Program-made: the position numbers and the translations under genes
From: Thermoplasmata archaeon
Lineage (GTDB): Archaea > Thermoplasmatota > Thermoplasmata > Methanomassiliicoccales > Methanomethylophilaceae
Length of the DNA: 64,000 nt
Assembly: GCA_015063235.1 (NCBI GenBank)
Contig: SUSW01000018.1
Location: forward strand, 1 to 64,000
Direction of reading: 5' to 3'
In this document: positions 1 through 64,000 of the stretch, piece after piece
Position numbering within the stretch: the first letter of the stretch is position 1
Layout of the letters: every line of letters begins with the position of its first letter
The notes under the pieces: model-generated
Database searches by the model: none
Seen by the model: the letters and a program-made list of their open reading frames with translations, nothing else
What the model was told of the DNA's origin: nothing

Positions 1-618
1 ACTGGACACAGTCTGCTCCTGCTGCCCAGAGTGCCTCGGTGTATGTCCTTACGTAAGGCTGGATGACCTTGAGGACTTTCTCAACCTCATCAGGGCACAT
101 GAGGATTCCGAAGATGATGTTCTCTGTGTTGACGAGGTTTCCGGCGAGTGTATGACTCCGGTGTTTCCTGCGACGACTGCGTAGTTCTCTCCGTGTGACT
201 TCTTGAGCTTCTTGACTGCCTCGATAACGACTGCGGGCCTTCCGGTCTTGGTCATCTCTTCAGGGGACATGAGTCCGGAGAAGTCGGGGTACTCACCCAT
301 CATTGCGTCGAAGTGGACGGGGTGCTCCTTGATCATGGGTGCTGCATCCTTCTTGTCAACTGCGACCTTTGCTCCAAGAGCCTCGGTCTCTGCGGTCAGA
401 CAGAAAGCTGCCCTTACGCACTCTCCACCGTTGTGGTCTGCCTGGGCTGCGGCCAGTTTTGCCATGAGGTCTGCATTCTTGTGTGCCTCGGGCCATGCTG
501 CTCCGACTGCGTCCATCTGTGCGACTGTTGCTGACTGTGTGAATACTGCGACTGGGGGCCTGTCAAGGGACTCCTGTTTCAGTGCAGCAAGCACTCTCTC
601 TCTAGGTGTCATTGCCAT
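1..618 (-). CDS. Methylcobamide:CoM methyltransferase, MtaA/MtbA (UroD-like) family; 3' part runs off the window and the frame is broken near nt 150
   Basis: Translation MAMTPRERVLAALKQESLDRPPVAVFTQSATVAQMDAVGAAWPEAHKNADLMA is MtaA/MtbA-like. After ...VVAGNTGVI the expected continuation (LAGNLVNTENIIFGILMCPDEVEKVLKVIQPYVRTYTEALWAAGADCVQ) is in another frame. Confidence 0.8.
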
Positions 619-757
619 AATGAAAACTCCTGTTTTTGGCATATGCTTCATATTATTTAACCGAAGGGGGAAGGTATACACCGCAAAAGTATCCATTTAT
701 TAACCTGCGCGCACGTTATGGCCCGTTTTCAAGTTGTACGTATCCTCCAACTCAAAC

Positions 758-1480
758 TCACAAGGAAATGTCCGTCAAATCGATGAGATTCCCCAAATCC
801 ATAAGGCCCATGTCCGTCACGCCGTAGATGCGGGCATGCGAGTAATCTGAGGACTTCAGAGCGGGCGCCATTATACAGTTCTCGTCGAGAACCAGGTCAT
901 TCCCGGATGAGAAGGGGCTGAACGGAGGAAGGACTATCACGCCCTCCTTCTCAGCATGGACGAAGCACTGTATCTTCATGCCTCCGCCGACGGCCCCCGG
1001 GATCCTGACAGAGGGATGCTCATGGCCGATAATGACGGGTCTCACACCCGAATCCTCATGACCGTGCTCCAGACGGAACCCCATGATGTCTATGTAGTCG
1101 ACCACGATGAATCCCAGGTCGGATACGATGTTCTGGAGGAAATTATCGTGATTTCCCTTCACGGCCACTACCTGAGCGGCTTCGGCAAGAAGGGTGAATA
1201 TCCTGCGGACCTCCGTCCTCTCCTCGTAATTGGCCCTCCTGAAATCATGCTTGATATCGCCCAGAAGGACGATGCGTTTCGGCTCATACCTCGAAATGAT
1301 GTCATTAAGGGCCTCGCGTATGGATTCGGTGTTGATGCGGGGTATGTACATCCCCTCCTGCTCCAACGCCCTCTCGTAGCCGAGATGAAGATCCCCAAGG
1401 ACCACCGTGGGACCATCGGACAGAACGAGACATCTGTCGTTGGTAATCGTCACTCCCGGCAGAATCTCCTTGGCCCTCAT
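758..1480 (-). CDS. Archaeal metallophosphoesterase (calcineurin-like)
   Basis: VVLGDLHLGYE, LLGDIKHDF, KGNHDN, GHEHP motifs; internal ATG chosen as start. Confidence 0.8.
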   Translation of the reverse strand: MRAKEILPGVTITNDRCLVLSDGPTVVLGDLHLGYERALEQEGMYIPRINTESIREALNDIISRYEPKRIVLLGDIKHDFRRANYEERTEVRRIFTLLAEAAQVVAVKGNHDNFLQNIVSDLGFIVVDYIDIMGFRLEHGHEDSGVRPVIIGHEHPSVRIPGAVGGGMKIQCFVHAEKEGVIVLPPFSPFSSGNDLVLDENCIMAPALKSSDYSHARIYGVTDMGLMDLGNLIDLTDISL

Positions 1481-1534
1481 GCCCACGGCATGGCCCTGTA
1501 GGATTAAAACTGTGTTTTGGCATACGGCCATTAG

Positions 1535-2296
1535 ATGATTGAGCACACGTTCCAACTGCTCCCTTCTGTCGGGGCGAAGAAAGAGAAGGCGATCTGGGAA
1601 TCCGGAGTCCGCACGTGGGATGATTTCCTGGCAGCGGAGGCCGTAGATTGTGTGAAACCCGCCTTCAAGGAGAGGTCCGACCCGATCATCATGCAGGCAC
1701 AGGAACTGCTCAAGGAGGGGGATTCTGGGGCCCTAGCCGATATAATCCCCAAACCCGAGCACTGGAGGATGTACCGTCATTTCATCGATGACGCCGCCTA
1801 TCTGGACATAGAGACCGACGGCCTGAGCAGGGATTCGCTGGTCACTGTCGTGACAGTCCACAGGAAGGACGGTACCTACACCCTGACGGAAGGGTTCGAT
1901 CTTGACGCTGAATCGCTGTCGGACACTCTGAAAGGGGCTAAGATGCTGGTCACGTTCAACGGCAGCTGCTTCGATGTCCCCGTGCTGAAGAACAGCTTCC
2001 CGGGGGTCGACCTGGACATCCCACAGTACGATCTGCGCTTCGCATCTAGAAAAGTGGGCTACAGAGGAGGACTGAAGCCCCTGGAGATCGAACTCGGCAT
2101 CCACAGGGATGAGGAGATCCTCGATGTGGACGGTGCCATGGCAGTACATCTGTGGCATCAATGGACAAGGCACGGCGACGAGGATGCACTCAACATCCTC
2201 CAGGAGTACAACCGCGCCGATACAGTGAACTTGGAATACATAGCCGGAGTTATCTTCGACAGGCTGGTGACGGAGCATGCCGAGTACAGATGGTGA
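1535..2296 (+). CDS. RNase H-like exonuclease domain protein (YprB/DnaQ-like)
   Basis: AYLDIETDGL, TFNGSCFDVPVL, YNRADTVNLEYIA motifs. Confidence 0.7.
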   Translation: MIEHTFQLLPSVGAKKEKAIWESGVRTWDDFLAAEAVDCVKPAFKERSDPIIMQAQELLKEGDSGALADIIPKPEHWRMYRHFIDDAAYLDIETDGLSRDSLVTVVTVHRKDGTYTLTEGFDLDAESLSDTLKGAKMLVTFNGSCFDVPVLKNSFPGVDLDIPQYDLRFASRKVGYRGGLKPLEIELGIHRDEEILDVDGAMAVHLWHQWTRHGDEDALNILQEYNRADTVNLEYIAGVIFDRLVTEHAEYRW

Positions 2297-3689
2297 CCTT
2301 CAGCGCCTGGACCGCGACCTCGCCCGCGCGGCAAAGGGCCTGCGCAGTGCGAAAAGCGTCATGGTCGTCTCCCACATAGATGCCGACGGTATAACGGCAG
2401 GCTCCATAGCACACCTCACGCTCGAACGTCTGGGCATCGAACACCGTGTGGTCTTCCAGACCAAGATCTCGGAAGAGACCATCATGATGGTCAACACCGC
2501 GAAGGAGGAGTTCGTATGGATATGCGACCTCGGTAGCGGATACCTCTCCGAATTCGATAGATCCAACCTCGTTATAACGGATCACCATGTCCCGGACCCG
2601 AAATGGAGAAAGAAGCAGACGGTCCTGGACAGCTTCGCTTCGGTGGAACATCTGAACCCGCACACATACGGCTTCGACGGTTCATACGAGGTCTGCGGTG
2701 CAGGGATGACCTACCTGCTGTCGAAGAAGATCGATCCCAAGAACATCGATCTGGCGTATCTCGCTGTAATCGGGGCGATAGGAGATTTCCAGGATTCCGG
2801 CCAATCCAGGCTGGTCAGCATCAACCGCATGATCCTCCAGGACGCAGCGGATACCGGGGACCTGATCATCGAGCAGGACCTGCGCCTTTTCGGCAGGGAG
2901 ACTCGGCCCATAGTGCAGTTCTTCCAGTACGCCACCGACCCCCGCCTCGAAGGCCTCACGGACAACCCGGGCGGATGCATGGACATGCTCGAATTCCTGA
3001 ACATCCCTGTGAAGAGGAACAATGAATGGAGGACGTGGAACGACCTGGACCCATCCGAGAAAGAGAGGATCATCGACAACGTGCTGGAGCTCGTGCCGAC
3101 CGACCAGCAGTCGAGGATCTACGGCGAGGTGTACACCCTTCCTAAGTTCTCGAAAGGGACCGGCCTCAGAGATGCCAAGGAATATTCCACCGTTCTGAAC
3201 TCCTGCGGGAGGTATGACGATGCAGAGACGGGCCTGAGGATCTGCTGCGGGGACACTTCCGCCCTCAAGGATGCCGAACGCAACCGTGCGGACCACAGGA
3301 GACACATATCCACCGCGCTCTCCTACGTCAAAGACAACCATCTGATCAGGGTCCGCAGGTTCATACAGTACTTCGATGCCGGACCCAACATCAGGGAAAC
3401 GGTCGTCGGGATCGTCGCAGGGATGCTGCTCAACTCATCGGAATGCAGGAACAATCTGCCGATTATCGCATTCGTGGATGCCGAGGACGGTGTGAAGGTC
3501 TCGGCCAGGGCCAACAGGGACCTGGTGGACCGCGGATTGGATCTGTCAGCGGTGATGAAGACCGCTGCGGAACTCACGGGAGGCTACGGAGGGGGCCACA
3601 GCGTGGCCGCCGGAGCCACCATCCCTGCGGACAAGAAGGAAGAGTTCCTGGACATCGTCGAGGACATAATATCCTCTCAGATAGACTAA
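2277..3689 (+). CDS. DHH/DHHA1 phosphoesterase, archaeal RecJ-like single-strand exonuclease
   Basis: VVSHIDADGITAGSI, VITDHHVPD, GGYGGGHSVAAGATIP motifs; overlaps the previous gene. Confidence 0.8.
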   Translation: MPSTDGDLQRLDRDLARAAKGLRSAKSVMVVSHIDADGITAGSIAHLTLERLGIEHRVVFQTKISEETIMMVNTAKEEFVWICDLGSGYLSEFDRSNLVITDHHVPDPKWRKKQTVLDSFASVEHLNPHTYGFDGSYEVCGAGMTYLLSKKIDPKNIDLAYLAVIGAIGDFQDSGQSRLVSINRMILQDAADTGDLIIEQDLRLFGRETRPIVQFFQYATDPRLEGLTDNPGGCMDMLEFLNIPVKRNNEWRTWNDLDPSEKERIIDNVLELVPTDQQSRIYGEVYTLPKFSKGTGLRDAKEYSTVLNSCGRYDDAETGLRICCGDTSALKDAERNRADHRRHISTALSYVKDNHLIRVRRFIQYFDAGPNIRETVVGIVAGMLLNSSECRNNLPIIAFVDAEDGVKVSARANRDLVDRGLDLSAVMKTAAELTGGYGGGHSVAAGATIPADKKEEFLDIVEDIISSQID

Positions 3690-3713
3690 TTCTTAAGATA
3701 TTCTGTAGAAGTG

Positions 3714-3733
3714 CCGCCGGGTATTTCCGGCGG
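3714..3733. terminator. Hairpin CCGCCGG-GTATTT-CCGGCGG between convergent genes
   Basis: 7-bp perfect inverted repeat between the recJ-like and argF 3' ends. Confidence 0.45.
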
Positions 3734-3746
3734 AATGGGTTTGTTT

Positions 3747-4667
3747 TCAATCCTTCATCAGGGTGTACAGGACGGCCTTCTGGGCGTGGAGCCTGTTCTC
3801 AGCCTGGTCGAAGACCACGCTGTGCGGGCCTTCCATAACCTCGTTTGTGATCTCCTGTCCGCGGTGTGCGGGAAGGCAGTGCATGATGATGCATGTAGGC
3901 TTGGCCAGAGCCACCAGCTCGTCGTTGATCTGGTAGGGCTTGAAGATCTTGATGGCCTCTTCCTCCGAGGTCTTGTCCCCCATGGAGATCCATGTGTCGG
4001 TGTAGAGCACATCCGCGTCGACACACGCCTTCTCGGGCTCGTGGGAAGCGATGATCTTGGATCCGTTGGCCTCCGCGATCTTGGTGGCGTTCCACATGAT
4101 CTCGGCGTTGGGCATCCTGATCGCAGGACAGCATGCCACCATGTCGATTCCCATGATGGCGCTAGCGTACAGCAGGGAGTTGCAGACGTTGTTTCCGTCC
4201 CCCAGGTACACCAGCTTCTTTCCCCGGAATCCGCCCAGCTTCTCCTTGATTGTGACCATATCGGCGAGTGCCTGGCAGGGGTGCTCCAGATTGTCCAGTC
4301 CGCTGATTACTGGAACGGATGACCAATCCCCGAGCTTGTCCATCATCTTGTAGTCGTAAGCGCGGTACATGATCCCGTGTACAAAGCGGCTCATCACACG
4401 TGCGGTGTCCTCCATCGTCTCGCTATGGACACCGATCTGCATCTTGGACTCATCGAGATAGACGGCGTGTCCGCCCAGCTCCGTGATGGCCACATCGAAC
4501 GAGATCCTGGTCCTGGTGCTGGGCTTCTCGAAGATCATTCCCAATGACTTACCCTTGAGGGGATCGCCGTGGTGTCCGCGTTCCGCCTTGAGCTTCAAAG
4601 CGAGGTCGACAAGGTCAGGAAACTCATCCTTCATGTCGACAACAGATATCAAATTCTTTTTTCCCAT
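3747..4667 (-). CDS. argF: Ornithine carbamoyltransferase
   Basis: FEKPSTRTRISFDVAITELGG, HPCQALADM, HCLPAHRGQEI motifs. Confidence 0.92.
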   Translation of the reverse strand: MGKKNLISVVDMKDEFPDLVDLALKLKAERGHHGDPLKGKSLGMIFEKPSTRTRISFDVAITELGGHAVYLDESKMQIGVHSETMEDTARVMSRFVHGIMYRAYDYKMMDKLGDWSSVPVISGLDNLEHPCQALADMVTIKEKLGGFRGKKLVYLGDGNNVCNSLLYASAIMGIDMVACCPAIRMPNAEIMWNATKIAEANGSKIIASHEPEKACVDADVLYTDTWISMGDKTSEEEAIKIFKPYQINDELVALAKPTCIIMHCLPAHRGQEITNEVMEGPHSVVFDQAENRLHAQKAVLYTLMKD

Positions 4668-4814
4668 GCCCGATGCATCACGCGGGGGTTTATAAAATAT
4701 GATATGCAAAGTTCGCAGATTTGAATATAATCGTGGCAAGCTCAGGCCTGCATTTTCCACTCTAGTCTGACGATATCTTTATTTAAGGGGATACGATAGC
4801 CCGAATTACAACAT

Positions 4815-4889
4815 GGCCGGGATAGGGTAGCTTGGTTATCCTAGGGGACTGTGGATCCCTTGACTCGGGTTCAAATCTCGGTCCCGGCC
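4815..4889 (+). tRNA. tRNA-His (GTG), including G-1
   Basis: Cloverleaf: acceptor GCCGGGA/TCCCGGC plus extra G-1:C73 pair, anticodon loop CTGTGGA, T arm TCGGG-TTCAAAT-CTCGG; no encoded CCA. Confidence 0.9.
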
Positions 4890-4918
4890 CCTATTGTGTT
4901 TTGAATTATGGTGGTTAT

Positions 4919-6370
4919 ATGTCCTGGGAAGGTCAACTCAACAAGATCGATGACAACAGATGGGAGATCCCTCAGGATGAATCCAAAGGGATGCATACCA
5001 ATGCAGTCATCTATGCCAGCGAGGAGATGCTCTCCCAAATACGCTCCGACAATGCTCCGATGCAGGCTGCCAACGTCGCATGCCTGCCCGGTATCGTGGG
5101 CAGTTCGATGGCTATGCCGGACATCCACTGGGGATATGGATTCCCTATCGGAGGGGTTGCGGCCGTAGATGAGAACTCAGGCTCCATCTCGCCCGGAGGC
5201 ATCGGATTCGATATCAACTGCGGAGTACGCCTGATAAAGACCGACCTGACCCTCGAGGATCTGGGAGATAAAAAGAACCAACTCATCGACGAGCTGTACA
5301 AGAATGTGCCTTCCGGACTCGGATCCAAGGGACTCACCAAGGTCAGATACAAAGAATTGGACGATATCCTGATGAACGGCTCCGAATGGGCCGTCGAGAA
5401 CGGATACGGCTGGGAGAGGGACATAGAGGTCACCGAGGAATACGGCCATATGCAAGAGGCCGATTCCACAGTGGTGAGTGACAAGGCAAGGAAGAGAGGC
5501 CTTCCCCAGCTCGGTTCACTCGGTTCCGGCAATCATTTCTTGGAGGTGGATCTGGTCGAGAACGTATTCGACGATGCGACGGCAAAGGTCTACGGTCTGA
5601 AGCAGGGGACACTCGCAATCACCGTACACTGCGGTTCCAGAGGATGCGGGCACCAGATCGCCACGGACTATCTTCAGGAGATGGAGCGCTACATCAAGAA
5701 GAACTCGGTGAGCCTTCCTGACAGACAGCTCGCCTGCGCCCCATTGGACTCCAAGCTCGGAGAGGATTACTACAAGGCCATGTGCTGCGGCGCGAACTAC
5801 GCCTGGGCCAACAGACAGATGATCACCCACTGGGCTAGGGAATCCTTCGAGAAGGTCCTTGGGGATTCCGCCGAGAACATGGGGATGGATGTGGTCTACG
5901 ATGTGGCCCACAACATCGCCAAAAAGGAAAGGCATGATATCGATAAGCATCACATCGACGTTCTGGTCCACAGGAAGGGGGCCACGCGTGCATTCGCCCC
6001 TGGAAGGTCTGAGATAACCCTGAGATACAGGGACGTCGGCCAGCCGGTTATCATCCCTGGAAACATGAGCGTCGGAACGTACGTACTGGCCGGAAGGAAG
6101 GGTTCGATGGAACAGACGTTCGGCTCGACCTGCCACGGAGCGGGAAGGCAGATGTCCAGGAAGGCTGCGATAGACAATCTGAAGATAGACTCGGTCATGG
6201 AACAGCTGCAGTCCAAAGACATCTATCTAAGGAACGGGTCAACAGACGGTGTCCTAGAGGAGGCCCCGGATGCGTACAAGGACGTGGATCAGGTTATCGA
6301 AGTGGTCTGCAACGCCGGATTGACCGCGAAGGTCGCCAAACTCACCCCTATCGGTGTGATAAAAGGATGA
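4919..6370 (+). CDS. rtcB: RNA-splicing ligase RtcB
   Basis: MPDIHWGYGFPIGGVAA, GIGFDINCGVRL, GTLAITVHCGSRGCGHQI, VYDVAHNIAK motifs; start MSWEGQ lies 29 nt after the tRNA. Confidence 0.93.
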   Translation: MSWEGQLNKIDDNRWEIPQDESKGMHTNAVIYASEEMLSQIRSDNAPMQAANVACLPGIVGSSMAMPDIHWGYGFPIGGVAAVDENSGSISPGGIGFDINCGVRLIKTDLTLEDLGDKKNQLIDELYKNVPSGLGSKGLTKVRYKELDDILMNGSEWAVENGYGWERDIEVTEEYGHMQEADSTVVSDKARKRGLPQLGSLGSGNHFLEVDLVENVFDDATAKVYGLKQGTLAITVHCGSRGCGHQIATDYLQEMERYIKKNSVSLPDRQLACAPLDSKLGEDYYKAMCCGANYAWANRQMITHWARESFEKVLGDSAENMGMDVVYDVAHNIAKKERHDIDKHHIDVLVHRKGATRAFAPGRSEITLRYRDVGQPVIIPGNMSVGTYVLAGRKGSMEQTFGSTCHGAGRQMSRKAAIDNLKIDSVMEQLQSKDIYLRNGSTDGVLEEAPDAYKDVDQVIEVVCNAGLTAKVAKLTPIGVIKG

Positions 6371-6373
6371 ACA

Positions 6374-6410
6374 GTACGGGAAACCCGTACCGCTCTGTTA
6401 ATCTGTTTTT
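6374..6410 (+). terminator. Hairpin GTACGGG-AAA-CCCGTAC followed by T-rich tract
   Basis: Perfect 7-bp stem immediately after rtcB stop, TTTTT at 6406-6410. Confidence 0.55.
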
Positions 6411-6451
6411 ACTGCATCAAGACGCAGATGCTGAAGCATCGACGGGAATCC

Positions 6452-7879
6452 TCAGTCCCTGTTCCTGAACACTATGGCTCCTAAGAGCAGCACTGCCAGC
6501 ATGGAGGCGGCCATTATTGGTCCCACCCCTATGGTTTCCGTACCGTCTCCGTTGGCATTGGTATTCCCGGATCCGAGACAGTACAGCTTGACATCGTTCT
6601 TGGCAAATAGTACCTCGCCCTGAGGACCGATCTTAACGGAATTGGTGTTGTTGGTTCCCAACGATCCGACAGGTAGGTCGAATGCCCTTATCTCGTTGGT
6701 CTTCTTATTGTACTCGAAGCACAGCAGCCCGTCCACCGCGGTCGTGAACCTATCTGGCAATCCTGCAGGGGACACGTATCCGCGGACGGTGTCGCCGTTC
6801 ACGGCTATGGACATATTGCTGTACGTCTTGTGGAGACGCGTATCCCTGTCGGTCTGGGCTATGATGGTCTTGGTCTTCATATCGATGACGTTGAAGCAGA
6901 GTCCGCTCTGGATGAATCCGAGGCCGTCCACCATGATCAGACATGATCCGTACGAGTCGTTGTATCCGTTGGACATGTATGTGGCCGAATCGGTTATGAA
7001 CTTCCCGTTGGAATCCACATCCACCAGGAATATTGTCTTGTAATCGCCCAGCCTCGGGTTGGCGAACATGTTGTCCCAATGGGTGGTCACTGCCACGGTG
7101 TTGCCTTCGCAGTAGATGAATCCGCCGTTCCAGTATGTTCCCCTGATCTCGGTCATATCGAACATATCGGTCTGCTGGCCAGTCTCCTTGCTGACGCAGT
7201 ACAGTACGCGCTGGGCCGAATCCGTCTCACCGATACCCGGGTAGAAGAGGTACTTGTCATTCATCGCCACGGAGACAGGGAGAGTGTACCCGTCGATGTA
7301 GAATATGAACTTACTGGACCATTTCAGGCTCTGGACATTATTAGGGTCGGAGGGATCCTGATCCTTCGCAGGATAGCATTCGCATGTCTTGTCCTTCTTC
7401 ACCACGTACCAATAGCCGTTGTCGTAATAGGCCTGGGAACTGACACCGCCGATCTTGTAGAGCTGGTTCAGGTTCAGGTCATAAACGTTACCTGTGGCAG
7501 GGTCGAGGACCATCCTGTCTCCGACTGCAGGGAAATCGCTGACGCTCAGGACACCGGTGTCCACGGTGTTCTTGATGGTGCCGTCACTGATCGAGACCTT
7601 GGAGAAATTCCCGTCCCTGAACACAACGTACACATAATCATTCACTACGGCGTATCCTGCGACGTTCTTCTCTGTCTTCCATTTCACGGTGTAATCCTTT
7701 TCGTTGATTCCTACGGAATCGGAAAGGGATTCCATGATGTCCCCGCTGAAGTAATAATCTGCGGAATTGTCTGCATCTGCCTCCTCGGATACGATGATGA
7801 CCGAAGCGACAGCTGCAAGCGCGATGGCTGCTACCGAGAACAGCAGGATGCACTTTACGGATTGCTTGTCTAATGTCAT
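6452..7879 (-). CDS. Secreted, C-terminally membrane-anchored beta-propeller-like protein (PQQ/WD-like)
   Basis: N-terminal signal/TM segment, repeated VLYCVSKETG/FLVDVDSNG-type blades, C-terminal TM GPIMAASMLAVLLLGAIVFRNRD. Confidence 0.55.
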   Translation of the reverse strand: MTLDKQSVKCILLFSVAAIALAAVASVIIVSEEADADNSADYYFSGDIMESLSDSVGINEKDYTVKWKTEKNVAGYAVVNDYVYVVFRDGNFSKVSISDGTIKNTVDTGVLSVSDFPAVGDRMVLDPATGNVYDLNLNQLYKIGGVSSQAYYDNGYWYVVKKDKTCECYPAKDQDPSDPNNVQSLKWSSKFIFYIDGYTLPVSVAMNDKYLFYPGIGETDSAQRVLYCVSKETGQQTDMFDMTEIRGTYWNGGFIYCEGNTVAVTTHWDNMFANPRLGDYKTIFLVDVDSNGKFITDSATYMSNGYNDSYGSCLIMVDGLGFIQSGLCFNVIDMKTKTIIAQTDRDTRLHKTYSNMSIAVNGDTVRGYVSPAGLPDRFTTAVDGLLCFEYNKKTNEIRAFDLPVGSLGTNNTNSVKIGPQGEVLFAKNDVKLYCLGSGNTNANGDGTETIGVGPIMAASMLAVLLLGAIVFRNRD

Positions 7880-7969
7880 TGCGTAGGATATGAAGTGCTC
7901 CTTATTTGAGCATAATCTTCAGAATGTGCTCAAGTGTTACCAGGCATTGCCAATGACAGCGATCGACAG

Positions 7970-9274
7970 TCAGATTCCCAACACTTTCCTCGAAGCCTTC
8001 TCCACCTGCTCGCACATCATAGAAGGGGCGGAGATTAGGACGGCCCACCCGTAGGGATCCCTCGCCTGCAGGGACCTTGCTATCGGGGAGAACTTCGTCA
8101 GAGACTTCACCTTACCCTCATCGTCCATTATGGATACGTCCGTCTTCCCGATGTTGGCCTTCGATTGGAGATTCGCTTTGGTGGTGAGCTCCGCGCATAC
8201 GTTGAACACATCCAGATCCGCCTGGTCTGCTATCTCCTGCTCCAAACGTTCGGCGCCTTCGATGCTTGCATAGGGGATGAGTTTCGACGCCTTCTCATCG
8301 TCCATGTCCGCACTGTACACGGCGAAGGCCTTCTTGTTGATATCGCGGTTCATTATGCGCCTGATGCAGTTGGAGCTTTTACCCCCGGATTCCACTACGC
8401 GATGCGTCAGATCGGAATCGGTCCAGAGATACATCTGAGACAGGTCGATCCCTGAAGCCTCCACTGCCTTCACGAGCATCCTCTCGGCTATCCTCGTGGT
8501 CTCATGGAAATAGACGGATGTGTACATGAGCGAACGGGATACCATGAGTCCCTCGGCCGCGGTGATGCCGCCTCTGCGCAGCACGATGCGGTCGTTATGG
8601 ACGTTCATGGTGTTGATCAGTCTGTCGCAATCGATGAACCCATGCGAAAGCCCCGTATAGTATGCATCGCGCATGAGATAGTCCATCTGATCGGCATCGA
8701 CCGGGCCGTGGATGATCTGATGGGCATAATCGTTGGAAGGGAAATGATCCTTCCTCTCGGTGAAAAAGTCTAGATCGTCTTTAGCGGAATCCGGATATGC
8801 AATAAGGTCGCAGACCTCTTTCGGATCGATACTTTCTCTGGAGATGACCTCGCCTATAGAGGGCATACCGTCGAATAGATCGTCATCCACATCCGCATGA
8901 TTGGGGATCTTCCCGGTTATCAGAGAACGGGCGAGCTCCATGTGATCCAGTCCCGTTACCTCCTCCATGGTGTGTTCCATGCAGTGCGAGAACGGGGCAT
9001 GGCAGACGTCATGAAGAAGCCCTGCCATACGTACCGTATCTGAATCCGTTCTGTCAAGACCGATCGCTCTCGCCATGCGTCCGGACAGATGATATGTTCC
9101 GAGGCAATGCTCGAAACGCGTGTGGTTAGCTCCGGGGAACACGAGATGGCCCAGACCGAGCTGGCGAACCGATCTCAGCCTCTGCATCTCCGGACGGTCG
9201 ACCACATCTAGGAATAGGCCGCCGACCAATATGTTCCCGTGGACAGGGTCCTGGACCACCTTCGAGCGCGACAT
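7970..9274 (-). CDS. HD-domain phosphohydrolase (SAMHD1/dGTPase-like)
   Basis: DPVHGNI, TRFEHCLGTYHL, AGLLHDVCHAPFSHCME motifs. Confidence 0.85.
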   Translation of the reverse strand: MSRSKVVQDPVHGNILVGGLFLDVVDRPEMQRLRSVRQLGLGHLVFPGANHTRFEHCLGTYHLSGRMARAIGLDRTDSDTVRMAGLLHDVCHAPFSHCMEHTMEEVTGLDHMELARSLITGKIPNHADVDDDLFDGMPSIGEVISRESIDPKEVCDLIAYPDSAKDDLDFFTERKDHFPSNDYAHQIIHGPVDADQMDYLMRDAYYTGLSHGFIDCDRLINTMNVHNDRIVLRRGGITAAEGLMVSRSLMYTSVYFHETTRIAERMLVKAVEASGIDLSQMYLWTDSDLTHRVVESGGKSSNCIRRIMNRDINKKAFAVYSADMDDEKASKLIPYASIEGAERLEQEIADQADLDVFNVCAELTTKANLQSKANIGKTDVSIMDDEGKVKSLTKFSPIARSLQARDPYGWAVLISAPSMMCEQVEKASRKVLGI

Positions 9275-9275
9275 C

Positions 9276-9767
9276 TCATTCTCCGGACTTCCAGAGCTTG
9301 TCCCCAACATAATGGATCGTTTTGATAGCCTTTCCGCCGGCCTTTTGCTTGAGCTCGGTACCCGAGCGCAGTGCTTTGCCTATCGCAAGCGGAGCGCCGT
9401 TCTTGATATCCTTGATCCAGACCAAATCGCCTTCCGCCACGGATTCGTCCGCATCGGTTATGCCCGGACCCATAACGTCCGCTCCGTTGGTCACGAAAGG
9501 GACCGCGCCCATATCGACAGTCACGGATTTGGCAGAAGGCCTGTACTTCAGAATCCCTCTGATGGTAAGGAAGGGTTTGTCCTCATAGACGATTCCCAGG
9601 ATATCTTGGCCGACGAAGATCACTTTGAAATCCGTGCTCTCCGCCATATCGACGGCATCCTTCTCATCGAAGACCGGTACTCCGAAAAGCTCCTGGAGTT
9701 CCTTGGAGAGATTCTTGATCTCCTTCTCTCTCATCCTCTTCCTCTTACGGATCATAATGTCTGACAT
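9276..9767 (-). CDS. PUA-domain RNA-binding protein (archaeal MCT-1-like)
   Basis: C-terminal PUA pattern VTVDMGAVPFVTNGADVMGPGITDADESVAEGDLVWI. Confidence 0.75.
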   Translation of the reverse strand: MSDIMIRKRKRMREKEIKNLSKELQELFGVPVFDEKDAVDMAESTDFKVIFVGQDILGIVYEDKPFLTIRGILKYRPSAKSVTVDMGAVPFVTNGADVMGPGITDADESVAEGDLVWIKDIKNGAPLAIGKALRSGTELKQKAGGKAIKTIHYVGDKLWKSGE

Positions 9768-10105
9768 CAGTGGGTGTATGGGGAGTCCAGATAAAGATAT
9801 CTTCGCTGAAAGTGAGATAAAATCCGATGGCGGAGGAAGGATAGGATAGGATGGATGGATGTTTTCCGTCCGCCATCTGGAGGATTTGTGCTTTTGGGGA
9901 TGCACGTTTTTCCTCTGATACTTACATCGATTGGAGAGTATTTAAACTTCAGAGGGGGAGGTGAGTGAAAGTCCAGTTATATTTTTGAATGTCTGGCTAG
10001 CAAAATTTCGGAGTGAAAGTCCAGAGTGAAAGGGCAACGAGTCCGCTCAATCCCGTACCGTCCGCGGGACCGTTCCTGCTTATATAATTACACGATATCG
10101 GCCTG

Positions 10106-10906
10106 ATGATGACATCTGAACTCATCTTCGTTGGACTGGGCCTCAGCGGCACAGATGGAATGACAGTCAAGGCATTGAACGCCCTCAGGGAGTGCGACAG
10201 GATATATGCCGAATTCTACACCTCATTCCTCATCGGAACGAAGGTTGAGGAACTGGAGGAGGCCATCGGTAAGAAGATCAAGGTACTCTACAGGGCACAG
10301 GTCGAGGAATGCGATGACATCATAAGGGACGCCATGGAGATGAGGGTCGCCTTCATCACTGCCGGAGATCCCATGTCCGCCACCACCCACGTCGATCTGA
10401 GGATCCAGGCGGCGGAAGCGGGGATACCTGTCAAGCTCTATAACGGTATCACCATATTCTCCGCGTGCCCGACGGCATTCGGTCTACAGAACTACAAGTT
10501 CGGAAGAGCAGTCACGCTGCCGTTCATCGAGAACGGATATCATCCCAAATCCCCCTATGACCACATCATGCAGAACAAGAAGATGGGTCTCCATACAATG
10601 ATCCTTCTGGACATCCATGCCGACGAGATGCGCTACATGACCGCCCATGAGGCCATAGAATGGCTGATGATCGGCGAGGAGAAATGGGGAGAGGGACTGA
10701 TAGACGATAAGACCATCCTATGCGTCGCATCACAGGTCGGCTCACCAACAGAGAAGATCTTCGCCGGATATCCTCAGGACCTCCTTAAGATGGATCTCGG
10801 AGAACCGCTGTTCACACTTGTCCTTCCCGGCAATCTCCACTTCATGGAGCAGTATTCACTTGTGAAATTCGCAGGTGCACCTGAAGAGATCATCGAGGAT
10901 GAATGA
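10106..10906 (+). CDS. dphB: Diphthine synthase
   Basis: LIFVGLGLSGTDGMTVKALNALRECDRIYAEFYTS and AGDPMSATTHVDLR motifs. Confidence 0.93.
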   Translation: MMTSELIFVGLGLSGTDGMTVKALNALRECDRIYAEFYTSFLIGTKVEELEEAIGKKIKVLYRAQVEECDDIIRDAMEMRVAFITAGDPMSATTHVDLRIQAAEAGIPVKLYNGITIFSACPTAFGLQNYKFGRAVTLPFIENGYHPKSPYDHIMQNKKMGLHTMILLDIHADEMRYMTAHEAIEWLMIGEEKWGEGLIDDKTILCVASQVGSPTEKIFAGYPQDLLKMDLGEPLFTLVLPGNLHFMEQYSLVKFAGAPEEIIEDE

Positions 10907-10991
10907 ATCAGACCAGACCATCCGATCGCGTATCATCATCGAAGTCGAAACTACACAGTCATCAGGCGATACAAGCCTGCGATCTGCGTGA

Positions 10992-11591
10992 TCACAGATT
11001 TCTGCGGTCGAACTCTATCTGCACCATGGTGACGCAATGGTCAGCATGATAACTGCGAGGTCCGACAGATACATTTATGTAACTAAATGCCTGAAGCATA
11101 TTTTCTTCCGATTCAGTGATATCGGTATTGTCGCCGAGGATGAAGCAGGGGTGTTCCGGAAATTCGAAATCGGGAAGGTTTACGCCGCTTTCCCTGAGAT
11201 GAATGAACGACACCCCCTCCTCTGACAATTCGCGAAGAACATCGCCGAATGATGCTTTAGACACATACACTCCCGGGCTGCTCATCGTCCAAACTCCCTT
11301 CACTGCTTTCTTCTTCAAAGCTGCCCTTATGATTCCTGCGATGCTTCTTTCATCCGGATTCAATCCCTTAAGTTCGGATCCGCAGACCCTAATCACCTTC
11401 GGAGCATCCTTTCCGCCCTGAAGGATCAGAAACACCCGGGTCTCTTTCCTTATCCCATTGCTCAGACAGAAAGCGGTAGCAAGACATCTTGCTAATGTGT
11501 CTATCCCCCCTCCTGAACCTGGAAGGTCGTTGAATTCAAAATCGATGGTGGTTTTTGCACGGTGACCTATGGTGATGAATGTTCTTTGCAT
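10992..11591 (-). CDS. trmY: tRNA (pseudouridine54-N1)-methyltransferase TrmY
   Basis: MQRTFITIGHRAKTTIDFEFNDLPGSGGGIDTLARCLATAFCLSNGIRKET; FILGDNTDITESEE. Confidence 0.85.
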   Translation of the reverse strand: MQRTFITIGHRAKTTIDFEFNDLPGSGGGIDTLARCLATAFCLSNGIRKETRVFLILQGGKDAPKVIRVCGSELKGLNPDERSIAGIIRAALKKKAVKGVWTMSSPGVYVSKASFGDVLRELSEEGVSFIHLRESGVNLPDFEFPEHPCFILGDNTDITESEENMLQAFSYINVSVGPRSYHADHCVTMVQIEFDRRNL

Positions 11592-11658
11592 GGATGCACC
11601 CATATTCTTTATGACTGAAGTCAGGCTGAACATCTGGTCAATTGTATCAGCTATAACA

Positions 11659-11935
11659 TGGTGGCAGGGAGGCAGAGCCCCCCTGCCTTGAAGCAGGTTT
11701 CACAGTGGAGTGACCCACTTCTGGTGACTGGTGGGCAGGGTATGATCCCTGTCCCCCAGTCTGTGCCGTCGCGGGTTTGACCCCTGCACCATGACGGTGA
11801 GACATGACGTCTGGCGGCACGACACGCGGACGCGCGTTCGTACCTTTCGGCTCGATACTGCGCTCTCCGGGAATGGACCCCCAGCGCGTGCCCCTAACAA
11901 GCCGTATGACCGGCTCCATTACTGTGGAGTAATAG
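11659..11935. ncRNA. Candidate structured non-coding RNA (multi-hairpin element, family not recognised, strand unresolved)
   Basis: GC-rich block in AT-rich intergenic DNA with many compact perfect hairpins, e.g. AGTGG-AGTGAC-CCACT (11704-11719), 15-bp stem with loop TATGAT (11726-11761), AGCCG-TATGAC-CGGCT (11900-11915), ATTACT-GTGG-AGTAAT (11918-11933). No coding signal on either strand. Confidence 0.6.
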
Positions 11936-12105
11936 ATGTGTTAGCCTGATTGCAACTTCATTATTGCTATAAAGTAATTTTGAAGTGTTTATTTGAACAG
12001 TTAAAAAAATGAACACTTTTTAACCACAATAGACAACCTCGTTTCCACAGCTCTCGGGCAGATTTGTTCTCCCCATCATTCAACAATTCTTGGGCTAAAT
12101 TGTTT

Positions 12106-12131
12106 GACGGACGGCAGTTAAGCCGTCCGTC
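12106..12131 (-). terminator. Hairpin GACGGACGGC-AGTTAA-GCCGTCCGTC downstream of the surface-protein operon
   Basis: 10-bp perfect stem just past the stop of the minus-strand gene at 12142. Confidence 0.5.
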
Positions 12132-12141
12132 TTTAAGGTGT

Positions 12142-15100
12142 TCAGGATGCCTGCTTTCCGCGGTACCACATCATTCCGATAAATACGGCGGCACATGCGA
12201 GGATCGCAATTCCGATTGCAATGACGATGTTCATGACATTGAGTCCGCTGGACGGATGCACAACATCACGGACGTAGATCTCGTAACCGCAGTCACAATG
12301 GTCGTAAACCTTATCGTCGTGCTCCACCTCGGTGAAGGAGTGCATCGGGAACGAAAGGTTGGCCGTGGATCCGTCAGGAAGGGTCAGGGACACCTTTCCA
12401 TCGGCATCGTAATACAGGTTCGGGCTGACCGGTCCAGTCGCCAGAATCTCCTTCTCTCCTTTAATCGTCAGACCCATGGTTCCGGCGGGAACGGAGACGT
12501 TATGCTTGGCATCGTCGACCACGACCACATAGACGGTGTCGTGGTATCTGGTATGTTCGATTTCGGCCTCGAGGCTATACAGGTTGTACTTCAGACCGGT
12601 GAACAGGTAATGTCCGCCTGATATCACTCCGGATACCGTCTGATCGCCTGACGAAAGGGTCAGCTTCATGCCGTCGGGTCCTTCGAAGGACACCTCACCG
12701 GAATCGGTCAGGTGGAAGTCCAGCACATATGATCCGAAGTAGAGATCGTTACCGATCATGTATGTGTAATACCTCTCCTTTCCGGAATCGCCAGGCATCA
12801 CGACGTTCACATTGGTTCCACCGAGATTCTTGACGATGAGACCGGGAACATGTTCGGTTACGTCGATGTTAGTGATTCCGTGGGACTCGCCGAATGCCTT
12901 CGAAAAGGATATCGGGTCCTCTCCGAAGTCTATAACTGCCTCTCCTGTGAGTCTTACGTTACCTTCAACATAGATCCTGGTGAAATCCGCATCCACATTG
13001 ATGATCATCGTCTGTCCCTGGGCCATTATGAGGGTAGCCGCCTTATCATCGATGACGAATTTGGACGTCTTACCCTCCGAATCGACCATCTGATGCACTG
13101 TATCGAACTTGTAACTGGCCTCCCATGTCATGCTATAGTCGATTATGTAACTGGTCACATCAGCTGCTCCGGGGACCTGCGTAGTGTAATACAGCATGTA
13201 CACGGTTCCACCGGTACCGGCGGCCTTTATCGCATCATCGACACTGGAGTATCCTGTGAAGGACTCAGGACCGGTCTTGACATATGCTATCATGTCCGCA
13301 CTGGCCTCCAACTTGGCGGATAATCCTCCGGGCTGTATGTTGGCTTTGATTCCTGCCTTCAGCACACCCACTCTGTCGTTCAGAGATACTTTCTCAGAAG
13401 TAATGAACTCGTATTCGCATCCATCCCTGAGATCGTAGACCGTACCGGCCGATGTCGTCACAGGGACGATCCAATCATCGATCTTTTCGAATCCTACCGA
13501 GAGTCTGTACATCGGTACATTGCCCATGAGCTTTATCTTTGCCACATCAGCACTGGTACCCATTCCTCCGCCGAGTATAACGTCAGCTTCGACAATAACA
13601 TCGTATAACGACAATGTGTATCCGCCGTTCACCTCTATGACTCCGTCAAGTACGGCCTGCATATTCTCCACTGCAGGAAGATCAAGTTTCTTTCCGTTAT
13701 CGTCCATGTATTTACCATCGACATAGTATGTAGAGAAGTTACCGTCCGTCACACGTACGACAGTCTTAAGGCTGAGGTTCTGAGAAAGAACCACTGAATC
13801 GGTGTACTTCGTGGATGATTGTCCTCCGGAATACTGGGGCTGATAGCTGAGTATGTAAACCGTATCTGTACCGGCCAGATTAGCAACGGCATCTTCCATC
13901 GTTGTATAGAACTTGAAGGAATCGTTGCTGAAAATACCGAACGGCGCGTCAATAGTCCTGATCAGACCTACTTCCTTCTCACCGATATCGAGTGCGGCAT
14001 ATCCCGATGAATTAACCGCAACATAATCGGCAGTCAATCCAGTGATGAATGCTCCCGCTCCGATCCACATTGCCGGCTTGGAGAAGACGACATTGACGTC
14101 GAACATCGCATCCAGAGTTATGTGCCCGTTGTCCCCGATGAATACTGTGAGAGGTTCAGGTTTGATTCCGTAGATTGCCACATCCGCATCGATAGTCAGA
14201 GGGCTGTCCTCGGTCAGGAACACGTTACCGTTCATCCTGATCTCAACTTCCTTGTTGATAACGGTACCTTTCGGATCGACATTGACCTTGATGATGGAAC
14301 CATCGATGGCCGCGTCCAATCCCTTCTGGAAGCTGTTATACTCCGTCCAGGTCTGTCCGCCGTCATTAGAGACTTCGCATTCGGCCATACTGCCGGCCAC
14401 CCTGGTCGCTATCGTAGGCAGGAACCCGATTCTCTTAGCTTCAAGGTTAGTGGATCCGAGCATGAACCAGGTCCTGTGATCTCCTGCCGTTCCGTCAAAT
14501 CCGGTCAGAACGACTCCCTTGGGATAGATGGTGTATTTCTTCGTCACATCCCAATCTGCAGGAACGGTGAACGTGAGGGTCTGGTATTCGGACTTGGTGA
14601 TGAAGAAGTAATATCCGTACTGAGGCTGCTTGGCAGTCGCAACCCTCTCGCCCGCCTCATCATCGTACCATATTGTGGCACCGCTGTTGTAAAGTCCGGC
14701 GAGCTTCCCTTTGTTGTTGAGTATTCCTCCGTAGTCCCCGTGTGTTGTCTTGAAGACGACGACATTCTCATCCCCGGGTTTGAGGACTGCATCCGAGCTG
14801 TCCACTCCATTGATCAGGATCTTAACCGGCATGCTCAGGAGGATCTGATACTTCGTCTGACCGTTGTTCTCCATCTTCACTATGTTGCGTCCCTCTGTGA
14901 GCCTGACGGTCCAGGAATCACCGTTCTTTGTGGCGGTACCCTGTTTGAATCCGTCGATTCCATTCTTTCCCAGTACAGGGTTGTAGATGGTAACGGTAGT
15001 TCCGGCTGCAGGGGTGAAGGTGAAGTCGTATCCACTCTCATTGTGATCATAATAGAAACAATCCATATCACAGTCGATAGGCCTGTCCTTTCCTTCTTTT

Positions 15101-17358
15101 CCGATGCCAGGATCGAACATGGTCATACCGGTATCGAAGGTCGCCTCTTTTCCGACGGTGACGACGAATACCTGAGTGAGCTCAGGCCATGTGGCACCGT
15201 AGAACTGATCCTTATTGACATGGAGAGTCATCGCTTTCATCCATACTGTGACGACGACGGTTCCTTCCTTAAGTCCGTTAAGTTTCCAAGTCGTCTCACC
15301 CTCTCCACCGGGTACGATGGAGATGACGTCAGAGACGGCCTTTCCGTCAAGATCGGTGATCTTGTAGACGATCTCCGGCTCCAGGAAACGGTTGCTCATA
15401 GTATCGGCGACTGCCTGCCACTGACGGTAGACCATCATCGGGGATTGCTGTCCGACGTTGAGGTATACGTGGTTGGAAAGAGTACCTGAGACGAGTATTC
15501 CGCCAACATCGTCACCCTCGGTCTTCACAACGGACCTGTCCACATAGAGCGAATCCTTTCCTGCGGGATGGAGCTGCTCGTTGGTGACCGTCGTTCTGAT
15601 TTCCGTGTTGGATTTCTTTTGGAAGAGATCCTTGTAGGTGACACAGCCGTCGCCGGTTACGATTGCTCCGTACCAGCTGTCGGGCAGGATGTACACATAA
15701 GTGATTGTACCATCCTTGTTATCTACGGTCTTGACCGGATCCACCGGCGTGAACATGTAGTAATTGTATGATGATGGCTTCGCATTCTCAGGATTTACGT
15801 TAGGAGCCCTGGTCATCTCGAACGAGACGCTGGCCGGAACCGTATAGTAGCAGTTTTCGATCATATCGAAGTTGGCCGTGACTGTGGTGTCCCCGGTGAC
15901 TGTTACCGAATACTCTCTGTCCGTCTTGGACTTATCATCGTTCCAGTATGCGAACTTGAATCCGCTTGCATCGACTGCTTTGAACGTAGCGGTCTCGCCT
16001 CTCTCCACCTTCTGAGTGAATTCCACCGATCCGCCTTTATCAGGATTGACCAATGCTGTCATTATACGGGTGTTGTCGTACTCGAAATTATCGGATGCGC
16101 CATCTGTCGCCGAACAGGTGAATCTCTCGCCTGCCCTTTCTGCAGCAGCCACAGCCGCCCCGTCCTTGGTGAAGTTTCCGCCGACCGTATTCTTGGTCTG
16201 AGCTGTGAAATCGATATACTTAGCCTCAGTGAATTTTGATTTGCTGGCCTTGACACCGTTTAGATCTACTGCATAGGTAGAGTCTATGACAAGATGCGCT
16301 GGGTTGATGTTACAGATTTCCCAACTGCCATCTTCCTTGGTGAAATAGGTCTGGATGATTCCCTTATTGCCCTCTGGCAGCGCCGCTTTCTGCGTGATTA
16401 TCAGATTCGCCAGTTTGCTGCACATGGTCAGAGAGTATCCGCCCAGCACAACGGAGTTATCGATGGTAAGCGTCACAAGCTTATACCCGTTGTAGAAAGC
16501 ATCCTCAGCGAGCCTTGTCACACTTGCCGGAATGACAAAAGAATCCTGCGGGTTGTTCAATGGATAGAACAGCAGGCTCGTTCCGTCCTTGCTCAGTATA
16601 CATCCTGATTCGGATTTGTAAACCGTGTTGCCAGAATCGACAGTGTATTCGTCAACCTTTGCAGATGTAAAAGAATCCTCTTCAATCGAAGTGACAGTTG
16701 CAGGAAGAGTTATTTTGAGCTCACTGCCGCTGCCGATGTTCTGGAACGCCTTGGATCCGATAGTCTGTACCGAAGTTGCACCCAAGTTAACAGATGTGAT
16801 CTTGGAGCAACCCTGGAATGCAGCCTCACCTATGGCGGTGATGCCACTGTTCAGAGTGACTACTTTAAGCATCGTACAGCTGTTAAATGCATTCTTGGGT
16901 ATCTCGGTTATAGAGGTCTTGGAAAGGTCCAGGCCGGTGATCGTTGCTTTATAGAATGCACTCTCTCCGATGCTCTTGACAGAGGCTGGCAGCACTACAT
17001 CCTGGTAGATGTTGCTGGTATCGAATGCATTCGCACCGATGGTCTCCAAACTATCAGGGAATGTCACTGAATTCAGCATACCTGTTCCCTTGAAAGCCTC
17101 ATCAGCGATACCTGTCACCTTGTAGGTCTTGCCGGCATTAGTGACGCTGGCAGGGATCTCCAGTAACTGGGCTGAATATTTTCCAGACTCCAGAGGGGCC
17201 ACAGAAACGGTGGTATCCCCTGTGATCTCGAAACGCATACCGTCGACTGTGAAATGCTTGTCATCGTCGGCATACGCTTCGTCCTGGATGGCAACGGTCG
17301 CCGCTATCATAAGAACGGCGGCCAATGCCATCATCGACAAAATCATTTTCCTATTCAT
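12142..17358 (-). CDS. Giant surface protein (1738 aa): BspA-like LRR_5 N-terminus, InlB-B-like repeat, long beta-rich body, C-terminal TM anchor
   Basis: Signal peptide MNRKMILSMMALAAVLMIAATVAIQDEAYA; repeats IGANAFDTSNIYQDVVLPASVKSIGESAFYKATI; C-terminal VMNIVIAIGIAILACAAVFIGMMWYRGKQAS. Confidence 0.75.
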   Translation of the reverse strand: MNRKMILSMMALAAVLMIAATVAIQDEAYADDDKHFTVDGMRFEITGDTTVSVAPLESGKYSAQLLEIPASVTNAGKTYKVTGIADEAFKGTGMLNSVTFPDSLETIGANAFDTSNIYQDVVLPASVKSIGESAFYKATITGLDLSKTSITEIPKNAFNSCTMLKVVTLNSGITAIGEAAFQGCSKITSVNLGATSVQTIGSKAFQNIGSGSELKITLPATVTSIEEDSFTSAKVDEYTVDSGNTVYKSESGCILSKDGTSLLFYPLNNPQDSFVIPASVTRLAEDAFYNGYKLVTLTIDNSVVLGGYSLTMCSKLANLIITQKAALPEGNKGIIQTYFTKEDGSWEICNINPAHLVIDSTYAVDLNGVKASKSKFTEAKYIDFTAQTKNTVGGNFTKDGAAVAAAERAGERFTCSATDGASDNFEYDNTRIMTALVNPDKGGSVEFTQKVERGETATFKAVDASGFKFAYWNDDKSKTDREYSVTVTGDTTVTANFDMIENCYYTVPASVSFEMTRAPNVNPENAKPSSYNYYMFTPVDPVKTVDNKDGTITYVYILPDSWYGAIVTGDGCVTYKDLFQKKSNTEIRTTVTNEQLHPAGKDSLYVDRSVVKTEGDDVGGILVSGTLSNHVYLNVGQQSPMMVYRQWQAVADTMSNRFLEPEIVYKITDLDGKAVSDVISIVPGGEGETTWKLNGLKEGTVVVTVWMKAMTLHVNKDQFYGATWPELTQVFVVTVGKEATFDTGMTMFDPGIGKEGKDRPIDCDMDCFYYDHNESGYDFTFTPAAGTTVTIYNPVLGKNGIDGFKQGTATKNGDSWTVRLTEGRNIVKMENNGQTKYQILLSMPVKILINGVDSSDAVLKPGDENVVVFKTTHGDYGGILNNKGKLAGLYNSGATIWYDDEAGERVATAKQPQYGYYFFITKSEYQTLTFTVPADWDVTKKYTIYPKGVVLTGFDGTAGDHRTWFMLGSTNLEAKRIGFLPTIATRVAGSMAECEVSNDGGQTWTEYNSFQKGLDAAIDGSIIKVNVDPKGTVINKEVEIRMNGNVFLTEDSPLTIDADVAIYGIKPEPLTVFIGDNGHITLDAMFDVNVVFSKPAMWIGAGAFITGLTADYVAVNSSGYAALDIGEKEVGLIRTIDAPFGIFSNDSFKFYTTMEDAVANLAGTDTVYILSYQPQYSGGQSSTKYTDSVVLSQNLSLKTVVRVTDGNFSTYYVDGKYMDDNGKKLDLPAVENMQAVLDGVIEVNGGYTLSLYDVIVEADVILGGGMGTSADVAKIKLMGNVPMYRLSVGFEKIDDWIVPVTTSAGTVYDLRDGCEYEFITSEKVSLNDRVGVLKAGIKANIQPGGLSAKLEASADMIAYVKTGPESFTGYSSVDDAIKAAGTGGTVYMLYYTTQVPGAADVTSYIIDYSMTWEASYKFDTVHQMVDSEGKTSKFVIDDKAATLIMAQGQTMIINVDADFTRIYVEGNVRLTGEAVIDFGEDPISFSKAFGESHGITNIDVTEHVPGLIVKNLGGTNVNVVMPGDSGKERYYTYMIGNDLYFGSYVLDFHLTDSGEVSFEGPDGMKLTLSSGDQTVSGVISGGHYLFTGLKYNLYSLEAEIEHTRYHDTVYVVVVDDAKHNVSVPAGTMGLTIKGEKEILATGPVSPNLYYDADGKVSLTLPDGSTANLSFPMHSFTEVEHDDKVYDHCDCGYEIYVRDVVHPSSGLNVMNIVIAIGIAILACAAVFIGMMWYRGKQAS

Positions 17359-17360
17359 GT

Positions 17361-19646
17361 TTAATCCTCTTTATTCCTTGACGACAGGTATCTCCAAGCG
17401 ATGATTGCCGCTACTGCAATGACTGCTGCCACGACGATCCACATCCATGGGAATTCGCTGCTACCTCCATCATTCGAGCCCCAGACTGCTGTCGCTGTCA
17501 CTGGCCCATGGACCTCATATTCCGTTCCCACGGCATACTTCGTCCCATCGATCGTCCATGAGACGATCTTCTTACCATCCTTGACCTCCGGCGATTCGGG
17601 AAGCGTAAGCTTCCACCCGTCGTTGGAGTACAGGGGCCCGATCGGGATGGCTCCCCCGTTTGTATCGAAAGTTATCATTATGTTTCCAAAGCTGACTATG
17701 TACGAGATATCCTCGGTGACAGTCACGGTCCTGGACAATTCAGTATACCCGTCGCTCCATCCTATGAGATGATAGTCGCCTGACGGCGTCACAGACAAGT
17801 TGGCCTCAGACCCTACGATGAACTTTCCTGCTCCTTTGTAGGTGCCTGAACCGGCTGGATCGATGGTTATCGATATGACCTTGGTCTCAGCTTTGGCGAA
17901 TGTTGCCGTGAATTGCTGATCCCCGGTCACCGTCAACATCCTGGTGGCCTTAGATTCCCCATCGCTCCATCCTGTGAACTTGCAGTAAGGCTTGGGTTCT
18001 GCGAAGAAGGTCATGGACGTTCCGAGCGCGAATGTCCCTCCGCGCGGGGAGACGGTGCCAAGCGACGTATCGCTGGAAAGGACCGTGATAGTACCGACAT
18101 CTGTTGTGGACCAGACTCCGCCGCTCAAGCTGTAGGTCTTTCCTGCCCTGTCTGCTCCAGTTAAGGTTGTAGAGCCGTCCTTCAGAGTACCTCCTTTGGT
18201 GTTGACGGCTTGATCTGTCAGTCTCATGAATCCGGAAACAGATCCCTTGACATCTACCGATATAGAATCATCAGTATCGATAATGAGGAGCGACACTTTG
18301 GTTCCCTGAGCCATACCTGGCAGGACCCATCCGCCATCGGACATGTACTTCTTTATGATACCGGATCCGGACCCGGAGGTTATACCCACAGTTATCAGAG
18401 ACGTGGTGGAGAAGCAATTGTCGCCCAAGGTCGTACCGTCAGGCAGATTGATCTGCGAGAAGTTGGTGCATCCGTTGAAAGCATTGCGTCCTATCGACTT
18501 AACCGAATCAGGAATGTCTATGGAGACCAGCGAACGATCGCCCTGGAAGCATTCGTTACCGATTGATGTTAGGGTATCAGGCAGATTGACGGTCTTGAGC
18601 GAAAGGCAGTTGTCGAAGGAACTGTCGCCCAATTCGGTCACACCCTTGCCCAGAGTGATCGTTTCCATTCCTGCACATACCCTGAATGCACCGTCCCCGT
18701 AATGGGTGACGGAATCCGGGACGGTCACAGTCTTCAGACTGTAGTTCATACGGAAGGCTTCGAATCCGAGATACTCCAATCCGTCAGGGAGAGAGATGCT
18801 CTGAAGCTTTCCTCTGCTCCAGTTTTCGGTATCTATCGGCATCCTGAACGCTTCATCGTAGATGATCTTCAGCGTGGACGGGAGCGAAACCGATTGGAGG
18901 AACTCGCAGTACTTGAAAGCCGCTACTCCAATCTGCATTATACCTTCCTGGATAGTAACCTTGACTATCTTGTCCTGCTCACTCTTCTCATCGTAGAAGA
19001 ATGCCGAATCACCGATGTATTTCACATCCACATCCTTCCCGGCCACACTGAGCTTGGAAGGGATGGTGATATCGGTTCCTTTGAGATGCCTCAGAACGGT
19101 GACCGAGCCATCTAATTCACAGTACTCGAAAGAACATCCGCTGCCCTCATACTTGTATACAGGCAGGACCTCCTTGGTCAGAGTCTTGAATGAAGACCAG
19201 GATGATGAATGCCTTTCTAGGTATTTCACCACAGTTCCGGAAGGAGTACCTGCGAACGTATCTTCGGAGAATTCCGGCATCGCACCAAGGAATATGATCT
19301 CTTTGAGCGAGGAACATCCCTTGAACATCTCGGATCCCATTATCTGTACCTCGGCTGGTATGACGAATGTCGTCACATCGGCTGATCCGGAGAGGACCCT
19401 GTCATCCATCTTGTAGACAGGGTATCCCTCCAGACGGCTCTGCACCCTAAGGAAAGAGTCCGTTCCGGCATCGAACGAGGTCATCTCGCACTGATATGTC
19501 GGAACGGAGAAGCGGAGGTACTTGTATGTGGTACCGTCGTAGGCCACGGAGGTCCCCTCATTCTCTGCACCATCCGATTCGGAAGGCAGGACGGTAAGGA
19601 CCATCAACGCGGCCACGAGGAATGCTGGTATCCACAGTCTTCTCAT
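17361..19646 (-). CDS. BspA-like LRR_5 surface protein with InlB-B-like repeats and C-terminal TM anchor (761 aa)
   Basis: LRR_5 repeats (IGDSAFFYDEK.., LPDTLTSIGNECFQGDRSLVSIDIPDSVKSIGRNAFNGCTNF), FTGWSDGESKATRMLTVTGDQQFTATF, TM near C-terminus. Confidence 0.75.
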   Translation of the reverse strand: MRRLWIPAFLVAALMVLTVLPSESDGAENEGTSVAYDGTTYKYLRFSVPTYQCEMTSFDAGTDSFLRVQSRLEGYPVYKMDDRVLSGSADVTTFVIPAEVQIMGSEMFKGCSSLKEIIFLGAMPEFSEDTFAGTPSGTVVKYLERHSSSWSSFKTLTKEVLPVYKYEGSGCSFEYCELDGSVTVLRHLKGTDITIPSKLSVAGKDVDVKYIGDSAFFYDEKSEQDKIVKVTIQEGIMQIGVAAFKYCEFLQSVSLPSTLKIIYDEAFRMPIDTENWSRGKLQSISLPDGLEYLGFEAFRMNYSLKTVTVPDSVTHYGDGAFRVCAGMETITLGKGVTELGDSSFDNCLSLKTVNLPDTLTSIGNECFQGDRSLVSIDIPDSVKSIGRNAFNGCTNFSQINLPDGTTLGDNCFSTTSLITVGITSGSGSGIIKKYMSDGGWVLPGMAQGTKVSLLIIDTDDSISVDVKGSVSGFMRLTDQAVNTKGGTLKDGSTTLTGADRAGKTYSLSGGVWSTTDVGTITVLSSDTSLGTVSPRGGTFALGTSMTFFAEPKPYCKFTGWSDGESKATRMLTVTGDQQFTATFAKAETKVISITIDPAGSGTYKGAGKFIVGSEANLSVTPSGDYHLIGWSDGYTELSRTVTVTEDISYIVSFGNIMITFDTNGGAIPIGPLYSNDGWKLTLPESPEVKDGKKIVSWTIDGTKYAVGTEYEVHGPVTATAVWGSNDGGSSEFPWMWIVVAAVIAVAAIIAWRYLSSRNKED

Positions 19647-19655
19647 CTCGATACC

Positions 19656-21791
19656 TCAGTATGCCCAATCACAATCCGTAGCGCCTTCCAGCGGCCATGG
19701 CGGGGTTATGTATCCTTCATCCCATGCACCGTAAGACAGTCCGGCGTAATCAGTAGTGTCGACAAGGTCCGGGATGAACCAATGTGCTCCGGTATCTGAG
19801 TAGTAGCTCCCAGTCGCGTTATCCCAAATGGCCTGCAGGAAATTTCCTCCGGCACACTTGTTTACTGAACGGATGAAACCACTTTCTTCGAGATCATGAT
19901 CGTATCCGATACGGTCCAGAGCGTTAATGAATGCCGTCATGACGGTAGAGCCGTTATCTGCATATCCCCTCACCCAGAGTCCCTGGACGATTAAGTGCTG
20001 ATAATCACTGGCATCTTCCCTCGAACTAGTGAAGTGGGTGTATGTGAACACATTGTTCAGGTAGAACTTCACTTCCTTACCAGAACCGGGTGCGATGGTG
20101 TCGCCGTAATACCACTGGATGTTGTTGGGAGTAGCAACCCCTACCGATGGTGCATCCCCTGTTGTAGCGTCGTTCGCTCCGTGAATGACTGCAACATAGC
20201 TGTAGGTCGAGATGCTGAGATCGTTCAGAGTGAAGTATGCGCCAGACCCGGTCTTGCAGGCCCAGGCGCTGCCTGTCCATCCCCAAAGATACAGGTTACC
20301 GTCCTGTGCACCGTTCATCTCGGTGATCTTTCCACCAGAGACAGTAACGGAAATGCCAAACGTCTTACATGCGTCCTTAAGAGCCTCTTCCATGCTCTTA
20401 CCCGATCCCTTAACCCATATTCCGGGGATGATCGGTTCTGCATAACTCGCATACATATCTGTGCTCTGGAATCCATCGTTCTCAAAATTGTCCATGAAGA
20501 AGAACGATACTGTTCCTCCCGTTCCTCCGCTGAAGGATGCGGTTATGGTCACGTCACCAGTGACGGTTCCGCTTTCCGGACTCCATCCTCCGAATGAGTA
20601 ATCAGGATCGGGAGTAGCAGAGACTGAATCCCCATTGCTGAATGACAATGATGTTCCGGAAGAGCTCCATGTAACTCCGGATTCAGCGGTCACTGCTTTC
20701 TTGCTAACAGTTCCTCCCTCCCCTGCATAGATGGTGACTGTGTAGGTAGAGGTCTGCTTAGTGAACTTTACATTAACTGTCATGTCTGAATTAACAACTC
20801 CAGAGCTCGGATCCCATGAGCCGAATGCATATCCGGAGGATGGTTCTGCTGTCACCGACTTACCGTCGCTGAAAGACATCTTGTTCTGATTAGTGCTGAT
20901 TGTTGCCCCCTTGGTGACTGTTATCTGCGAGGGAACAGTTCCCTGTCCCTCTGCAACTACGAACTTGACCGTGCATTCCTCGGGTTTGACCTGTTCGAAT
21001 GTAGCATTCAGAGTCGTATCCTTGGTGACGGTTCCGCTGGACTGAGACCAGCTGCTGAACTTGTATCCGGAATTGGGGTTTGCGATCACAGACTGACCGT
21101 CGCTGAAAGACAGGACACCCGAACCAGTAGATTTCTGGGTCCAAGTGGTCCCTGACGCCACTTTAATCGATGACGTACTGACGGTTCCGCCTGCACCCGC
21201 GGTGAACTTGACGGTGCATTCTACGGTCTTAGCGTTGAATTTGACATTGATGTTCATGTCAGTCTTGACTGTGCCTGAGCTCGGACTCCAAGAATCGAAT
21301 GTGAATCCCTCGGACGGGACGGCTTTGACCTTCGTCCCGTCACTGAATGCAAGCTCGTTCTGGTTGGCGCTGAATGTCGTATTCATCGGGACTGTAATCT
21401 GTGCAGGGACGGTTCCCTGGCCTCCGGTGATCACGAACTTTACCGTACGAAGTTCGACTTCCTTCTTGACGAACGTGGCCGTCAGATCCGTTTTCTTAGA
21501 GACTGTTCCGGTCGATTCTGACCATTTACTGAACTTGTAACCGTCATTAGGGTGTGCCACCACGGATTGGCCGTCGCTGAATTTCAGAATATCCGAATCC
21601 GACGTCCATGTGGTTCCTGGCGCAACCTTTATCGAGCTGTGGTTGACCGTTCCGTTCTCGGCTGTGAATGTCACAGTGTACTCTGAGGGTCCGCTCTCTC
21701 CTGAAGAGGTGCTCTCGAGGATCATGTACGAGCCCAGACCGGCAACCAGTCCTACCGCCAATGCTATAGCGTATATCGCTGCTGCTTTCAT
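19656..21791 (-). CDS. N-terminally anchored repeat protein: alternating InlB-B-like repeats followed by DUF4430-like C-terminal domains (711 aa)
   Basis: Alternating SSIKVAxGTTW...KFSxWSxSxGTVxKxTxLxATF and PxQITVxxxxTxSxNQNxxxFSDG...FxSWxPSSGxVxxDMxxNVKF units; C-terminal SMEEALKDACKTFGISVTVSGGKI...LYLWGWTGSAW. Confidence 0.65.
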   Translation of the reverse strand: MKAAAIYAIALAVGLVAGLGSYMILESTSSGESGPSEYTVTFTAENGTVNHSSIKVAPGTTWTSDSDILKFSDGQSVVAHPNDGYKFSKWSESTGTVSKKTDLTATFVKKEVELRTVKFVITGGQGTVPAQITVPMNTTFSANQNELAFSDGTKVKAVPSEGFTFDSWSPSSGTVKTDMNINVKFNAKTVECTVKFTAGAGGTVSTSSIKVASGTTWTQKSTGSGVLSFSDGQSVIANPNSGYKFSSWSQSSGTVTKDTTLNATFEQVKPEECTVKFVVAEGQGTVPSQITVTKGATISTNQNKMSFSDGKSVTAEPSSGYAFGSWDPSSGVVNSDMTVNVKFTKQTSTYTVTIYAGEGGTVSKKAVTAESGVTWSSSGTSLSFSNGDSVSATPDPDYSFGGWSPESGTVTGDVTITASFSGGTGGTVSFFFMDNFENDGFQSTDMYASYAEPIIPGIWVKGSGKSMEEALKDACKTFGISVTVSGGKITEMNGAQDGNLYLWGWTGSAWACKTGSGAYFTLNDLSISTYSYVAVIHGANDATTGDAPSVGVATPNNIQWYYGDTIAPGSGKEVKFYLNNVFTYTHFTSSREDASDYQHLIVQGLWVRGYADNGSTVMTAFINALDRIGYDHDLEESGFIRSVNKCAGGNFLQAIWDNATGSYYSDTGAHWFIPDLVDTTDYAGLSYGAWDEGYITPPWPLEGATDCDWAY

Positions 21792-21822
21792 CTTCTATCA
21801 CTTCTTAAGATTGATAATAAAA

Positions 21823-22671
21823 TCACCTGTTCGAACCGAAATGCACCTCGTCGGGATTGGTGTCCCAACGTGCCCTCTTCGGCAATACGTAGATCTCCCC
21901 ATCCACATCCAGACCGACACGGGAGTCCACCTCGTAGACGTCGCGTATCAGCTGCTCTGTGACCACCTCTTTTGGGTCACCGATGGTTACGATCTGACCT
22001 TTCTTCATTATCACGCAAAGATCGCAGTACCTCGCCATCAGCGAGATATCGTGCTCTGCAACCAGTACTGTCATGTCGCTGCGCGCCATATTCTGTAGAT
22101 ACTCCATGACGTCCAGCTTATACTTCATATCCAAGTGGGATGTCGGCTCATCCACCAGCATTAGGATGGGCTGCTGAACGTATGCCTTGGCGATCAGCGC
22201 CCTCTGCCTCTCTCCCGAGGACAGCGTTGAAACCTTCTTACGACGTAGATGGTCGATACCGAAGGTACGCATGGCTTCGCGCACCACTCTCTCGTCCTCC
22301 TCCGTCTCCCACCAGATCTTATCCACGAAAGGATACCTTCCCAGCATGACCATGTCCATGACCGTCATACCGAAGGTCTGACCTGCCTCTGCAGGAACGG
22401 ATGCCACAAGTTTGGATACCTCTGCAGGCTTCATTTCCGAGATATCGTTGCCTCCGACGTATATCTTACCAGAGGTCATCTGATGTACCTTACAGATGCA
22501 CTTCATCATGGTGGACTTACCGCAACCGTTCGGACCGATGAGTCCTACCAGCTTCCCTTTGGGAAGGGAGTAGGTCACGTTGCGGACGGCCTTGTGGTCG
22601 TTGAATTCCATGCACAGATTCTCGATGCGGAGAACCGTGTCATCGCCGGATACGAAACGTTCATCCGTCAT
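21823..22671 (-). CDS. ABC importer ATP-binding protein, BtuD/FecE type
   Basis: LIGPNGCGKSTMMKCICKV, TLSSGERQRALIAKAYVQQPILMLVDEPTSHLD. Confidence 0.9.
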   Translation of the reverse strand: MTDERFVSGDDTVLRIENLCMEFNDHKAVRNVTYSLPKGKLVGLIGPNGCGKSTMMKCICKVHQMTSGKIYVGGNDISEMKPAEVSKLVASVPAEAGQTFGMTVMDMVMLGRYPFVDKIWWETEEDERVVREAMRTFGIDHLRRKKVSTLSSGERQRALIAKAYVQQPILMLVDEPTSHLDMKYKLDVMEYLQNMARSDMTVLVAEHDISLMARYCDLCVIMKKGQIVTIGDPKEVVTEQLIRDVYEVDSRVGLDVDGEIYVLPKRARWDTNPDEVHFGSNR

Positions 22672-24085
22672 ATTCGCGCCCCCTCTTGACGAGCATGTAT
22701 GCGAAGATCGGAGTTCCGATCATTGCGGTGATGGCCCCGACAGGAAGCTCCAGAGGTGAAAGGACTGTCCTGGCGATCAGGTCGGAGAACAGCATCAGAC
22801 AGGCTCCGAGAACGATCGATGCCGGCATTATGAGCCTGTGGTCGGTACCAAGGGCCATCCTGCATGCGTGAGGTATAATCAATCCGACAAATCCGATGAT
22901 ACCGCAGAATGCTACGCATATAGCGGTGAGGACGGAAGCGATGATCATCATGGTCCTCTTGAACCTCTTCACGTTCATACCGAGCTGCTTGGCCTGGTCC
23001 TCACCCATCATGAACAGGTTGAACTCCCTTGCCCATATCATCGCCAGCAGCGATATGCCCAAGGCAGGGAACATGACCAACCATGCATTCTCCCAGGTGA
23101 TGTTGGCGAAAGAACCGTACAGCCACCACATGGCGTTGGACAGGTTATCCTTGGCCATGGAAAGGAAGACCGTCTGGACAGACGAAAGTGCGAATCCCAC
23201 TATAACTCCTGCAAGGATGTAATTCGATGCGGAACCTCCGGAACCCTCCGCCACACCCATTGTGATGGCGAATGCGATGAGTCCTCCGACGATTGCAGCT
23301 ACGGGGATGATGTAAAGTGTATTTGCACCGATGAAAGGTATGGATACTCCGAGCGCGACGACCGCGACTGCGAAACAACCGGCTCCCGAAGATACTCCTG
23401 TGATGTAAGGATCGACCAGAGGGTTCCTGATGATCGCCTGATACATACATCCGGCGATGGCCAATCCTGCACCGACTCCGATCGCTGCGATAGCACGCGG
23501 CAGACGCGACTGATAGATGTATAGCTCCACGGTATCCAGGTTCTGCCCGCCCTTACCGATGGCAGAGAACATGGCGGCAATCGCATCGCTGACCGGAACG
23601 ATACCTCCTGCAGATATTGATATTGATATAAGGAAAGCCACAATAGACATCACTATTCCGAATGCGACTATCAGTCTGAACCTGCGCTTCTTTATCGTAA
23701 GCTCGCTGACACCGTCATCCAGATCCTCATCGCGCCTGTTCGCGGGCTTGATGAAGGCGAATATCGACTTCTTCTTGGGCTTCGGCTCCTCCTCCGGCTC
23801 TTCCTCCACAGGTTCCGACGGGGGCACATAGTATGCGGCCGGCTTTTCGCCCTGGACCTGCGGTTCGGGCTGGACCTGCTGTTCAGCCCCTGCCGGCGCC
23901 TGGACTCCGAACGCGGGCGAAGGTGCCTCTTCTCTCTCGTACTGTACAGGTGCTTCCTGCACGGGCTCCTGTTTGACCTCCATTTCGGGGGCTTCCTCAG
24001 GCTTGCTCTTCGGAGGCTCAAAGTCCTCCTTCATAGAGCGGTATCCCTTGCGCACCAACTTCCAAAATCCTTCCTTCTCGGACAT
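22661..24085 (-). CDS. ABC importer permease, BtuC/FecCD type, with acidic/proline-rich cytoplasmic N-terminal extension
   Basis: YQSRLPRAIAAIGVGAGLAIAGCMYQAIIRNPLVDPYITGVSSGAGCFAVAV; CGIIGFVGLIIPHACRMALGTDHR; N-terminal ~120 aa PEEAPEMEVKQEPVQEAPVQYEREEAPSP. Confidence 0.9.
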   Translation of the reverse strand: MSEKEGFWKLVRKGYRSMKEDFEPPKSKPEEAPEMEVKQEPVQEAPVQYEREEAPSPAFGVQAPAGAEQQVQPEPQVQGEKPAAYYVPPSEPVEEEPEEEPKPKKKSIFAFIKPANRRDEDLDDGVSELTIKKRRFRLIVAFGIVMSIVAFLISISISAGGIVPVSDAIAAMFSAIGKGGQNLDTVELYIYQSRLPRAIAAIGVGAGLAIAGCMYQAIIRNPLVDPYITGVSSGAGCFAVAVVALGVSIPFIGANTLYIIPVAAIVGGLIAFAITMGVAEGSGGSASNYILAGVIVGFALSSVQTVFLSMAKDNLSNAMWWLYGSFANITWENAWLVMFPALGISLLAMIWAREFNLFMMGEDQAKQLGMNVKRFKRTMMIIASVLTAICVAFCGIIGFVGLIIPHACRMALGTDHRLIMPASIVLGACLMLFSDLIARTVLSPLELPVGAITAMIGTPIFAYMLVKRGREYDG

Positions 24086-24093
24086 GGTATACC

Positions 24094-25998
24094 TCAATAA
24101 TACCTCACTAGGACGATGACTGCGGCGACTGCCAGGGCAATCAGCAAGGCCCATGACCAATGCCAGAATCCGCCCGGAAGGATTATCTCCCCTCCTCCGT
24201 CCCATTTCTTTCCTTCTATCTCGGAAATACAATAAACCGCCCCGTAGTCGTTAGCGGTGTAAATCTTACCTTCTATGACCGTCGGTGCGGCCATGGAATA
24301 CGACACTTTTGAATAAGGTTCAAGCTTGGCGGACCATACCGTCGATCCGTCAGCGACTCTCTTGGCGACGACGTGACCTCCGTCATCGTAGAAACCGGCC
24401 GAATACTCGGAATAATAGAGAAGGCCAGCAGCTACGGTCATCCTCGACCAGATGTAGTTGGAGGTTACATACCATTTGGTGTTTCCGTCCTTATCCAAAC
24501 GATAGAGCCCATCCTCTTTGATCGCTGGATCCGTATCGATGGAAGGCGAGGATGCTTTCTTTGCATAGATGATGAAATCTCCGCCGTCTACCATGACGGT
24601 TCCCTGGGTGACCCCATCTGTTCTCCAATAACAGTCGCTTCCTCCGGAACCGCCTCCGGTCTTGGCGTCAATGCAAACGATGTGCCCCATTGTCGGAGAC
24701 ATCGCACCGTCTGTGCATGTCACGACCAGCCTGTTTCCGCCGATGTATGTTATCAGATCCACCGCACCGGGGGTTTTGGGCACACCCTTGTTCTTCTCGT
24801 AGAGTGCAATGCACTGCTTCTCCCAGATCGATTCCCCTGTCGAAGCGTCCAATGCTATGACGTATCCTTCGTAATTTCCTATGAATAACATCCTGACGCC
24901 GTCGATATCTGCTATGGTCGGACTGAAATAGTAGAAACTGCCGCGAGTACCGATGTATTTGCCGTCCACCACATCGGATGGAGGAACATACTCCCATAGG
25001 AGTTCCAATCCGTCGTGTGAAACGGAGTATGAAAGGACACGTCCATCTGATGTTCCGAAATAGAGCGCCCCGGAATCATAAACCGGCGATGTCCCTCCGT
25101 TGACGAATGTCCTGCCCGTCCATACAGGCATACCCCTGTCGTTTAACGGCGGAGCATGGAGTATCTCCTCGGTATCGATCATCTCCCCAGTGAAACGGTT
25201 GAGAAGGTACAGGTCCATGACCGTCTTCCCGTCCTTGCTGTGCGATGTTGCCGAGTTTATGACGATCATATCCCCAATGATGACAGGCGAGGTGATGTTG
25301 TAACCGTTATCCTTGACTTCGGGATACTTCCCTCCGCCTGTGGTCAGATCGAAGATCCAGACCATATCGGCAGTCAGCCTGTTCAGACAGTATAGCTGCG
25401 CATGCGATCTGGAACCTGAAGCGGTGCTCTCTCCGTATGTGGTGTGATACAGCAGATCGCCGGCGACGATGAGTGAAGAATCCACATAACCTGTCCTGTA
25501 CGTCTTGTACCACTCGACTGGTGTGACCGCCTTCTCTGTTCCGTAGGAGTCAGAAACCCCGGAATTTGAGGAATCTCCTCTGAATTGTGTCCATGCTGAG
25601 CGGAACTCCGGAGTCTCGACAGGTATCGTGCCCTCCGGATAGAATCCCCAGGCGATACTGCCTGAGCTGCGGGATGTGTCGGTTGAAGGGGTCCACTCCG
25701 AACCGGACCATTTGTAGAGCTGCCATCCGCAGCTCTGTGTCCCGACGGAATGCTCCGCCATCTCCCCGATACGGGCGATATGGCTTCCGTCCTTCTGGAA
25801 TTCAAGACCATGAGATTTAGCGAACTGCTCCGCCATCTCTACGGCATCTGAGCCGGTAGCGGCGGTCCAATAGGTCACACCGTTTCCCATGTCAATCAGC
25901 ATTCCATCGCCCTCGGCGGCATCCGTCTGGGCCGACAGGACGGCCGCGGACACGAATACGGCCAGTACCACTGCGATCGCGGCATACAATCTCTTCAT
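24094..25998 (-). CDS. Extracytoplasmic DUF4430-like domain + PQQ-like beta-propeller protein with C-terminal TM
   Basis: Signal peptide, DGMLIDMGNGVTYWTAATGSDAVEMAEQFAKSHG...WQLYKWSGSEW; propeller blades AQLYCLNRLTADMVWIFDL, VIALDASTGESIWEK, AVYCISEIEGKKW; C-terminal TM WSWALLIALAVAAVIVLVRYY. Confidence 0.7.
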   Translation of the reverse strand: MKRLYAAIAVVLAVFVSAAVLSAQTDAAEGDGMLIDMGNGVTYWTAATGSDAVEMAEQFAKSHGLEFQKDGSHIARIGEMAEHSVGTQSCGWQLYKWSGSEWTPSTDTSRSSGSIAWGFYPEGTIPVETPEFRSAWTQFRGDSSNSGVSDSYGTEKAVTPVEWYKTYRTGYVDSSLIVAGDLLYHTTYGESTASGSRSHAQLYCLNRLTADMVWIFDLTTGGGKYPEVKDNGYNITSPVIIGDMIVINSATSHSKDGKTVMDLYLLNRFTGEMIDTEEILHAPPLNDRGMPVWTGRTFVNGGTSPVYDSGALYFGTSDGRVLSYSVSHDGLELLWEYVPPSDVVDGKYIGTRGSFYYFSPTIADIDGVRMLFIGNYEGYVIALDASTGESIWEKQCIALYEKNKGVPKTPGAVDLITYIGGNRLVVTCTDGAMSPTMGHIVCIDAKTGGGSGGSDCYWRTDGVTQGTVMVDGGDFIIYAKKASSPSIDTDPAIKEDGLYRLDKDGNTKWYVTSNYIWSRMTVAAGLLYYSEYSAGFYDDGGHVVAKRVADGSTVWSAKLEPYSKVSYSMAAPTVIEGKIYTANDYGAVYCISEIEGKKWDGGGEIILPGGFWHWSWALLIALAVAAVIVLVRYY

Positions 25999-27371
25999 TG
26001 TTCATCCCCCTGATATTTCAGATAATTCCTGTAATCGTCATGGACGTACTTGGGCAGCACATCAGACACATCCAGATCGTGGAAGGCATCAGGATTCAGC
26101 ACCTTCGCGATGAGCTCTGCCGCCTCGGAAAGACGGGGGCCGGGCCTGGAAAGCACATTGTTGGCCTCCCCTGTGAAGAAGTACACCTTGCCATCCTTGA
26201 ATGCCGGAGTCTCCTTCCACACAGAATCCATACCGTCCAGCATCGCCTGGTATTCGGCCTCGTTGGTCACCTTCTCGGCGGTCATTACGATGATGATGCT
26301 GGGCTGTTTGGCATAGATCTGCTCCTTGGAAACCATGAACCAGGACGGGAAGTCATCGAAAACATTGATTCCCCCATCCGTCTGGATGATATCGTTTATG
26401 TAAGTCTGGTTTCCAGCTGTCCAGGGAGACGGGTCGGTGGAAAGTGTGATGAACGTCCTCATGTTCGTCACGCCCGCTATTCCCGCCACATCATCTATGA
26501 TGCGTTTTACCTCCGAGATCTCAGTAGTGGCATGATCCGGCCAACCCAGGGAACAGGATGTTATCCAGATGTTGCTGTACAGCGCGTTTATATCCGTACT
26601 GTCGAAAAGAACACAGCAGGATATCCCCGACTTACGGAGCTTGTCCGCGATCGTCACCTGCTGTCCGACGCTGCCGTCCAAGAATACCAGATCAGGATTG
26701 GCCTGGACGATCAGCTCATAACTGGGATCCATATATCCCCCTGTCTCGGCGATGAGCCCTTTCTGTTTACGGTCGACGATCTCCTTCGGGTAATCGCTGT
26801 AGACGTCCGTTCCTACGATGTTCTCCAATCCTCCGAGCTCACAGATGGTCTCGGTGATCGATGGTGCCAAAGAAACAACCTTCAGCAGGTTTCCGGTCTT
26901 CTTGGATTTCCCTTCAGAGGCATAACCGAAATAGAGATGGCCTGTCGAATCCGTCGGCGTTACGACCTCATCAGCGGAAGTCGCTCTTGCCCAACACAAT
27001 ATGTTCTGGTCGGAGACACTGAATTCCTCAGGCTTCTCCACAACGACCCACCTATTGTTTTCATCCAATTTGTACAGATTCCAAGGCATATCCTTCAGGG
27101 CCATCTTCCCGTCGATTGCCAGAACGGTACCGTCGCTGTTGTATTGGACCTTGTAACCGAGCATCTCACACACCGTGTTGAGTGCATCGTAGCCGTTCAT
27201 ATCGTCCTCGAACGTCATCTCCTTCCATGTGACGTCCCAATAGCCGAAATCTATCAGAATACCGTGGCTGTCGTCGGTTTCGGGTTTAGTCAGTCCCGTG
27301 ACCACTAGCGCAATGGCGACAACAACGATAATGACCGCAGATATCGTCAGTTTCATGTTTATCGAATTCAA
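25995..27371 (-). CDS. ABC importer substrate-binding protein (BtuF-like) with N-terminal DUF4430/transcobalamin-like domain
   Basis: BtuF signature VVSLAPSITETICELGGLENIVGTDVYSDYPKEI; preceding domain GILIDFGYWDVTWKEM...YDALNTVCEMLGYKVQYNSDG...PWNLYKLDENNRWV. ATGA overlap with the next gene. Confidence 0.8.
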   Translation of the reverse strand: MNSINMKLTISAVIIVVVAIALVVTGLTKPETDDSHGILIDFGYWDVTWKEMTFEDDMNGYDALNTVCEMLGYKVQYNSDGTVLAIDGKMALKDMPWNLYKLDENNRWVVVEKPEEFSVSDQNILCWARATSADEVVTPTDSTGHLYFGYASEGKSKKTGNLLKVVSLAPSITETICELGGLENIVGTDVYSDYPKEIVDRKQKGLIAETGGYMDPSYELIVQANPDLVFLDGSVGQQVTIADKLRKSGISCCVLFDSTDINALYSNIWITSCSLGWPDHATTEISEVKRIIDDVAGIAGVTNMRTFITLSTDPSPWTAGNQTYINDIIQTDGGINVFDDFPSWFMVSKEQIYAKQPSIIIVMTAEKVTNEAEYQAMLDGMDSVWKETPAFKDGKVYFFTGEANNVLSRPGPRLSEAAELIAKVLNPDAFHDLDVSDVLPKYVHDDYRNYLKYQGDEQ

Positions 27372-27455
27372 CTTACCACCGAGTAGTTGGATGTATAATC
27401 CAACGAATTGCTGTCCTCCATTATTATACTATTTCTGATTTCGAGAAACGTGAAA

Positions 27456-27467
27456 TGATAATTATCA
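27456..27467. promoter_or_regulatory. Perfect palindrome TGATAATTATCA upstream of the minus-strand importer operon (possible operator)
   Basis: 12-bp perfect palindrome in AT-rich intergenic DNA ~85 bp upstream of the BtuF-like gene start. Confidence 0.35.
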
Positions 27468-27609
27468 CAAAAAATTCAATTGTATGCCATATAATCAAGA
27501 AAAATCGACTTTTTGAATCGGAAGAAGTTAGTTTTGAAAGCGTGGCATATTGCTTAGGATTACTCAAATTATAATGATAAGGAACATGATAGAATTAGAA
27601 AGGAAAGGT

Positions 27610-27627
27610 GATGGCCCGAGGGCCATC
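27610..27627 (-). terminator. Hairpin GATGGCCC-GA-GGGCCATC downstream of the tandem-repeat protein gene
   Basis: Perfect inverted repeat just beyond the stop at 27636, pyrimidine-rich on the minus strand after it. Confidence 0.45.
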
Positions 27628-27635
27628 TTGTAGTT

Positions 27636-28628
27636 TCAAGCTTTGAAAGGACTGCCGGAAGCGGTCTTCCAAAGGGTCGACTCTGTCGGATCCACGATAT
27701 TGTACGACTCGTCGTATGCTGAGAAGAAGAAGACATAGGAGTTGCTCTCATTCATCTTCTTCGCTGAATCGCCGTATCCGTTGAAGGAGATCCATCCGTT
27801 TGATGAGATGAAATTGTCGTATGCTCCGTAGTTGGGATATTTGACACTCTCATCCGCGGTCTGAGAGTTGCAGTCAAACCATTCATAGGTGAAAACACCC
27901 CATGTTCCACTGTCAAAGTTGGGGTATCCGCCCTTACTGTAAGTGAGGGTGATTCCTTTGCCGTCAATTGCCTTAGCGAGGGCATCGTCCGTGTTCTTTG
28001 CAGAAGCTGAATACCATCCAGTCTTCTCGTTGTTGTCCCCGAAATAGATGTAGAAGTAATACTTGTACTCATCAGTGGGGTTGATTCCCTTCGCAAAAGG
28101 ACTGCCGGAAGCGTTCTTCCAAAGTGTGCTGGTGGTAGGGTCCTTGATTGCATAGGTATCAGGATCGTACTTGGCGAAATAGAAGATGTTGCATTCACTC
28201 TGATCCATCTTCTTCGCTGACTCACCGTATCCGATATAGGAAATCCATCCGTTTGATGAGATGAAATTGTCATATGCTCCGTAGTTGGGAAATTTGACAC
28301 TCTCATCCGCGGTCTGGGTACTGCACTGTTTCCATACATATGCAAAGCCACCCCATGTTCCACTGTCAAAGTTGGGATATCCGCCCTTACTGTAAGTGAG
28401 GGTGATTCCTTTGCCCTCAACTGCTTTCGCGAGGGCATCGTCCGTATTCGATCCAGTTGCTGTATACCAGCCTGTCTTTGTATCGTTGTCACCGAAGTCT
28501 ATGTAGAAATAGAAAGGCTCGTCGTTGTTGTTACTGCTGCCATTGTTCATCACAAAGAACACTGCAACAGCTGCAACAGCAACAACAGCCACTACTGCAA
28601 CAGCGATGATGACTTTGTTATCTGCCAT
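27636..28628 (-). CDS. N-terminally membrane-anchored protein of two near-identical DUF4430-like domains
   Basis: TM MADNKVIIAVAVVAVVAVAAVAVFFVM; repeated DALAKAxxGKGITLTYSKGGYPNFDSGTWGxFxYxWxxCxxQTADESVKxPNYGAYDNFISSNGWISxxGYGxSAKKM. Confidence 0.65.
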   Translation of the reverse strand: MADNKVIIAVAVVAVVAVAAVAVFFVMNNGSSNNNDEPFYFYIDFGDNDTKTGWYTATGSNTDDALAKAVEGKGITLTYSKGGYPNFDSGTWGGFAYVWKQCSTQTADESVKFPNYGAYDNFISSNGWISYIGYGESAKKMDQSECNIFYFAKYDPDTYAIKDPTTSTLWKNASGSPFAKGINPTDEYKYYFYIYFGDNNEKTGWYSASAKNTDDALAKAIDGKGITLTYSKGGYPNFDSGTWGVFTYEWFDCNSQTADESVKYPNYGAYDNFISSNGWISFNGYGDSAKKMNESNSYVFFFSAYDESYNIVDPTESTLWKTASGSPFKA

Positions 28629-28941
28629 TTTTCCACCTTATCCAGATGTTTTTCAAACCCAATCTGGGCATCTTTCAGTTCCCGGCATCCGGGAATATAC
28701 AGATCACCATGAGTTGGATGGATAGTAATATTGCTCCTGCTCTATAAATATGGTCATGTTTCTACTACGAAGTGATCTCAACACATCTGGGAATGTGATA
28801 ATAATTGGCATTTCTATGATAAAATAATCGCTTTTAGTGCTAAAGATTGGATAGTCATATTTGACCAATATTTATGTAGTCTAAATATGTACTGGACATA
28901 GTATCCAAGCATTTGGAATTAGCTGATCAGGAGCCAATTTT

Positions 28942-30357
28942 ATGGTAGACAACAGTTGGGTGAAAACTGATAGAAGCACATCGGGTTCATCTCAGTCGCG
29001 CATGACCAAGACGAAGGTATACCTTACAGTCGCTGTCATTTTGGCCGGAGCGATCCTTACGATAGCCCTCAACGGACTCGGGTCTAATGCAACCCAGTAT
29101 CGTTCAGAGGGAATAGTAGTGGATTTCGGAGATTATTACACGATTTGGACCGATGTCGACTTCAACGTTACTGACGACCCCGTGGAGATGCTGAATAATG
29201 TAAAAAGCGAGTATATGTCCTCCAACTTCGATTACACGATGGAGGGTGGGACCCTTACCGATGTCAAATACAACGGTACCGACTACCCCAATAACGAATC
29301 GAAGAAATGGAACCTCTGGCACGTAACAGATGGCGAGTTCGATGCAGTGAAAGCTGAAAGTTATGATATCAAAGCTTCCGACTACACAGTGGTTATGTGG
29401 GCATACACTACGGAAAACGGCAAACCTATGCCTGCAGTGGACGCCACCGGGACATCGATATACGGCTATGCCGAACCGGACAATGTAGTCACTCTATCCC
29501 CTGTGTGCACAGAGACCCTGAACTCCGTCGGAGGGGTCCAGAAGATCGTAGGGACGGATTCATACAGCAACTATCCCGAATTCGTCGATGAAGGACACAA
29601 GACCGGTTCGATTGCCATCGTCGGTTCATACACCGACCCCAGCTATGAGGCGATCATGAACACCTCGCCGAACATGGTTTTCTGCGATGCATCCACCTAT
29701 AATGACATCCAGATGGCGGCGATGCTCCGTGCCTCCAACGTTAACTGCGTCGTCCTGTACAACGGAGAGGACATCAATACCATACTGAAGAACATCTTCA
29801 TCACAGGAACATCCATGGGATTCGGTCTCGGCTCTCAGGCATACATCCAGAAGGTCGAATACTCGATAACGGCCATCCAGGAGAAGGTCGCCAGCAGCAC
29901 CGGTATGAAGACCATGATTGCACTGAGCAACGATCCTGCACCCTGGGTTGCAGGTGAATATACCTACATCGACGACATCATCGACAAACTAAATGGCTCC
30001 AACGTGTTCGGGGACCTGAAAGGATGGACCAACATCACACCCGAATCTATATCTCAGAAGAATCCTGAATGCATCATCATAATTGACAGCTACAAGTATT
30101 CCGAGAGCGAGTACGACCAGATGCTGAATATCCTATCGCACGAATGGAAATCAACAGATGCGTACAAGAACGGCAACATATACCTGTTCTGCGGGGACCT
30201 AGGTGAGCTAGGAAGCAGAGCAGGGCCGAGGTTCATCCAGCTTATGGAGCTTATGGGAATGGCGATAGACCAGACCGCATACGAGGATGATCCTCTGCCG
30301 AAGGCGGTGGGCAACGACTACCGCGACTACCTGGACATAACCAAGAGGCTCGGGTGA
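28942..30357 (+). CDS. ABC importer substrate-binding protein (BtuF-like) with N-terminal DUF4430-like domain (paralog of 25995..27371)
   Basis: VVTLSPVCTETLNSVGGVQKIVGTDSYSNYPEFV; N-terminal GIVVDFGDYYTIWTDVDFN...KWNLWHVTDGEF. Confidence 0.8.
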   Translation: MVDNSWVKTDRSTSGSSQSRMTKTKVYLTVAVILAGAILTIALNGLGSNATQYRSEGIVVDFGDYYTIWTDVDFNVTDDPVEMLNNVKSEYMSSNFDYTMEGGTLTDVKYNGTDYPNNESKKWNLWHVTDGEFDAVKAESYDIKASDYTVVMWAYTTENGKPMPAVDATGTSIYGYAEPDNVVTLSPVCTETLNSVGGVQKIVGTDSYSNYPEFVDEGHKTGSIAIVGSYTDPSYEAIMNTSPNMVFCDASTYNDIQMAAMLRASNVNCVVLYNGEDINTILKNIFITGTSMGFGLGSQAYIQKVEYSITAIQEKVASSTGMKTMIALSNDPAPWVAGEYTYIDDIIDKLNGSNVFGDLKGWTNITPESISQKNPECIIIIDSYKYSESEYDQMLNILSHEWKSTDAYKNGNIYLFCGDLGELGSRAGPRFIQLMELMGMAIDQTAYEDDPLPKAVGNDYRDYLDITKRLG

Positions 30358-30359
30358 TA

Positions 30360-33299
30360 ATGATGAAGAAATACATTCTGATCATCGCACTCGCGGCTGT
30401 TCTCGCTATCGCATCGATCCCCCTTCTGTCCGATGATTCGTCTGCGGAAGAAACCGAGTCCAAGGTCCTTCTTGACTACGGAAACGGATGGGCGATCTGG
30501 ATCGATCAGAAGGATGGTTCAACATTAGAGGAGATCGTTAAGAACTCATTGACAGGTGCTGATCTCCCGTATTCCGACGATCTCTCCACCATAGACGGCT
30601 ACACCGCCAGGACCATAGGAGGAGAGTCGACCGGAGGGTCCCTGGAAGTACCTGGAAGGACCGGTCAAACGACCGATTGCTCCTGGAGATTCTTCACATG
30701 GTCCGAATCCGAATGGATCACAGCCGATGCATCCCAAACTCCAGACGGCACCCCGATCGCGGTGGCCTACTACCCTGAAGGGATAATACCTGTCAAAACC
30801 CCAAAATATGATTCTTCATGGACTGCTCTACAGGGAGATTCGTGGAACAGCGCCAACCAAATAACCAATTACACTTCCGAACAGACCGGAGAGGCATGGA
30901 AAGTTCTGCCTAGGTACGGAGGTCCCGACCCATCAAGCCTCTATGGAGGTGTATTGGTTGCCAGAGAATATGTACTTCTAAAATTCGGAAGCCCGTCCAG
31001 CACGACAGGACTGACCTCTCTCGCAGCATATAATTGGGAAACGGGAGAGAAAGTCTGGTCTTTCGACTACAAGCCATCCATGATGGATACAACGTCTGCT
31101 CTGGTCGTAGGACAGTTCGTCTACATCGGCAGCAACAACGGACACATCTACAAATTCGATTGGAGAGAGGGCCCCGGAGAAAACAACAAGAATGTAACCA
31201 CTATAGGCGGTGCACCATGGGACGATGACACTGCAGTCATACCCAAGAAGACCATCGATATCGATTGGTACGTCTCATACACCAGCGTCATAACCTCCAT
31301 GGTCGCCGATTCCGGTGCCATATACGCAAAGGCATACAACGGAATGACGTACTGTTTCGACCTCGATCTGAACCTGCTGTGGTCGTATCAGATGGAAGGC
31401 CACAACTACTATTCCACTCCGACGGTATTCGACGGATTTGTATTCTCTGGATGCTACGACGGTACGCTCTATGTATTCAATCAGGCATCAGGAGACCTGA
31501 TCAACAAACAGGTGATTTACCAGACGGAAGACTTCAAAGGAAAGTGCGGTGCCGCCAATGTCGCCCAGGTCTTCAAGGACGGCGATTCGGATTACACCGT
31601 GTTCATCACTTACTCCGACGGATTGGGGATGGATTCCAAGATGAGCAGTATGATGATCTACAAGTTCAACGGAACTGCTTTCACTTTCATCAAGGACTTC
31701 AAATCCACTCTCACCAGCACCGGAGCATACATCACCAGGTACGAGACAGATGACTTCAAAGGAGTGATCGTTCCGTTCTACGGCGGACTCTACAAGATCG
31801 ATGAGGCCGGAAATGCGACTAAGATAACCGAGATGACCTCGGGTTACGAATCTATCCACAACGCACCGCATCTGGTCAACGGCGAAGTCCTCTACATGAC
31901 CACATACTCGTCAAGAAAAACGTATACGTATGACCTCACCGCCGGCGATATCGGAATGATTACAGGCATCAGCTCGAATGCGATGATCTGTCCCGTTGTC
32001 ATCAACGGATACTCTTTCGTCGCTGATGATACCGGATTACAGGTGTACTACAGCACCTATCCGGAATATGTGCCTCCCGAACCCGTGCCTACGGATGAGG
32101 GGGCATGGAAACCCATTCTCTACATTCTCGGAGCGCTTGTCGCCATCCTTGTGATCCTTTGGCTCGTGCTCAGATTCGTGTTCAAATGGGAACACCCGTT
32201 CTCCGACCTGAAGATGCACATCATGCACTTCTTCTTCGGAACGGAATACACCCACAACACCCGCAGCAAACGTAAGGTCCGTGCAGTGTTCGCCTTCGGA
32301 GTGGTGATCACGCTGATTATCTCCCTGGTATCTCTATGCGTCGGTCCAGAGACCACGATGGGGCTGGGAGACGCGTTCAACAACATGATCTCCGCCATAG
32401 GCAAGGGAGGCCAGAACCTCACATATGAGGAGATGCTCATCTACAACCAGCGTCTGCCCCGTGTACTGGCCGCCATCGGGGTCGGAGTCGGTCTGTCCGT
32501 TGCAGGAGCGATGTATCAGGCCGTCATCAAGAACCCCTTGGTCGAGCCTTACATCATGGGAGTATCATCGGGAGCGGGAACGTTCGCCGTAGCGGTGCTC
32601 ACATTCAACTTCACATTCTTCGGCCTGTTCGCAGCAAACAGCATCTATCTGACCGCATTCTCCGCAATATTCGGAGGACTGCTCGCGTTCGGATTGACAA
32701 TGCTGCTCGCTCTTAAAACAGGAGGAAAATCCATCAACTTCGTCCTTGCAGGTATCGTCATAGGGCTCGTGTTCTCAGCCGTGCAATCGCTGCTGATGAT
32801 CAACGCAGGAACTAAAGTTGCCAGCGCTCTGTCCTGGCTGTACGGTTCCTTCAGCACCATGACCTGGGATAAGGTCTGGCTGGTGCTGATCCCCGCCATA
32901 TTCCTGTCGATGGTGCCGCTGATCTGGGCGAAGGAGTTCAACCTCGTCCTTCTTGGTGAGGACCAGGCGAAGCAGATGGGACTCAACGCTAAACGCTTCG
33001 ACGCGATCATGCTGATCGTCGCATCGGTCCTGACATCGTTCTGCGTAGCGTTCTGCGGAGTCATCGGATTCGTCGGATTGGTCATACCCCATCTGAGCAG
33101 GATGATCCTCGGAGGAGACCACCGTCTCATGCTCCCCGCCACGATGGCGTTCGGAGGATTCCTAATGGTAGCCGCGGATCTGTTAGCGAGAGTGCTGCTG
33201 TCCGGCTATGAGTTGCCGGTGGGAGCGATAACCACGGTGATAGGTGTACCCGTGTTCGCCTATCTACTGATCAAGAGAGGGAGGTCATACGATGTCTGA
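30360..33299 (+). CDS. Fusion protein: DUF4430-like domain + PQQ-like propeller + TM + BtuC/FecCD permease (about 980 aa)
   Basis: One uninterrupted ORF: N-terminal half resembles 24094..25998 (YYPEGIIPVKTPKYDSSWTALQGDSWNS), C-terminal half is a complete permease (NQRLPRVLAAIGVGVGLSVAGAMYQAVIKNPLVEPYIMGVSSGAG ... GVIGFVGLVIPHLSRMILGGDHR). Confidence 0.85.
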   Translation: MMKKYILIIALAAVLAIASIPLLSDDSSAEETESKVLLDYGNGWAIWIDQKDGSTLEEIVKNSLTGADLPYSDDLSTIDGYTARTIGGESTGGSLEVPGRTGQTTDCSWRFFTWSESEWITADASQTPDGTPIAVAYYPEGIIPVKTPKYDSSWTALQGDSWNSANQITNYTSEQTGEAWKVLPRYGGPDPSSLYGGVLVAREYVLLKFGSPSSTTGLTSLAAYNWETGEKVWSFDYKPSMMDTTSALVVGQFVYIGSNNGHIYKFDWREGPGENNKNVTTIGGAPWDDDTAVIPKKTIDIDWYVSYTSVITSMVADSGAIYAKAYNGMTYCFDLDLNLLWSYQMEGHNYYSTPTVFDGFVFSGCYDGTLYVFNQASGDLINKQVIYQTEDFKGKCGAANVAQVFKDGDSDYTVFITYSDGLGMDSKMSSMMIYKFNGTAFTFIKDFKSTLTSTGAYITRYETDDFKGVIVPFYGGLYKIDEAGNATKITEMTSGYESIHNAPHLVNGEVLYMTTYSSRKTYTYDLTAGDIGMITGISSNAMICPVVINGYSFVADDTGLQVYYSTYPEYVPPEPVPTDEGAWKPILYILGALVAILVILWLVLRFVFKWEHPFSDLKMHIMHFFFGTEYTHNTRSKRKVRAVFAFGVVITLIISLVSLCVGPETTMGLGDAFNNMISAIGKGGQNLTYEEMLIYNQRLPRVLAAIGVGVGLSVAGAMYQAVIKNPLVEPYIMGVSSGAGTFAVAVLTFNFTFFGLFAANSIYLTAFSAIFGGLLAFGLTMLLALKTGGKSINFVLAGIVIGLVFSAVQSLLMINAGTKVASALSWLYGSFSTMTWDKVWLVLIPAIFLSMVPLIWAKEFNLVLLGEDQAKQMGLNAKRFDAIMLIVASVLTSFCVAFCGVIGFVGLVIPHLSRMILGGDHRLMLPATMAFGGFLMVAADLLARVLLSGYELPVGAITTVIGVPVFAYLLIKRGRSYDV

Positions 33300-34404
33300 A
33301 CAGCAGAAAGACAGGATGCCGACGCTGAGGATGCTCATCGACGGCCACGGCGATACGCATATCGCCCGCAAGAGGCACAGGATGTACTTCATCCTCGGAT
33401 TCGGTACATTGCTCTCGGTGATAATATTCGTCATGATGCTGTGCATCGGACCCACAGGCCTGCTCAACCCCATTGAGGCACTGTCCAACCTGTTCTCCGC
33501 GATAGGGAAGGACGGAAGCGAGATGACCCCCGAAGAGGTCATGGTGTTCAGCTCCCGTCTGCCCAGGGCTATCGCCGCTTTCGCGGTCGGATTCGGCCTG
33601 TCCGTGGCAGGAGCAGCATACCAGGCAGTCATAAGGAACCCTCTGGTCGATCCCTATATTATGGGAGTGTCATCTGGAGCGGGAACGCTTGCCATCGCGG
33701 TCATAGCCTTCGACTTCACATTCTTCGGACTGATCTCGTCGAACTCCGTGTTCCTTATCGCCATAGCCGCCATCATCGGAGGATTGTTCGCATTCCTGCT
33801 CACAATGGCTCTGGCCCACCGCGCAGGTTCCACGACGAATGCATATGTCCTGTCAGGAGTGGTCATCGGACTGGTGTTCGGTGCCGCTCAGACGATAATG
33901 ATCGTGTTCTCGGGGAACAAGGTGTCCGACGTCCTCCTGTGGCTGTTCGGATCCTTCGCCAACATAACTTGGGAGAAGGCATTGTTCATACTCGTCCCCA
34001 GCATAATCCTGTGCATCCTCATCATGAGGTACGCGAAGGAGATGAACCTGGTGCTCCTGGGAGAGAATCAGGCCAGACAGATGGGATTGAACGTCAAGAG
34101 ATTCAATGCAATAATACTCACAGTAGCCTCCATACTCACCGCGTTCTGCGTTGCATTCTGCGGTATCATCGGATTCGTAGGATTGGTTATCCCGCACCTC
34201 TGCCGTATGATCTTCGGAGGCGATCACCGTTTAGTTTTACCAGCATCCATAGCTCTCGGAGGAGCCCTCATGATGGCTGCCGATCTGGCTGCCAGGATGA
34301 TCATCCCCGGTACCGAGCTTCCGGTGGGTGCAATAACCACTTTGATAGGCGTGCCTGTGTTCGCCTACCTTCTGTTCGTAAGGGGGAAGATGTACAATGG
34401 ATGA
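33292..34404 (+). CDS. ABC importer permease, BtuC/FecCD type (second permease of the operon)
   Basis: SSRLPRAIAAFAVGFGLSVAGAAYQAVIRNPLVDPYIMGVSSGAG; CGIIGFVGLVIPHLCRMIFGGDHR. Confidence 0.9.
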   Translation: MSEQQKDRMPTLRMLIDGHGDTHIARKRHRMYFILGFGTLLSVIIFVMMLCIGPTGLLNPIEALSNLFSAIGKDGSEMTPEEVMVFSSRLPRAIAAFAVGFGLSVAGAAYQAVIRNPLVDPYIMGVSSGAGTLAIAVIAFDFTFFGLISSNSVFLIAIAAIIGGLFAFLLTMALAHRAGSTTNAYVLSGVVIGLVFGAAQTIMIVFSGNKVSDVLLWLFGSFANITWEKALFILVPSIILCILIMRYAKEMNLVLLGENQARQMGLNVKRFNAIILTVASILTAFCVAFCGIIGFVGLVIPHLCRMIFGGDHRLVLPASIALGGALMMAADLAARMIIPGTELPVGAITTLIGVPVFAYLLFVRGKMYNG

Positions 34405-35218
34405 GACTCCGATATTAGAGATCCGCAATTTGAACAAGATATACGAAAACGGCTACCACGCCAACAAGGACGTCAGCTTCTCGCTTCCTTCGGGAAAGCT
34501 TGTAGGTCTGATCGGCCCCAACGGATGCGGTAAGACTACGATGATGAGGAGCATCAACAAGATGCACATCCCCACAAGCGGGGATATTCTCATCGACGGG
34601 GAATCCGTGCTTCCGAAGACACCCACCGAAGTAGCCAAGCTCGTATCGAACGTACCCGCGGAGATGACCGCGTCCTTCGGACTGACCGTGTTCGAGACGG
34701 TGATGCTGGGAAGGTATCCCTATCTGCAGAACATGTGGTGGGAGACTGAGGAGGACGAATCCCTCGTGGAGGATGTCCTGAAAAAGTTCGGAGTGTATCA
34801 TCTGCAGGACCGTGCGCTGAACATGCTCTCTTCCGGAGAGCAGCAGCGCGTGCTCATCGCCAAGGCGTACGTCCAGCAGCCGAGACTGATGCTGGTCGAC
34901 GAACCCACATCCCACCTTGATATGAAGTACAAGCTGGATGTCATGGAATACCTCAGAGCGATGGTGAAGACCGACATGACAATCCTGGTCGCGGAGCACG
35001 ACATCTCGCTGATGGCAAGATACTGCGACCTGTGCGTCATCATGAAGAAGGGAGAGCTCGTCGCAATAGGAGACCCCAAGAAGGTCATAACACCCGAACT
35101 CATCCAGGACGTCTACGATGTCAGCGCCACTGTCGGACTGGACGAGGAAGGGGACATCTACGTCCTCCCCAAGAGATATCACAAACAGGGAGAACTCAGC
35201 GACTCCGAATCCCTTTAA
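34397..35218 (+). CDS. ABC importer ATP-binding protein, BtuD/FecE type
   Basis: LIGPNGCGKTTMMRSINKM, MLSSGEQQRVLIAKAYVQQPRLMLVDEPTSHLD. Confidence 0.9.
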   Translation: MDETPILEIRNLNKIYENGYHANKDVSFSLPSGKLVGLIGPNGCGKTTMMRSINKMHIPTSGDILIDGESVLPKTPTEVAKLVSNVPAEMTASFGLTVFETVMLGRYPYLQNMWWETEEDESLVEDVLKKFGVYHLQDRALNMLSSGEQQRVLIAKAYVQQPRLMLVDEPTSHLDMKYKLDVMEYLRAMVKTDMTILVAEHDISLMARYCDLCVIMKKGELVAIGDPKKVITPELIQDVYDVSATVGLDEEGDIYVLPKRYHKQGELSDSESL

Positions 35219-35242
35219 ATCAAACTAATCCATCCACCGCGT

Positions 35243-36241
35243 ATGGTCAGATGCATCCGCGTACCGAAGAAGGACGGCGAATCGGTAAGATCCCGTCTCG
35301 TGGCGGCGGACAGGCTGGACCTGGATTCCAAGATCCGTGCGGAGGATGGTTTTCTTCTTATCCCCATAATCGGGGATTCCTTTGAAGATTTTGAAATTAT
35401 AGACAGGGATCTCGAAGTGCAGGTGCACAAGATCCTGGACTACACAAAGGTCGTCAAGGTACCTGATGACCTCAGAGAATATCTCCCCAGCTCGTTCGAT
35501 GTGGTCGGGGATGTGGCCATGATCAAGGTGCCTGACGAACTGAAACACTTCAAAAAGGAGATCGGAGAAGCTCTCATCGAGGTGAACAAGAACATACGCG
35601 TGGTCTTCCACGATTACGGGGTCAAAGGCGACTTCAGGATCAGGGATCTGGAGAAGATCGCTGGAACCGGCACGTCCGAGACCGTTCACAGGGAGTTCGG
35701 GGTCAACCTGTACACTGACCCTTCCAAAGTATACTTCAACCCGAGGCTTTCGTCGGAAAGGGCACGCATATCGAGACTCGTCAAAGACGGCGAGACCATA
35801 ATCGATATGTTCGCAGGGGTCGCTCCGTTCGGCACCGTGATAGGCAAACTGGCGAATCCGAAGGTCATCTACTCCATCGACCTGAATCCTGCGGCAGAGC
35901 ATTTCGCTAAGCTGAATGCTCAGAAGAACCGCATCAAATGCATAGTGCCCATGACAGGCGATTCATCCAAGCTCATATACGACCTGCCCATGGCCGACCG
36001 TATTATCATGAACCTCCCTCAGATAGCCGACCGCTTCCTGGGATTCGCCATGGACAGGATGAAGCACGGTGCCACCGCGCACATGTACAAGATTATAGAA
36101 AGGGAAGCTTTCCCCAGTTTCTGCGATGCCCTGACGGAGGAGATGGCCTCGAAAGGCCATAAGATAGCGATCCACAGCTCCGAGCTGAAGACATACTCCC
36201 CCACCATGAGCGTCTACTCGATGGATGTCGAGAAGCTCTGA
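35243..36241 (+). CDS. trm5: tRNA (guanine37-N1)-methyltransferase Trm5 family
   Basis: VHREFGVNLYTDPSKVYFNPRLSSERARISRLVKDGETIIDMFAGVAPFG; MNLPQIADRFL. Confidence 0.85.
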   Translation: MVRCIRVPKKDGESVRSRLVAADRLDLDSKIRAEDGFLLIPIIGDSFEDFEIIDRDLEVQVHKILDYTKVVKVPDDLREYLPSSFDVVGDVAMIKVPDELKHFKKEIGEALIEVNKNIRVVFHDYGVKGDFRIRDLEKIAGTGTSETVHREFGVNLYTDPSKVYFNPRLSSERARISRLVKDGETIIDMFAGVAPFGTVIGKLANPKVIYSIDLNPAAEHFAKLNAQKNRIKCIVPMTGDSSKLIYDLPMADRIIMNLPQIADRFLGFAMDRMKHGATAHMYKIIEREAFPSFCDALTEEMASKGHKIAIHSSELKTYSPTMSVYSMDVEKL

Positions 36242-36733
36242 TCAATCCTTCTTGATCTGTTCCAGGGTCACACCGGTCTGTCCCTGATAATGGCCGCTCC
36301 TCTCGGAGTAATCCTTCAGAGTCTCGCTGTTGAGCGTTTCGAACACCATCTGGCAGAACCTCTCCCCAATAGGAAGCTCGACGGGGTCGTCGGTGGCGTT
36401 GTATGCCCCCAATGTGAGCGTTCCCTCGAATCCGGCGTCGATCTTGCCGAATGCACCGATGATCCCCCTTCTTATCCAAGTTGTCCTGAGCCAGAGCTGC
36501 GCACATACATCCTTGGGCATCCTGACCCTCTCGATCGTCGAGACGTAGAACATCGTCCTCGGAGGTATCGTGACCGTGCCTTCGGTCTTCAGATCCGGGT
36601 CGCCCCTGACCATTATCTCCTTGATACGGAGGTCGTACCCGTTGGGTGTGAGTCCTCTCTCATGATAATCGCTGATGCCCAAATATCCGGTCATCATGCT
36701 CTCTACGATGTCCTTGTCTGATAGGATTGCCAT
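36242..36733 (-). CDS. dcd: dCTP deaminase
   Basis: MAILSDKDI, LTPNGYDLRI, SQ/LWLRTTWIRRGI, IDAGFEGTLTLGAYN. Confidence 0.85.
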   Translation of the reverse strand: MAILSDKDIVESMMTGYLGISDYHERGLTPNGYDLRIKEIMVRGDPDLKTEGTVTIPPRTMFYVSTIERVRMPKDVCAQLWLRTTWIRRGIIGAFGKIDAGFEGTLTLGAYNATDDPVELPIGERFCQMVFETLNSETLKDYSERSGHYQGQTGVTLEQIKKD

Positions 36734-36792
36734 GAACGGTCATGCACCCCAGTCAATAAATGTTATTTCATGGGTGGTACCTCCGGAGTAAC

Positions 36793-37797
36793 ATGATGAT
36801 CCCCAAATTCCTCGGCGAAGGGCAGACGATAGGCGTGACGGCACCCTCATTCGGTGTCACGGAACCTCTCGATATCGTCCGTTTCAAGCATGCGGAGGAG
36901 ACTCTTCTGAAGAAGGGCCATCCGGTAAGGAAGACCCCGAACGTCCACACAGCCGACGAATCGGGCAGGAGCTCGCCCTTCATGCAGAGGGTCACCGAAC
37001 TGGGGGGTCTTCTGGAGGACCCTTCGGTAGGTGCGATCGTTTCCGCCAGCGGAGGAGACTATCAATGCGAGATGCTGATGGGGATGGACTGGGATTTCAT
37101 CGAGCGGCATCCGAAATGGATACAGGGGTATTCAGATAACACTGTGCTACTGTTCAAAATAACGGCGGAACACGACATCGCCACAATCTACTGCAGCAAT
37201 TTCGGTGACTTCGGTATGGAACCTTGGCACAGAAGCGTTACCGAGAACCTCGAGTTCCTGGAAGGGAAGAGGACGCAACAGCATTCCTTCGGCACATATC
37301 AGGACGGTTTCATCGACAGGAAGACCGGACTTGAACCCTACAATGAGGATAAGAAAGTCGTTTGGACATGCAGCAAAGGCGACTGTACCTTCTCCGGAAG
37401 GCTGATCGGAGGCTGCATGGATGTCCTCGAGTGGTATCAGCGCAAAGGCAACCTCGACATGAGCGGTTTCCTATCCAAATATTCCAAGGACGGAATAATA
37501 TGGTATATGGAGACCTACGACATGGACGAACCCCGCATAAGGAAGATGTTCGAAGGAATGTCGAAGGACGGTTGGTTCGAGGGAGCCTCAGGTTTCGTGT
37601 TCGGAAGACCGCTTTTCTACAAAGGCAGCGATTATCAGAAAACAGTATCTGATTCCCTAAAAGGCTATGATGTCCCCATAGTCTTTGATGCGGATATAGG
37701 GCACAAACCGCCTAGAATGACGATGATAAACGGTGCGAAGTGCACCGTAAAGACCGGCGGAGGTTCCGCTGTAATAAGTTACGATCTCACCGAGTGA
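36793..37797 (+). CDS. S66-family peptidase (LD-carboxypeptidase / MccF-like)
   Basis: LGEGQTIGVTAPSFG, VGAIVSASGGDYQCEMLMGMDWDFIERHPKWIQGYSDNTVLLF, GGCMDVLEW, DIGHKPPRMTMINGAKC. Confidence 0.85.
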   Translation: MMIPKFLGEGQTIGVTAPSFGVTEPLDIVRFKHAEETLLKKGHPVRKTPNVHTADESGRSSPFMQRVTELGGLLEDPSVGAIVSASGGDYQCEMLMGMDWDFIERHPKWIQGYSDNTVLLFKITAEHDIATIYCSNFGDFGMEPWHRSVTENLEFLEGKRTQQHSFGTYQDGFIDRKTGLEPYNEDKKVVWTCSKGDCTFSGRLIGGCMDVLEWYQRKGNLDMSGFLSKYSKDGIIWYMETYDMDEPRIRKMFEGMSKDGWFEGASGFVFGRPLFYKGSDYQKTVSDSLKGYDVPIVFDADIGHKPPRMTMINGAKCTVKTGGGSAVISYDLTE

Positions 37798-37804
37798 TGC
37801 GGAA

Positions 37805-38227
37805 TCACTTGACGATGACGTCGACTGTCGTGGTCTGGATGGGTGCATCCTCCCAGGGGCGCTGGTAATCGAGCACTACCTTGTACGTTCCCGCCTTCTC
37901 GCAGTGGAACTGGAAGTACTGGGTGCCGCCTGCTCCGCAGAGACCTTCCCTGCCTTTCTCGACCTCGTACCAATCCTTGGTCTTCTCAAGTCCGTCGGAC
38001 GACTTGATTACCCAGGAGTATCCTGTGGTGGCATTGGCTGCCAGCGAAATCACTACATCCTCGCCGACGGCTGCCTGCAAACTATCATCGCCCGCTTCTA
38101 CATATTTCTCGATGACCATGTCGTCCTTCTCCTGTGAGCTGCCTCCGTCGTTCGCAAGAACGATGGCCGCACCTGACACTACGAGTATAGCGGACACAGC
38201 TAATAAGATAACCTTCGCTGCAGACAT
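37805..38227 (-). CDS. Chagasin/I42-family cysteine protease inhibitor, secreted
   Basis: Signal/TM; NATTGYSW, GAGGTQYFQF, YQRPWE match the three I42 loops. Confidence 0.75.
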   Translation of the reverse strand: MSAAKVILLAVSAILVVSGAAIVLANDGGSSQEKDDMVIEKYVEAGDDSLQAAVGEDVVISLAANATTGYSWVIKSSDGLEKTKDWYEVEKGREGLCGAGGTQYFQFHCEKAGTYKVVLDYQRPWEDAPIQTTTVDVIVK

Positions 38228-38308
38228 GACCTTTTCACTCCGGGAAGTATGTAGTCTCAGCGGTTAATAAAGCATGCGACGGGATAATCACTAAATGAAG
38301 AAACGACT

Positions 38309-39673
38309 ATGTCTCCGAACATGGGACTAATTAAGGCACTCACTGGTTCCGTCGGCGGAACACTGGCGGATCAGTGGAAGGAATTCTTCTACTGCGAGGC
38401 TATGCCCGCAGACGTCCTTATGGTCAAAGGAGTGAAGAGGGTATCTTCGCGTTCCTCGAACACCAAAGGTAACGACAATATCATCAGCAACGGTTCGGGA
38501 ATCGCTGTGGCTGACGGTCAGTGCATGCTCATAGTGGAGCAGGGCCGTATCGTCGAGATGTGCGCAGAACCCGGACAGTACACGTTCGATAAGTCCTCGG
38601 AGCCCAGTATCTTCACCGGAAGTCTAGGTACGGGTGTCATCAACACCTTCAAGACCATGGGAAGGCGTTTCGCATACGGCGGCGACACCGGAAAGGACCA
38701 GCGTGTCTACTACATCAACCTCAAGGAGCTCATCGATAACAAGTTCGGCACACCTACGCCGATCCCGTTCCGTGTCGTTGACAGCAACATCGGGCTGGAT
38801 ATCGATGTGGCAGTACGCTGCTTCGGAACTTTCTCATACAAGATCACGGACCCGCTCTTGTTCTACACGAACGTCTGCGGAAACGTCACATCGGAGTACA
38901 AGAGATCCAACCTCGACGACCAACTGAAGACCGAGTTCATCGCAGCACTCCAGCCCGGTTTCGGGAAACTCTCCAACATGGGACTCCGTCCTAACCAGAT
39001 CATGGGCCATACAGAGGAACTGCAGGAGGCCATGAACGATTCGCTCTCCAAGAAATGGTCGGATCTCCGCGGACTCACGGTCGTTAGCATCGCTCTAGGT
39101 TCCGTATCTCTGCCTCCGGAGGATGCAGAGCTCATCAAGAACGCTCAGAAGGCAGCCATGCTTCGTGATCCGTCGATGGCCGGAGCCACCCTTGTGGAGG
39201 CACAGGCATCAGCTCTCAAATCTGCGGCTTCCAACGAGGCCGGCGCGATGACTGGTCTGATGGGATTCGGAATGGTCGGCCAAATGGGAAGCGGAAGCAT
39301 GAACGCACAGAACTACTACGGCATGGCCGAACAGCAAAAACAGCAGCAAGCTCAGCAACAGGCCCAACAGCAGGCTCAGCAGGCACCTCCGCAACAACCC
39401 GCCGCCGGCCAGTGGAAATGCTCTTGCGGTGCCGTAGCATCAGGCAAATTCTGTCCTGAATGCGGAAAGAAGAAGCCTGAAGAGGATGCAGGATGGACAT
39501 GCTCGTGCGGTGCTGTAAACAAAGGAAAGTTCTGTCAGGAGTGCGGAAAGAAGAAGCCTGAAGAGGTCCAGTTCCGCTGCAGCAAATGCGGATGGACCCC
39601 CAAGGATCCGAAGAATCCGCCGAAATTCTGTCCGGAATGCGGCGATCCGTTCGGAGATGAAGATAAGGTCTGA
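38309..39673 (+). CDS. SPFH-domain 'virion core'-like protein (YdjI-like) with Q-rich linker and C-terminal zinc ribbons
   Basis: FYCEAMPADVLMVKG, SPFH-like core, QQKQQQAQQQAQQQAQQAPPQQP, three CxC/CxxC ribbons. Confidence 0.7.
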   Translation: MSPNMGLIKALTGSVGGTLADQWKEFFYCEAMPADVLMVKGVKRVSSRSSNTKGNDNIISNGSGIAVADGQCMLIVEQGRIVEMCAEPGQYTFDKSSEPSIFTGSLGTGVINTFKTMGRRFAYGGDTGKDQRVYYINLKELIDNKFGTPTPIPFRVVDSNIGLDIDVAVRCFGTFSYKITDPLLFYTNVCGNVTSEYKRSNLDDQLKTEFIAALQPGFGKLSNMGLRPNQIMGHTEELQEAMNDSLSKKWSDLRGLTVVSIALGSVSLPPEDAELIKNAQKAAMLRDPSMAGATLVEAQASALKSAASNEAGAMTGLMGFGMVGQMGSGSMNAQNYYGMAEQQKQQQAQQQAQQQAQQAPPQQPAAGQWKCSCGAVASGKFCPECGKKKPEEDAGWTCSCGAVNKGKFCQECGKKKPEEVQFRCSKCGWTPKDPKNPPKFCPECGDPFGDEDKV

Positions 39674-39677
39674 TAGA

Positions 39678-40955
39678 ATGTCTGAATCGATAGAACACAA
39701 GTGCCCGAGCTGCGGAGCATCGCTGAAGTTCGATGTCGCAACACAGATGGCGAAATGCCCGTACTGTGATTGCGAATTCGACGTATCCGCACTTGCGGCC
39801 AATGAAGGCGACCTATCCAAGGACTTCGTTGACCTTGCGAACGACGCAGGAATGGAGTGGGAAGAGGCCGAACTGTACGGCATGACCGAGTATCAGTGCC
39901 AGTCATGCGGAGGAGCAATATATTCCGATGAGACGACCTCAGCGACCCTGTGTCCGTTCTGCGGAAACGCGGTCATACTCAAAGGACGTCTCAGCGGTAC
40001 ACTGAAACCGGATAAGGTCATCCCATTCCAGATGACCAAAGAGCAGGCCTTGCAAGGTCTGGAAGACCACTGCGGCGGAAAGAGATTCGTTCCCAAGAAA
40101 TTCCTAGAAGACAACAAGCTGGAGGAGATCAAGGGTCTGTACGTACCATTCTGGGTGTACGATGCGGAACTCGATGCCACTGTCGAATACAGCTGTGTCA
40201 ACGAAAGGACATGGACCTCCGGAGACACGGAATACACTGAAAGGAAATACTACCGTGTCACCAGGGCCGGAGATATCGCGTTCGATCATGTCCCGGCCGA
40301 CGGATCTTCCAAGATGCCGGATGACCTGATGGAATCTATCGAGCCTTTCGACTACGACAAGGCCGAGAGTTTCACGACCGGATATCTGGCAGGCTATGTC
40401 GCGGATAAGTACGATCTGGACCAGGACCAGGTCCGTCCACGTGTCAGGAAACGCATGGAGGAGGGATCTGCCGATCAGTTCGGTACGACGGTTCACTACG
40501 ACGAAGTATCGGTCACATCGGCAAACGTCAGCGCAAAGAAATCTGAAGTCAACTATGTCCTCTACCCCGTTTGGCTCATGAATACGGACTGGAACGGGAA
40601 GAAGTTCACCTTCGCAATGAACGGTCAGACCGGAAAGATGGTCGGCAATCTGCCTGCGGACATGCTGAAGCTTGTATCCGTGACGATGGCCATATTCCTC
40701 GGATTGGGTGCGATCATCGCAATCGGTGCGTTCTTCGCCATGAATGAGTTCGACATAGGCGTTACCATAGGAGGCTTCATCTTCAGCGGAATAATCGCCG
40801 CTGTAATCTACGGCTACTACAAGTCGCAGCTGAAATCCGTCGAATACCAGCACGGCGCACAGCACTACTATCGCGACGGAAGTATGAACCTCAAGGTGAA
40901 GCAGGATCAGTTCCTTTACAAGAGGACCACTTCCAGGCGCATCAACCGTAACTGA
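39678..40955 (+). CDS. Zinc-ribbon membrane protein (YdjG/TFIIB-ribbon-like), partner of the SPFH protein
   Basis: CPSCGASLKFDVATQMAKCPYCDCEF and CQSCGGAIYSDETTSATLCPFCG; C-terminal TM segments. Confidence 0.65.
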   Translation: MSESIEHKCPSCGASLKFDVATQMAKCPYCDCEFDVSALAANEGDLSKDFVDLANDAGMEWEEAELYGMTEYQCQSCGGAIYSDETTSATLCPFCGNAVILKGRLSGTLKPDKVIPFQMTKEQALQGLEDHCGGKRFVPKKFLEDNKLEEIKGLYVPFWVYDAELDATVEYSCVNERTWTSGDTEYTERKYYRVTRAGDIAFDHVPADGSSKMPDDLMESIEPFDYDKAESFTTGYLAGYVADKYDLDQDQVRPRVRKRMEEGSADQFGTTVHYDEVSVTSANVSAKKSEVNYVLYPVWLMNTDWNGKKFTFAMNGQTGKMVGNLPADMLKLVSVTMAIFLGLGAIIAIGAFFAMNEFDIGVTIGGFIFSGIIAAVIYGYYKSQLKSVEYQHGAQHYYRDGSMNLKVKQDQFLYKRTTSRRINRN

Positions 40956-40961
40956 AACCTT

Positions 40962-40986
40962 GGCCCTTCGGGGCCGTTCTTTTTTA
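40962..40986 (+). terminator. GGCCC-TTCG-GGGCC hairpin followed by T-rich tract
   Basis: UUCG tetraloop hairpin and TTCTTTTTT just after the stop at 40955. Confidence 0.65.
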
Positions 40987-41105
40987 TTCGTTTAACTGAC
41001 GGACGACACATAGGCATCTTATAACAACAGTAACACGAATCACTAATTCGTGTTACTAACATAACTACATGGAATTTATTCGAAGAGAGGTAGTTAAGAA
41101 GTGAG

Positions 41106-41180
41106 TGGTCCCGCTGAGATTTGAACTCAGGACCTTCCGGTTATCAGCCGGACGCTCAAACCGTGCTAAGCTACGGGACC
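41106..41180 (-). tRNA. tRNA-Ile (GAT)
   Basis: Minus-strand cloverleaf GGTCCCG..., anticodon loop CTGATAA, T arm CTGAG-TTCAAAT-CTCAG, acceptor CGGGACC-A. Confidence 0.92.
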
Positions 41181-41274
41181 AACATTTCCCAGGATAGATA
41201 AGTCACATATAAATGTATCCGCAAACAGAAAACAACCAGGGAATTCATTTATAAGCGGTTAACCATGGTATGGC

Positions 41275-41748
41275 ATGGACCCGGTATATCAGGAGTCTCA
41301 CATGGTTCTGCCGAAGAATCTGGCTTTCATCACAGCAGGCATCTTCGCAGCTACGCTGCTGTTCATGATCGTCTACAAGTTCGTCTTCTACCCGGACATG
41401 CCCGCCATGGCGATTGTGTGCATAGCGATATCGTTCATCCTGGTGTGCCTGGTATGCTTCCTGCTGAAGTTCACCATCTCAGTATATGATGACAGGATCG
41501 AGATGAAGTATGCCTTCTCAACCACGTCCATTCCCCTGGAACAGATCATCGACACAAGGACGGGAGAGTTGAATATCATCAAGAACTACTCCGATTGGAC
41601 TCTGAAAGGGGTGAAGTACAAGACATATTCCGTGATCGGCCTGGACCTGGGGATAGGCCTCAAGGTTACCGGAAAAAGGGTATTCTTCATGTCCGCAGAG
41701 GATCCCGAACGCATTGCATCGCTGCTACCCAAGGAGGAGAAGGAATGA
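41275..41748 (+). CDS. Small membrane PH-like domain protein
   Basis: Two TM helices then ISVYDDRIEMKYAFSTTSIPLEQIIDTRTGELNIIKNYSDWTLKGVKYKTYSVIGLDLGIGLKV. Confidence 0.5.
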   Translation: MDPVYQESHMVLPKNLAFITAGIFAATLLFMIVYKFVFYPDMPAMAIVCIAISFILVCLVCFLLKFTISVYDDRIEMKYAFSTTSIPLEQIIDTRTGELNIIKNYSDWTLKGVKYKTYSVIGLDLGIGLKVTGKRVFFMSAEDPERIASLLPKEEKE

Positions 41749-42182
41749 ACGTAACATTCCATTGGCTCAGAGTCCAGACGTTCTGCTATGCCACCGAGAA
41801 GCAAGATCTAATTGAGGACACTCTCAAAGAGCTTCTGGGAGATGTTGAGTTCGAGGAAGAGATCTGCGACAGCGAGCATGGGAATTCCATGATGATTCTC
41901 GAGACCCGTATGACCAAGCAGAGGGAGTTCAGGGATCTTTTCTACCGCCTCGGGAACGATATCCTGGACTTCATCATCGAGGATATCGAGAACCGTGTAG
42001 ACGAGGATGACATCTTCTACCTGCGTCTGGACAAACAGAAAGCGGTTCAGGGGATCTACGAGGTAGCCCATCACGGCGACGTCATATCCATCTTCGGGAA
42101 GATACAGGCCCATCCGGCCAGAAAAGAGGTAGCGGTAAAGGTTCTGAGATCGTTCATCGAGAACGAGGTCAGAGATCACTGA
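41745..42182 (+). CDS. RNA-binding protein, COG1325-like (exosome-associated family)
   Basis: MNVTFHWLRVQTFCYATEKQDLIEDTLKELLG...FYLRLDKQKAVQG; ATGA overlap with the upstream gene. Confidence 0.55.
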   Translation: MNVTFHWLRVQTFCYATEKQDLIEDTLKELLGDVEFEEEICDSEHGNSMMILETRMTKQREFRDLFYRLGNDILDFIIEDIENRVDEDDIFYLRLDKQKAVQGIYEVAHHGDVISIFGKIQAHPARKEVAVKVLRSFIENEVRDH

Positions 42183-43420
42183 TCGTTCTTTACGACGAAG
42201 GCGCAGTCCACCACACGGTGGCCCTTCACCGAATTCACTGTTATCACGGCATTATCCAGATCCACCTCGTCACCCTTGGTGGGAGCCCTTTGGAGCTTGT
42301 ACATGATGAATCCCGATACCGAAGGCTCGGTGTAGTCCTCGCGGTCGATGTGAATGCCTATCTTCTCCATAACATCATCCAGATTCGCCATTCCCTTGAC
42401 GATATATCTGCCTCCGGCGGCGGCGCTGACGTCCATCTGGACCGCATCGCTCTCATCCCAGATCTCTCCGACAAGCTCCTCGAGAAGGTCCTCCAGAGTG
42501 ACTATTCCCCTGGTGCCTCCGTAGGAATCGAGAACGACCGCTATGTGGATCTTCGCCCTCTGCATCTCGTTCAATGCATTGGCCACCGTCACGGACTCGG
42601 GGATGTATTTCACGGGCATGATGATGTCGCGGATCTCGAATTTCATCCCCATGGCCCTGTTTGTGAAATAGGTCTTGGAATAAACAACACCGATAATGTT
42701 GTCGATTGTTTCCTCATAGACCGGTATTCTCGAAAACCCTGAACTGACTATCACATCGCCCAGAACATCAATAGACTCGTTGGCCTCTACTGCCACGATA
42801 TCCACACGGTGGACGTAGACATCTGCAACGGTGATGTCATCCAACCTCATAGCGGACTTTATGAGCTCGCTCTCACTCTTCTCCAGGACACCTTCGGTCT
42901 GGATCTCATCTATCATGACCTCGAGCTCATCCTCAGTTATGACTTTCTCTTCCCCTCTTCCGACCAAGGTAGTCAGCTTTGTGAAGAACCAGGACAGCGG
43001 ATGGAGCAGCTTGATTATGAAGTGGATTACGGAACACATGGCCATACATATGCTCTCGGGATGCTTCTTCGCGTATGACTTAGGTGTGATCTCACCGAAA
43101 ATCAGCAGCACCAGAGTCATTATGACCGTTGTAGCCAAGGCACCGGTCTCTGCACCGAGGAGAATCGCAAACATGGTGGTTGCAATAGAGGTACCTGCAA
43201 TATTGACGAGATTGTTCCCAATAAGAATCGTCGTTAGGAATCTATCATAGTCATCAAGGATGATCAGGGTCTTCTGCGCACGCTTATTCCCCTCATTGGC
43301 CATCTTCTTCAGCTTGATATCATTCGCACTGGTGAATGCGGTCTCCGACATGGAAAAGAAAGCTGAGAAGCATATCAGCACTATTATGGCTACAGCATAT
43401 ACGATTATGATAGGCTCCAT
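42176..43420 (-). CDS. CNNM/CorC-HlyC family transporter with CBS pair
   Basis: FFSMSETAFTSANDIKL, EITPKSYAKKHPE, CBS segments, GTRGIVTLEDLLEELVGEIWDE. Confidence 0.88.
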   Translation of the reverse strand: MEPIIIVYAVAIIVLICFSAFFSMSETAFTSANDIKLKKMANEGNKRAQKTLIILDDYDRFLTTILIGNNLVNIAGTSIATTMFAILLGAETGALATTVIMTLVLLIFGEITPKSYAKKHPESICMAMCSVIHFIIKLLHPLSWFFTKLTTLVGRGEEKVITEDELEVMIDEIQTEGVLEKSESELIKSAMRLDDITVADVYVHRVDIVAVEANESIDVLGDVIVSSGFSRIPVYEETIDNIIGVVYSKTYFTNRAMGMKFEIRDIIMPVKYIPESVTVANALNEMQRAKIHIAVVLDSYGGTRGIVTLEDLLEELVGEIWDESDAVQMDVSAAAGGRYIVKGMANLDDVMEKIGIHIDREDYTEPSVSGFIMYKLQRAPTKGDEVDLDNAVITVNSVKGHRVVDCAFVVKNDQ

Positions 43421-43562
43421 ACCTCAGGCACGCATCCTTTCGGGGCAGAAACTGTAGCTCACGTTAATCCAACCGATGATGATGTATCGGGCATCAATGA
43501 CTTAACTGTATCTAATAAAAACTGGGCGTCGGTCGACCGATTTCTTGGTCGGCCACCCAGGT

Positions 43563-43823
43563 TCAAAGGCTTCTGAATAAAGACCTCATCACATCTTCAG
43601 TCAGACCAGTGGATTCCATGATTTTTCCAATGGGTTCGTTACGATCCAGCATATCGATAGCTTTCTGTATGCTAGCTAAGGCTTCGGCCATCCCTTCAGC
43701 CCTTCCTTCAGCCTTTCCTTCTTCAAGACTGATACGCCTGATTTCCTTCTCACGGGCACGGATGCTGCCCTCTTTCGTCCACCAATCTTCGTACAGCCCC
43801 ATTTCAATCACTTTTCGGAGCAT
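43563..43823 (-). pseudogene. Duplicated C-terminal fragment of the adjacent Rpn-type nuclease gene
   Basis: Encoded 86 aa repeat the C-terminus of 43804..44775; 90 bp identical direct repeat (43594-43683 vs 43850-43939). Confidence 0.7.
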
Positions 43824-44775
43824 TGATTCTTATAAGAGACAAAATCACGTCTTCAGTCAGACCAGTGGATTCCATGATTTTTCCAATGGGTTCGTTACGA
43901 TCCAGCATATCGATAGCTTTCTGTATGCTAGCTAAGGCTACGGCCATCCCTTCAGCTTTTCCTTCAGCTATTCCCTCGGCTCTTCCTTCAGCTATTCCCT
44001 CGGCTCTTCCTTCAGCCCTTCCTTCTTCGAGACTGATGCGCCTGATCTCCTTCTCACGGGCACGGATGCTGCCTTCCCTAGTCCACATCTCCTCATACAA
44101 TCCCATGATCTCCGCCTCCCTGCTGATTATATATTGCGACAGTACCCCATTCTTCTGCCTGCAGAAGCTCATCAGGTCATTCACTGCGTCCTTTTCATAT
44201 CCTTTTGCGATTATTATTCTGTCGATTGTCCGGCAGATATCCACATATTCCTCGACGATTCCGAAATCTGGTATGGGAAGAATCTCCTTATCGTTCAGAT
44301 CGAACAGATCGGAGTGAATAGTGTCGAACCTCCAGATCTGAGCTCCGCCTTCCAATCCGGCCTTCTCCGAGTATATGATGTATATCTCCCAGTTAGGCAC
44401 ATTGTCTGCCCTTGCAGTGTATGTGGTCATGTCTCTGGACAAAAGATACTGCTCCATAGTCCTGCTAAGATAAATCAAGGATCTGAGAAGTATTGTGCTC
44501 ATCCTGGTCGTCTGAGCCTCGACGAGGCACATCACCGTGTTCTTCACCACCATGCCAAGATCGTTCACGGGACCGTCTATCAGCACATTGCTGAGAGTCA
44601 CGATATCAACATCGTCTACGGTGACGTCGTTATCATCCCTGTGAAGATCCTTGTAGAGTTCAAGGACCATGCCTTTCTCCTTGAATGCGTTGATAAACAC
44701 AGAATCCTTCAGTGTCCTTTTGGCAATCTGTTGGCTGCTCTCGAAATTTACTCCTTTCGTTTCGTCGCGATTCAT
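43804..44775 (-). CDS. Rpn-family / PD-(D/E)XK nuclease-family transposase-like protein
   Basis: LIDGPVNDLGMVVKNTVMCLVEAQTT, AEGRAEGIAEGRAEGIAEGKAEGMA repeats near the C-terminus typical of the family. Confidence 0.75.
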   Translation of the reverse strand: MNRDETKGVNFESSQQIAKRTLKDSVFINAFKEKGMVLELYKDLHRDDNDVTVDDVDIVTLSNVLIDGPVNDLGMVVKNTVMCLVEAQTTRMSTILLRSLIYLSRTMEQYLLSRDMTTYTARADNVPNWEIYIIYSEKAGLEGGAQIWRFDTIHSDLFDLNDKEILPIPDFGIVEEYVDICRTIDRIIIAKGYEKDAVNDLMSFCRQKNGVLSQYIISREAEIMGLYEEMWTREGSIRAREKEIRRISLEEGRAEGRAEGIAEGRAEGIAEGKAEGMAVALASIQKAIDMLDRNEPIGKIMESTGLTEDVILSLIRINAPKSD

Positions 44776-45030
44776 GCCTAACAATCCTCGGAACAACATG
44801 TCGGCGTAGGTATAAGAGTCTAAGAAAGGGAGGTGGCCGAAAGTCCAGGGTGGCAAAAACCGATTTCATTTTAAGGTTCTTAAAAGGAATCAGACACTGG
44901 ATAGCTTCCGATCCGTCCAAAACAATCTAAGGTTATTAAAATCGAAGGAGTGAAAGTGCAGAAACCGCAGGAAAACGAAGACAATCACACGAGTGTAGCA
45001 TATTTATCCATCCAATCCGATACTCTGGCC

Positions 45031-45543
45031 ATGAGGAAAGCTCTGGTCGTGGTATGCTATCAGAACGACCATGTCATCGGCAATTTGGGAAGCAGGTTCG
45101 CCAAGATGATCGAGAAGAACATCGTGGCCAAAATCGAGGAAGCATTGGATTACAACGACGAGATATTCTTCATCATGGACAGCTTTGAAGAGGGATTCTT
45201 CAAAACAGCTGAAGGAAAGAGATATAGGATCAAGCACTGCCTCAGGGGTTCCAAAGGAGCGGAACTCTACGGAAAGGTCGGAGATTATCTCTCGAAAGCT
45301 CATGTGATAGTGAAAAAGACCTATGGTTCCGATGGCCTATACAGCAGCATCAAAGGGTTCGATGAGATAGATATCTGCGGTGTCGAGACCCACCTGAGCG
45401 TGCTGGCGAACGTGATAATTGCCAGGACGGCCAATCCGTCAGCCGAGATAACGGTCAGCCGCAATGCCGTTGCAGCCAAAGACAGTGAGATGGCGGAACA
45501 GGCCCTGACCATCATGGAATCGATGGGCATCAAGGTTATTTGA
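45031..45543 (+). CDS. Isochorismatase/nicotinamidase-like cysteine hydrolase
   Basis: MRKALVVVCYQNDHV, VKKTYGSDGLYSS, IDICGVETHLSVLANVIIA. Confidence 0.7.
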   Translation: MRKALVVVCYQNDHVIGNLGSRFAKMIEKNIVAKIEEALDYNDEIFFIMDSFEEGFFKTAEGKRYRIKHCLRGSKGAELYGKVGDYLSKAHVIVKKTYGSDGLYSSIKGFDEIDICGVETHLSVLANVIIARTANPSAEITVSRNAVAAKDSEMAEQALTIMESMGIKVI

Positions 45544-46086
45544 TCAGTCCTGGAGATTGTCCTTCACACTGTTTATCCTCTTGACTGCCTGAATATACTT
45601 CTCGTGCTCGGCATCCGCCGCCCTTTTGCAGTCCAGATACTGATCGTGACAGACCTGGGCCTCCTGCCTAAGCTTATCGGCCTCGTCGAAGAGGAGATGC
45701 ATCTTTTCGTGGATTGCCTGACCGCTGGTGTTGCATTTAACCATCTTCTGATGATAGGTCTCGGCCATCTGCTTGGCACCGCTGATGTCGCCAAGGCCGC
45801 CTCTGGCCTTCATCATCTTGACCTTCTCGTTCCATTCGTCACGTTTCTGCTTGTTCTCCTGGGCCGAGAGATTGTAATCGTCCCTCTGGGCCTTCAGCGC
45901 CCTGGCCTCCGAGGACAGTCTCTTCGCCTTCTCCTGCAGCTTGTCGCGCTTCTCCGCAAGGACGTCTGCCTGCTGATGGTATTTGTCCCTCTCGGCCTTA
46001 TGATTGGCGGCTTCCTTGTTGAGCTCCTTCAAGATATCGTCCAGCGTACGGATGTCCTGCTCTATGGAATCTGAGATCTCGCTCAT
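45544..46086 (-). CDS. Coiled-coil protein
   Basis: MSEISDSIEQDIRTLDDILKELNKEAANHKAERDKYHQQADVLAEKRDKLQEKAKRLSSEARALKAQRDDYN; strongly charged heptad-like composition. Confidence 0.65.
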   Translation of the reverse strand: MSEISDSIEQDIRTLDDILKELNKEAANHKAERDKYHQQADVLAEKRDKLQEKAKRLSSEARALKAQRDDYNLSAQENKQKRDEWNEKVKMMKARGGLGDISGAKQMAETYHQKMVKCNTSGQAIHEKMHLLFDEADKLRQEAQVCHDQYLDCKRAADAEHEKYIQAVKRINSVKDNLQD

Positions 46087-46128
46087 GGTACGAAACGATA
46101 AATGTACTGGAAGGATATATTCTGAACG

Positions 46129-46365
46129 ATGAGCAACGAAGCCTACCGCAAGTGCCGTACCTGCAGATTCTGCAACCATCACGGGGAGATGTGGATATGT
46201 GTAGCGGAGACCAGGCCGACAGAGCCAGATGGCACATGTGGAAGGTACCGTCCCGGATGCTGCGAAAACTGCAACTACTTCTGTGACGGGAAATGCAGAC
46301 AAACCGGCGAAGAGATGTTCGAACTCGACGTATGTACATCATACGACCCGTCAGGTTCCATCTGA
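46129..46365 (+). CDS. Small Cys-rich (probable metal-binding) protein
   Basis: 78 aa with CRTCRFC...CxxCNYFCDGKC pattern. Confidence 0.55.
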   Translation: MSNEAYRKCRTCRFCNHHGEMWICVAETRPTEPDGTCGRYRPGCCENCNYFCDGKCRQTGEEMFELDVCTSYDPSGSI

Positions 46366-47262
46366 CATCCTCTGCTTCCTGTTGGAGAGGATATTGGACA
46401 CACTGGTCCTGGCTGTGGATCCGCCTGTCATGACGTTCTTCGCGGATTCAGGAATGCCCAGATAGACGATGTTGTCGCATATTCCCGTGTTGGCCCTCAT
46501 TTGTGGCCTCACCTTGGAATACGATTCCTGCATCCTGCCTATCTCGCCGTTGAGCATCTCAGTCAGCTCATACACGTGCTTCAGCCTGAACTGGCTAGCG
46601 TTCACATAACCTTCCTCCGGAAGGAAAGGATTGTAGGTACCGTCCTTGAAGTCCTCATCGAGATCGTCTATCGCATCCATGATGTAGACTACCGTGCTGA
46701 GCTGACGGAAGACATTATCAAGATCATCGCTGGCATGTTGACCTGCGATATCTCTCAGTGCTCCAATGAGTCCCTCCCCGAATGTACGTCCCATGAGCAC
46801 CGCATCCCTGCATCCCTGTTTCTCCAGGGACCTGAGGTTCGCAAATCCCTCACCCACCATCCTGTCATAATCGGGGTAGCTACCGGCCGCCTTCGCGATC
46901 GCACCGGAAAGTGCCGCCGAGGCCGCTTTGGATTTCAGCGACGGCTTGTCCTCATCGTCGTCGAAAAGCTCCCATTTGGTGAGGATCAGCGTATATGCGG
47001 CCATACGCCTCATCAGGTCGGAATCGGCCTTTGGCTCCCTGAAAACGCAGAAATTGCTCTTCGTCCCCTCGAAATCAAGGACGTCCCCGGCGATGCTGTT
47101 CAGAAGGATCGTGTTGAACGTCATGTCGTAATTGACGGTCAGGGTGCTCCTCAATCCGAAATCATGCTTCAGATGATGGCATCCCTCACAGTAGTACCTG
47201 CGGTACACCCTGCTGTCGGCCGGAGAGAGCCTGTTGTAATAAGGCAGGGTGTATCCCAACAT
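46351..47262 (-). CDS. DUF5685-like protein
   Basis: MLGYTLPYYNRLSPADSRVYRRYYCEGCHHLKHDFGLRSTLTVNYDMTF; DAIDDLDEDFKDGTYNPF. Confidence 0.6.
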   Translation of the reverse strand: MLGYTLPYYNRLSPADSRVYRRYYCEGCHHLKHDFGLRSTLTVNYDMTFNTILLNSIAGDVLDFEGTKSNFCVFREPKADSDLMRRMAAYTLILTKWELFDDDEDKPSLKSKAASAALSGAIAKAAGSYPDYDRMVGEGFANLRSLEKQGCRDAVLMGRTFGEGLIGALRDIAGQHASDDLDNVFRQLSTVVYIMDAIDDLDEDFKDGTYNPFLPEEGYVNASQFRLKHVYELTEMLNGEIGRMQESYSKVRPQMRANTGICDNIVYLGIPESAKNVMTGGSTARTSVSNILSNRKQRMSDGT

Positions 47263-47391
47263 GGATTCTCAATCACCATGGTTCGATAAATTGATTGGCA
47301 TAGCTAACCAGTCTGGGGTCACCCTCACGATTAAATATAGTTAACTTGTTAGCCAGTTTATCAGACCACACCATCTGATAGGGTGAATTTC

Positions 47392-47700
47392 ATGTCCTAC
47401 GATGCACAATCCATCGAACAACTGACAGCAATGTATGAGAGCCAGTCCCCCAATGCGTTCATCGCTTTCGCTATGGAGGGGCTTCCTGAGAACAACGAGC
47501 ACGCCGAGCGTTTCGACAAGGACGCCGATGCGGAGCACAGCGAGCTTTCACACTGCGGTTACCCCTGCTGCAACGACAGGGGGCTGTGCAAGACATGGAA
47601 AGGACACCTCTGCGTCATCGGTACCGTCGTGGTACTGGTCGCATGTTGCTGTTACGTTACAGACGGATTCTTCGGTGCATGGCCGTTCTGGCCCTTCTGA
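47392..47700 (+). CDS. Small Cys-rich protein with hydrophobic/aromatic C-terminus; candidate radical-SAM substrate (RiPP precursor)
   Basis: SD-like GGTGA 5 nt before ATG, TATA-like TTAAATATAG upstream; HCGYPCCNDRGLCKTWKGHLCVIGTVVVLVACCCYVTDGFFGAWPFWPF. Confidence 0.55.
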   Translation: MSYDAQSIEQLTAMYESQSPNAFIAFAMEGLPENNEHAERFDKDADAEHSELSHCGYPCCNDRGLCKTWKGHLCVIGTVVVLVACCCYVTDGFFGAWPFWPF

Positions 47701-47712
47701 ACTCACATTCAC

Positions 47713-47742
47713 ATCCGTCACGGTGCATCGTCCGTGACGGAT
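47713..47742 (+). promoter_or_regulatory. 11-bp perfect intercistronic hairpin (ATCCGTCACGG-TGCATCGT-CCGTGACGGAT) just before the radical SAM start
   Basis: Exact inverted repeat ending 7 nt before the ATG at 47750. Confidence 0.6.
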
Positions 47743-47749
47743 CCATATT

Positions 47750-48874
47750 ATGAAACCGCACATCACCATCATTATCAAACCCACTCTTTTTTGCAACACC
47801 GACTGCAAGCATTGCTACCATATCCCCAAGGACCGTATCAAAGGCGAGATCTCGTTGGAACGTGTTGAGAAACTCATCAAACTGGCTTCCGAGGAGTATC
47901 AAACCGCCTGGTTCATCTGGCATGGCGGCGAACCGCTGACCATCCCGATGTCGTTCTACAAGGACGTCATCTCCCTTGAGGAGAAATACTTCGGAAAAGA
48001 CTCCATGAGGTACGGGAACACCATCAATACCAACGGTATGTTGCTGAACAGGAGGCTCATGGCCTACTGCAGAGAGAAGAAGATCAACGTCGGAATCTCT
48101 TATGAAGGCCCGTACAACTACGTTCTTAGAGCAGGGGATGTGGAAAAAACCCTCGATACCCTGTCCGCCAAGGATAACAAGTACTCTATATCCGCCACCA
48201 TCTCGAAGGAAACGGCATCCAAACAGAAGGAGATATACGAATACTTCAGGGACAGGGCAGTCAGCGTATCGCTGTCTCCGGTTATCGCTGCAGGATGCGG
48301 CACATGCTACGTCCCGGACACGGAGGAATTCGTGAAAGGGAGCATAGAAGCGTTCGATGAATGGCTCTTCGACAACCAGGCCAGGATTCCTCTGATGCCT
48401 TTCTACCTCTACATCCAGCATTACCTTGGGGAACCCGTTCCCTCGGACTGTGCCCACACCTCGTGTCTGACCAAATGGATCTGCATGTACCCGGACGGTT
48501 CGCTCTACCCATGCGCCAAGGCATGCCCCAAGGGATTCCTCATGGGCAACATAGACGATATCGGCTCGATCAGTGATGCCTTCCAATCGGAAGGATTCAG
48601 GAACATCCTCGTCGGATCCATAAAGAGGCGCGAGAAATGCTCCTCATGCGAGATATATCGGTTCTGCAACGGTGGCTGCAGCGTGGATGCATGCTACGAA
48701 AACGGCCTGGAGGAGAACGGCGGTGCCTCGTGCGAAGCGTACAAGCGCATATTCAGACACGTATCTTCGGAGATACAGAAGATCCTGGACGAGAAGCCCA
48801 ATCTGGATCGTTACAATCCCTTCGTGAAAGAAGCTGTGATCGGCAAGCTCCTTAATCCGAAAACCATTGCCTGA
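47750..48874 (+). CDS. Radical SAM/SPASM-domain maturase (anSME / peptide-maturase-like)
   Basis: CNTDCKHC radical SAM motif; WHGGEPL; SPASM cysteines CLTKWICMYPDGSLYPC ... CSSCEIYRFCNGGCSVDACY...C. Confidence 0.85.
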   Translation: MKPHITIIIKPTLFCNTDCKHCYHIPKDRIKGEISLERVEKLIKLASEEYQTAWFIWHGGEPLTIPMSFYKDVISLEEKYFGKDSMRYGNTINTNGMLLNRRLMAYCREKKINVGISYEGPYNYVLRAGDVEKTLDTLSAKDNKYSISATISKETASKQKEIYEYFRDRAVSVSLSPVIAAGCGTCYVPDTEEFVKGSIEAFDEWLFDNQARIPLMPFYLYIQHYLGEPVPSDCAHTSCLTKWICMYPDGSLYPCAKACPKGFLMGNIDDIGSISDAFQSEGFRNILVGSIKRREKCSSCEIYRFCNGGCSVDACYENGLEENGGASCEAYKRIFRHVSSEIQKILDEKPNLDRYNPFVKEAVIGKLLNPKTIA

Positions 48875-48881
48875 GCAAGGC

Positions 48882-49787
48882 TCAATCAAATATCCCTGTA
48901 CTCATGTATTTCTCTCCGCCGTCGGGAAGAATTGCAAGGATTGTCTTATCAGGCTCCTTCTCGGCCATACGCAGGGCGGCGAACACCGCGGCCCCCGATG
49001 ATATTCCGCAGAATATCCCCTCTTTCCTTGCCATCTCCACGGTCATCCTTATGGCATCGTCGCCTTTCACCGTCTCGACTCCGCCCAACAGTTCCGCATC
49101 GAATATGCTCGGAACGAAATTGGCACCAATTCCCTGGATCTTGTGAGGTCCTGCCCTACCTTCCGAGACAAGGGGGCTCTCGGCTGGTTCGACACCGATG
49201 ACCTTGGCCTTGGAACCGGCATCTTTGAAAGCCATCGCCAGTCCGCAGGCTGTTCCGCCGGTACCGAATCCTGAGAATACGTAATCGACATCGGGCAAAT
49301 CGCGGAGTATCTCCTTCCCCGTTCCTACACGGTGTGCCACAGAATTCATCGGATTGTCAAACTGCCCGCATACCCATCCACCTCTTTCTGCGGCGATCTC
49401 ATCGGCTTTCTTCAGAGCACCACCCATGCCTTCAGCCCCCGGGGTGAGGATTACCTCGGCCCCGTATGCACGCATGGACTGAATACGCTCCTTCGACATG
49501 GTATCTGGCATGACGATGACGGCATTGTACCCGCGTACTGCGGAAATCATTGCTATGGCGATTCCTGTGTTACCTGATGTGGGTTCGACTATCGTCCCGC
49601 CCTTCTTGAGAATGCCCTTGGCCTCAGCAGCATCGATCATCGAGAGTACGGCACGGTCCTTGATGGAACCTCCAGGATTCCCCCTTTCGACCTTTACATA
49701 GACCTTTGCCCCGGAAGGAGCGATCTTGTTCAGACGGACGATGGGTGTCTCCCCGATAGTCTCGGTGATGTCGTTGAAAACTGCCAT
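48882..49787 (-). CDS. cysK: Cysteine synthase (O-acetylserine sulfhydrylase)
   Basis: ETPIVRLNKI, ERGNPGGSIKDRAVLSMI, EPTSGNTGIAIAM, GISSGAAV. Confidence 0.9.
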   Translation of the reverse strand: MAVFNDITETIGETPIVRLNKIAPSGAKVYVKVERGNPGGSIKDRAVLSMIDAAEAKGILKKGGTIVEPTSGNTGIAIAMISAVRGYNAVIVMPDTMSKERIQSMRAYGAEVILTPGAEGMGGALKKADEIAAERGGWVCGQFDNPMNSVAHRVGTGKEILRDLPDVDYVFSGFGTGGTACGLAMAFKDAGSKAKVIGVEPAESPLVSEGRAGPHKIQGIGANFVPSIFDAELLGGVETVKGDDAIRMTVEMARKEGIFCGISSGAAVFAALRMAEKEPDKTILAILPDGGEKYMSTGIFD

Positions 49788-49858
49788 ACGCCGAGAACTG
49801 ATACAGCGTATTTCAAACTTAACGTAACTCTTAATAACAGATTATATTTCCAACTGCC

Positions 49859-51241
49859 ATGGAATACTCGACGAAGGAGGTGAAAGCCGTGATGTGGGCA
49901 TGCTACATCTCTGCATTCATCACCCCGCTTCTGAGTACCATGATGAACCTCTCCCTTGTCAACATGGGAGAGGACTTCGATGTCGGTTCACATAATCTTG
50001 CATATGTCAACTCGTCATTCCTTCTCGCCTCAGTCATCTTCATGGTGCCGCTGGCAAAGAGGATGGACATCATTGGGAAGAAGAAGATGTTCATCGTATG
50101 CCTTCTGGTGATCTCAGTAGGATGCATAATAGGCTGTCTGGCGCCCTCTTTCTGGATCGTTATCCTGGGCAGAGCGGTGATTGGATGCGGTGCGTCAGGA
50201 CTCGCTACAGTTGGAATGTCCATGCTGACCGATGTGACACCTTTAGACAGAAGAGGAAGAGCATTAGGGTACATGACTATGTGCGTATACCTGGGCCTCT
50301 CCCTGGGGCCCGCGATCGGCGGTATCCTTAACGACGCCATAGGCTGGAGACTCCTTTTCCTGATCGTACTCCCGCTGGCATTCATATCCATATTCATCAT
50401 AGTAAGGGGATTCAAGGGTGAGATCGCCAATGATGCAGGAGGTGAATTCGATGTGAAAGGCTCCATCGTCTACGGTACGGCCATCCTGCTGACGATGGGA
50501 GGAATAATGAACCTTCCGCAGACATGGGCGTTCATATCCGCGGCTGCAGGGATCATACTTCTCTTCCTGTTCGTCTACATGCAGATCCATAACCCCCACT
50601 GCCTGTTGGAGATGAGGTTGTTCAAGAACCGTACATTCGCGGGATCATCCGTAGCTACGTTCATGAACTACGCATCATCGTATTGCTTATCGTTCTTCAT
50701 GGCCCTGTACCTGCAGAGCATCGGAAACCTAAGCGCTACGGAGGCAGGACTGATGATGATCATACAGCCTGCTGTCCAATGCATGTTCTCGCCTACATTC
50801 GGAAGACTTACGGACAGGATCGAGAACAAGATCCTGCTGCCCACAGTCGGAATGGCGATCACCGCCATAGGTGTATTATCTATAGTCTTCTACGATGTGG
50901 ATACTCCTCTGTACTTTGTGGCTGCCACCATGGTATTGATAGGTTTCGGATTCGCGATGTTCTCGGCCCCGAACACCTTTGTCATCATGTCGTCAGTACC
51001 TCAGGAATACTCCGGCGAGGCATCGGGAGTGGTGTCTGTGATGAGGCAGAGCGGTATGATGGTGAGTATGGGAATCGCCATGGTCTTTACCTCCACCATA
51101 ATGGGTTCCACCGACAATCTAGGGCCCGACACGTACGATCTCTTCATACAGGTCATGAGATATTCGTTCATAACCTGCTTCATAATGTGCGTTATAGGTA
51201 CGATAACCTCTGCATTTAGAGGAAAGCCTAAAAATTTTTAA
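49859..51241 (+). CDS. MFS transporter, DHA2-like
   Basis: Multiple TM helices, AKRMDIIGKKKMFIVCLLV, GRALGYMTMCVYLGLSLGPAIGGIL. Confidence 0.85.
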   Translation: MEYSTKEVKAVMWACYISAFITPLLSTMMNLSLVNMGEDFDVGSHNLAYVNSSFLLASVIFMVPLAKRMDIIGKKKMFIVCLLVISVGCIIGCLAPSFWIVILGRAVIGCGASGLATVGMSMLTDVTPLDRRGRALGYMTMCVYLGLSLGPAIGGILNDAIGWRLLFLIVLPLAFISIFIIVRGFKGEIANDAGGEFDVKGSIVYGTAILLTMGGIMNLPQTWAFISAAAGIILLFLFVYMQIHNPHCLLEMRLFKNRTFAGSSVATFMNYASSYCLSFFMALYLQSIGNLSATEAGLMMIIQPAVQCMFSPTFGRLTDRIENKILLPTVGMAITAIGVLSIVFYDVDTPLYFVAATMVLIGFGFAMFSAPNTFVIMSSVPQEYSGEASGVVSVMRQSGMMVSMGIAMVFTSTIMGSTDNLGPDTYDLFIQVMRYSFITCFIMCVIGTITSAFRGKPKNF

Positions 51242-51294
51242 ATACAACTTGTAGAAAACAAGTCCTTTATACCTAAATTCACATTATTTCCCTC

Positions 51295-52335
51295 ATGGAT
51301 GATGCTGCTAAGAGCAACTTCGAATATCAAAAGATAATCGCTGCAGTCGGCCTCATCCTGATGATCATCAAATTCGTCGCTTATTACCTGACCGGCTCTG
51401 TCGCCATCCTCACCGATGCCCTCGAATCCATAGTCAATGTGGTAGCGGGCTTCGTCGGACTGTATGCGCTGTATCTCAGCGCCCAGCCTCCGGACAGGTC
51501 GCATCCGTTCGGTCACGGGAAGATCGAGAACGTATCTGCAACCATAGAAGGCACTATGATAACGGTCGCAGGGGCCATAATCATCTTTGAATCGATCATG
51601 TCCTTCCTCAATCCCGGCGAGATCAAGCAGCTGGACATCGGTCTGGCCATAGTCGCTTTCGCCGCAGTTGTCAATTTCATCGTCGGAAGGAGGGCCATAA
51701 GCAAGGGTAAGAAGACCCGTTCTCCTGCACTGGTAGCGAGCGGGAAACACCTCTGCTCTGACACGTATTCTTCGGTCGGGATCATCCTGGGCCTATTCGT
51801 CGTCTACATAGCGATGGCCATGGGATACGACGCAGCCTGGCTTGACTCATCCATTGCGATAATATTCGGAGTCATAATAGGATACACGGGGCTCAAGGTA
51901 ATCAAACAAAGCATAGACGATTCCATGGATAGGACGGACGAGGATCTGATGAAAGGCATAACAGAAGTCCTCAACGCATTCAGACATGATGATTGGATCG
52001 ACATCTACGGCGTAAGGGCCATCAAGTACGGCCCCAACCTTTTTATCGATATGCATATCGTATTCCCTATGGATCAGCCCATCGTCCACACCTTCGAGGA
52101 GGAGATGCAGCTGAAGGAGGCATTCGAATGGAAATACGGACTGTCTTCACAGATATCCATGACGCCCGTGCCCTGCAACCAGATGTTCTGCAGATACTGT
52201 GACAGGAACTGCTTCAACAGGGTCGATGAGTTCGAGATACATCTCAAATGGACACCTGAAACCATCATGACCAAGGATATGCATCTTCCGCCCAGAGTGA
52301 TTTCCATCGACGGTTCTATAAACAAGGATGACTGA
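51295..52335 (+). CDS. Cation diffusion facilitator (CDF) transporter
   Basis: AILTDALESIVNVVAGFVGLYAL, DRSHPFGHGKIE, SGKHLCSDTYSSVG. Confidence 0.9.
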   Translation: MDDAAKSNFEYQKIIAAVGLILMIIKFVAYYLTGSVAILTDALESIVNVVAGFVGLYALYLSAQPPDRSHPFGHGKIENVSATIEGTMITVAGAIIIFESIMSFLNPGEIKQLDIGLAIVAFAAVVNFIVGRRAISKGKKTRSPALVASGKHLCSDTYSSVGIILGLFVVYIAMAMGYDAAWLDSSIAIIFGVIIGYTGLKVIKQSIDDSMDRTDEDLMKGITEVLNAFRHDDWIDIYGVRAIKYGPNLFIDMHIVFPMDQPIVHTFEEEMQLKEAFEWKYGLSSQISMTPVPCNQMFCRYCDRNCFNRVDEFEIHLKWTPETIMTKDMHLPPRVISIDGSINKDD

Positions 52336-52344
52336 TTCCCAGAC

Positions 52345-52923
52345 ATGGCACAGGACATTCCGGCAGAGATCTCGGCGGTCAATCTGAATGATTGGTACGA
52401 TTCCCTCAACGACATCAACAAGGTCAAAGTGAAGAGATACCTGAACTGCATAGATACGACATCCGCGCAGAATTTCCTTGTCGACCTTATGAGACGCTCC
52501 AGCGAGGATCATAACTACAAGCTCTCGGCCCTCGCAGGAGAATATGCACTGTCCCACGACCTCCCGGATTACGACAGATTCATGGTCACCGAAGCATACA
52601 TCGACGGTCTGTTCGGAGCAGAGAGCTATGAGGAGATGAAGGTGCAGTGCTGCAATAACCTCGACCTCTTCCCAGCGATCAGAGACCGCTTCCTGGAGGA
52701 GAACGGCGGAGAACTTCCCAAGACCATCTACTGCCGCAACAGGCTCATAGATGTACTGGTGGGTGTGGAATCAGACTACGATACAGCCTTCGAAACCCTG
52801 GACGAGTTTGTCAGGATCGGTATCCTGTCCGAGGACGAACTGAACTACAGGAAGCAGAGCCTGAAGATTCACAGGATGCAGAAGACCTTCGATAACGTTT
52901 TCATGTACCGTCCGAAGGAATGA
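52345..52923 (+). CDS. Conserved hypothetical helical protein
   Basis: 192-aa ORF directly downstream of the CDF gene with typical local codon usage. Confidence 0.5.
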   Translation: MAQDIPAEISAVNLNDWYDSLNDINKVKVKRYLNCIDTTSAQNFLVDLMRRSSEDHNYKLSALAGEYALSHDLPDYDRFMVTEAYIDGLFGAESYEEMKVQCCNNLDLFPAIRDRFLEENGGELPKTIYCRNRLIDVLVGVESDYDTAFETLDEFVRIGILSEDELNYRKQSLKIHRMQKTFDNVFMYRPKE

Positions 52924-53257
52924 GATCCTTCCAGGGCAGCATGGGTATCACGTCTATGGCAGGCTCCTCGTAAGGATGTTCTCTGGCGATCACCGATACC
53001 ACGGATTCCAGATCCTACAATCTGACCGCGAACTCGAGTCTGATCTCATCGGCAACGGATATCTCGCCGATCCTGCCGTCATACGGATCCGCGCCCTCGA
53101 GAGGCCTCCAGGTCCCTTTCACACGCCAGTAGGAGAACGTACGGTCGTATTTCGGATAGACCGGACTCATAGAACCGTTGATGGCATCCATCAAACGCTC
53201 CAGGAATTCTTCGGGGACGTTGACCCCGACCTTGTAGACTTCAGCGGGTTGCGTCAT
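52901..53257 (-). CDS. NIF3/YqfO CutA-like domain protein with in-frame TAG at 53015-53017 (candidate pyrrolysine readthrough)
   Basis: ...GTWRPLEGADPYDGRIGEISVADEIRLEFAVRL-[TAG]-DLESVVSVIAREHPYEEPAIDVIPMLPWKDLIPSDGT-TGA; HPYEEPAxDV is the family C-terminal signature. Confidence 0.7.
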
Positions 53258-54185
53258 ATTCAGCTATGATCCTCTCGACCTCTGCCATGCGCTCCGGTAT
53301 CTTCCTGTCATACTTCCTTGCCCCAATCGCAAGATATTGGGTGCTGAGGACGGTTGCCAGCCCGCTCATCCATGGCGTAGCATAGGCCAGTGCGGCAAAT
53401 ATGCCTGTAACTTTCTTGAGGTCGTTAACACTCAGGATCTTCTCGATGAGATGATCGTTCTCCACCGGTTCGAGCTTACCGCGGAGGGCCTTGTACATCA
53501 GTTTGGCCCCTCCGAGTGCGACCTCGACGCTCCATTGGACCTGTCCGAGAACTGGTGCAGGTACACCTGCGGCCTTCGTGGTCCTGTTCAGAATTGATTT
53601 CCTGAGATCCTCGGCAGTTGTTCCCTCGAACTCGGTCCAGTTGTATCCCGATGTGTATACCGAATGCGCATCGGATCCGGACATCTCGGCCCATCTCCCG
53701 GGATACCTATCCATCACCAGCTTGGCGAACTTGTTGGAATACTTGTCGGGATGGCCTCCGTTAATAGTCTCGAAACCGTCTATATCCAATGTGAGGATCT
53801 GTTCCTTTAGACCGAAGACGTGATAGCTGAACGGATGGGGTGCGATGACGAGACCGTCCTGCGAACGTATGATGTCGATAGTCTCCTCAATTGGCAGATT
53901 ATCAGGTACCCTCTCGTTCAGGAACAGTCCGATGACCTCTCCGTCAGCGGTGGTGACCTCCTCCCCTACGATGACTTCGATGTCGTCGTACTTCTTCGCG
54001 TATTCCTGTGCAATGAATGCGGCGCAAGTCTCGTCGTGATCCGTGATGGCGATCACATCCATCCCGTTCTTCCTTCCCTTCTCGACCTGCATGGCAGGCG
54101 AGCATACCGACTCAGGGAACTTCATTACCCCGAGCCTGCTGAATCCTGAATACTGAGTGTGCAGATGTGTGTCCGCTTTTCCCAT
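53241..54185 (-). CDS. PHP-domain phosphoesterase
   Basis: MGKADTHLHTQYSGF, IAITDHDE, EVTTADGEVIGLFL, APHPFSYH, GSDAHSV. Confidence 0.8.
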   Translation of the reverse strand: MGKADTHLHTQYSGFSRLGVMKFPESVCSPAMQVEKGRKNGMDVIAITDHDETCAAFIAQEYAKKYDDIEVIVGEEVTTADGEVIGLFLNERVPDNLPIEETIDIIRSQDGLVIAPHPFSYHVFGLKEQILTLDIDGFETINGGHPDKYSNKFAKLVMDRYPGRWAEMSGSDAHSVYTSGYNWTEFEGTTAEDLRKSILNRTTKAAGVPAPVLGQVQWSVEVALGGAKLMYKALRGKLEPVENDHLIEKILSVNDLKKVTGIFAALAYATPWMSGLATVLSTQYLAIGARKYDRKIPERMAEVERIIAEYDATR

Positions 54186-54207
54186 GTTTACCCCCCTTTT
54201 CATTAAT

Positions 54208-55998
54208 TCATTGGTTCGTCTGCTGCAGCACATCCGAATAGTAGTATTCCCCTTTAGATTTCTGTTCCCTGTCCAGTCTGGACTCGGGTTTGTTGATCCT
54301 GGGACGGTGGGAATCCGCGTCCCTTCTGAATGTTATGTCCACTGCCTCGAGGAATCTATTCATTCCCTCGCGCATGTCGAACGGTCCGTCACCGACACCG
54401 TGGTGACCGGGATCCCCTCCGAACACCATCATGGAATCCGAGACCATGTCAAGGAAATAGATGTCGTGGTCGACGATCATTCCACTGCGTCCGGTCTTCT
54501 CCATCATCCTCCTGATGGTCTTCGCGGCGTTCATCCTCTGGTTCGAATCGAGATATGCCGAAGGCTCGTCAAAGAGATACATGTCCGCTTCCGTGGCGAG
54601 GCACATGGTTATGGCGACACGCTGAAGCTCTCCGCCCGAGAGGTTCTTCACCTGCTTGTCCATGAGGTGCTTGATGGCCAGAGGCTCCAATACCTCTCCC
54701 GTGAAGAAGCTGGTAGTGACCGTGTCGTAGTATTTCATGAACAGCAGATCCTGCACGGTCCCGTCGAAATCCGCTGAGATGTACTGCGGCTTGTATGCGA
54801 CCTTGACCTTGTTGTCCATCTCTCCTGAATCAGCCTCGATGGCACCGGCTAGCATCTTGACGAACGTCGTCTTTCCTGTCGCATTAGGTCCGACGATACC
54901 GACGGATTCTCCGATCTTCACGGCCCCTCCGGTGATGTCCAGTTTGAATTCGCCGAAGTCCTTCTTGAGGTTCCTGAACGATATGATGTCTGCAGTCTGC
55001 CAGTCCGCCCTGGGGGGTGATGCCTCGAACTCGATGGGCCTGTCCCTGAACCTGATGTTCTCCTCGGGAAGGTAACCGTCCAGATAGACATTGATGGCGG
55101 TCCTGACCTGCCTTGCCATGGTGAATACTCCGTATGCACCCTCTGTACCGTATACGACATTGACGTTATCCGCAAGGAAATCAAGGATGGCCAGATCGTG
55201 CTCGATGACCATTACCTGCTTCTCTGCGCTCAGAGCCTTGATGAGCCTGGCCATCTTGACCCTCTGATAAATGTCTAGATAGGATGTCGGCTCGTCAAAG
55301 AAATAGACGTCTGCATCCTTCATCATCGTGGCCGCCATGGCCAGACGCTGAAGCTCTCCTCCGGATAGCTTGGACAGTTCCCTGTCCAGGACCTCTGTGA
55401 GGTCGAACATCTCCGCGGCCTCGTCTATGGTCATGCGCTCCTGGACTTTGGAGAGCAGATCTCTGACGACTCCGTTGGATGCCTTGGGAAGAAGGTCGAC
55501 GTACTGGGGCTTGATCGCGGTCTTGATGTTGCCTTCGTAAACGTTCTTGAGGAACTCATGGAGCTCGGTACCCGCGAAGTGCTTCAGCACCTCTTCCTTG
55601 GACGGGGGGTTCTCATAGTTACCAAGGTTGGGAATCTCGGCTCCGGAGAGCATCTTGATGGCTGTCGACTTTCCGATACCGTTGGGTCCCAGGATACCTG
55701 TGACCAGGCCCTTCTTGGGAACGGGGAGCCTGTAAAGGCGGAAGCTGTTCTCGCCGTACTGATGGATCATCTGCTCCTTCAGCTCATCGGCGAGACCGAT
55801 GATCTTGATGGCATCGAACGAACATTTGTTCACACATATACCGCATCCCTGACATAATCCCTCGGAGATGACTGGCTTTCCCCTTTCGCCGAAGGTAACG
55901 CATTCCACACCTGTTCTGTTGAGTGGGCAGAACTTCTCACATTCGTGATTGCACTTCCTGTTCTGACATCTGTCCACTAGGACCGCTGCTATCCGCAT
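54208..55998 (-). CDS. ABCE1/Rli1 ribosome-recycling ATPase
   Basis: N-terminal Fe-S domains (CQNRKCNHECEKFCP, CQGCGICVNKC), two ABC cassettes. Confidence 0.95.
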   Translation of the reverse strand: MRIAAVLVDRCQNRKCNHECEKFCPLNRTGVECVTFGERGKPVISEGLCQGCGICVNKCSFDAIKIIGLADELKEQMIHQYGENSFRLYRLPVPKKGLVTGILGPNGIGKSTAIKMLSGAEIPNLGNYENPPSKEEVLKHFAGTELHEFLKNVYEGNIKTAIKPQYVDLLPKASNGVVRDLLSKVQERMTIDEAAEMFDLTEVLDRELSKLSGGELQRLAMAATMMKDADVYFFDEPTSYLDIYQRVKMARLIKALSAEKQVMVIEHDLAILDFLADNVNVVYGTEGAYGVFTMARQVRTAINVYLDGYLPEENIRFRDRPIEFEASPPRADWQTADIISFRNLKKDFGEFKLDITGGAVKIGESVGIVGPNATGKTTFVKMLAGAIEADSGEMDNKVKVAYKPQYISADFDGTVQDLLFMKYYDTVTTSFFTGEVLEPLAIKHLMDKQVKNLSGGELQRVAITMCLATEADMYLFDEPSAYLDSNQRMNAAKTIRRMMEKTGRSGMIVDHDIYFLDMVSDSMMVFGGDPGHHGVGDGPFDMREGMNRFLEAVDITFRRDADSHRPRINKPESRLDREQKSKGEYYYSDVLQQTNQ

Positions 55999-56232
55999 GG
56001 ATTGCCCGAATCTATGATAATATAAATATGGTGGTAGAGAAGGATAGTCCCGATGCGCAGCCGCATCTGGTGGAAAAAGTCAATGTGTCCGATTCTTTAC
56101 ATCAAATGTTCCAGATGATACATTATTTTGCGCCATGTTTATATATTTGTTTATATACCTACGAAATTCGCAACCAGAAAATAAATGGTCTGTGAAATTC
56201 AGAAATTCAGAGATTTATTATACAGAGCGGAG

Positions 56233-57636
56233 ATGGAGAGTCTTATGAGTGAGGGGACGGCCGGAGTGAAGGTACTTCTGGGTAACCAGAGGAAGGGTGT
56301 GCTCACTCTATCGATACCGATAGCCGTAGCCCTGTTCGTTCAGAACCTCAACAACATCGTTGACAGCTTCTGGGTAGCCGATCTGGGACAGAACCCCATG
56401 GCTGCGCTCGGTATCGTATATCCTGTCTACTGCATCCTCATCGGAGTCGGGAACGGACTCGGTATAGGGGTGTCTGCGGCCATCGCCCGTAACATTGGGA
56501 TGAAGAACCATGAGGATGCGAACGGTGTCGCTGCCCAGGCGCTGGTACTGACTCTGTTGATCTCAGCAGTCTTCACGGTAGTCTTGATGCTCACGGCGGA
56601 GCCCCTGATAATCCTGATGGGCGGAGGAGACATGGTGGACGAATGCCTCTCGTACGGGATACCGATCTACCTTGGTGCCTTCTTCATCATCCTGAGTGGA
56701 GTCATGTCCGGGATGCTGCGCGGGGAGGGAGCTGCCAGACGTTCCATGGCGATTCAAGTCGTCGGTGCTGGGATCAATATCATCCTTGATCCTGTGATGA
56801 TATTCTGGATGGATCTCGGGGTCGCCGGAGCAGCTTGGGCCACCGTCATCGCTTTCGTCATCTCGTCGCTGATGGCCTTCCACTGGTACTTCTGGAGCAG
56901 AGACATGTACGTACGCTTCGAGAAGAAGAACTTCAGGATTAACACACGCCTCATGAAGGAGATACTCAGCGTCGGCCTGCCCGAATCTGTGGAGCTGTCT
57001 GTGATGAACATTTTCAACATATTCCTCAACATGTTCGTCATCATGTGTGCTGGGAACGCCGGACTCGCCGTATACACCATGGTGTGGAGAATCGGCTATT
57101 TCGTAGTCATACCGGCTCAGGCTCTGGGAGGTGCCCTGGTGGCCGTATGCTCCGCAGAATACGGAATGAAGGAATTCGATATGATACGTGACGCTTACAG
57201 TTTCACGGCGAAACGTTCATTCATCTGGCTGGTGGGACTGTGCATACTATTCGCGATCGCGTCGGTACCTCTGGCGGACATATTCCTGCGTACCGAAGAC
57301 ATGGAGTTCATGAAGGATTCGATGATCCAATTCACCCTAACGATGGCACTGTTCATGCCTTTCTTCTCGATGGTGTTCGTCGGGTCCTCGCTGATGCAGG
57401 CGATCGAGAAGGCTGGGCAGGCGATGGTCAACACGCTGATTAGGAACATCATAATCACGGCGGCATACGCCGCGGTCGCGATGATCATCCACGGAGACCT
57501 TCTCGATATCGGTATCGCGCTCATCATCGTCGAAGGATTTGGCGGAATCGCGATGCTGCTGCATGGCAAAATCGTCCTAGAGAAGGTCGCCAGAGAGGAA
57601 ACTACCGCAGCTGCAGTACGATCTGGACTTGAGTAA
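56233..57636 (+). CDS. MATE-family efflux transporter
   Basis: LSIPIAVALFVQNLNNIVDSFWVADLGQNPMAALGIVYP; ISGMLRGEGAARRSMAIQVVGAGINIILDPVMIF-type repeats. Confidence 0.9.
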   Translation: MESLMSEGTAGVKVLLGNQRKGVLTLSIPIAVALFVQNLNNIVDSFWVADLGQNPMAALGIVYPVYCILIGVGNGLGIGVSAAIARNIGMKNHEDANGVAAQALVLTLLISAVFTVVLMLTAEPLIILMGGGDMVDECLSYGIPIYLGAFFIILSGVMSGMLRGEGAARRSMAIQVVGAGINIILDPVMIFWMDLGVAGAAWATVIAFVISSLMAFHWYFWSRDMYVRFEKKNFRINTRLMKEILSVGLPESVELSVMNIFNIFLNMFVIMCAGNAGLAVYTMVWRIGYFVVIPAQALGGALVAVCSAEYGMKEFDMIRDAYSFTAKRSFIWLVGLCILFAIASVPLADIFLRTEDMEFMKDSMIQFTLTMALFMPFFSMVFVGSSLMQAIEKAGQAMVNTLIRNIIITAAYAAVAMIIHGDLLDIGIALIIVEGFGGIAMLLHGKIVLEKVAREETTAAAVRSGLE

Positions 57637-57731
57637 CACTTTTTACATATTCGTGTTACCTAAAGTCCAATCGGTCCGACAGACCCTGGTAAACATTTAT
57701 ACCGCGTGCGTGATTGTGAGCCGGTTTCAAA

Positions 57732-59984
57732 ATGTCGAAGGTATGCATAAACATCGCTTGGCCGTACGCAAACGGTCCAATTCATCTCGGACACGTGGCA
57801 GGTTCGCTTCTGCCGCCAGACATATTCAGGAGATACAACCTCCTCCTCGGTAACGAGGTGCTCATGGTCGGAGGATCCGATCAGCACGGTACCCCCATCA
57901 CCATCTCCGCGGAGAAGAACGGTATGACTCCCGAGGCCTATGCCAATAAATACCACGAGATCAACAAGAAAGCGATCGAGGACCTGAACATACACTACTT
58001 CTTCAACAAGACCCACTGCCCCACCCACTTCGAGGTTACGCAGTGCATCTTCAACAGGCTGAAGGACAACGGCTACATCTATGTGAAGGAGACCGAGCAG
58101 TACTTCTGTCCTAAATGCAACCGCTTCCTCCCTGACAGGTACGTCGAGGGGATATGTCCGAAGTGCGGAGCGGAGAAATCCCGTTCGGACCAGTGCGACA
58201 GTTGCGGAACCACCTTCGAACCCGGAGACCTCAAGGAACCATACTGCACCCTGTGCGGCCAAACGCCCGAGATCAGACCTACCAAGCAGTTCTTCCTAAA
58301 ACTCAGCGCTTTCACCGACAGGCTCATCGACTACATCAAGGACAAGGACTACTGGAAATCCAATGTGAAATCCTTCACCCAGAACTGGCTTCAGGAAGAG
58401 GGCCTCACCGACAGGGCGATCACCAGGGACATGTCCTGGGGAGTGCCCATTCCAGTGGAAGGATGGGACGACAAGGTCATCTATGTCTGGTTCGAGGCCG
58501 TCATCGGCTACCTCTCGGCATCCATCGAATATTCCAGAATGATAGGCAAGCCCGATTACTGGAAGGAGTTCTGGAAGAATCCGGAGTGCAAGCACTACTA
58601 TTTCATCGGAAAGGACAACATACCTTTCCATTCCATCATCTGGCCCGCAATACTCATGGGGGTCGGCGGACTGGAACTGCCCTACGACATCCCCGCCAAC
58701 GAATACCTCATGATCGGCGGAGGAAAGCTCTCCAAGAGCCGCGGAGGGGCGATCGACATTCCCAGCGTGCTCCAGAAATACGATGCGGACGTCATCAGGT
58801 ACTACCTTTCGGCGGTCATGCCCGATACTCACGATTCTGAGTTCACATGGGAGGACTTCCAGACCAAGGTCAACACTGAACTCGTCGCCAACCTCGGAAA
58901 CTTCTTCCACAGGAGCCTGGACTTCTCGAAGAAGAACTTCGGGACCATCCCTGCGGGAGAAGCGGACCCTGAGGTCACAAAGGCCATCGAGGAGGCCCTC
59001 GCAGAGTACAAGGAATGCGTGGGACACTGCGACTTCAAGAAAGGACTGAAAGCAGTCATGAACCTCTCTTCCTTCGGAAACAAGTACTTCAACGACGCAG
59101 CACCCTGGAAACTCGTCAAGGAGGACAAGGACACCTGCGGAAACGTGATCTACAACGTGCTCAGGCTCGTCCAGGCACTCTCGATAATGGCATGGCCGTA
59201 CGTTCCTGCCGCATGTGAGAAGGTATGGGGATTCCTCGGCAACGAGGGAACCATCGAATCTGCAGGGATAGATGCCGTGCTCTCTCCTCTCAGGGCAGGA
59301 CAGCAGCTCAACGACTCCGTTCCCGTGTTCAAGAAGCTGGACATCCCCGAGTTGAAAGAGCCTAAGCAGGAGAAGAAGAAAGAGGAGGCACAGCCATCCA
59401 ACTTCACCGGACCCTTCGCTGACTTCAGGCGCCTCGATGTACGTGTAGGAACCATCGTCGCGGTCGACGACCATCCCGAAGCCGAGAAACTGTATGTGCT
59501 GAAGGTGGACCTCGGCGAAGAAGAGGGCCCCAGACAGCTGGTCACCAATATCAAATCCCTGTTCCCGAAGGATTACATGATGGGACGCAGACTCCTTGTG
59601 ATATCCAACCTCAAGAAGGCCAAGTTCCGCGGTGTGGAGTCCTACGGGATGCTCATGGCAGCGGACGACGAGAAGGTCGGAGGAAACCACCTTGCGCTGC
59701 TGAAACCGAACATCGATGTCCCCAACGGCACCAAGCTGAACTGCGGAATGGAGAACTCATCCTCAAGGATCGAGCTCAAGCACTTCGAAGCAGTTACCAT
59801 CAAAGCCTCCACCATTGTGGACGGCAAGTTCATGGGCAAGGACATCAAACTACCCCCCAACGCACCCAAATACGTCGTCGCGATAGTCGACGGGGATCAG
59901 GTCATACCGTTCGGGGACGGCAAGGACTGTGTGATCACCGTCGATGAAGGCTGCGGCATCCTCGACGGAGCCGACATAAGATGA
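57732..59984 (+). CDS. metG: Methionine-tRNA ligase with C-terminal EMAPII/Trbp111-type tRNA-binding domain
   Basis: AWPYANGPIHLGHVAGS, zinc knuckles, KLSKSRG, C-terminal FADFRRLDVRVGTIVAVDDHPEAEKLYVLKVDLG. Confidence 0.96.
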   Translation: MSKVCINIAWPYANGPIHLGHVAGSLLPPDIFRRYNLLLGNEVLMVGGSDQHGTPITISAEKNGMTPEAYANKYHEINKKAIEDLNIHYFFNKTHCPTHFEVTQCIFNRLKDNGYIYVKETEQYFCPKCNRFLPDRYVEGICPKCGAEKSRSDQCDSCGTTFEPGDLKEPYCTLCGQTPEIRPTKQFFLKLSAFTDRLIDYIKDKDYWKSNVKSFTQNWLQEEGLTDRAITRDMSWGVPIPVEGWDDKVIYVWFEAVIGYLSASIEYSRMIGKPDYWKEFWKNPECKHYYFIGKDNIPFHSIIWPAILMGVGGLELPYDIPANEYLMIGGGKLSKSRGGAIDIPSVLQKYDADVIRYYLSAVMPDTHDSEFTWEDFQTKVNTELVANLGNFFHRSLDFSKKNFGTIPAGEADPEVTKAIEEALAEYKECVGHCDFKKGLKAVMNLSSFGNKYFNDAAPWKLVKEDKDTCGNVIYNVLRLVQALSIMAWPYVPAACEKVWGFLGNEGTIESAGIDAVLSPLRAGQQLNDSVPVFKKLDIPELKEPKQEKKKEEAQPSNFTGPFADFRRLDVRVGTIVAVDDHPEAEKLYVLKVDLGEEEGPRQLVTNIKSLFPKDYMMGRRLLVISNLKKAKFRGVESYGMLMAADDEKVGGNHLALLKPNIDVPNGTKLNCGMENSSSRIELKHFEAVTIKASTIVDGKFMGKDIKLPPNAPKYVVAIVDGDQVIPFGDGKDCVITVDEGCGILDGADIR

Positions 59985-60637
59985 AAGCGGACCTGCATGT
60001 GCACACCATGTTCTCCAAAGACGGGAGGACTACACCGGAACAATTGCTCAAGAGAGCCGAAGAGCTGGGGATAGGGTGTATTGCAGTAACGGATCACAAC
60101 GAGTTCAAGGCATACGATCTGCTGAAGGACAACGGGAAGGTCATAATCATCCCAGCAGAGGAGGTCTCCTCGACAGAGGGACACATAGTCGCGCTGGGAA
60201 TCGACAGACGGATACCTCCGCGTAAGTCCATCCAGGAAACGATCGACCTCATCCACGAGGCCGGAGGATACGCATTCGCCGCCCACCCATACAGATGGTG
60301 GTCGGGGCTGGGTGAGAAGAACACCCTTGCATATGATTTCGACGGCACTGAGGCAAGGAACGCACGCTCCGTCCCTTCCGCGAACCGCAGATCGGAGGCA
60401 TTGGCGGCACGTATCGGCAAACCTATCACCGCAGGGTCCGATGCGCACAATGCACGCCATATAGGACGGGGATACGTCGAACTGCCTGATGACATCACCA
60501 CATGGCAGGAGGCGGTCCAGGCGATCATGGATAAACGCTGCACGGTCTCCAGCCACAGCCGCCACATAATAGGCACGCTGCATTACGGTTTCAAATCGAT
60601 CTTCCAATGGATGTTCCGCGGATTCCATAGAATGTGA
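59981..60637 (+). CDS. PHP-domain phosphoesterase
   Basis: MKADLHVHTMFSKDG, IAVTDHNE, IPAEEVSSTEGHIVALG, AAHPYRW, GSDAHNA. Confidence 0.85.
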   Translation: MKADLHVHTMFSKDGRTTPEQLLKRAEELGIGCIAVTDHNEFKAYDLLKDNGKVIIIPAEEVSSTEGHIVALGIDRRIPPRKSIQETIDLIHEAGGYAFAAHPYRWWSGLGEKNTLAYDFDGTEARNARSVPSANRRSEALAARIGKPITAGSDAHNARHIGRGYVELPDDITTWQEAVQAIMDKRCTVSSHSRHIIGTLHYGFKSIFQWMFRGFHRM

Positions 60638-60715
60638 TAAATCGGTGTTCGGAATGGATCAGATCTACGCCAGAACTGCGGTCATACATGCGATTACGTA
60701 AGGGTCCAATCTCAA

Positions 60716-60760
60716 ATTAGTTTGAAATTCCGATAAAGATTAAATGATTTCCAAACTAAT
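60716..60760. repeat. Inverted repeat ATTAGTTTGAAAT / ATTTCCAAACTAAT flanking the 3' end of the ATPase gene
   Basis: Near-perfect inverted repeat, same core as at 61995-62039. Confidence 0.75.
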
Positions 60761-61986
60761 CATGTCAAGATGAGGTCCACCTTCCCTTCCAGATAATCGA
60801 TGATGTTGTAATGTATGATGCCGTCGCGGGACATGTCCAGTCTGTCGAGGGACAGAACAAATTTGGGTGAATTGTCCCTAATCGGGGAGAACGCTCCGAA
60901 TTCCCTGTCTATCGTCTTCTCGTCGGCCAAGAGATATGTAACCTGGATGAAGCATTTCTTTCCGTCCTTTACGGCGATGAAGTCCACTTCGCTCCGGTAG
61001 GTCTCTCCGACATACACCTCGTAACCCCTGGAGATCAGCTCTTGATAAACCAGTGTCTCCAGGAAGAATGTGTCCCTGATGTCGATGGAATTGGTATTTA
61101 TGAACATCATTCCGTTGTCCAGGGCGTAGTATTTTGCTACCGAATCCATGATCTCTTTCCCGGCGATGTTGTATTTCTTCACTCCCTTGATCAGAAACGC
61201 CTTCTCCATCTTCTCCAAGTAGTTGTATACCGTCTGCAACGAGATGTATTTGTCCGATTTGTGGGCCTTGTTCAGATAATCCACAACGTTCTGCGCTGAG
61301 AACCTGGAGCCGCTGTTGGCCAACACGAACGATGCCACACGCCTCAGTTTCTCCAGGGTACGTTCGTTTCTCCTTCTGAGCAGATCTTTTCTGAGTATGG
61401 ATTCGAATAGGTCCTGGAGATATCCTCTCACTGCGCTCTCCGAAGGCTGTTGGAAACGTTGCGGATATCCCCCCATGCGGAGATAGTTGTAGAATGTACT
61501 CTCTTCCAAGGTCCTGCCGGTTAATTTCAGGTAATCCTTCGTCTCAGAATACGTGAAGGGCTGGATGAGGAACTCCTTGGTCCTTCCGACCAGAAGCGTG
61601 GATAGGTCACCTGACAGCAGTTCGCTGTTGCTTCCCGTGATGAAGATGGAGCAGTTGAATTTTGATTTGAAGGAAGCTATCGCCTTCTCGAAGTGCTTTA
61701 CGTGCTGGATCTCATCGAAGAACAGATAGTATCTTCCCTCGTCGATCCTCTCCTTCACATAGCTGTTGAGATCAGAAGCGTTCTTTATGAAATCGTAATC
61801 CATGTCCTCGAAATTAATCGAGATCTTGTGCTTATCGTCCGCTCTTATCTCGTTTTTTACTGCTTCGAGGATGACGGACTTCCCCGCACGTCTGGGTCCG
61901 ACAATAACCTTGACCGTATCCATCTCATAGTATGGTCTGATTCTATCCAGATATTTCTCGCGAATCAATAATTCCTCGAACGGCAT
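60760..61986 (-). CDS. AAA ATPase with DUF4143 (Archaeal/PD-(D/E)XK-linked ATPase family)
   Basis: VIVGPRRAGKSVILEAV Walker A, YYLFFDEIQ Walker B, FITGSNSELLSGDLSTLLVGR, C-terminal ELISRGYEVYVGETYRSEVDFIAVKDGKKCFIQVTY. Confidence 0.85.
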   Translation of the reverse strand: MPFEELLIREKYLDRIRPYYEMDTVKVIVGPRRAGKSVILEAVKNEIRADDKHKISINFEDMDYDFIKNASDLNSYVKERIDEGRYYLFFDEIQHVKHFEKAIASFKSKFNCSIFITGSNSELLSGDLSTLLVGRTKEFLIQPFTYSETKDYLKLTGRTLEESTFYNYLRMGGYPQRFQQPSESAVRGYLQDLFESILRKDLLRRRNERTLEKLRRVASFVLANSGSRFSAQNVVDYLNKAHKSDKYISLQTVYNYLEKMEKAFLIKGVKKYNIAGKEIMDSVAKYYALDNGMMFINTNSIDIRDTFFLETLVYQELISRGYEVYVGETYRSEVDFIAVKDGKKCFIQVTYLLADEKTIDREFGAFSPIRDNSPKFVLSLDRLDMSRDGIIHYNIIDYLEGKVDLILT

Positions 61987-61994
61987 ACCTTATC

Positions 61995-62039
61995 ATTAGT
62001 TTGAAATTATTAAAAATTTTCTCGAAATTTCAAACTAAT
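61995..62039. repeat. 14-bp perfect inverted repeat ATTAGTTTGAAATT...AATTTCAAACTAAT immediately upstream of the ATPase start
   Basis: Exact 14-bp arms at 61995-62008 and 62026-62039, 17-bp AT-rich spacer. Confidence 0.85.
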
Positions 62040-62896
62040 AACAATTGTATGGAATACACGAAGAACGGTGAAACGGTCGACGATCCTTTTGTTCGATGAT
62101 GGACCTCCCGGTACCTGTGTACCTCATCGATCTCGGGGACAAGTTAATCCAAAAGGTGACTGAGCACATCCTGTCTAGGATCGAAGATAATTTCGACAGG
62201 ATGAGGCATTAATCTACTGCGGAGTACGCTATCTAGCGTATTCCGGGACTTTCCGAGGTCTTGTAACGTTATCGGAAAAACGAGTGAAAATCCGGGAAAA
62301 CCGAGTTTGAAGGTATTTTTTAAGGAGAATGCCCCGAAATGGTATTCGCCTGGATGTTCCGTGGATTCCACAAGATGTAAAACAGGATCCGTTCATCATA
62401 CTGGATAGATGTTCGAGCTCAGTGACCAACGTGCTAGTCAGCGAACTCGCATTTGTATAAGCCGTCTATGATAGGAGTGATGCATCGGATTCCTTGTCTT
62501 TGTCTTCTCGTCGGATTCGGAGGTATTTAGGCGACCGTTCGACCTCATGGATTGTAATCGATTAGAGCCTAATAAAAAATTATCCACAGTTCGATAACCT
62601 CGATGTTTGACTCTAAAAAGAATAGACCATACATCATGACTGTCTGAAACCTCTGAAAACCGGGCCTCCAGACTTTTTATGTGCTACCTTTCATCGTAAA
62701 CGAAGAAGAATCGGTTTCAAGCTTTGAGAGCATCGTGTCGGTGAAAAGCCAAAGCTTTGGGCACTAAACCCGATCGGTTTTCGTCGAATGATTGTAATCC
62801 GGAGATTGTCTTACGGCGGTCTTCAAATAGACCAAGCAGGATGCCTGTCTTGGAACAAGATGGTCATGAGATGCCCGATTCTGAGAGTCTGATCCG

Positions 62897-63316
62897 ATGT
62901 GTGAGATGAATTTAGGGAAGGAAAATGCCACCACTGCATTCTTCGAATCTATGGATGACATAACAGAGGCTATCAAAGCGATGACCGCCATGCTGAACCG
63001 CTACAACAGAGCGGAACTGTTCATCGGAATCAATCATAAAGGCTTCCCATGCGGAAATGATATGACTGACGAGGATATCTTCAGAATCGATAGAACCATC
63101 ACGTGCTAGGTTAACACTTTACCATCAGTTAGTGTTACTTTGACAAAGACCGAGAATGGAGATTATATAAGGATATCCGCCACAGGTTTCGACATCCCAT
63201 ATTCGTTTGGAACCTGGTCCTACGTCAGAAGATGCTCTTATGAGAAGGACGATTCCAGCGGAACGTTCGAACCCAGATGGATACAGACTATAACGTGCGG
63301 AATGAAGAGACATTAA
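62897..63316 (+). pseudogene. Schlafen/AlbA_2-like DNA-binding domain fragment with in-frame TAG at 63107-63109
   Basis: NATTAFFESMDDITEAIKAMTAMLNRYNRAELFIGINHKGFPCGNDMTDEDIFRIDRTITC-[TAG]-VNTLPSVSVTLTKTENGDYIRISATGFDIPYSFGTWSYVRRCSYEKDDSSG...; frame stays open and family-like past the TAG, ends at TAA 63314-63316. Confidence 0.5.
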
Positions 63317-63611
63317 ACGATCCCGCCGGGTTCTTCTCGACGGGATTTTCAGGTTTGATAATCACGGATGTTGGTTCGTTGGATCAGTGCTTCTTTGACT
63401 GCTTCCCGGTAGAGGCCGGAGTTTTCTCCGCAACCTTGGCCAATGAGGCAGCACGGCGTTCTTTCGCGTGCTTTCCCATACTGTCATAATCAAAATTCAT
63501 GTATTTACGCTTGTCCGAAGCGTGTTTTCACCCTTTTTACGCCTTTCTATCGGGGGCCTTTCAGAAAGATGATAAATCCTATCAATACATGGAACGGCCA
63601 TCCTAACAGGT

Positions 63612-64000
63612 ATGAAGGTTGAACAAATGGACAGCAACGTACGCCCAGAATCCATGGAGCGCATCACAACGCCTGCACTGGCGGATGCATTCATCAAAGA
63701 ACAGGTCGCAGCATTACAGAAACAGATCGGTGACGGAAAGGTCCTCCTGGCCCTCTCCGGCGGAGTCGACTCCTCTGTGGTGGCCGCCCTCCTCATCAAA
63801 GCTATCGGAAAGAACCTCACATGCGTTCATGTAAACCACGGACTTCTCCGTAAGGGAGAGGCCGAGCAGGTCATCGACGTCTTCAGGAACCAGATGAAGG
63901 CCAACCTCGTTTACGTGGATGCAACCGACCGCTTCCTCGACAAGCTGGCAGGAGTCTCTGACCCCGAGCAGAAGAGGAAGATCATCGGAGCGGAGTTCAT
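63612..64000 (+). CDS. guaA: GMP synthase, ATP-pyrophosphatase subunit (partial, runs off window)
   Basis: [44 protein letters not shown]. Confidence 0.92.

Follow-up and report, generated by a model that had tools for sequence, protein, structure and literature searches.

Why would a small region of an archaeal genome carry many compact hairpins whose stems differ while their loops are alike? Such a region was noticed in a sequence-only reading of the window, the 64,000-nt stretch of DNA analyzed here (genome G000, contig C12), which proposed an RNA presenting the same loop many times, slightly favored its transcription from the minus strand and placed it upstream of trmY. Here we report, on the basis of folding against shuffled sequences and of comparison with a homologue, that the region holds a structured RNA of about 295 nt (11651-11945, minus strand), and we weigh the explanations for its repeated loop.

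Structure and strand of the RNA

Folded alone, the minus strand (11650/11651-11945) reached -144.6 kcal/mol, with a z of -6.3 against dinucleotide shuffles and none of 200 shuffles as stable, versus a z of -3.3 for the plus strand of the same region. All hairpins listed in the sequence-only reading were found in the sequence where it had put them, and its picture of numerous hairpins that resemble each other in their loops but not in their stems is borne out by the fold and by the pairs kept in the homologue described below. The strand it leaned towards is the one on which the RNA sits, and the UGAY loop motif that it gave for the plus strand is merely the reverse complement of the RNA loop. 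Its loosely fitting GGG-AATGGA-CCC reads on the minus strand as GGGG-GUCCAU-UCCC (about 11882-11869), while the second pentaloop hairpin of domain H4 (CACC-GUCAU-GGUG) had been missed.

The RNA contains four UCA hexaloops and three related loops (Table 1), the repeated element being a UCAW tetranucleotide atop a 1-6 mismatch, usually in the form G[GUCAWN]C. With stems of at least 4 bp, four hexaloop hairpins share a trinucleotide (TCA) at loop positions 2-4, a number that none of 3000 dinucleotide shuffles attained when the maximum is taken over all trinucleotides at these positions; the same statistic was 3 (p 0.009) for the homologous copy in genome G003. Transcription would proceed from the TATA-like box upstream, which has a counterpart in G003 (TTTTATATATC) at equivalent spacing. 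A conserved protein encoded by a 90-aa minus-strand ORF was ruled out by indels of 1, 2, 1, 1, and 1 nt relative to the homologue; as these are not multiples of three, the RNA locus is not coding.

Table 1 Features of the RNA locus in the window and of the adjoining gene
Feature	Position in the window	Strand	Basis or remark
TATA-like box TTTATAG	11967-11973	-	about 26 nt upstream of the putative RNA start (about 11945); consensus resemblance only
P1 closing helix, UAACA with UGUUA	11943-11939 with 11658-11654	-	read from sequence; UAACG/UGUUA in the G003 fold
Hairpin H1, loop CCAC, nearly invariant	11917-11934	-	sequence and G003 comparison
Hairpin H2, AGCCG-GUCAUA-CGGCU	11900-11915	-	G003 loop: GUCAAC
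Domain H3, stem carrying one hairpin with a GUCCAU hexaloop and one with a GAAA tetraloop	11821-11892	-	fold
Domain H4, closed by GUGCCG/CGGCAC	11763-11820	-	fold and sequence
H4, possible pentaloop hairpin AGAC-GUCAU-GUCU	11812-11800	-	
H4, second possible GUCAU pentaloop hairpin	11799-11787	-	
H4, hairpin GGG-GUCAAA-CCC	within 11787-11771, loop 11781-11776	-	G003 loop: GUCAUU
Helix H5, long, tip CAGGG-AUCAUA-CCCUG	11726-11761	-	G003 loop: GUCAUU
Hairpin H6, AGUGG-GUCACU-CCACU	11704-11719	-	G003 loop: GUCAAG
Hairpin H7, GGCAGGGGGGC...GCCUCCCUGCC	11663-11687	-	fold and G003 comparison
Divergent TrmY paralogue (PF04013, NF002560)	10992-11591	-	likely start ATG at 11591

Conservation in a second genome

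A search of 100 genomes returned a copy in G003, a member of the same genus, that is 86% identical, lies directly upstream of a TrmY-like gene and folds with a z of -7.4. No third copy was found by covariance model in 148 genomes of the order, nor a further one in scans of genome contigs, and no homologues were found in phages and plasmids. Between G000 and G003, changes fall in 7 of 170 paired and 29 of 116 unpaired columns. All seven changed pairs, which are G-C/G-U or A-U/G-U exchanges, remain able to pair on the minus strand and are disrupted on the plus strand (7/7 versus 0/7), which fixes the strand and shows selection acting on the RNA. The structure came from the same two-copy alignment, so the count of kept pairs is biased in its favor; the contrasts between strands and within loops do not depend on this in the same way. 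No pair is changed on both sides between the two C12 homologues.

Within the four UCA hexaloops, a single one of the 16 GUCA sites is changed, against 7 of the 8 sites formed by the last two loop bases (hypergeometric probability about 2e-4; counts made by hand on loops picked for UCA in G000, so that the G003 column is the test). Taken from two C12 homologues in draft genomes, these comparisons indicate purifying selection on the stems and on GUCA.

Further arrays in the same genome

Searching for two neighboring GGGTCANNCC hairpins gave 13 matches in G000, against 0-2 in each of the other genomes, and beyond the window the matches fall at two loci, on contigs C21 and C17. The C21 array (L082 10455-10745, minus strand) has about eleven GUCAWN hexaloops on about six distinct stems, is built of a 128-nt unit repeated 2.1 times and folds with a z of -4.7 on its strand and -1.1 on the opposite one. 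The C17 array is a 34-nt tandem unit with GGCUGG-GUCAUA-CCAGCU in 3.8 identical copies, giving three or more such loops. UCA is the commonest hexaloop center at every locus, and AGGGGTCAAACCC is common, in exact form, to C12 and C21.

Downstream of the C21 array and on the same strand, ARAGORN called three tRNA-Cys, accompanied by several degenerate cloverleaf-like modules in a stretch that ends at an oligo-T (TTTTTTT). These three near-identical tRNA-Cys(GCA) copies and the tRNA-like modules adjoin the GUCA array at C21:37740-38455 (L082 about 9740-10455, minus strand); the acceptor stems of the copies differ, with most pairing kept. Another tRNA-Cys lies elsewhere, at C12:65834-65904. The C21 locus resembles tRNA-like structures or extra tRNA-Cys genes, by its tRNA-Cys calls and cloverleaf-like modules, whereas the window RNA is without tRNA-like modules.

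A three-hairpin pattern, run on 400 genomes of the class, gave true arrays in G000 and G003 only, with the matches of other genomes to the GUCA array patterns put down to chance, coding sequence or simple repeats on reading the matched sequences, rather than case by case; this census consists of pattern searches that need G-C closed loops at set spacing, and looser arrays may escape it. Nothing matching the C17 and C21 arrays turned up in the 30 remaining genomes of the genus. A genome of the same class, G157, has tandem repeats of 29 nt (GGTCATGCATATGAGCACGATGCATGGCG) on many of its contigs, with 18 pattern matches.

Known families and rejected candidates

In line with the absence of SRP and RNase P signatures noted in the earlier reading, covariance models for Archaea_SRP (RF01857) and RNase P RNA (RF00373) gave no match in the window and located both RNAs elsewhere in the genome, at C8:15990-16298 and C47:41237-41531, respectively. 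At the gathering score, Rfam 15 returned two tRNAs only for the window, with no family match for the RNA, and tRNAs only for the C17, C21, and G003 regions. Several pattern matches were discarded: the IMG/VR matches L036 and L039 lie in apparent phage structural genes, among the array-pattern matches, L118 encodes a collagen-like repeat and L120 and L131 consist of simple repeats, and the short match L003 is, by eye, part of a trpB-like coding sequence. None of the remaining array-pattern matches has a hairpin cluster.

The adjacent TrmY paralogue

A TrmY-family gene does adjoin the RNA, about 60 nt downstream on the same strand, but it is a divergent second paralogue and not the ordinary trmY, which the sequence-only reading had not noticed. 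Of the genomes of the genus that were searched, three (G000, G003, and G012) encode both this divergent protein and, at another site, an ordinary TrmY; the divergent proteins group in a clade of their own with a long branch. The one named TrmY relative found and the gene content suggest that the archaeon belongs to the Methanomassiliicoccales. RNA and paralogue stay together in both G000 and G003 (contig C10 in the latter) while the other neighbors differ, and G012 has the paralogue (G012:C196) without the RNA. In the window, large, seemingly secreted or surface proteins (12142-21791 and others) are encoded within 12142-35218, and genes similar to those of metal-chelate or corrinoid ABC transporters within 21823-35218, both judged from ORFs by eye.

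The T-loop consensus of TrmY is UUCRANY. Neither this nor the Nep1 motif C/UUCAAC is present in the loops of the window RNA, which share UCA alone with these substrates, and one G003 loop reads GUCAAC. Like the substrates of the SPOUT enzymes Nep1 and TrmY (the rRNA h31 loop and the tRNA T-arm), the RNA offers small hairpins with U-C-A in the loop and has a TrmY paralogue adjacent; it differs from them in its hexaloops, GUCANN without a fixed A-C or T-loop pattern, and in its many hairpins arranged serially. Nep1/EMG1 was found in 5 of 32 genomes searched, all five from other families, with no match in the genomes of the genus searched (G000-G019). The 16S rRNA was not found in the G000 assembly.

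Possible functions

The reading that we rank first, with about an even chance of being right, is a lineage-specific class of structured non-coding RNA that offers one UCAW loop many times and serves as a CsrB-type decoy or a multivalent scaffold. The repeated loop would titrate or assemble a binding partner reading UCAW, most likely an RNA-binding protein, for which the TrmY paralogue encoded directly downstream is one lead and a KH-type protein reading UCA another. This is supported by the constraint on stems and GUCA and by the same loop on unlike stems at C21 and C17; against it count the restriction of the class to two genomes, unusual for a core regulatory RNA, and the possibility that tandem-repeat expansion accounts in part for C17 and much of C21. 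Elsewhere in the window the loop hairpin is not enriched (3 versus 2.0 in shuffles), so that mRNAs targeted by a common binder are not apparent there.

Similar to the bacterial decoys CsrB and RsmZ, the window RNA combines many hairpins on unlike stems with one short apical motif and would present many binding sites. It differs from them in being archaeal, in its loops, which are GUCAWN within G[GUCAWN]C and not GGA, in having no identified CsrA partner, and in the tRNA-like modules that accompany the array at one locus (C21). CsrB-type multi-site RNAs are not known to have an archaeal counterpart, and a literature search, which was not exhaustive, returned none. More tentatively, G[GUCAWN]C arrays and tRNA-like modules might together make up an archaeal RNA class that serves, as multivalent scaffold or decoy, a protein that modifies or binds RNA, the TrmY paralogue encoded beside one copy being a candidate.

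Second in our ranking, as the main rival but rather unlikely, is an autoregulatory 5′ leader, in which substrate-like loops would let the TrmY paralogue bind its own leader and repress or process the mRNA that encodes it. The shared strand, the short distance to the likely ATG with no terminator-like site between RNA and gene, and the persistence of the pair in G000 and G003 amid differing neighbors would all fit such a leader. An isolated T-arm hairpin can serve as a substrate of TrmY, and the Ψ methyltransferase Nep1 requires C/UUCAAC (PMC9508554), which the G003 loop GUCAAC recalls; the TrmY target is, however, a 7-nt T-loop with U54-U55-C56 and not a GUCANN hexaloop. Moreover, the G012 paralogue does without the RNA, no TrmY gene was seen among the ORFs beside the C21 and C17 arrays, and a 3′ TGTTATA could be a separate promoter for the paralogue gene.

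Fast-evolving arrays, duplicated from tRNA-like or T-arm sequence, whose loops are alike by common origin and have no selected function, come third and appear unlikely: the tandem units of C21 and C17, the latter identical, and the exact sequence common to C12 and C21 are what such growth would leave, but at C12 the bases next to GUCA vary freely while GUCA itself and the stems are preserved, and stem sequences differ yet keep their pairing. Least probable is kissing of the UCA or GGUCA loops with an RNA containing complementary UGA or UGACC, since the conserved UCA, although accessible at the loop apex, is part of a conserved stretch of just 3-5 nt and no complementary target was identified.

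The occurrence of one loop at three loci in a single genome makes the G[GUCAWN]C hairpin a concrete bait for its partner. The link to the divergent SPOUT methyltransferase, if true, would suggest regulation of, or by, an RNA-modification enzyme via substrate-like loops.

Follow-up and report, generated by a model that had tools for sequence, protein, structure and literature searches.

Among the closest described systems are the SCIFF systems of the Clostridia, in which a Cys-rich precursor is encoded lineage-wide beside a radical SAM/SPASM maturase, and the wide spread of these systems argues against an antimicrobial role (PMC8326336). The locus described here resembles SCIFF and ranthipeptide systems in that a lineage-wide Cys-rich precursor likewise adjoins a radical SAM/SPASM maturase. 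It differs in being archaeal, in having a precursor that matches no SCIFF model and that carries a hydrophobic segment and a WPF end, in having an enzyme without the extended N-terminus seen in SCIFF maturases, and in its obligate third gene, which encodes a DUF5685 protein. The features of the locus are listed below by their positions in the window, that is, the whole stretch of 64,000 nucleotides that was analysed.

46354 to 47262, minus strand: DUF5685 protein, 303 amino acids (PF18937, 4.4e-44); residues marked are CExCH, C72, D101-D102-xx-D105 and D196-xxx-D200-xxx-D204
47263 to 47391, no strand assigned: divergent promoter region common to both sides, 129 bp
About 47331 to 47339: TATA-like box TTAAATATA, kept upstream of the precursor in relatives
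47359 to 47380, plus strand: 5' leader stem-loop TATCAGACCACACCATCTGATA, directly 5' of a GGTGA ribosome-binding site
47392 to 47700, plus strand: candidate Cys-rich precursor, 102 amino acids, 8 Cys, tail WPFWPF
47713 to 47742, plus strand: intergenic hairpin with an 11-bp stem and loop TGCATCGT; covariation, one strong match per genome
47750 to 48874, plus strand: putative radical SAM/SPASM maturase, 374 amino acids (PF04055, TIGR04085)

Two observations concern other parts of the window. An ORF at 46129-46362 on the plus strand encodes 78 amino acids with several Cys pairs (CRTCRFC, CENCNYFCDGKC) and is possibly a gene for a small zinc protein; it overlaps a coiled-coil gene on the opposite strand (45547-46302). 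On the minus strand at 43563-44856, two neighbouring ORFs have near-identical C-termini, in which EGRAEG-type repeats are followed by IQKAIDMLDRNEPIGKIMESTGLTEDV, as though one had arisen by partial duplication of the other.

The original prediction had described the 102-residue Cys-rich ORF and, 49 nt downstream, a radical SAM/SPASM gene, and had read them as a RiPP-like cassette. Both genes are present as described, the first with its eight Cys and WPFWPF tail and the second, after a gap of 49 nt, with matches to PF04055 (6.6e-11) and the SPASM model TIGR04085 (9.9e-10). Of 147 genomes of the order that were searched, 72 yielded the precursor and 79 the enzyme. At 76 loci, the precursor ends 1-53 nt upstream of the enzyme and belongs to the same family, which is the co-conservation of short Cys-rich ORFs beside enzyme orthologs that had been proposed as a check. 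Orthologs standing without such an ORF would have spoken against the cassette, and none was seen: every full-length ortholog has the precursor. The remaining enzyme loci comprise a piece at a contig edge (G084), a pair whose two genes fall on different contigs (G123), a pair disrupted by frameshifts (G036), and a locus whose precursor was missed by the filter and recovered by profile search (G044); a second enzyme copy in G056, 29% identical, is another gene.

Profile searches across the class (400 genomes) and the phylum (390 genomes) identified convincing precursors only in the archaeal family to which the host belongs, a family of Methanomassiliicoccales-type methanogens (E 1e-18 to 1e-43). 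Weak matches beyond this family (E 0.003-0.009), most of them containing stops, were attributed to chance, as were those in G068 and G113. The pair is normally single copy, with two copies in G030, and its downstream neighbours differ from genus to genus. In trees of the enzyme and of DUF5685, both rooted on g12, most genera form clades, g9 being an exception, and patristic distances in the two trees correlate at 0.89; together these results indicate vertical inheritance. A module that occurs in one family alone, is passed on vertically and is as a rule present once per genome is more akin to lineage-wide SCIFF than to a roaming bacteriocin, and its tracking of genera argues for a product that serves the producer itself rather than one that kills competitors. 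We therefore consider it very unlikely that the product is a bacteriocin-type RiPP exported against competitors, an explanation that would suit the Cys-rich core, the aromatic tail and the gut habitat of the named relatives. In addition to the family-wide, vertical inheritance of the module, the invariance of core residues and the lack of consistently linked exporter, protease or immunity genes stand against it.

Alignment of the precursor family revealed a leader with the motif L..LY..QSP.AF, in which Y15 and Q18 are invariant, and a core that starts at C55 and in which C55, C59, C60, C86, Y88, W100 and P101 are invariant. The number of Cys ranges from 8 to 14 across the family, with CC and CCCY clusters present. 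A hydrophobic stretch of 19 residues (about 71-89) has Kyte-Doolittle values of 1.6-2.7 across the family, and of 0.8-2.2 with Cys scored as zero. The protein ends in WPF in 66 members, WPN in 5, WPY in 3 and WPL in 2. The product is probably a membrane-inserted small protein.

No Pfam or NCBIfam family covers the precursor; a single DUF294 match (0.014, below the cut-off and in one member only) was attributed to chance. The earlier statement that it belongs to none of the known sactipeptides, ranthipeptides or SCIFFs is supported. Ranthipeptides and sactipeptides are defined by a thioether that runs from a Cys sulfur to an alpha, beta or gamma carbon. SCIFF calls for six Cys in about 45 residues and a TIGR03974-type maturase above cut-off, whereas the precursors here have 8-14 Cys and the enzyme scores 59 bits against that model's cut-off of 425, aligning from model position 107. 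The general RiPP arrangement, a leader-plus-core precursor adjoining a modifying enzyme, is found with both motifs kept at 76 loci, in agreement with the prediction of a leader and Cys-rich core substrate with a radical SAM/SPASM partner. The RiPP-like label thus stands as regards the pairing. In its strict sense, which includes proteolytic release of a mature peptide, it finds no backing in neighbouring proteases or exporters: across the loci the pair has neither a peptidase nor an exporter as a constant neighbour, though a remote one is possible, and release is therefore unsupported.

The enzyme carries its CxxxCxxC motif at C15/C19/C22 and, by HMMER, aligns almost end to end with the anSME structures 4k36/4k37, the closest solved structures (3e-24). 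By the auxiliary-cluster ligand assignment of anSME, the AuxI ligands would be C234, C239, C255 and C310 and the AuxII ligands C297, C300, C306 and C328. These eight cysteines are all in register with anSME and 100% conserved in 75 orthologs, consistent with the two-cluster SPASM domain originally proposed. The combination that marks radical SAM/SPASM enzymes, CxxxCxxC plus seven or eight SPASM Cys, is present with one exception, G024, which lacks CxxxCxxC. Among NCBIfam models, those for peptide maturases and for anSME score highest, every one below its cut-off, and the best profile is that of DynA (149.5 bits, far under its cut-off of 450). The enzyme is similar in length and SPASM architecture to the cyclophane-forming maturases DynA, GrrM and AmcB, and its presumed substrate shares with theirs a conserved Trp near the C-terminus; the archaeal substrate differs from those of the three in being Cys-rich and largely hydrophobic. 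A structure model of the enzyme built from five close sequences was discarded (pLDDT 44).

The alignment with anSME raises the alternative, also named in the original prediction, of an ordinary sulfatase maturase that lies beside an unrelated small gene. The closest solved structure and a TIGR03942 score of 143 bits are in its favor. However, the cut-off of that model is 349, no sulfatase was found in the host's own genome (which is 87% complete, so that this absence is not absolute), and a dedicated precursor is always adjacent. Moreover, the relatives read have Ala, Ser or Gly directly after the YPC cysteine, where anSMEcpe has Asp277, the presumed catalytic Asp. We judge this alternative extremely improbable.

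At one locus (L121, G024:C19) the enzyme homolog, whose gene directly follows that of the precursor, has lost the CxxxCxxC, GGEP and TNG motifs. Its frame is open (367 aa) with all SPASM cysteines kept, as are the precursor and DUF5685, and it is either a descendant reduced to its SPASM part or an enzyme in decay. The loss of CxxxCxxC and GGEP from a module otherwise kept implies that radical chemistry is dispensable in G024. A SPASM half that persists after loss of the radical SAM motif is what might be seen if the Cys-rich protein were a small membrane protein with a metal-binding or redox function, with the enzyme merely co-expressed or using the precursor as a carrier or chaperone, and the hydrophobic segment and the CC and CCCY clusters fit that picture as well. 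Such an explanation is unlikely, in our estimate, given the strict one-to-one linkage of the protein to an enzyme of peptide-maturase type and the conserved leader motif that lies apart from the core. We favor the reading in which the precursor would serve as the enzyme's substrate.

The cassette had been proposed to consist of two genes. The pair itself stands, yet it is incomplete, as a third obligate member, the divergent DUF5685 gene, had been overlooked. Where DUF5685 and the pair share a contig, they are divergent in 73 of 73 relatives; they are adjacent (82-533 bp) in 69 of these and separated by 1.1-19 kb in four. Among the 390 phylum genomes, DUF5685 scores over its cut-off in 36, and these coincide exactly with the 36 that have the precursor. 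Within the order, the enzyme occurs without DUF5685 in one genome (G064, at a contig end), and G027, G050 and G095 (contig edges) have DUF5685 but not the enzyme, as does G015, a member of another family with a bacterial-type copy. Upstream ORFs grouped as "cluster 0" in some loci proved to be antisense ORFs of DUF5685.

At the J-domain loci of Clostridia, as in the archaeal module, a DUF5685 (PF18937) gene neighbours one for a protein whose C-terminus is Cys-rich and hydrophobic. Five bacterial-type loci have an intact DUF5685: L150 (in G015), L164 (Pusillibacter), L165 (Subdoligranulum), and L168 and L169, which are fecal scaffolds filed as phage. All five have, directly downstream, a gene for a protein with a confirmed J domain (often with TPR too) and a Cys-rich hydrophobic C-terminus, examples being CGSNLCLPLCCLYSLCPGGYCFFC and SCCTQMLCLNLLCNCCCCGGGF. 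They differ from the archaeal module in this J-domain partner and in that no radical SAM gene was seen. The actinobacterial DUF5685 proteins (L166 and L167; Nocardia and Nonomuraea) have a Cys-rich C-terminal tail of their own in two of two cases, and the degenerate copies L170 and L171 have no J-domain gene. In this small sample, then, there are three unrelated settings in which DUF5685 and Cys-rich tails go together. Scanning viral contigs with the bacterial DUF5685 yielded nothing.

Two further observations were made on these loci. The tails of the J-domain proteins (L150, L164, L165, L168, L169) recall eukaryotic cysteine-string proteins. The L150 cassette, in an archaeon of another family of the order, comprises a TetR-like regulator, DUF5685, a J-domain protein and DnaK, and was probably acquired from Clostridia.

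It could be argued that the pair is the whole system and that DUF5685 is a neighbour by chance or through the shared promoter alone, as its gene is divergent, lies outside the transcript of the pair, and stands at a distance in the four genomes noted above. The identical presence and absence of precursor and DUF5685 across 390 genomes, and the fact that DUF5685 in bacteria is independently associated with Cys-rich tails, make this quite improbable. On the preferred reading, in which DUF5685 belongs to the module, its inheritance and partners point to a role on the Cys-rich hydrophobic part of the precursor.

DUF5685 proteins share an invariant YC..C, a further Cys, an Asp motif at about 101-106 that reads DDxxD in the archaeal and DxxxD in the bacterial proteins, and DAxxDxxxD at about 196-204 followed by YN(P). 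In class-I prenyl synthases, Asp motifs lie on helices with three helices between them. A low-confidence AlphaFold model of DUF5685 from five close sequences (pTM 0.71, pLDDT 66) is all-alpha, with the two Asp motifs at helix ends and three helices between. Foldseek searches of this model against the PDB and viral models returned mostly prenyl synthases and UbiA, with probabilities of up to 0.97 and 1.00, yet with E values of 0.04 or worse, and hhalign comparison of DUF5685 with polyprenyl synthases and phytoene/squalene synthases gave a probability below 1% and lent profile homology no support. The model suggests that the fold is likely class-I prenyl-synthase-like. A more specific and doubtful proposal is that DUF5685 is a class-I prenyl transferase that adds isoprenoids to Cys in hydrophobic Cys-rich tails, namely those of the archaeal peptide, the bacterial J-domain proteins and the actinobacterial DUF5685 itself. 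If this were true, the archaeal peptide would be a membrane peptide modified twice, by a radical cross-link and by prenyl groups, and would represent a class new to description. As a separate observation, the host genome and several members of its genus encode a divergent additional polyprenyl synthase (G000:C17:64622-65338; 40 bits) beyond the usual two.

The hairpin between precursor and enzyme, predicted from the sequence as a perfect 11-bp stem, is there (arms 47713-47723 and 47732-47742, 8-nt loop) and is far beyond chance. Among about 15 members of the genus, 93% of its pairs are standard, 7 of 11 pairs show a compensatory change and the loop reads GCATCGT, indicating a genuine conserved RNA element; shifting the partner by 1-3 columns lowered pairing to 33-47%. 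A covariance model scored 32-50 bits, with a strong match at this place alone in each genome, which rules out a common genomic repeat or a regulon site, and no match was found in Rfam. Other genera have short precursor-enzyme gaps without the hairpin. The suggestion that the hairpin controls stoichiometry therefore stands only in part: the element is conserved, and its limitation to one genus means that such control is no general property. A second stem-loop directly precedes the ribosome-binding site of the precursor gene in many members of the family: perfect stems of at least 6 bp are found in 32 of 75 5' leaders of this gene, compared with 4.2 in shuffles (maximum 8), and in 3 of 80 regions upstream of DUF5685. 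It is a reasonable inference that RNA stem-loops control translation or the transcript ratio.

We think it likely that the three genes form a vertically inherited module that makes a modified Cys-rich small protein, probably inserted in the membrane and serving its producer. The precursor would consist of a soluble leader with the recognition motif L..LY..QSP, a core of 8-14 Cys, a hydrophobic segment and an end of WP followed by F, N, Y or L. The enzyme would bind the leader directly; it shows no N-terminal domain dedicated to recognition, and the radical SAM motif, starting at residue 15, leaves no room for one. It would then modify the core radically, most likely through a bond from a Cys sulfur, or from an aromatic side chain (W100 or Y88), to a carbon nearby. 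The bond may thus be a thioether or an aromatic cross-link, both types being covered by the highest-scoring enzyme models. DUF5685, expressed from the divergent promoter region, would work on or with the Cys-rich hydrophobic part, and in the host genus the hairpin would fix the ratio of precursor to enzyme. The product would stay with the producing cell, probably in its membrane, and have a role for the producer, as SCIFF may in Clostridia.

Archaeal lineage-wide precursor/maturase pairs have seldom been described, and for this order there are none in the literature searched. In that literature, from which subscription journals were mostly outside scope, so that an earlier mention is possible, nothing joins Methanomassiliicoccales, RiPP and radical SAM, and DUF5685 comes up in a single paper. 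The co-inheritance of DUF5685 with the pair, together with the Cys-rich tails of the bacterial J-domain proteins, provides a concrete and testable substrate hypothesis for this orphan family. As the holders of the module are rumen and gut methanogens, a membrane component found throughout their lineage would be of practical interest.
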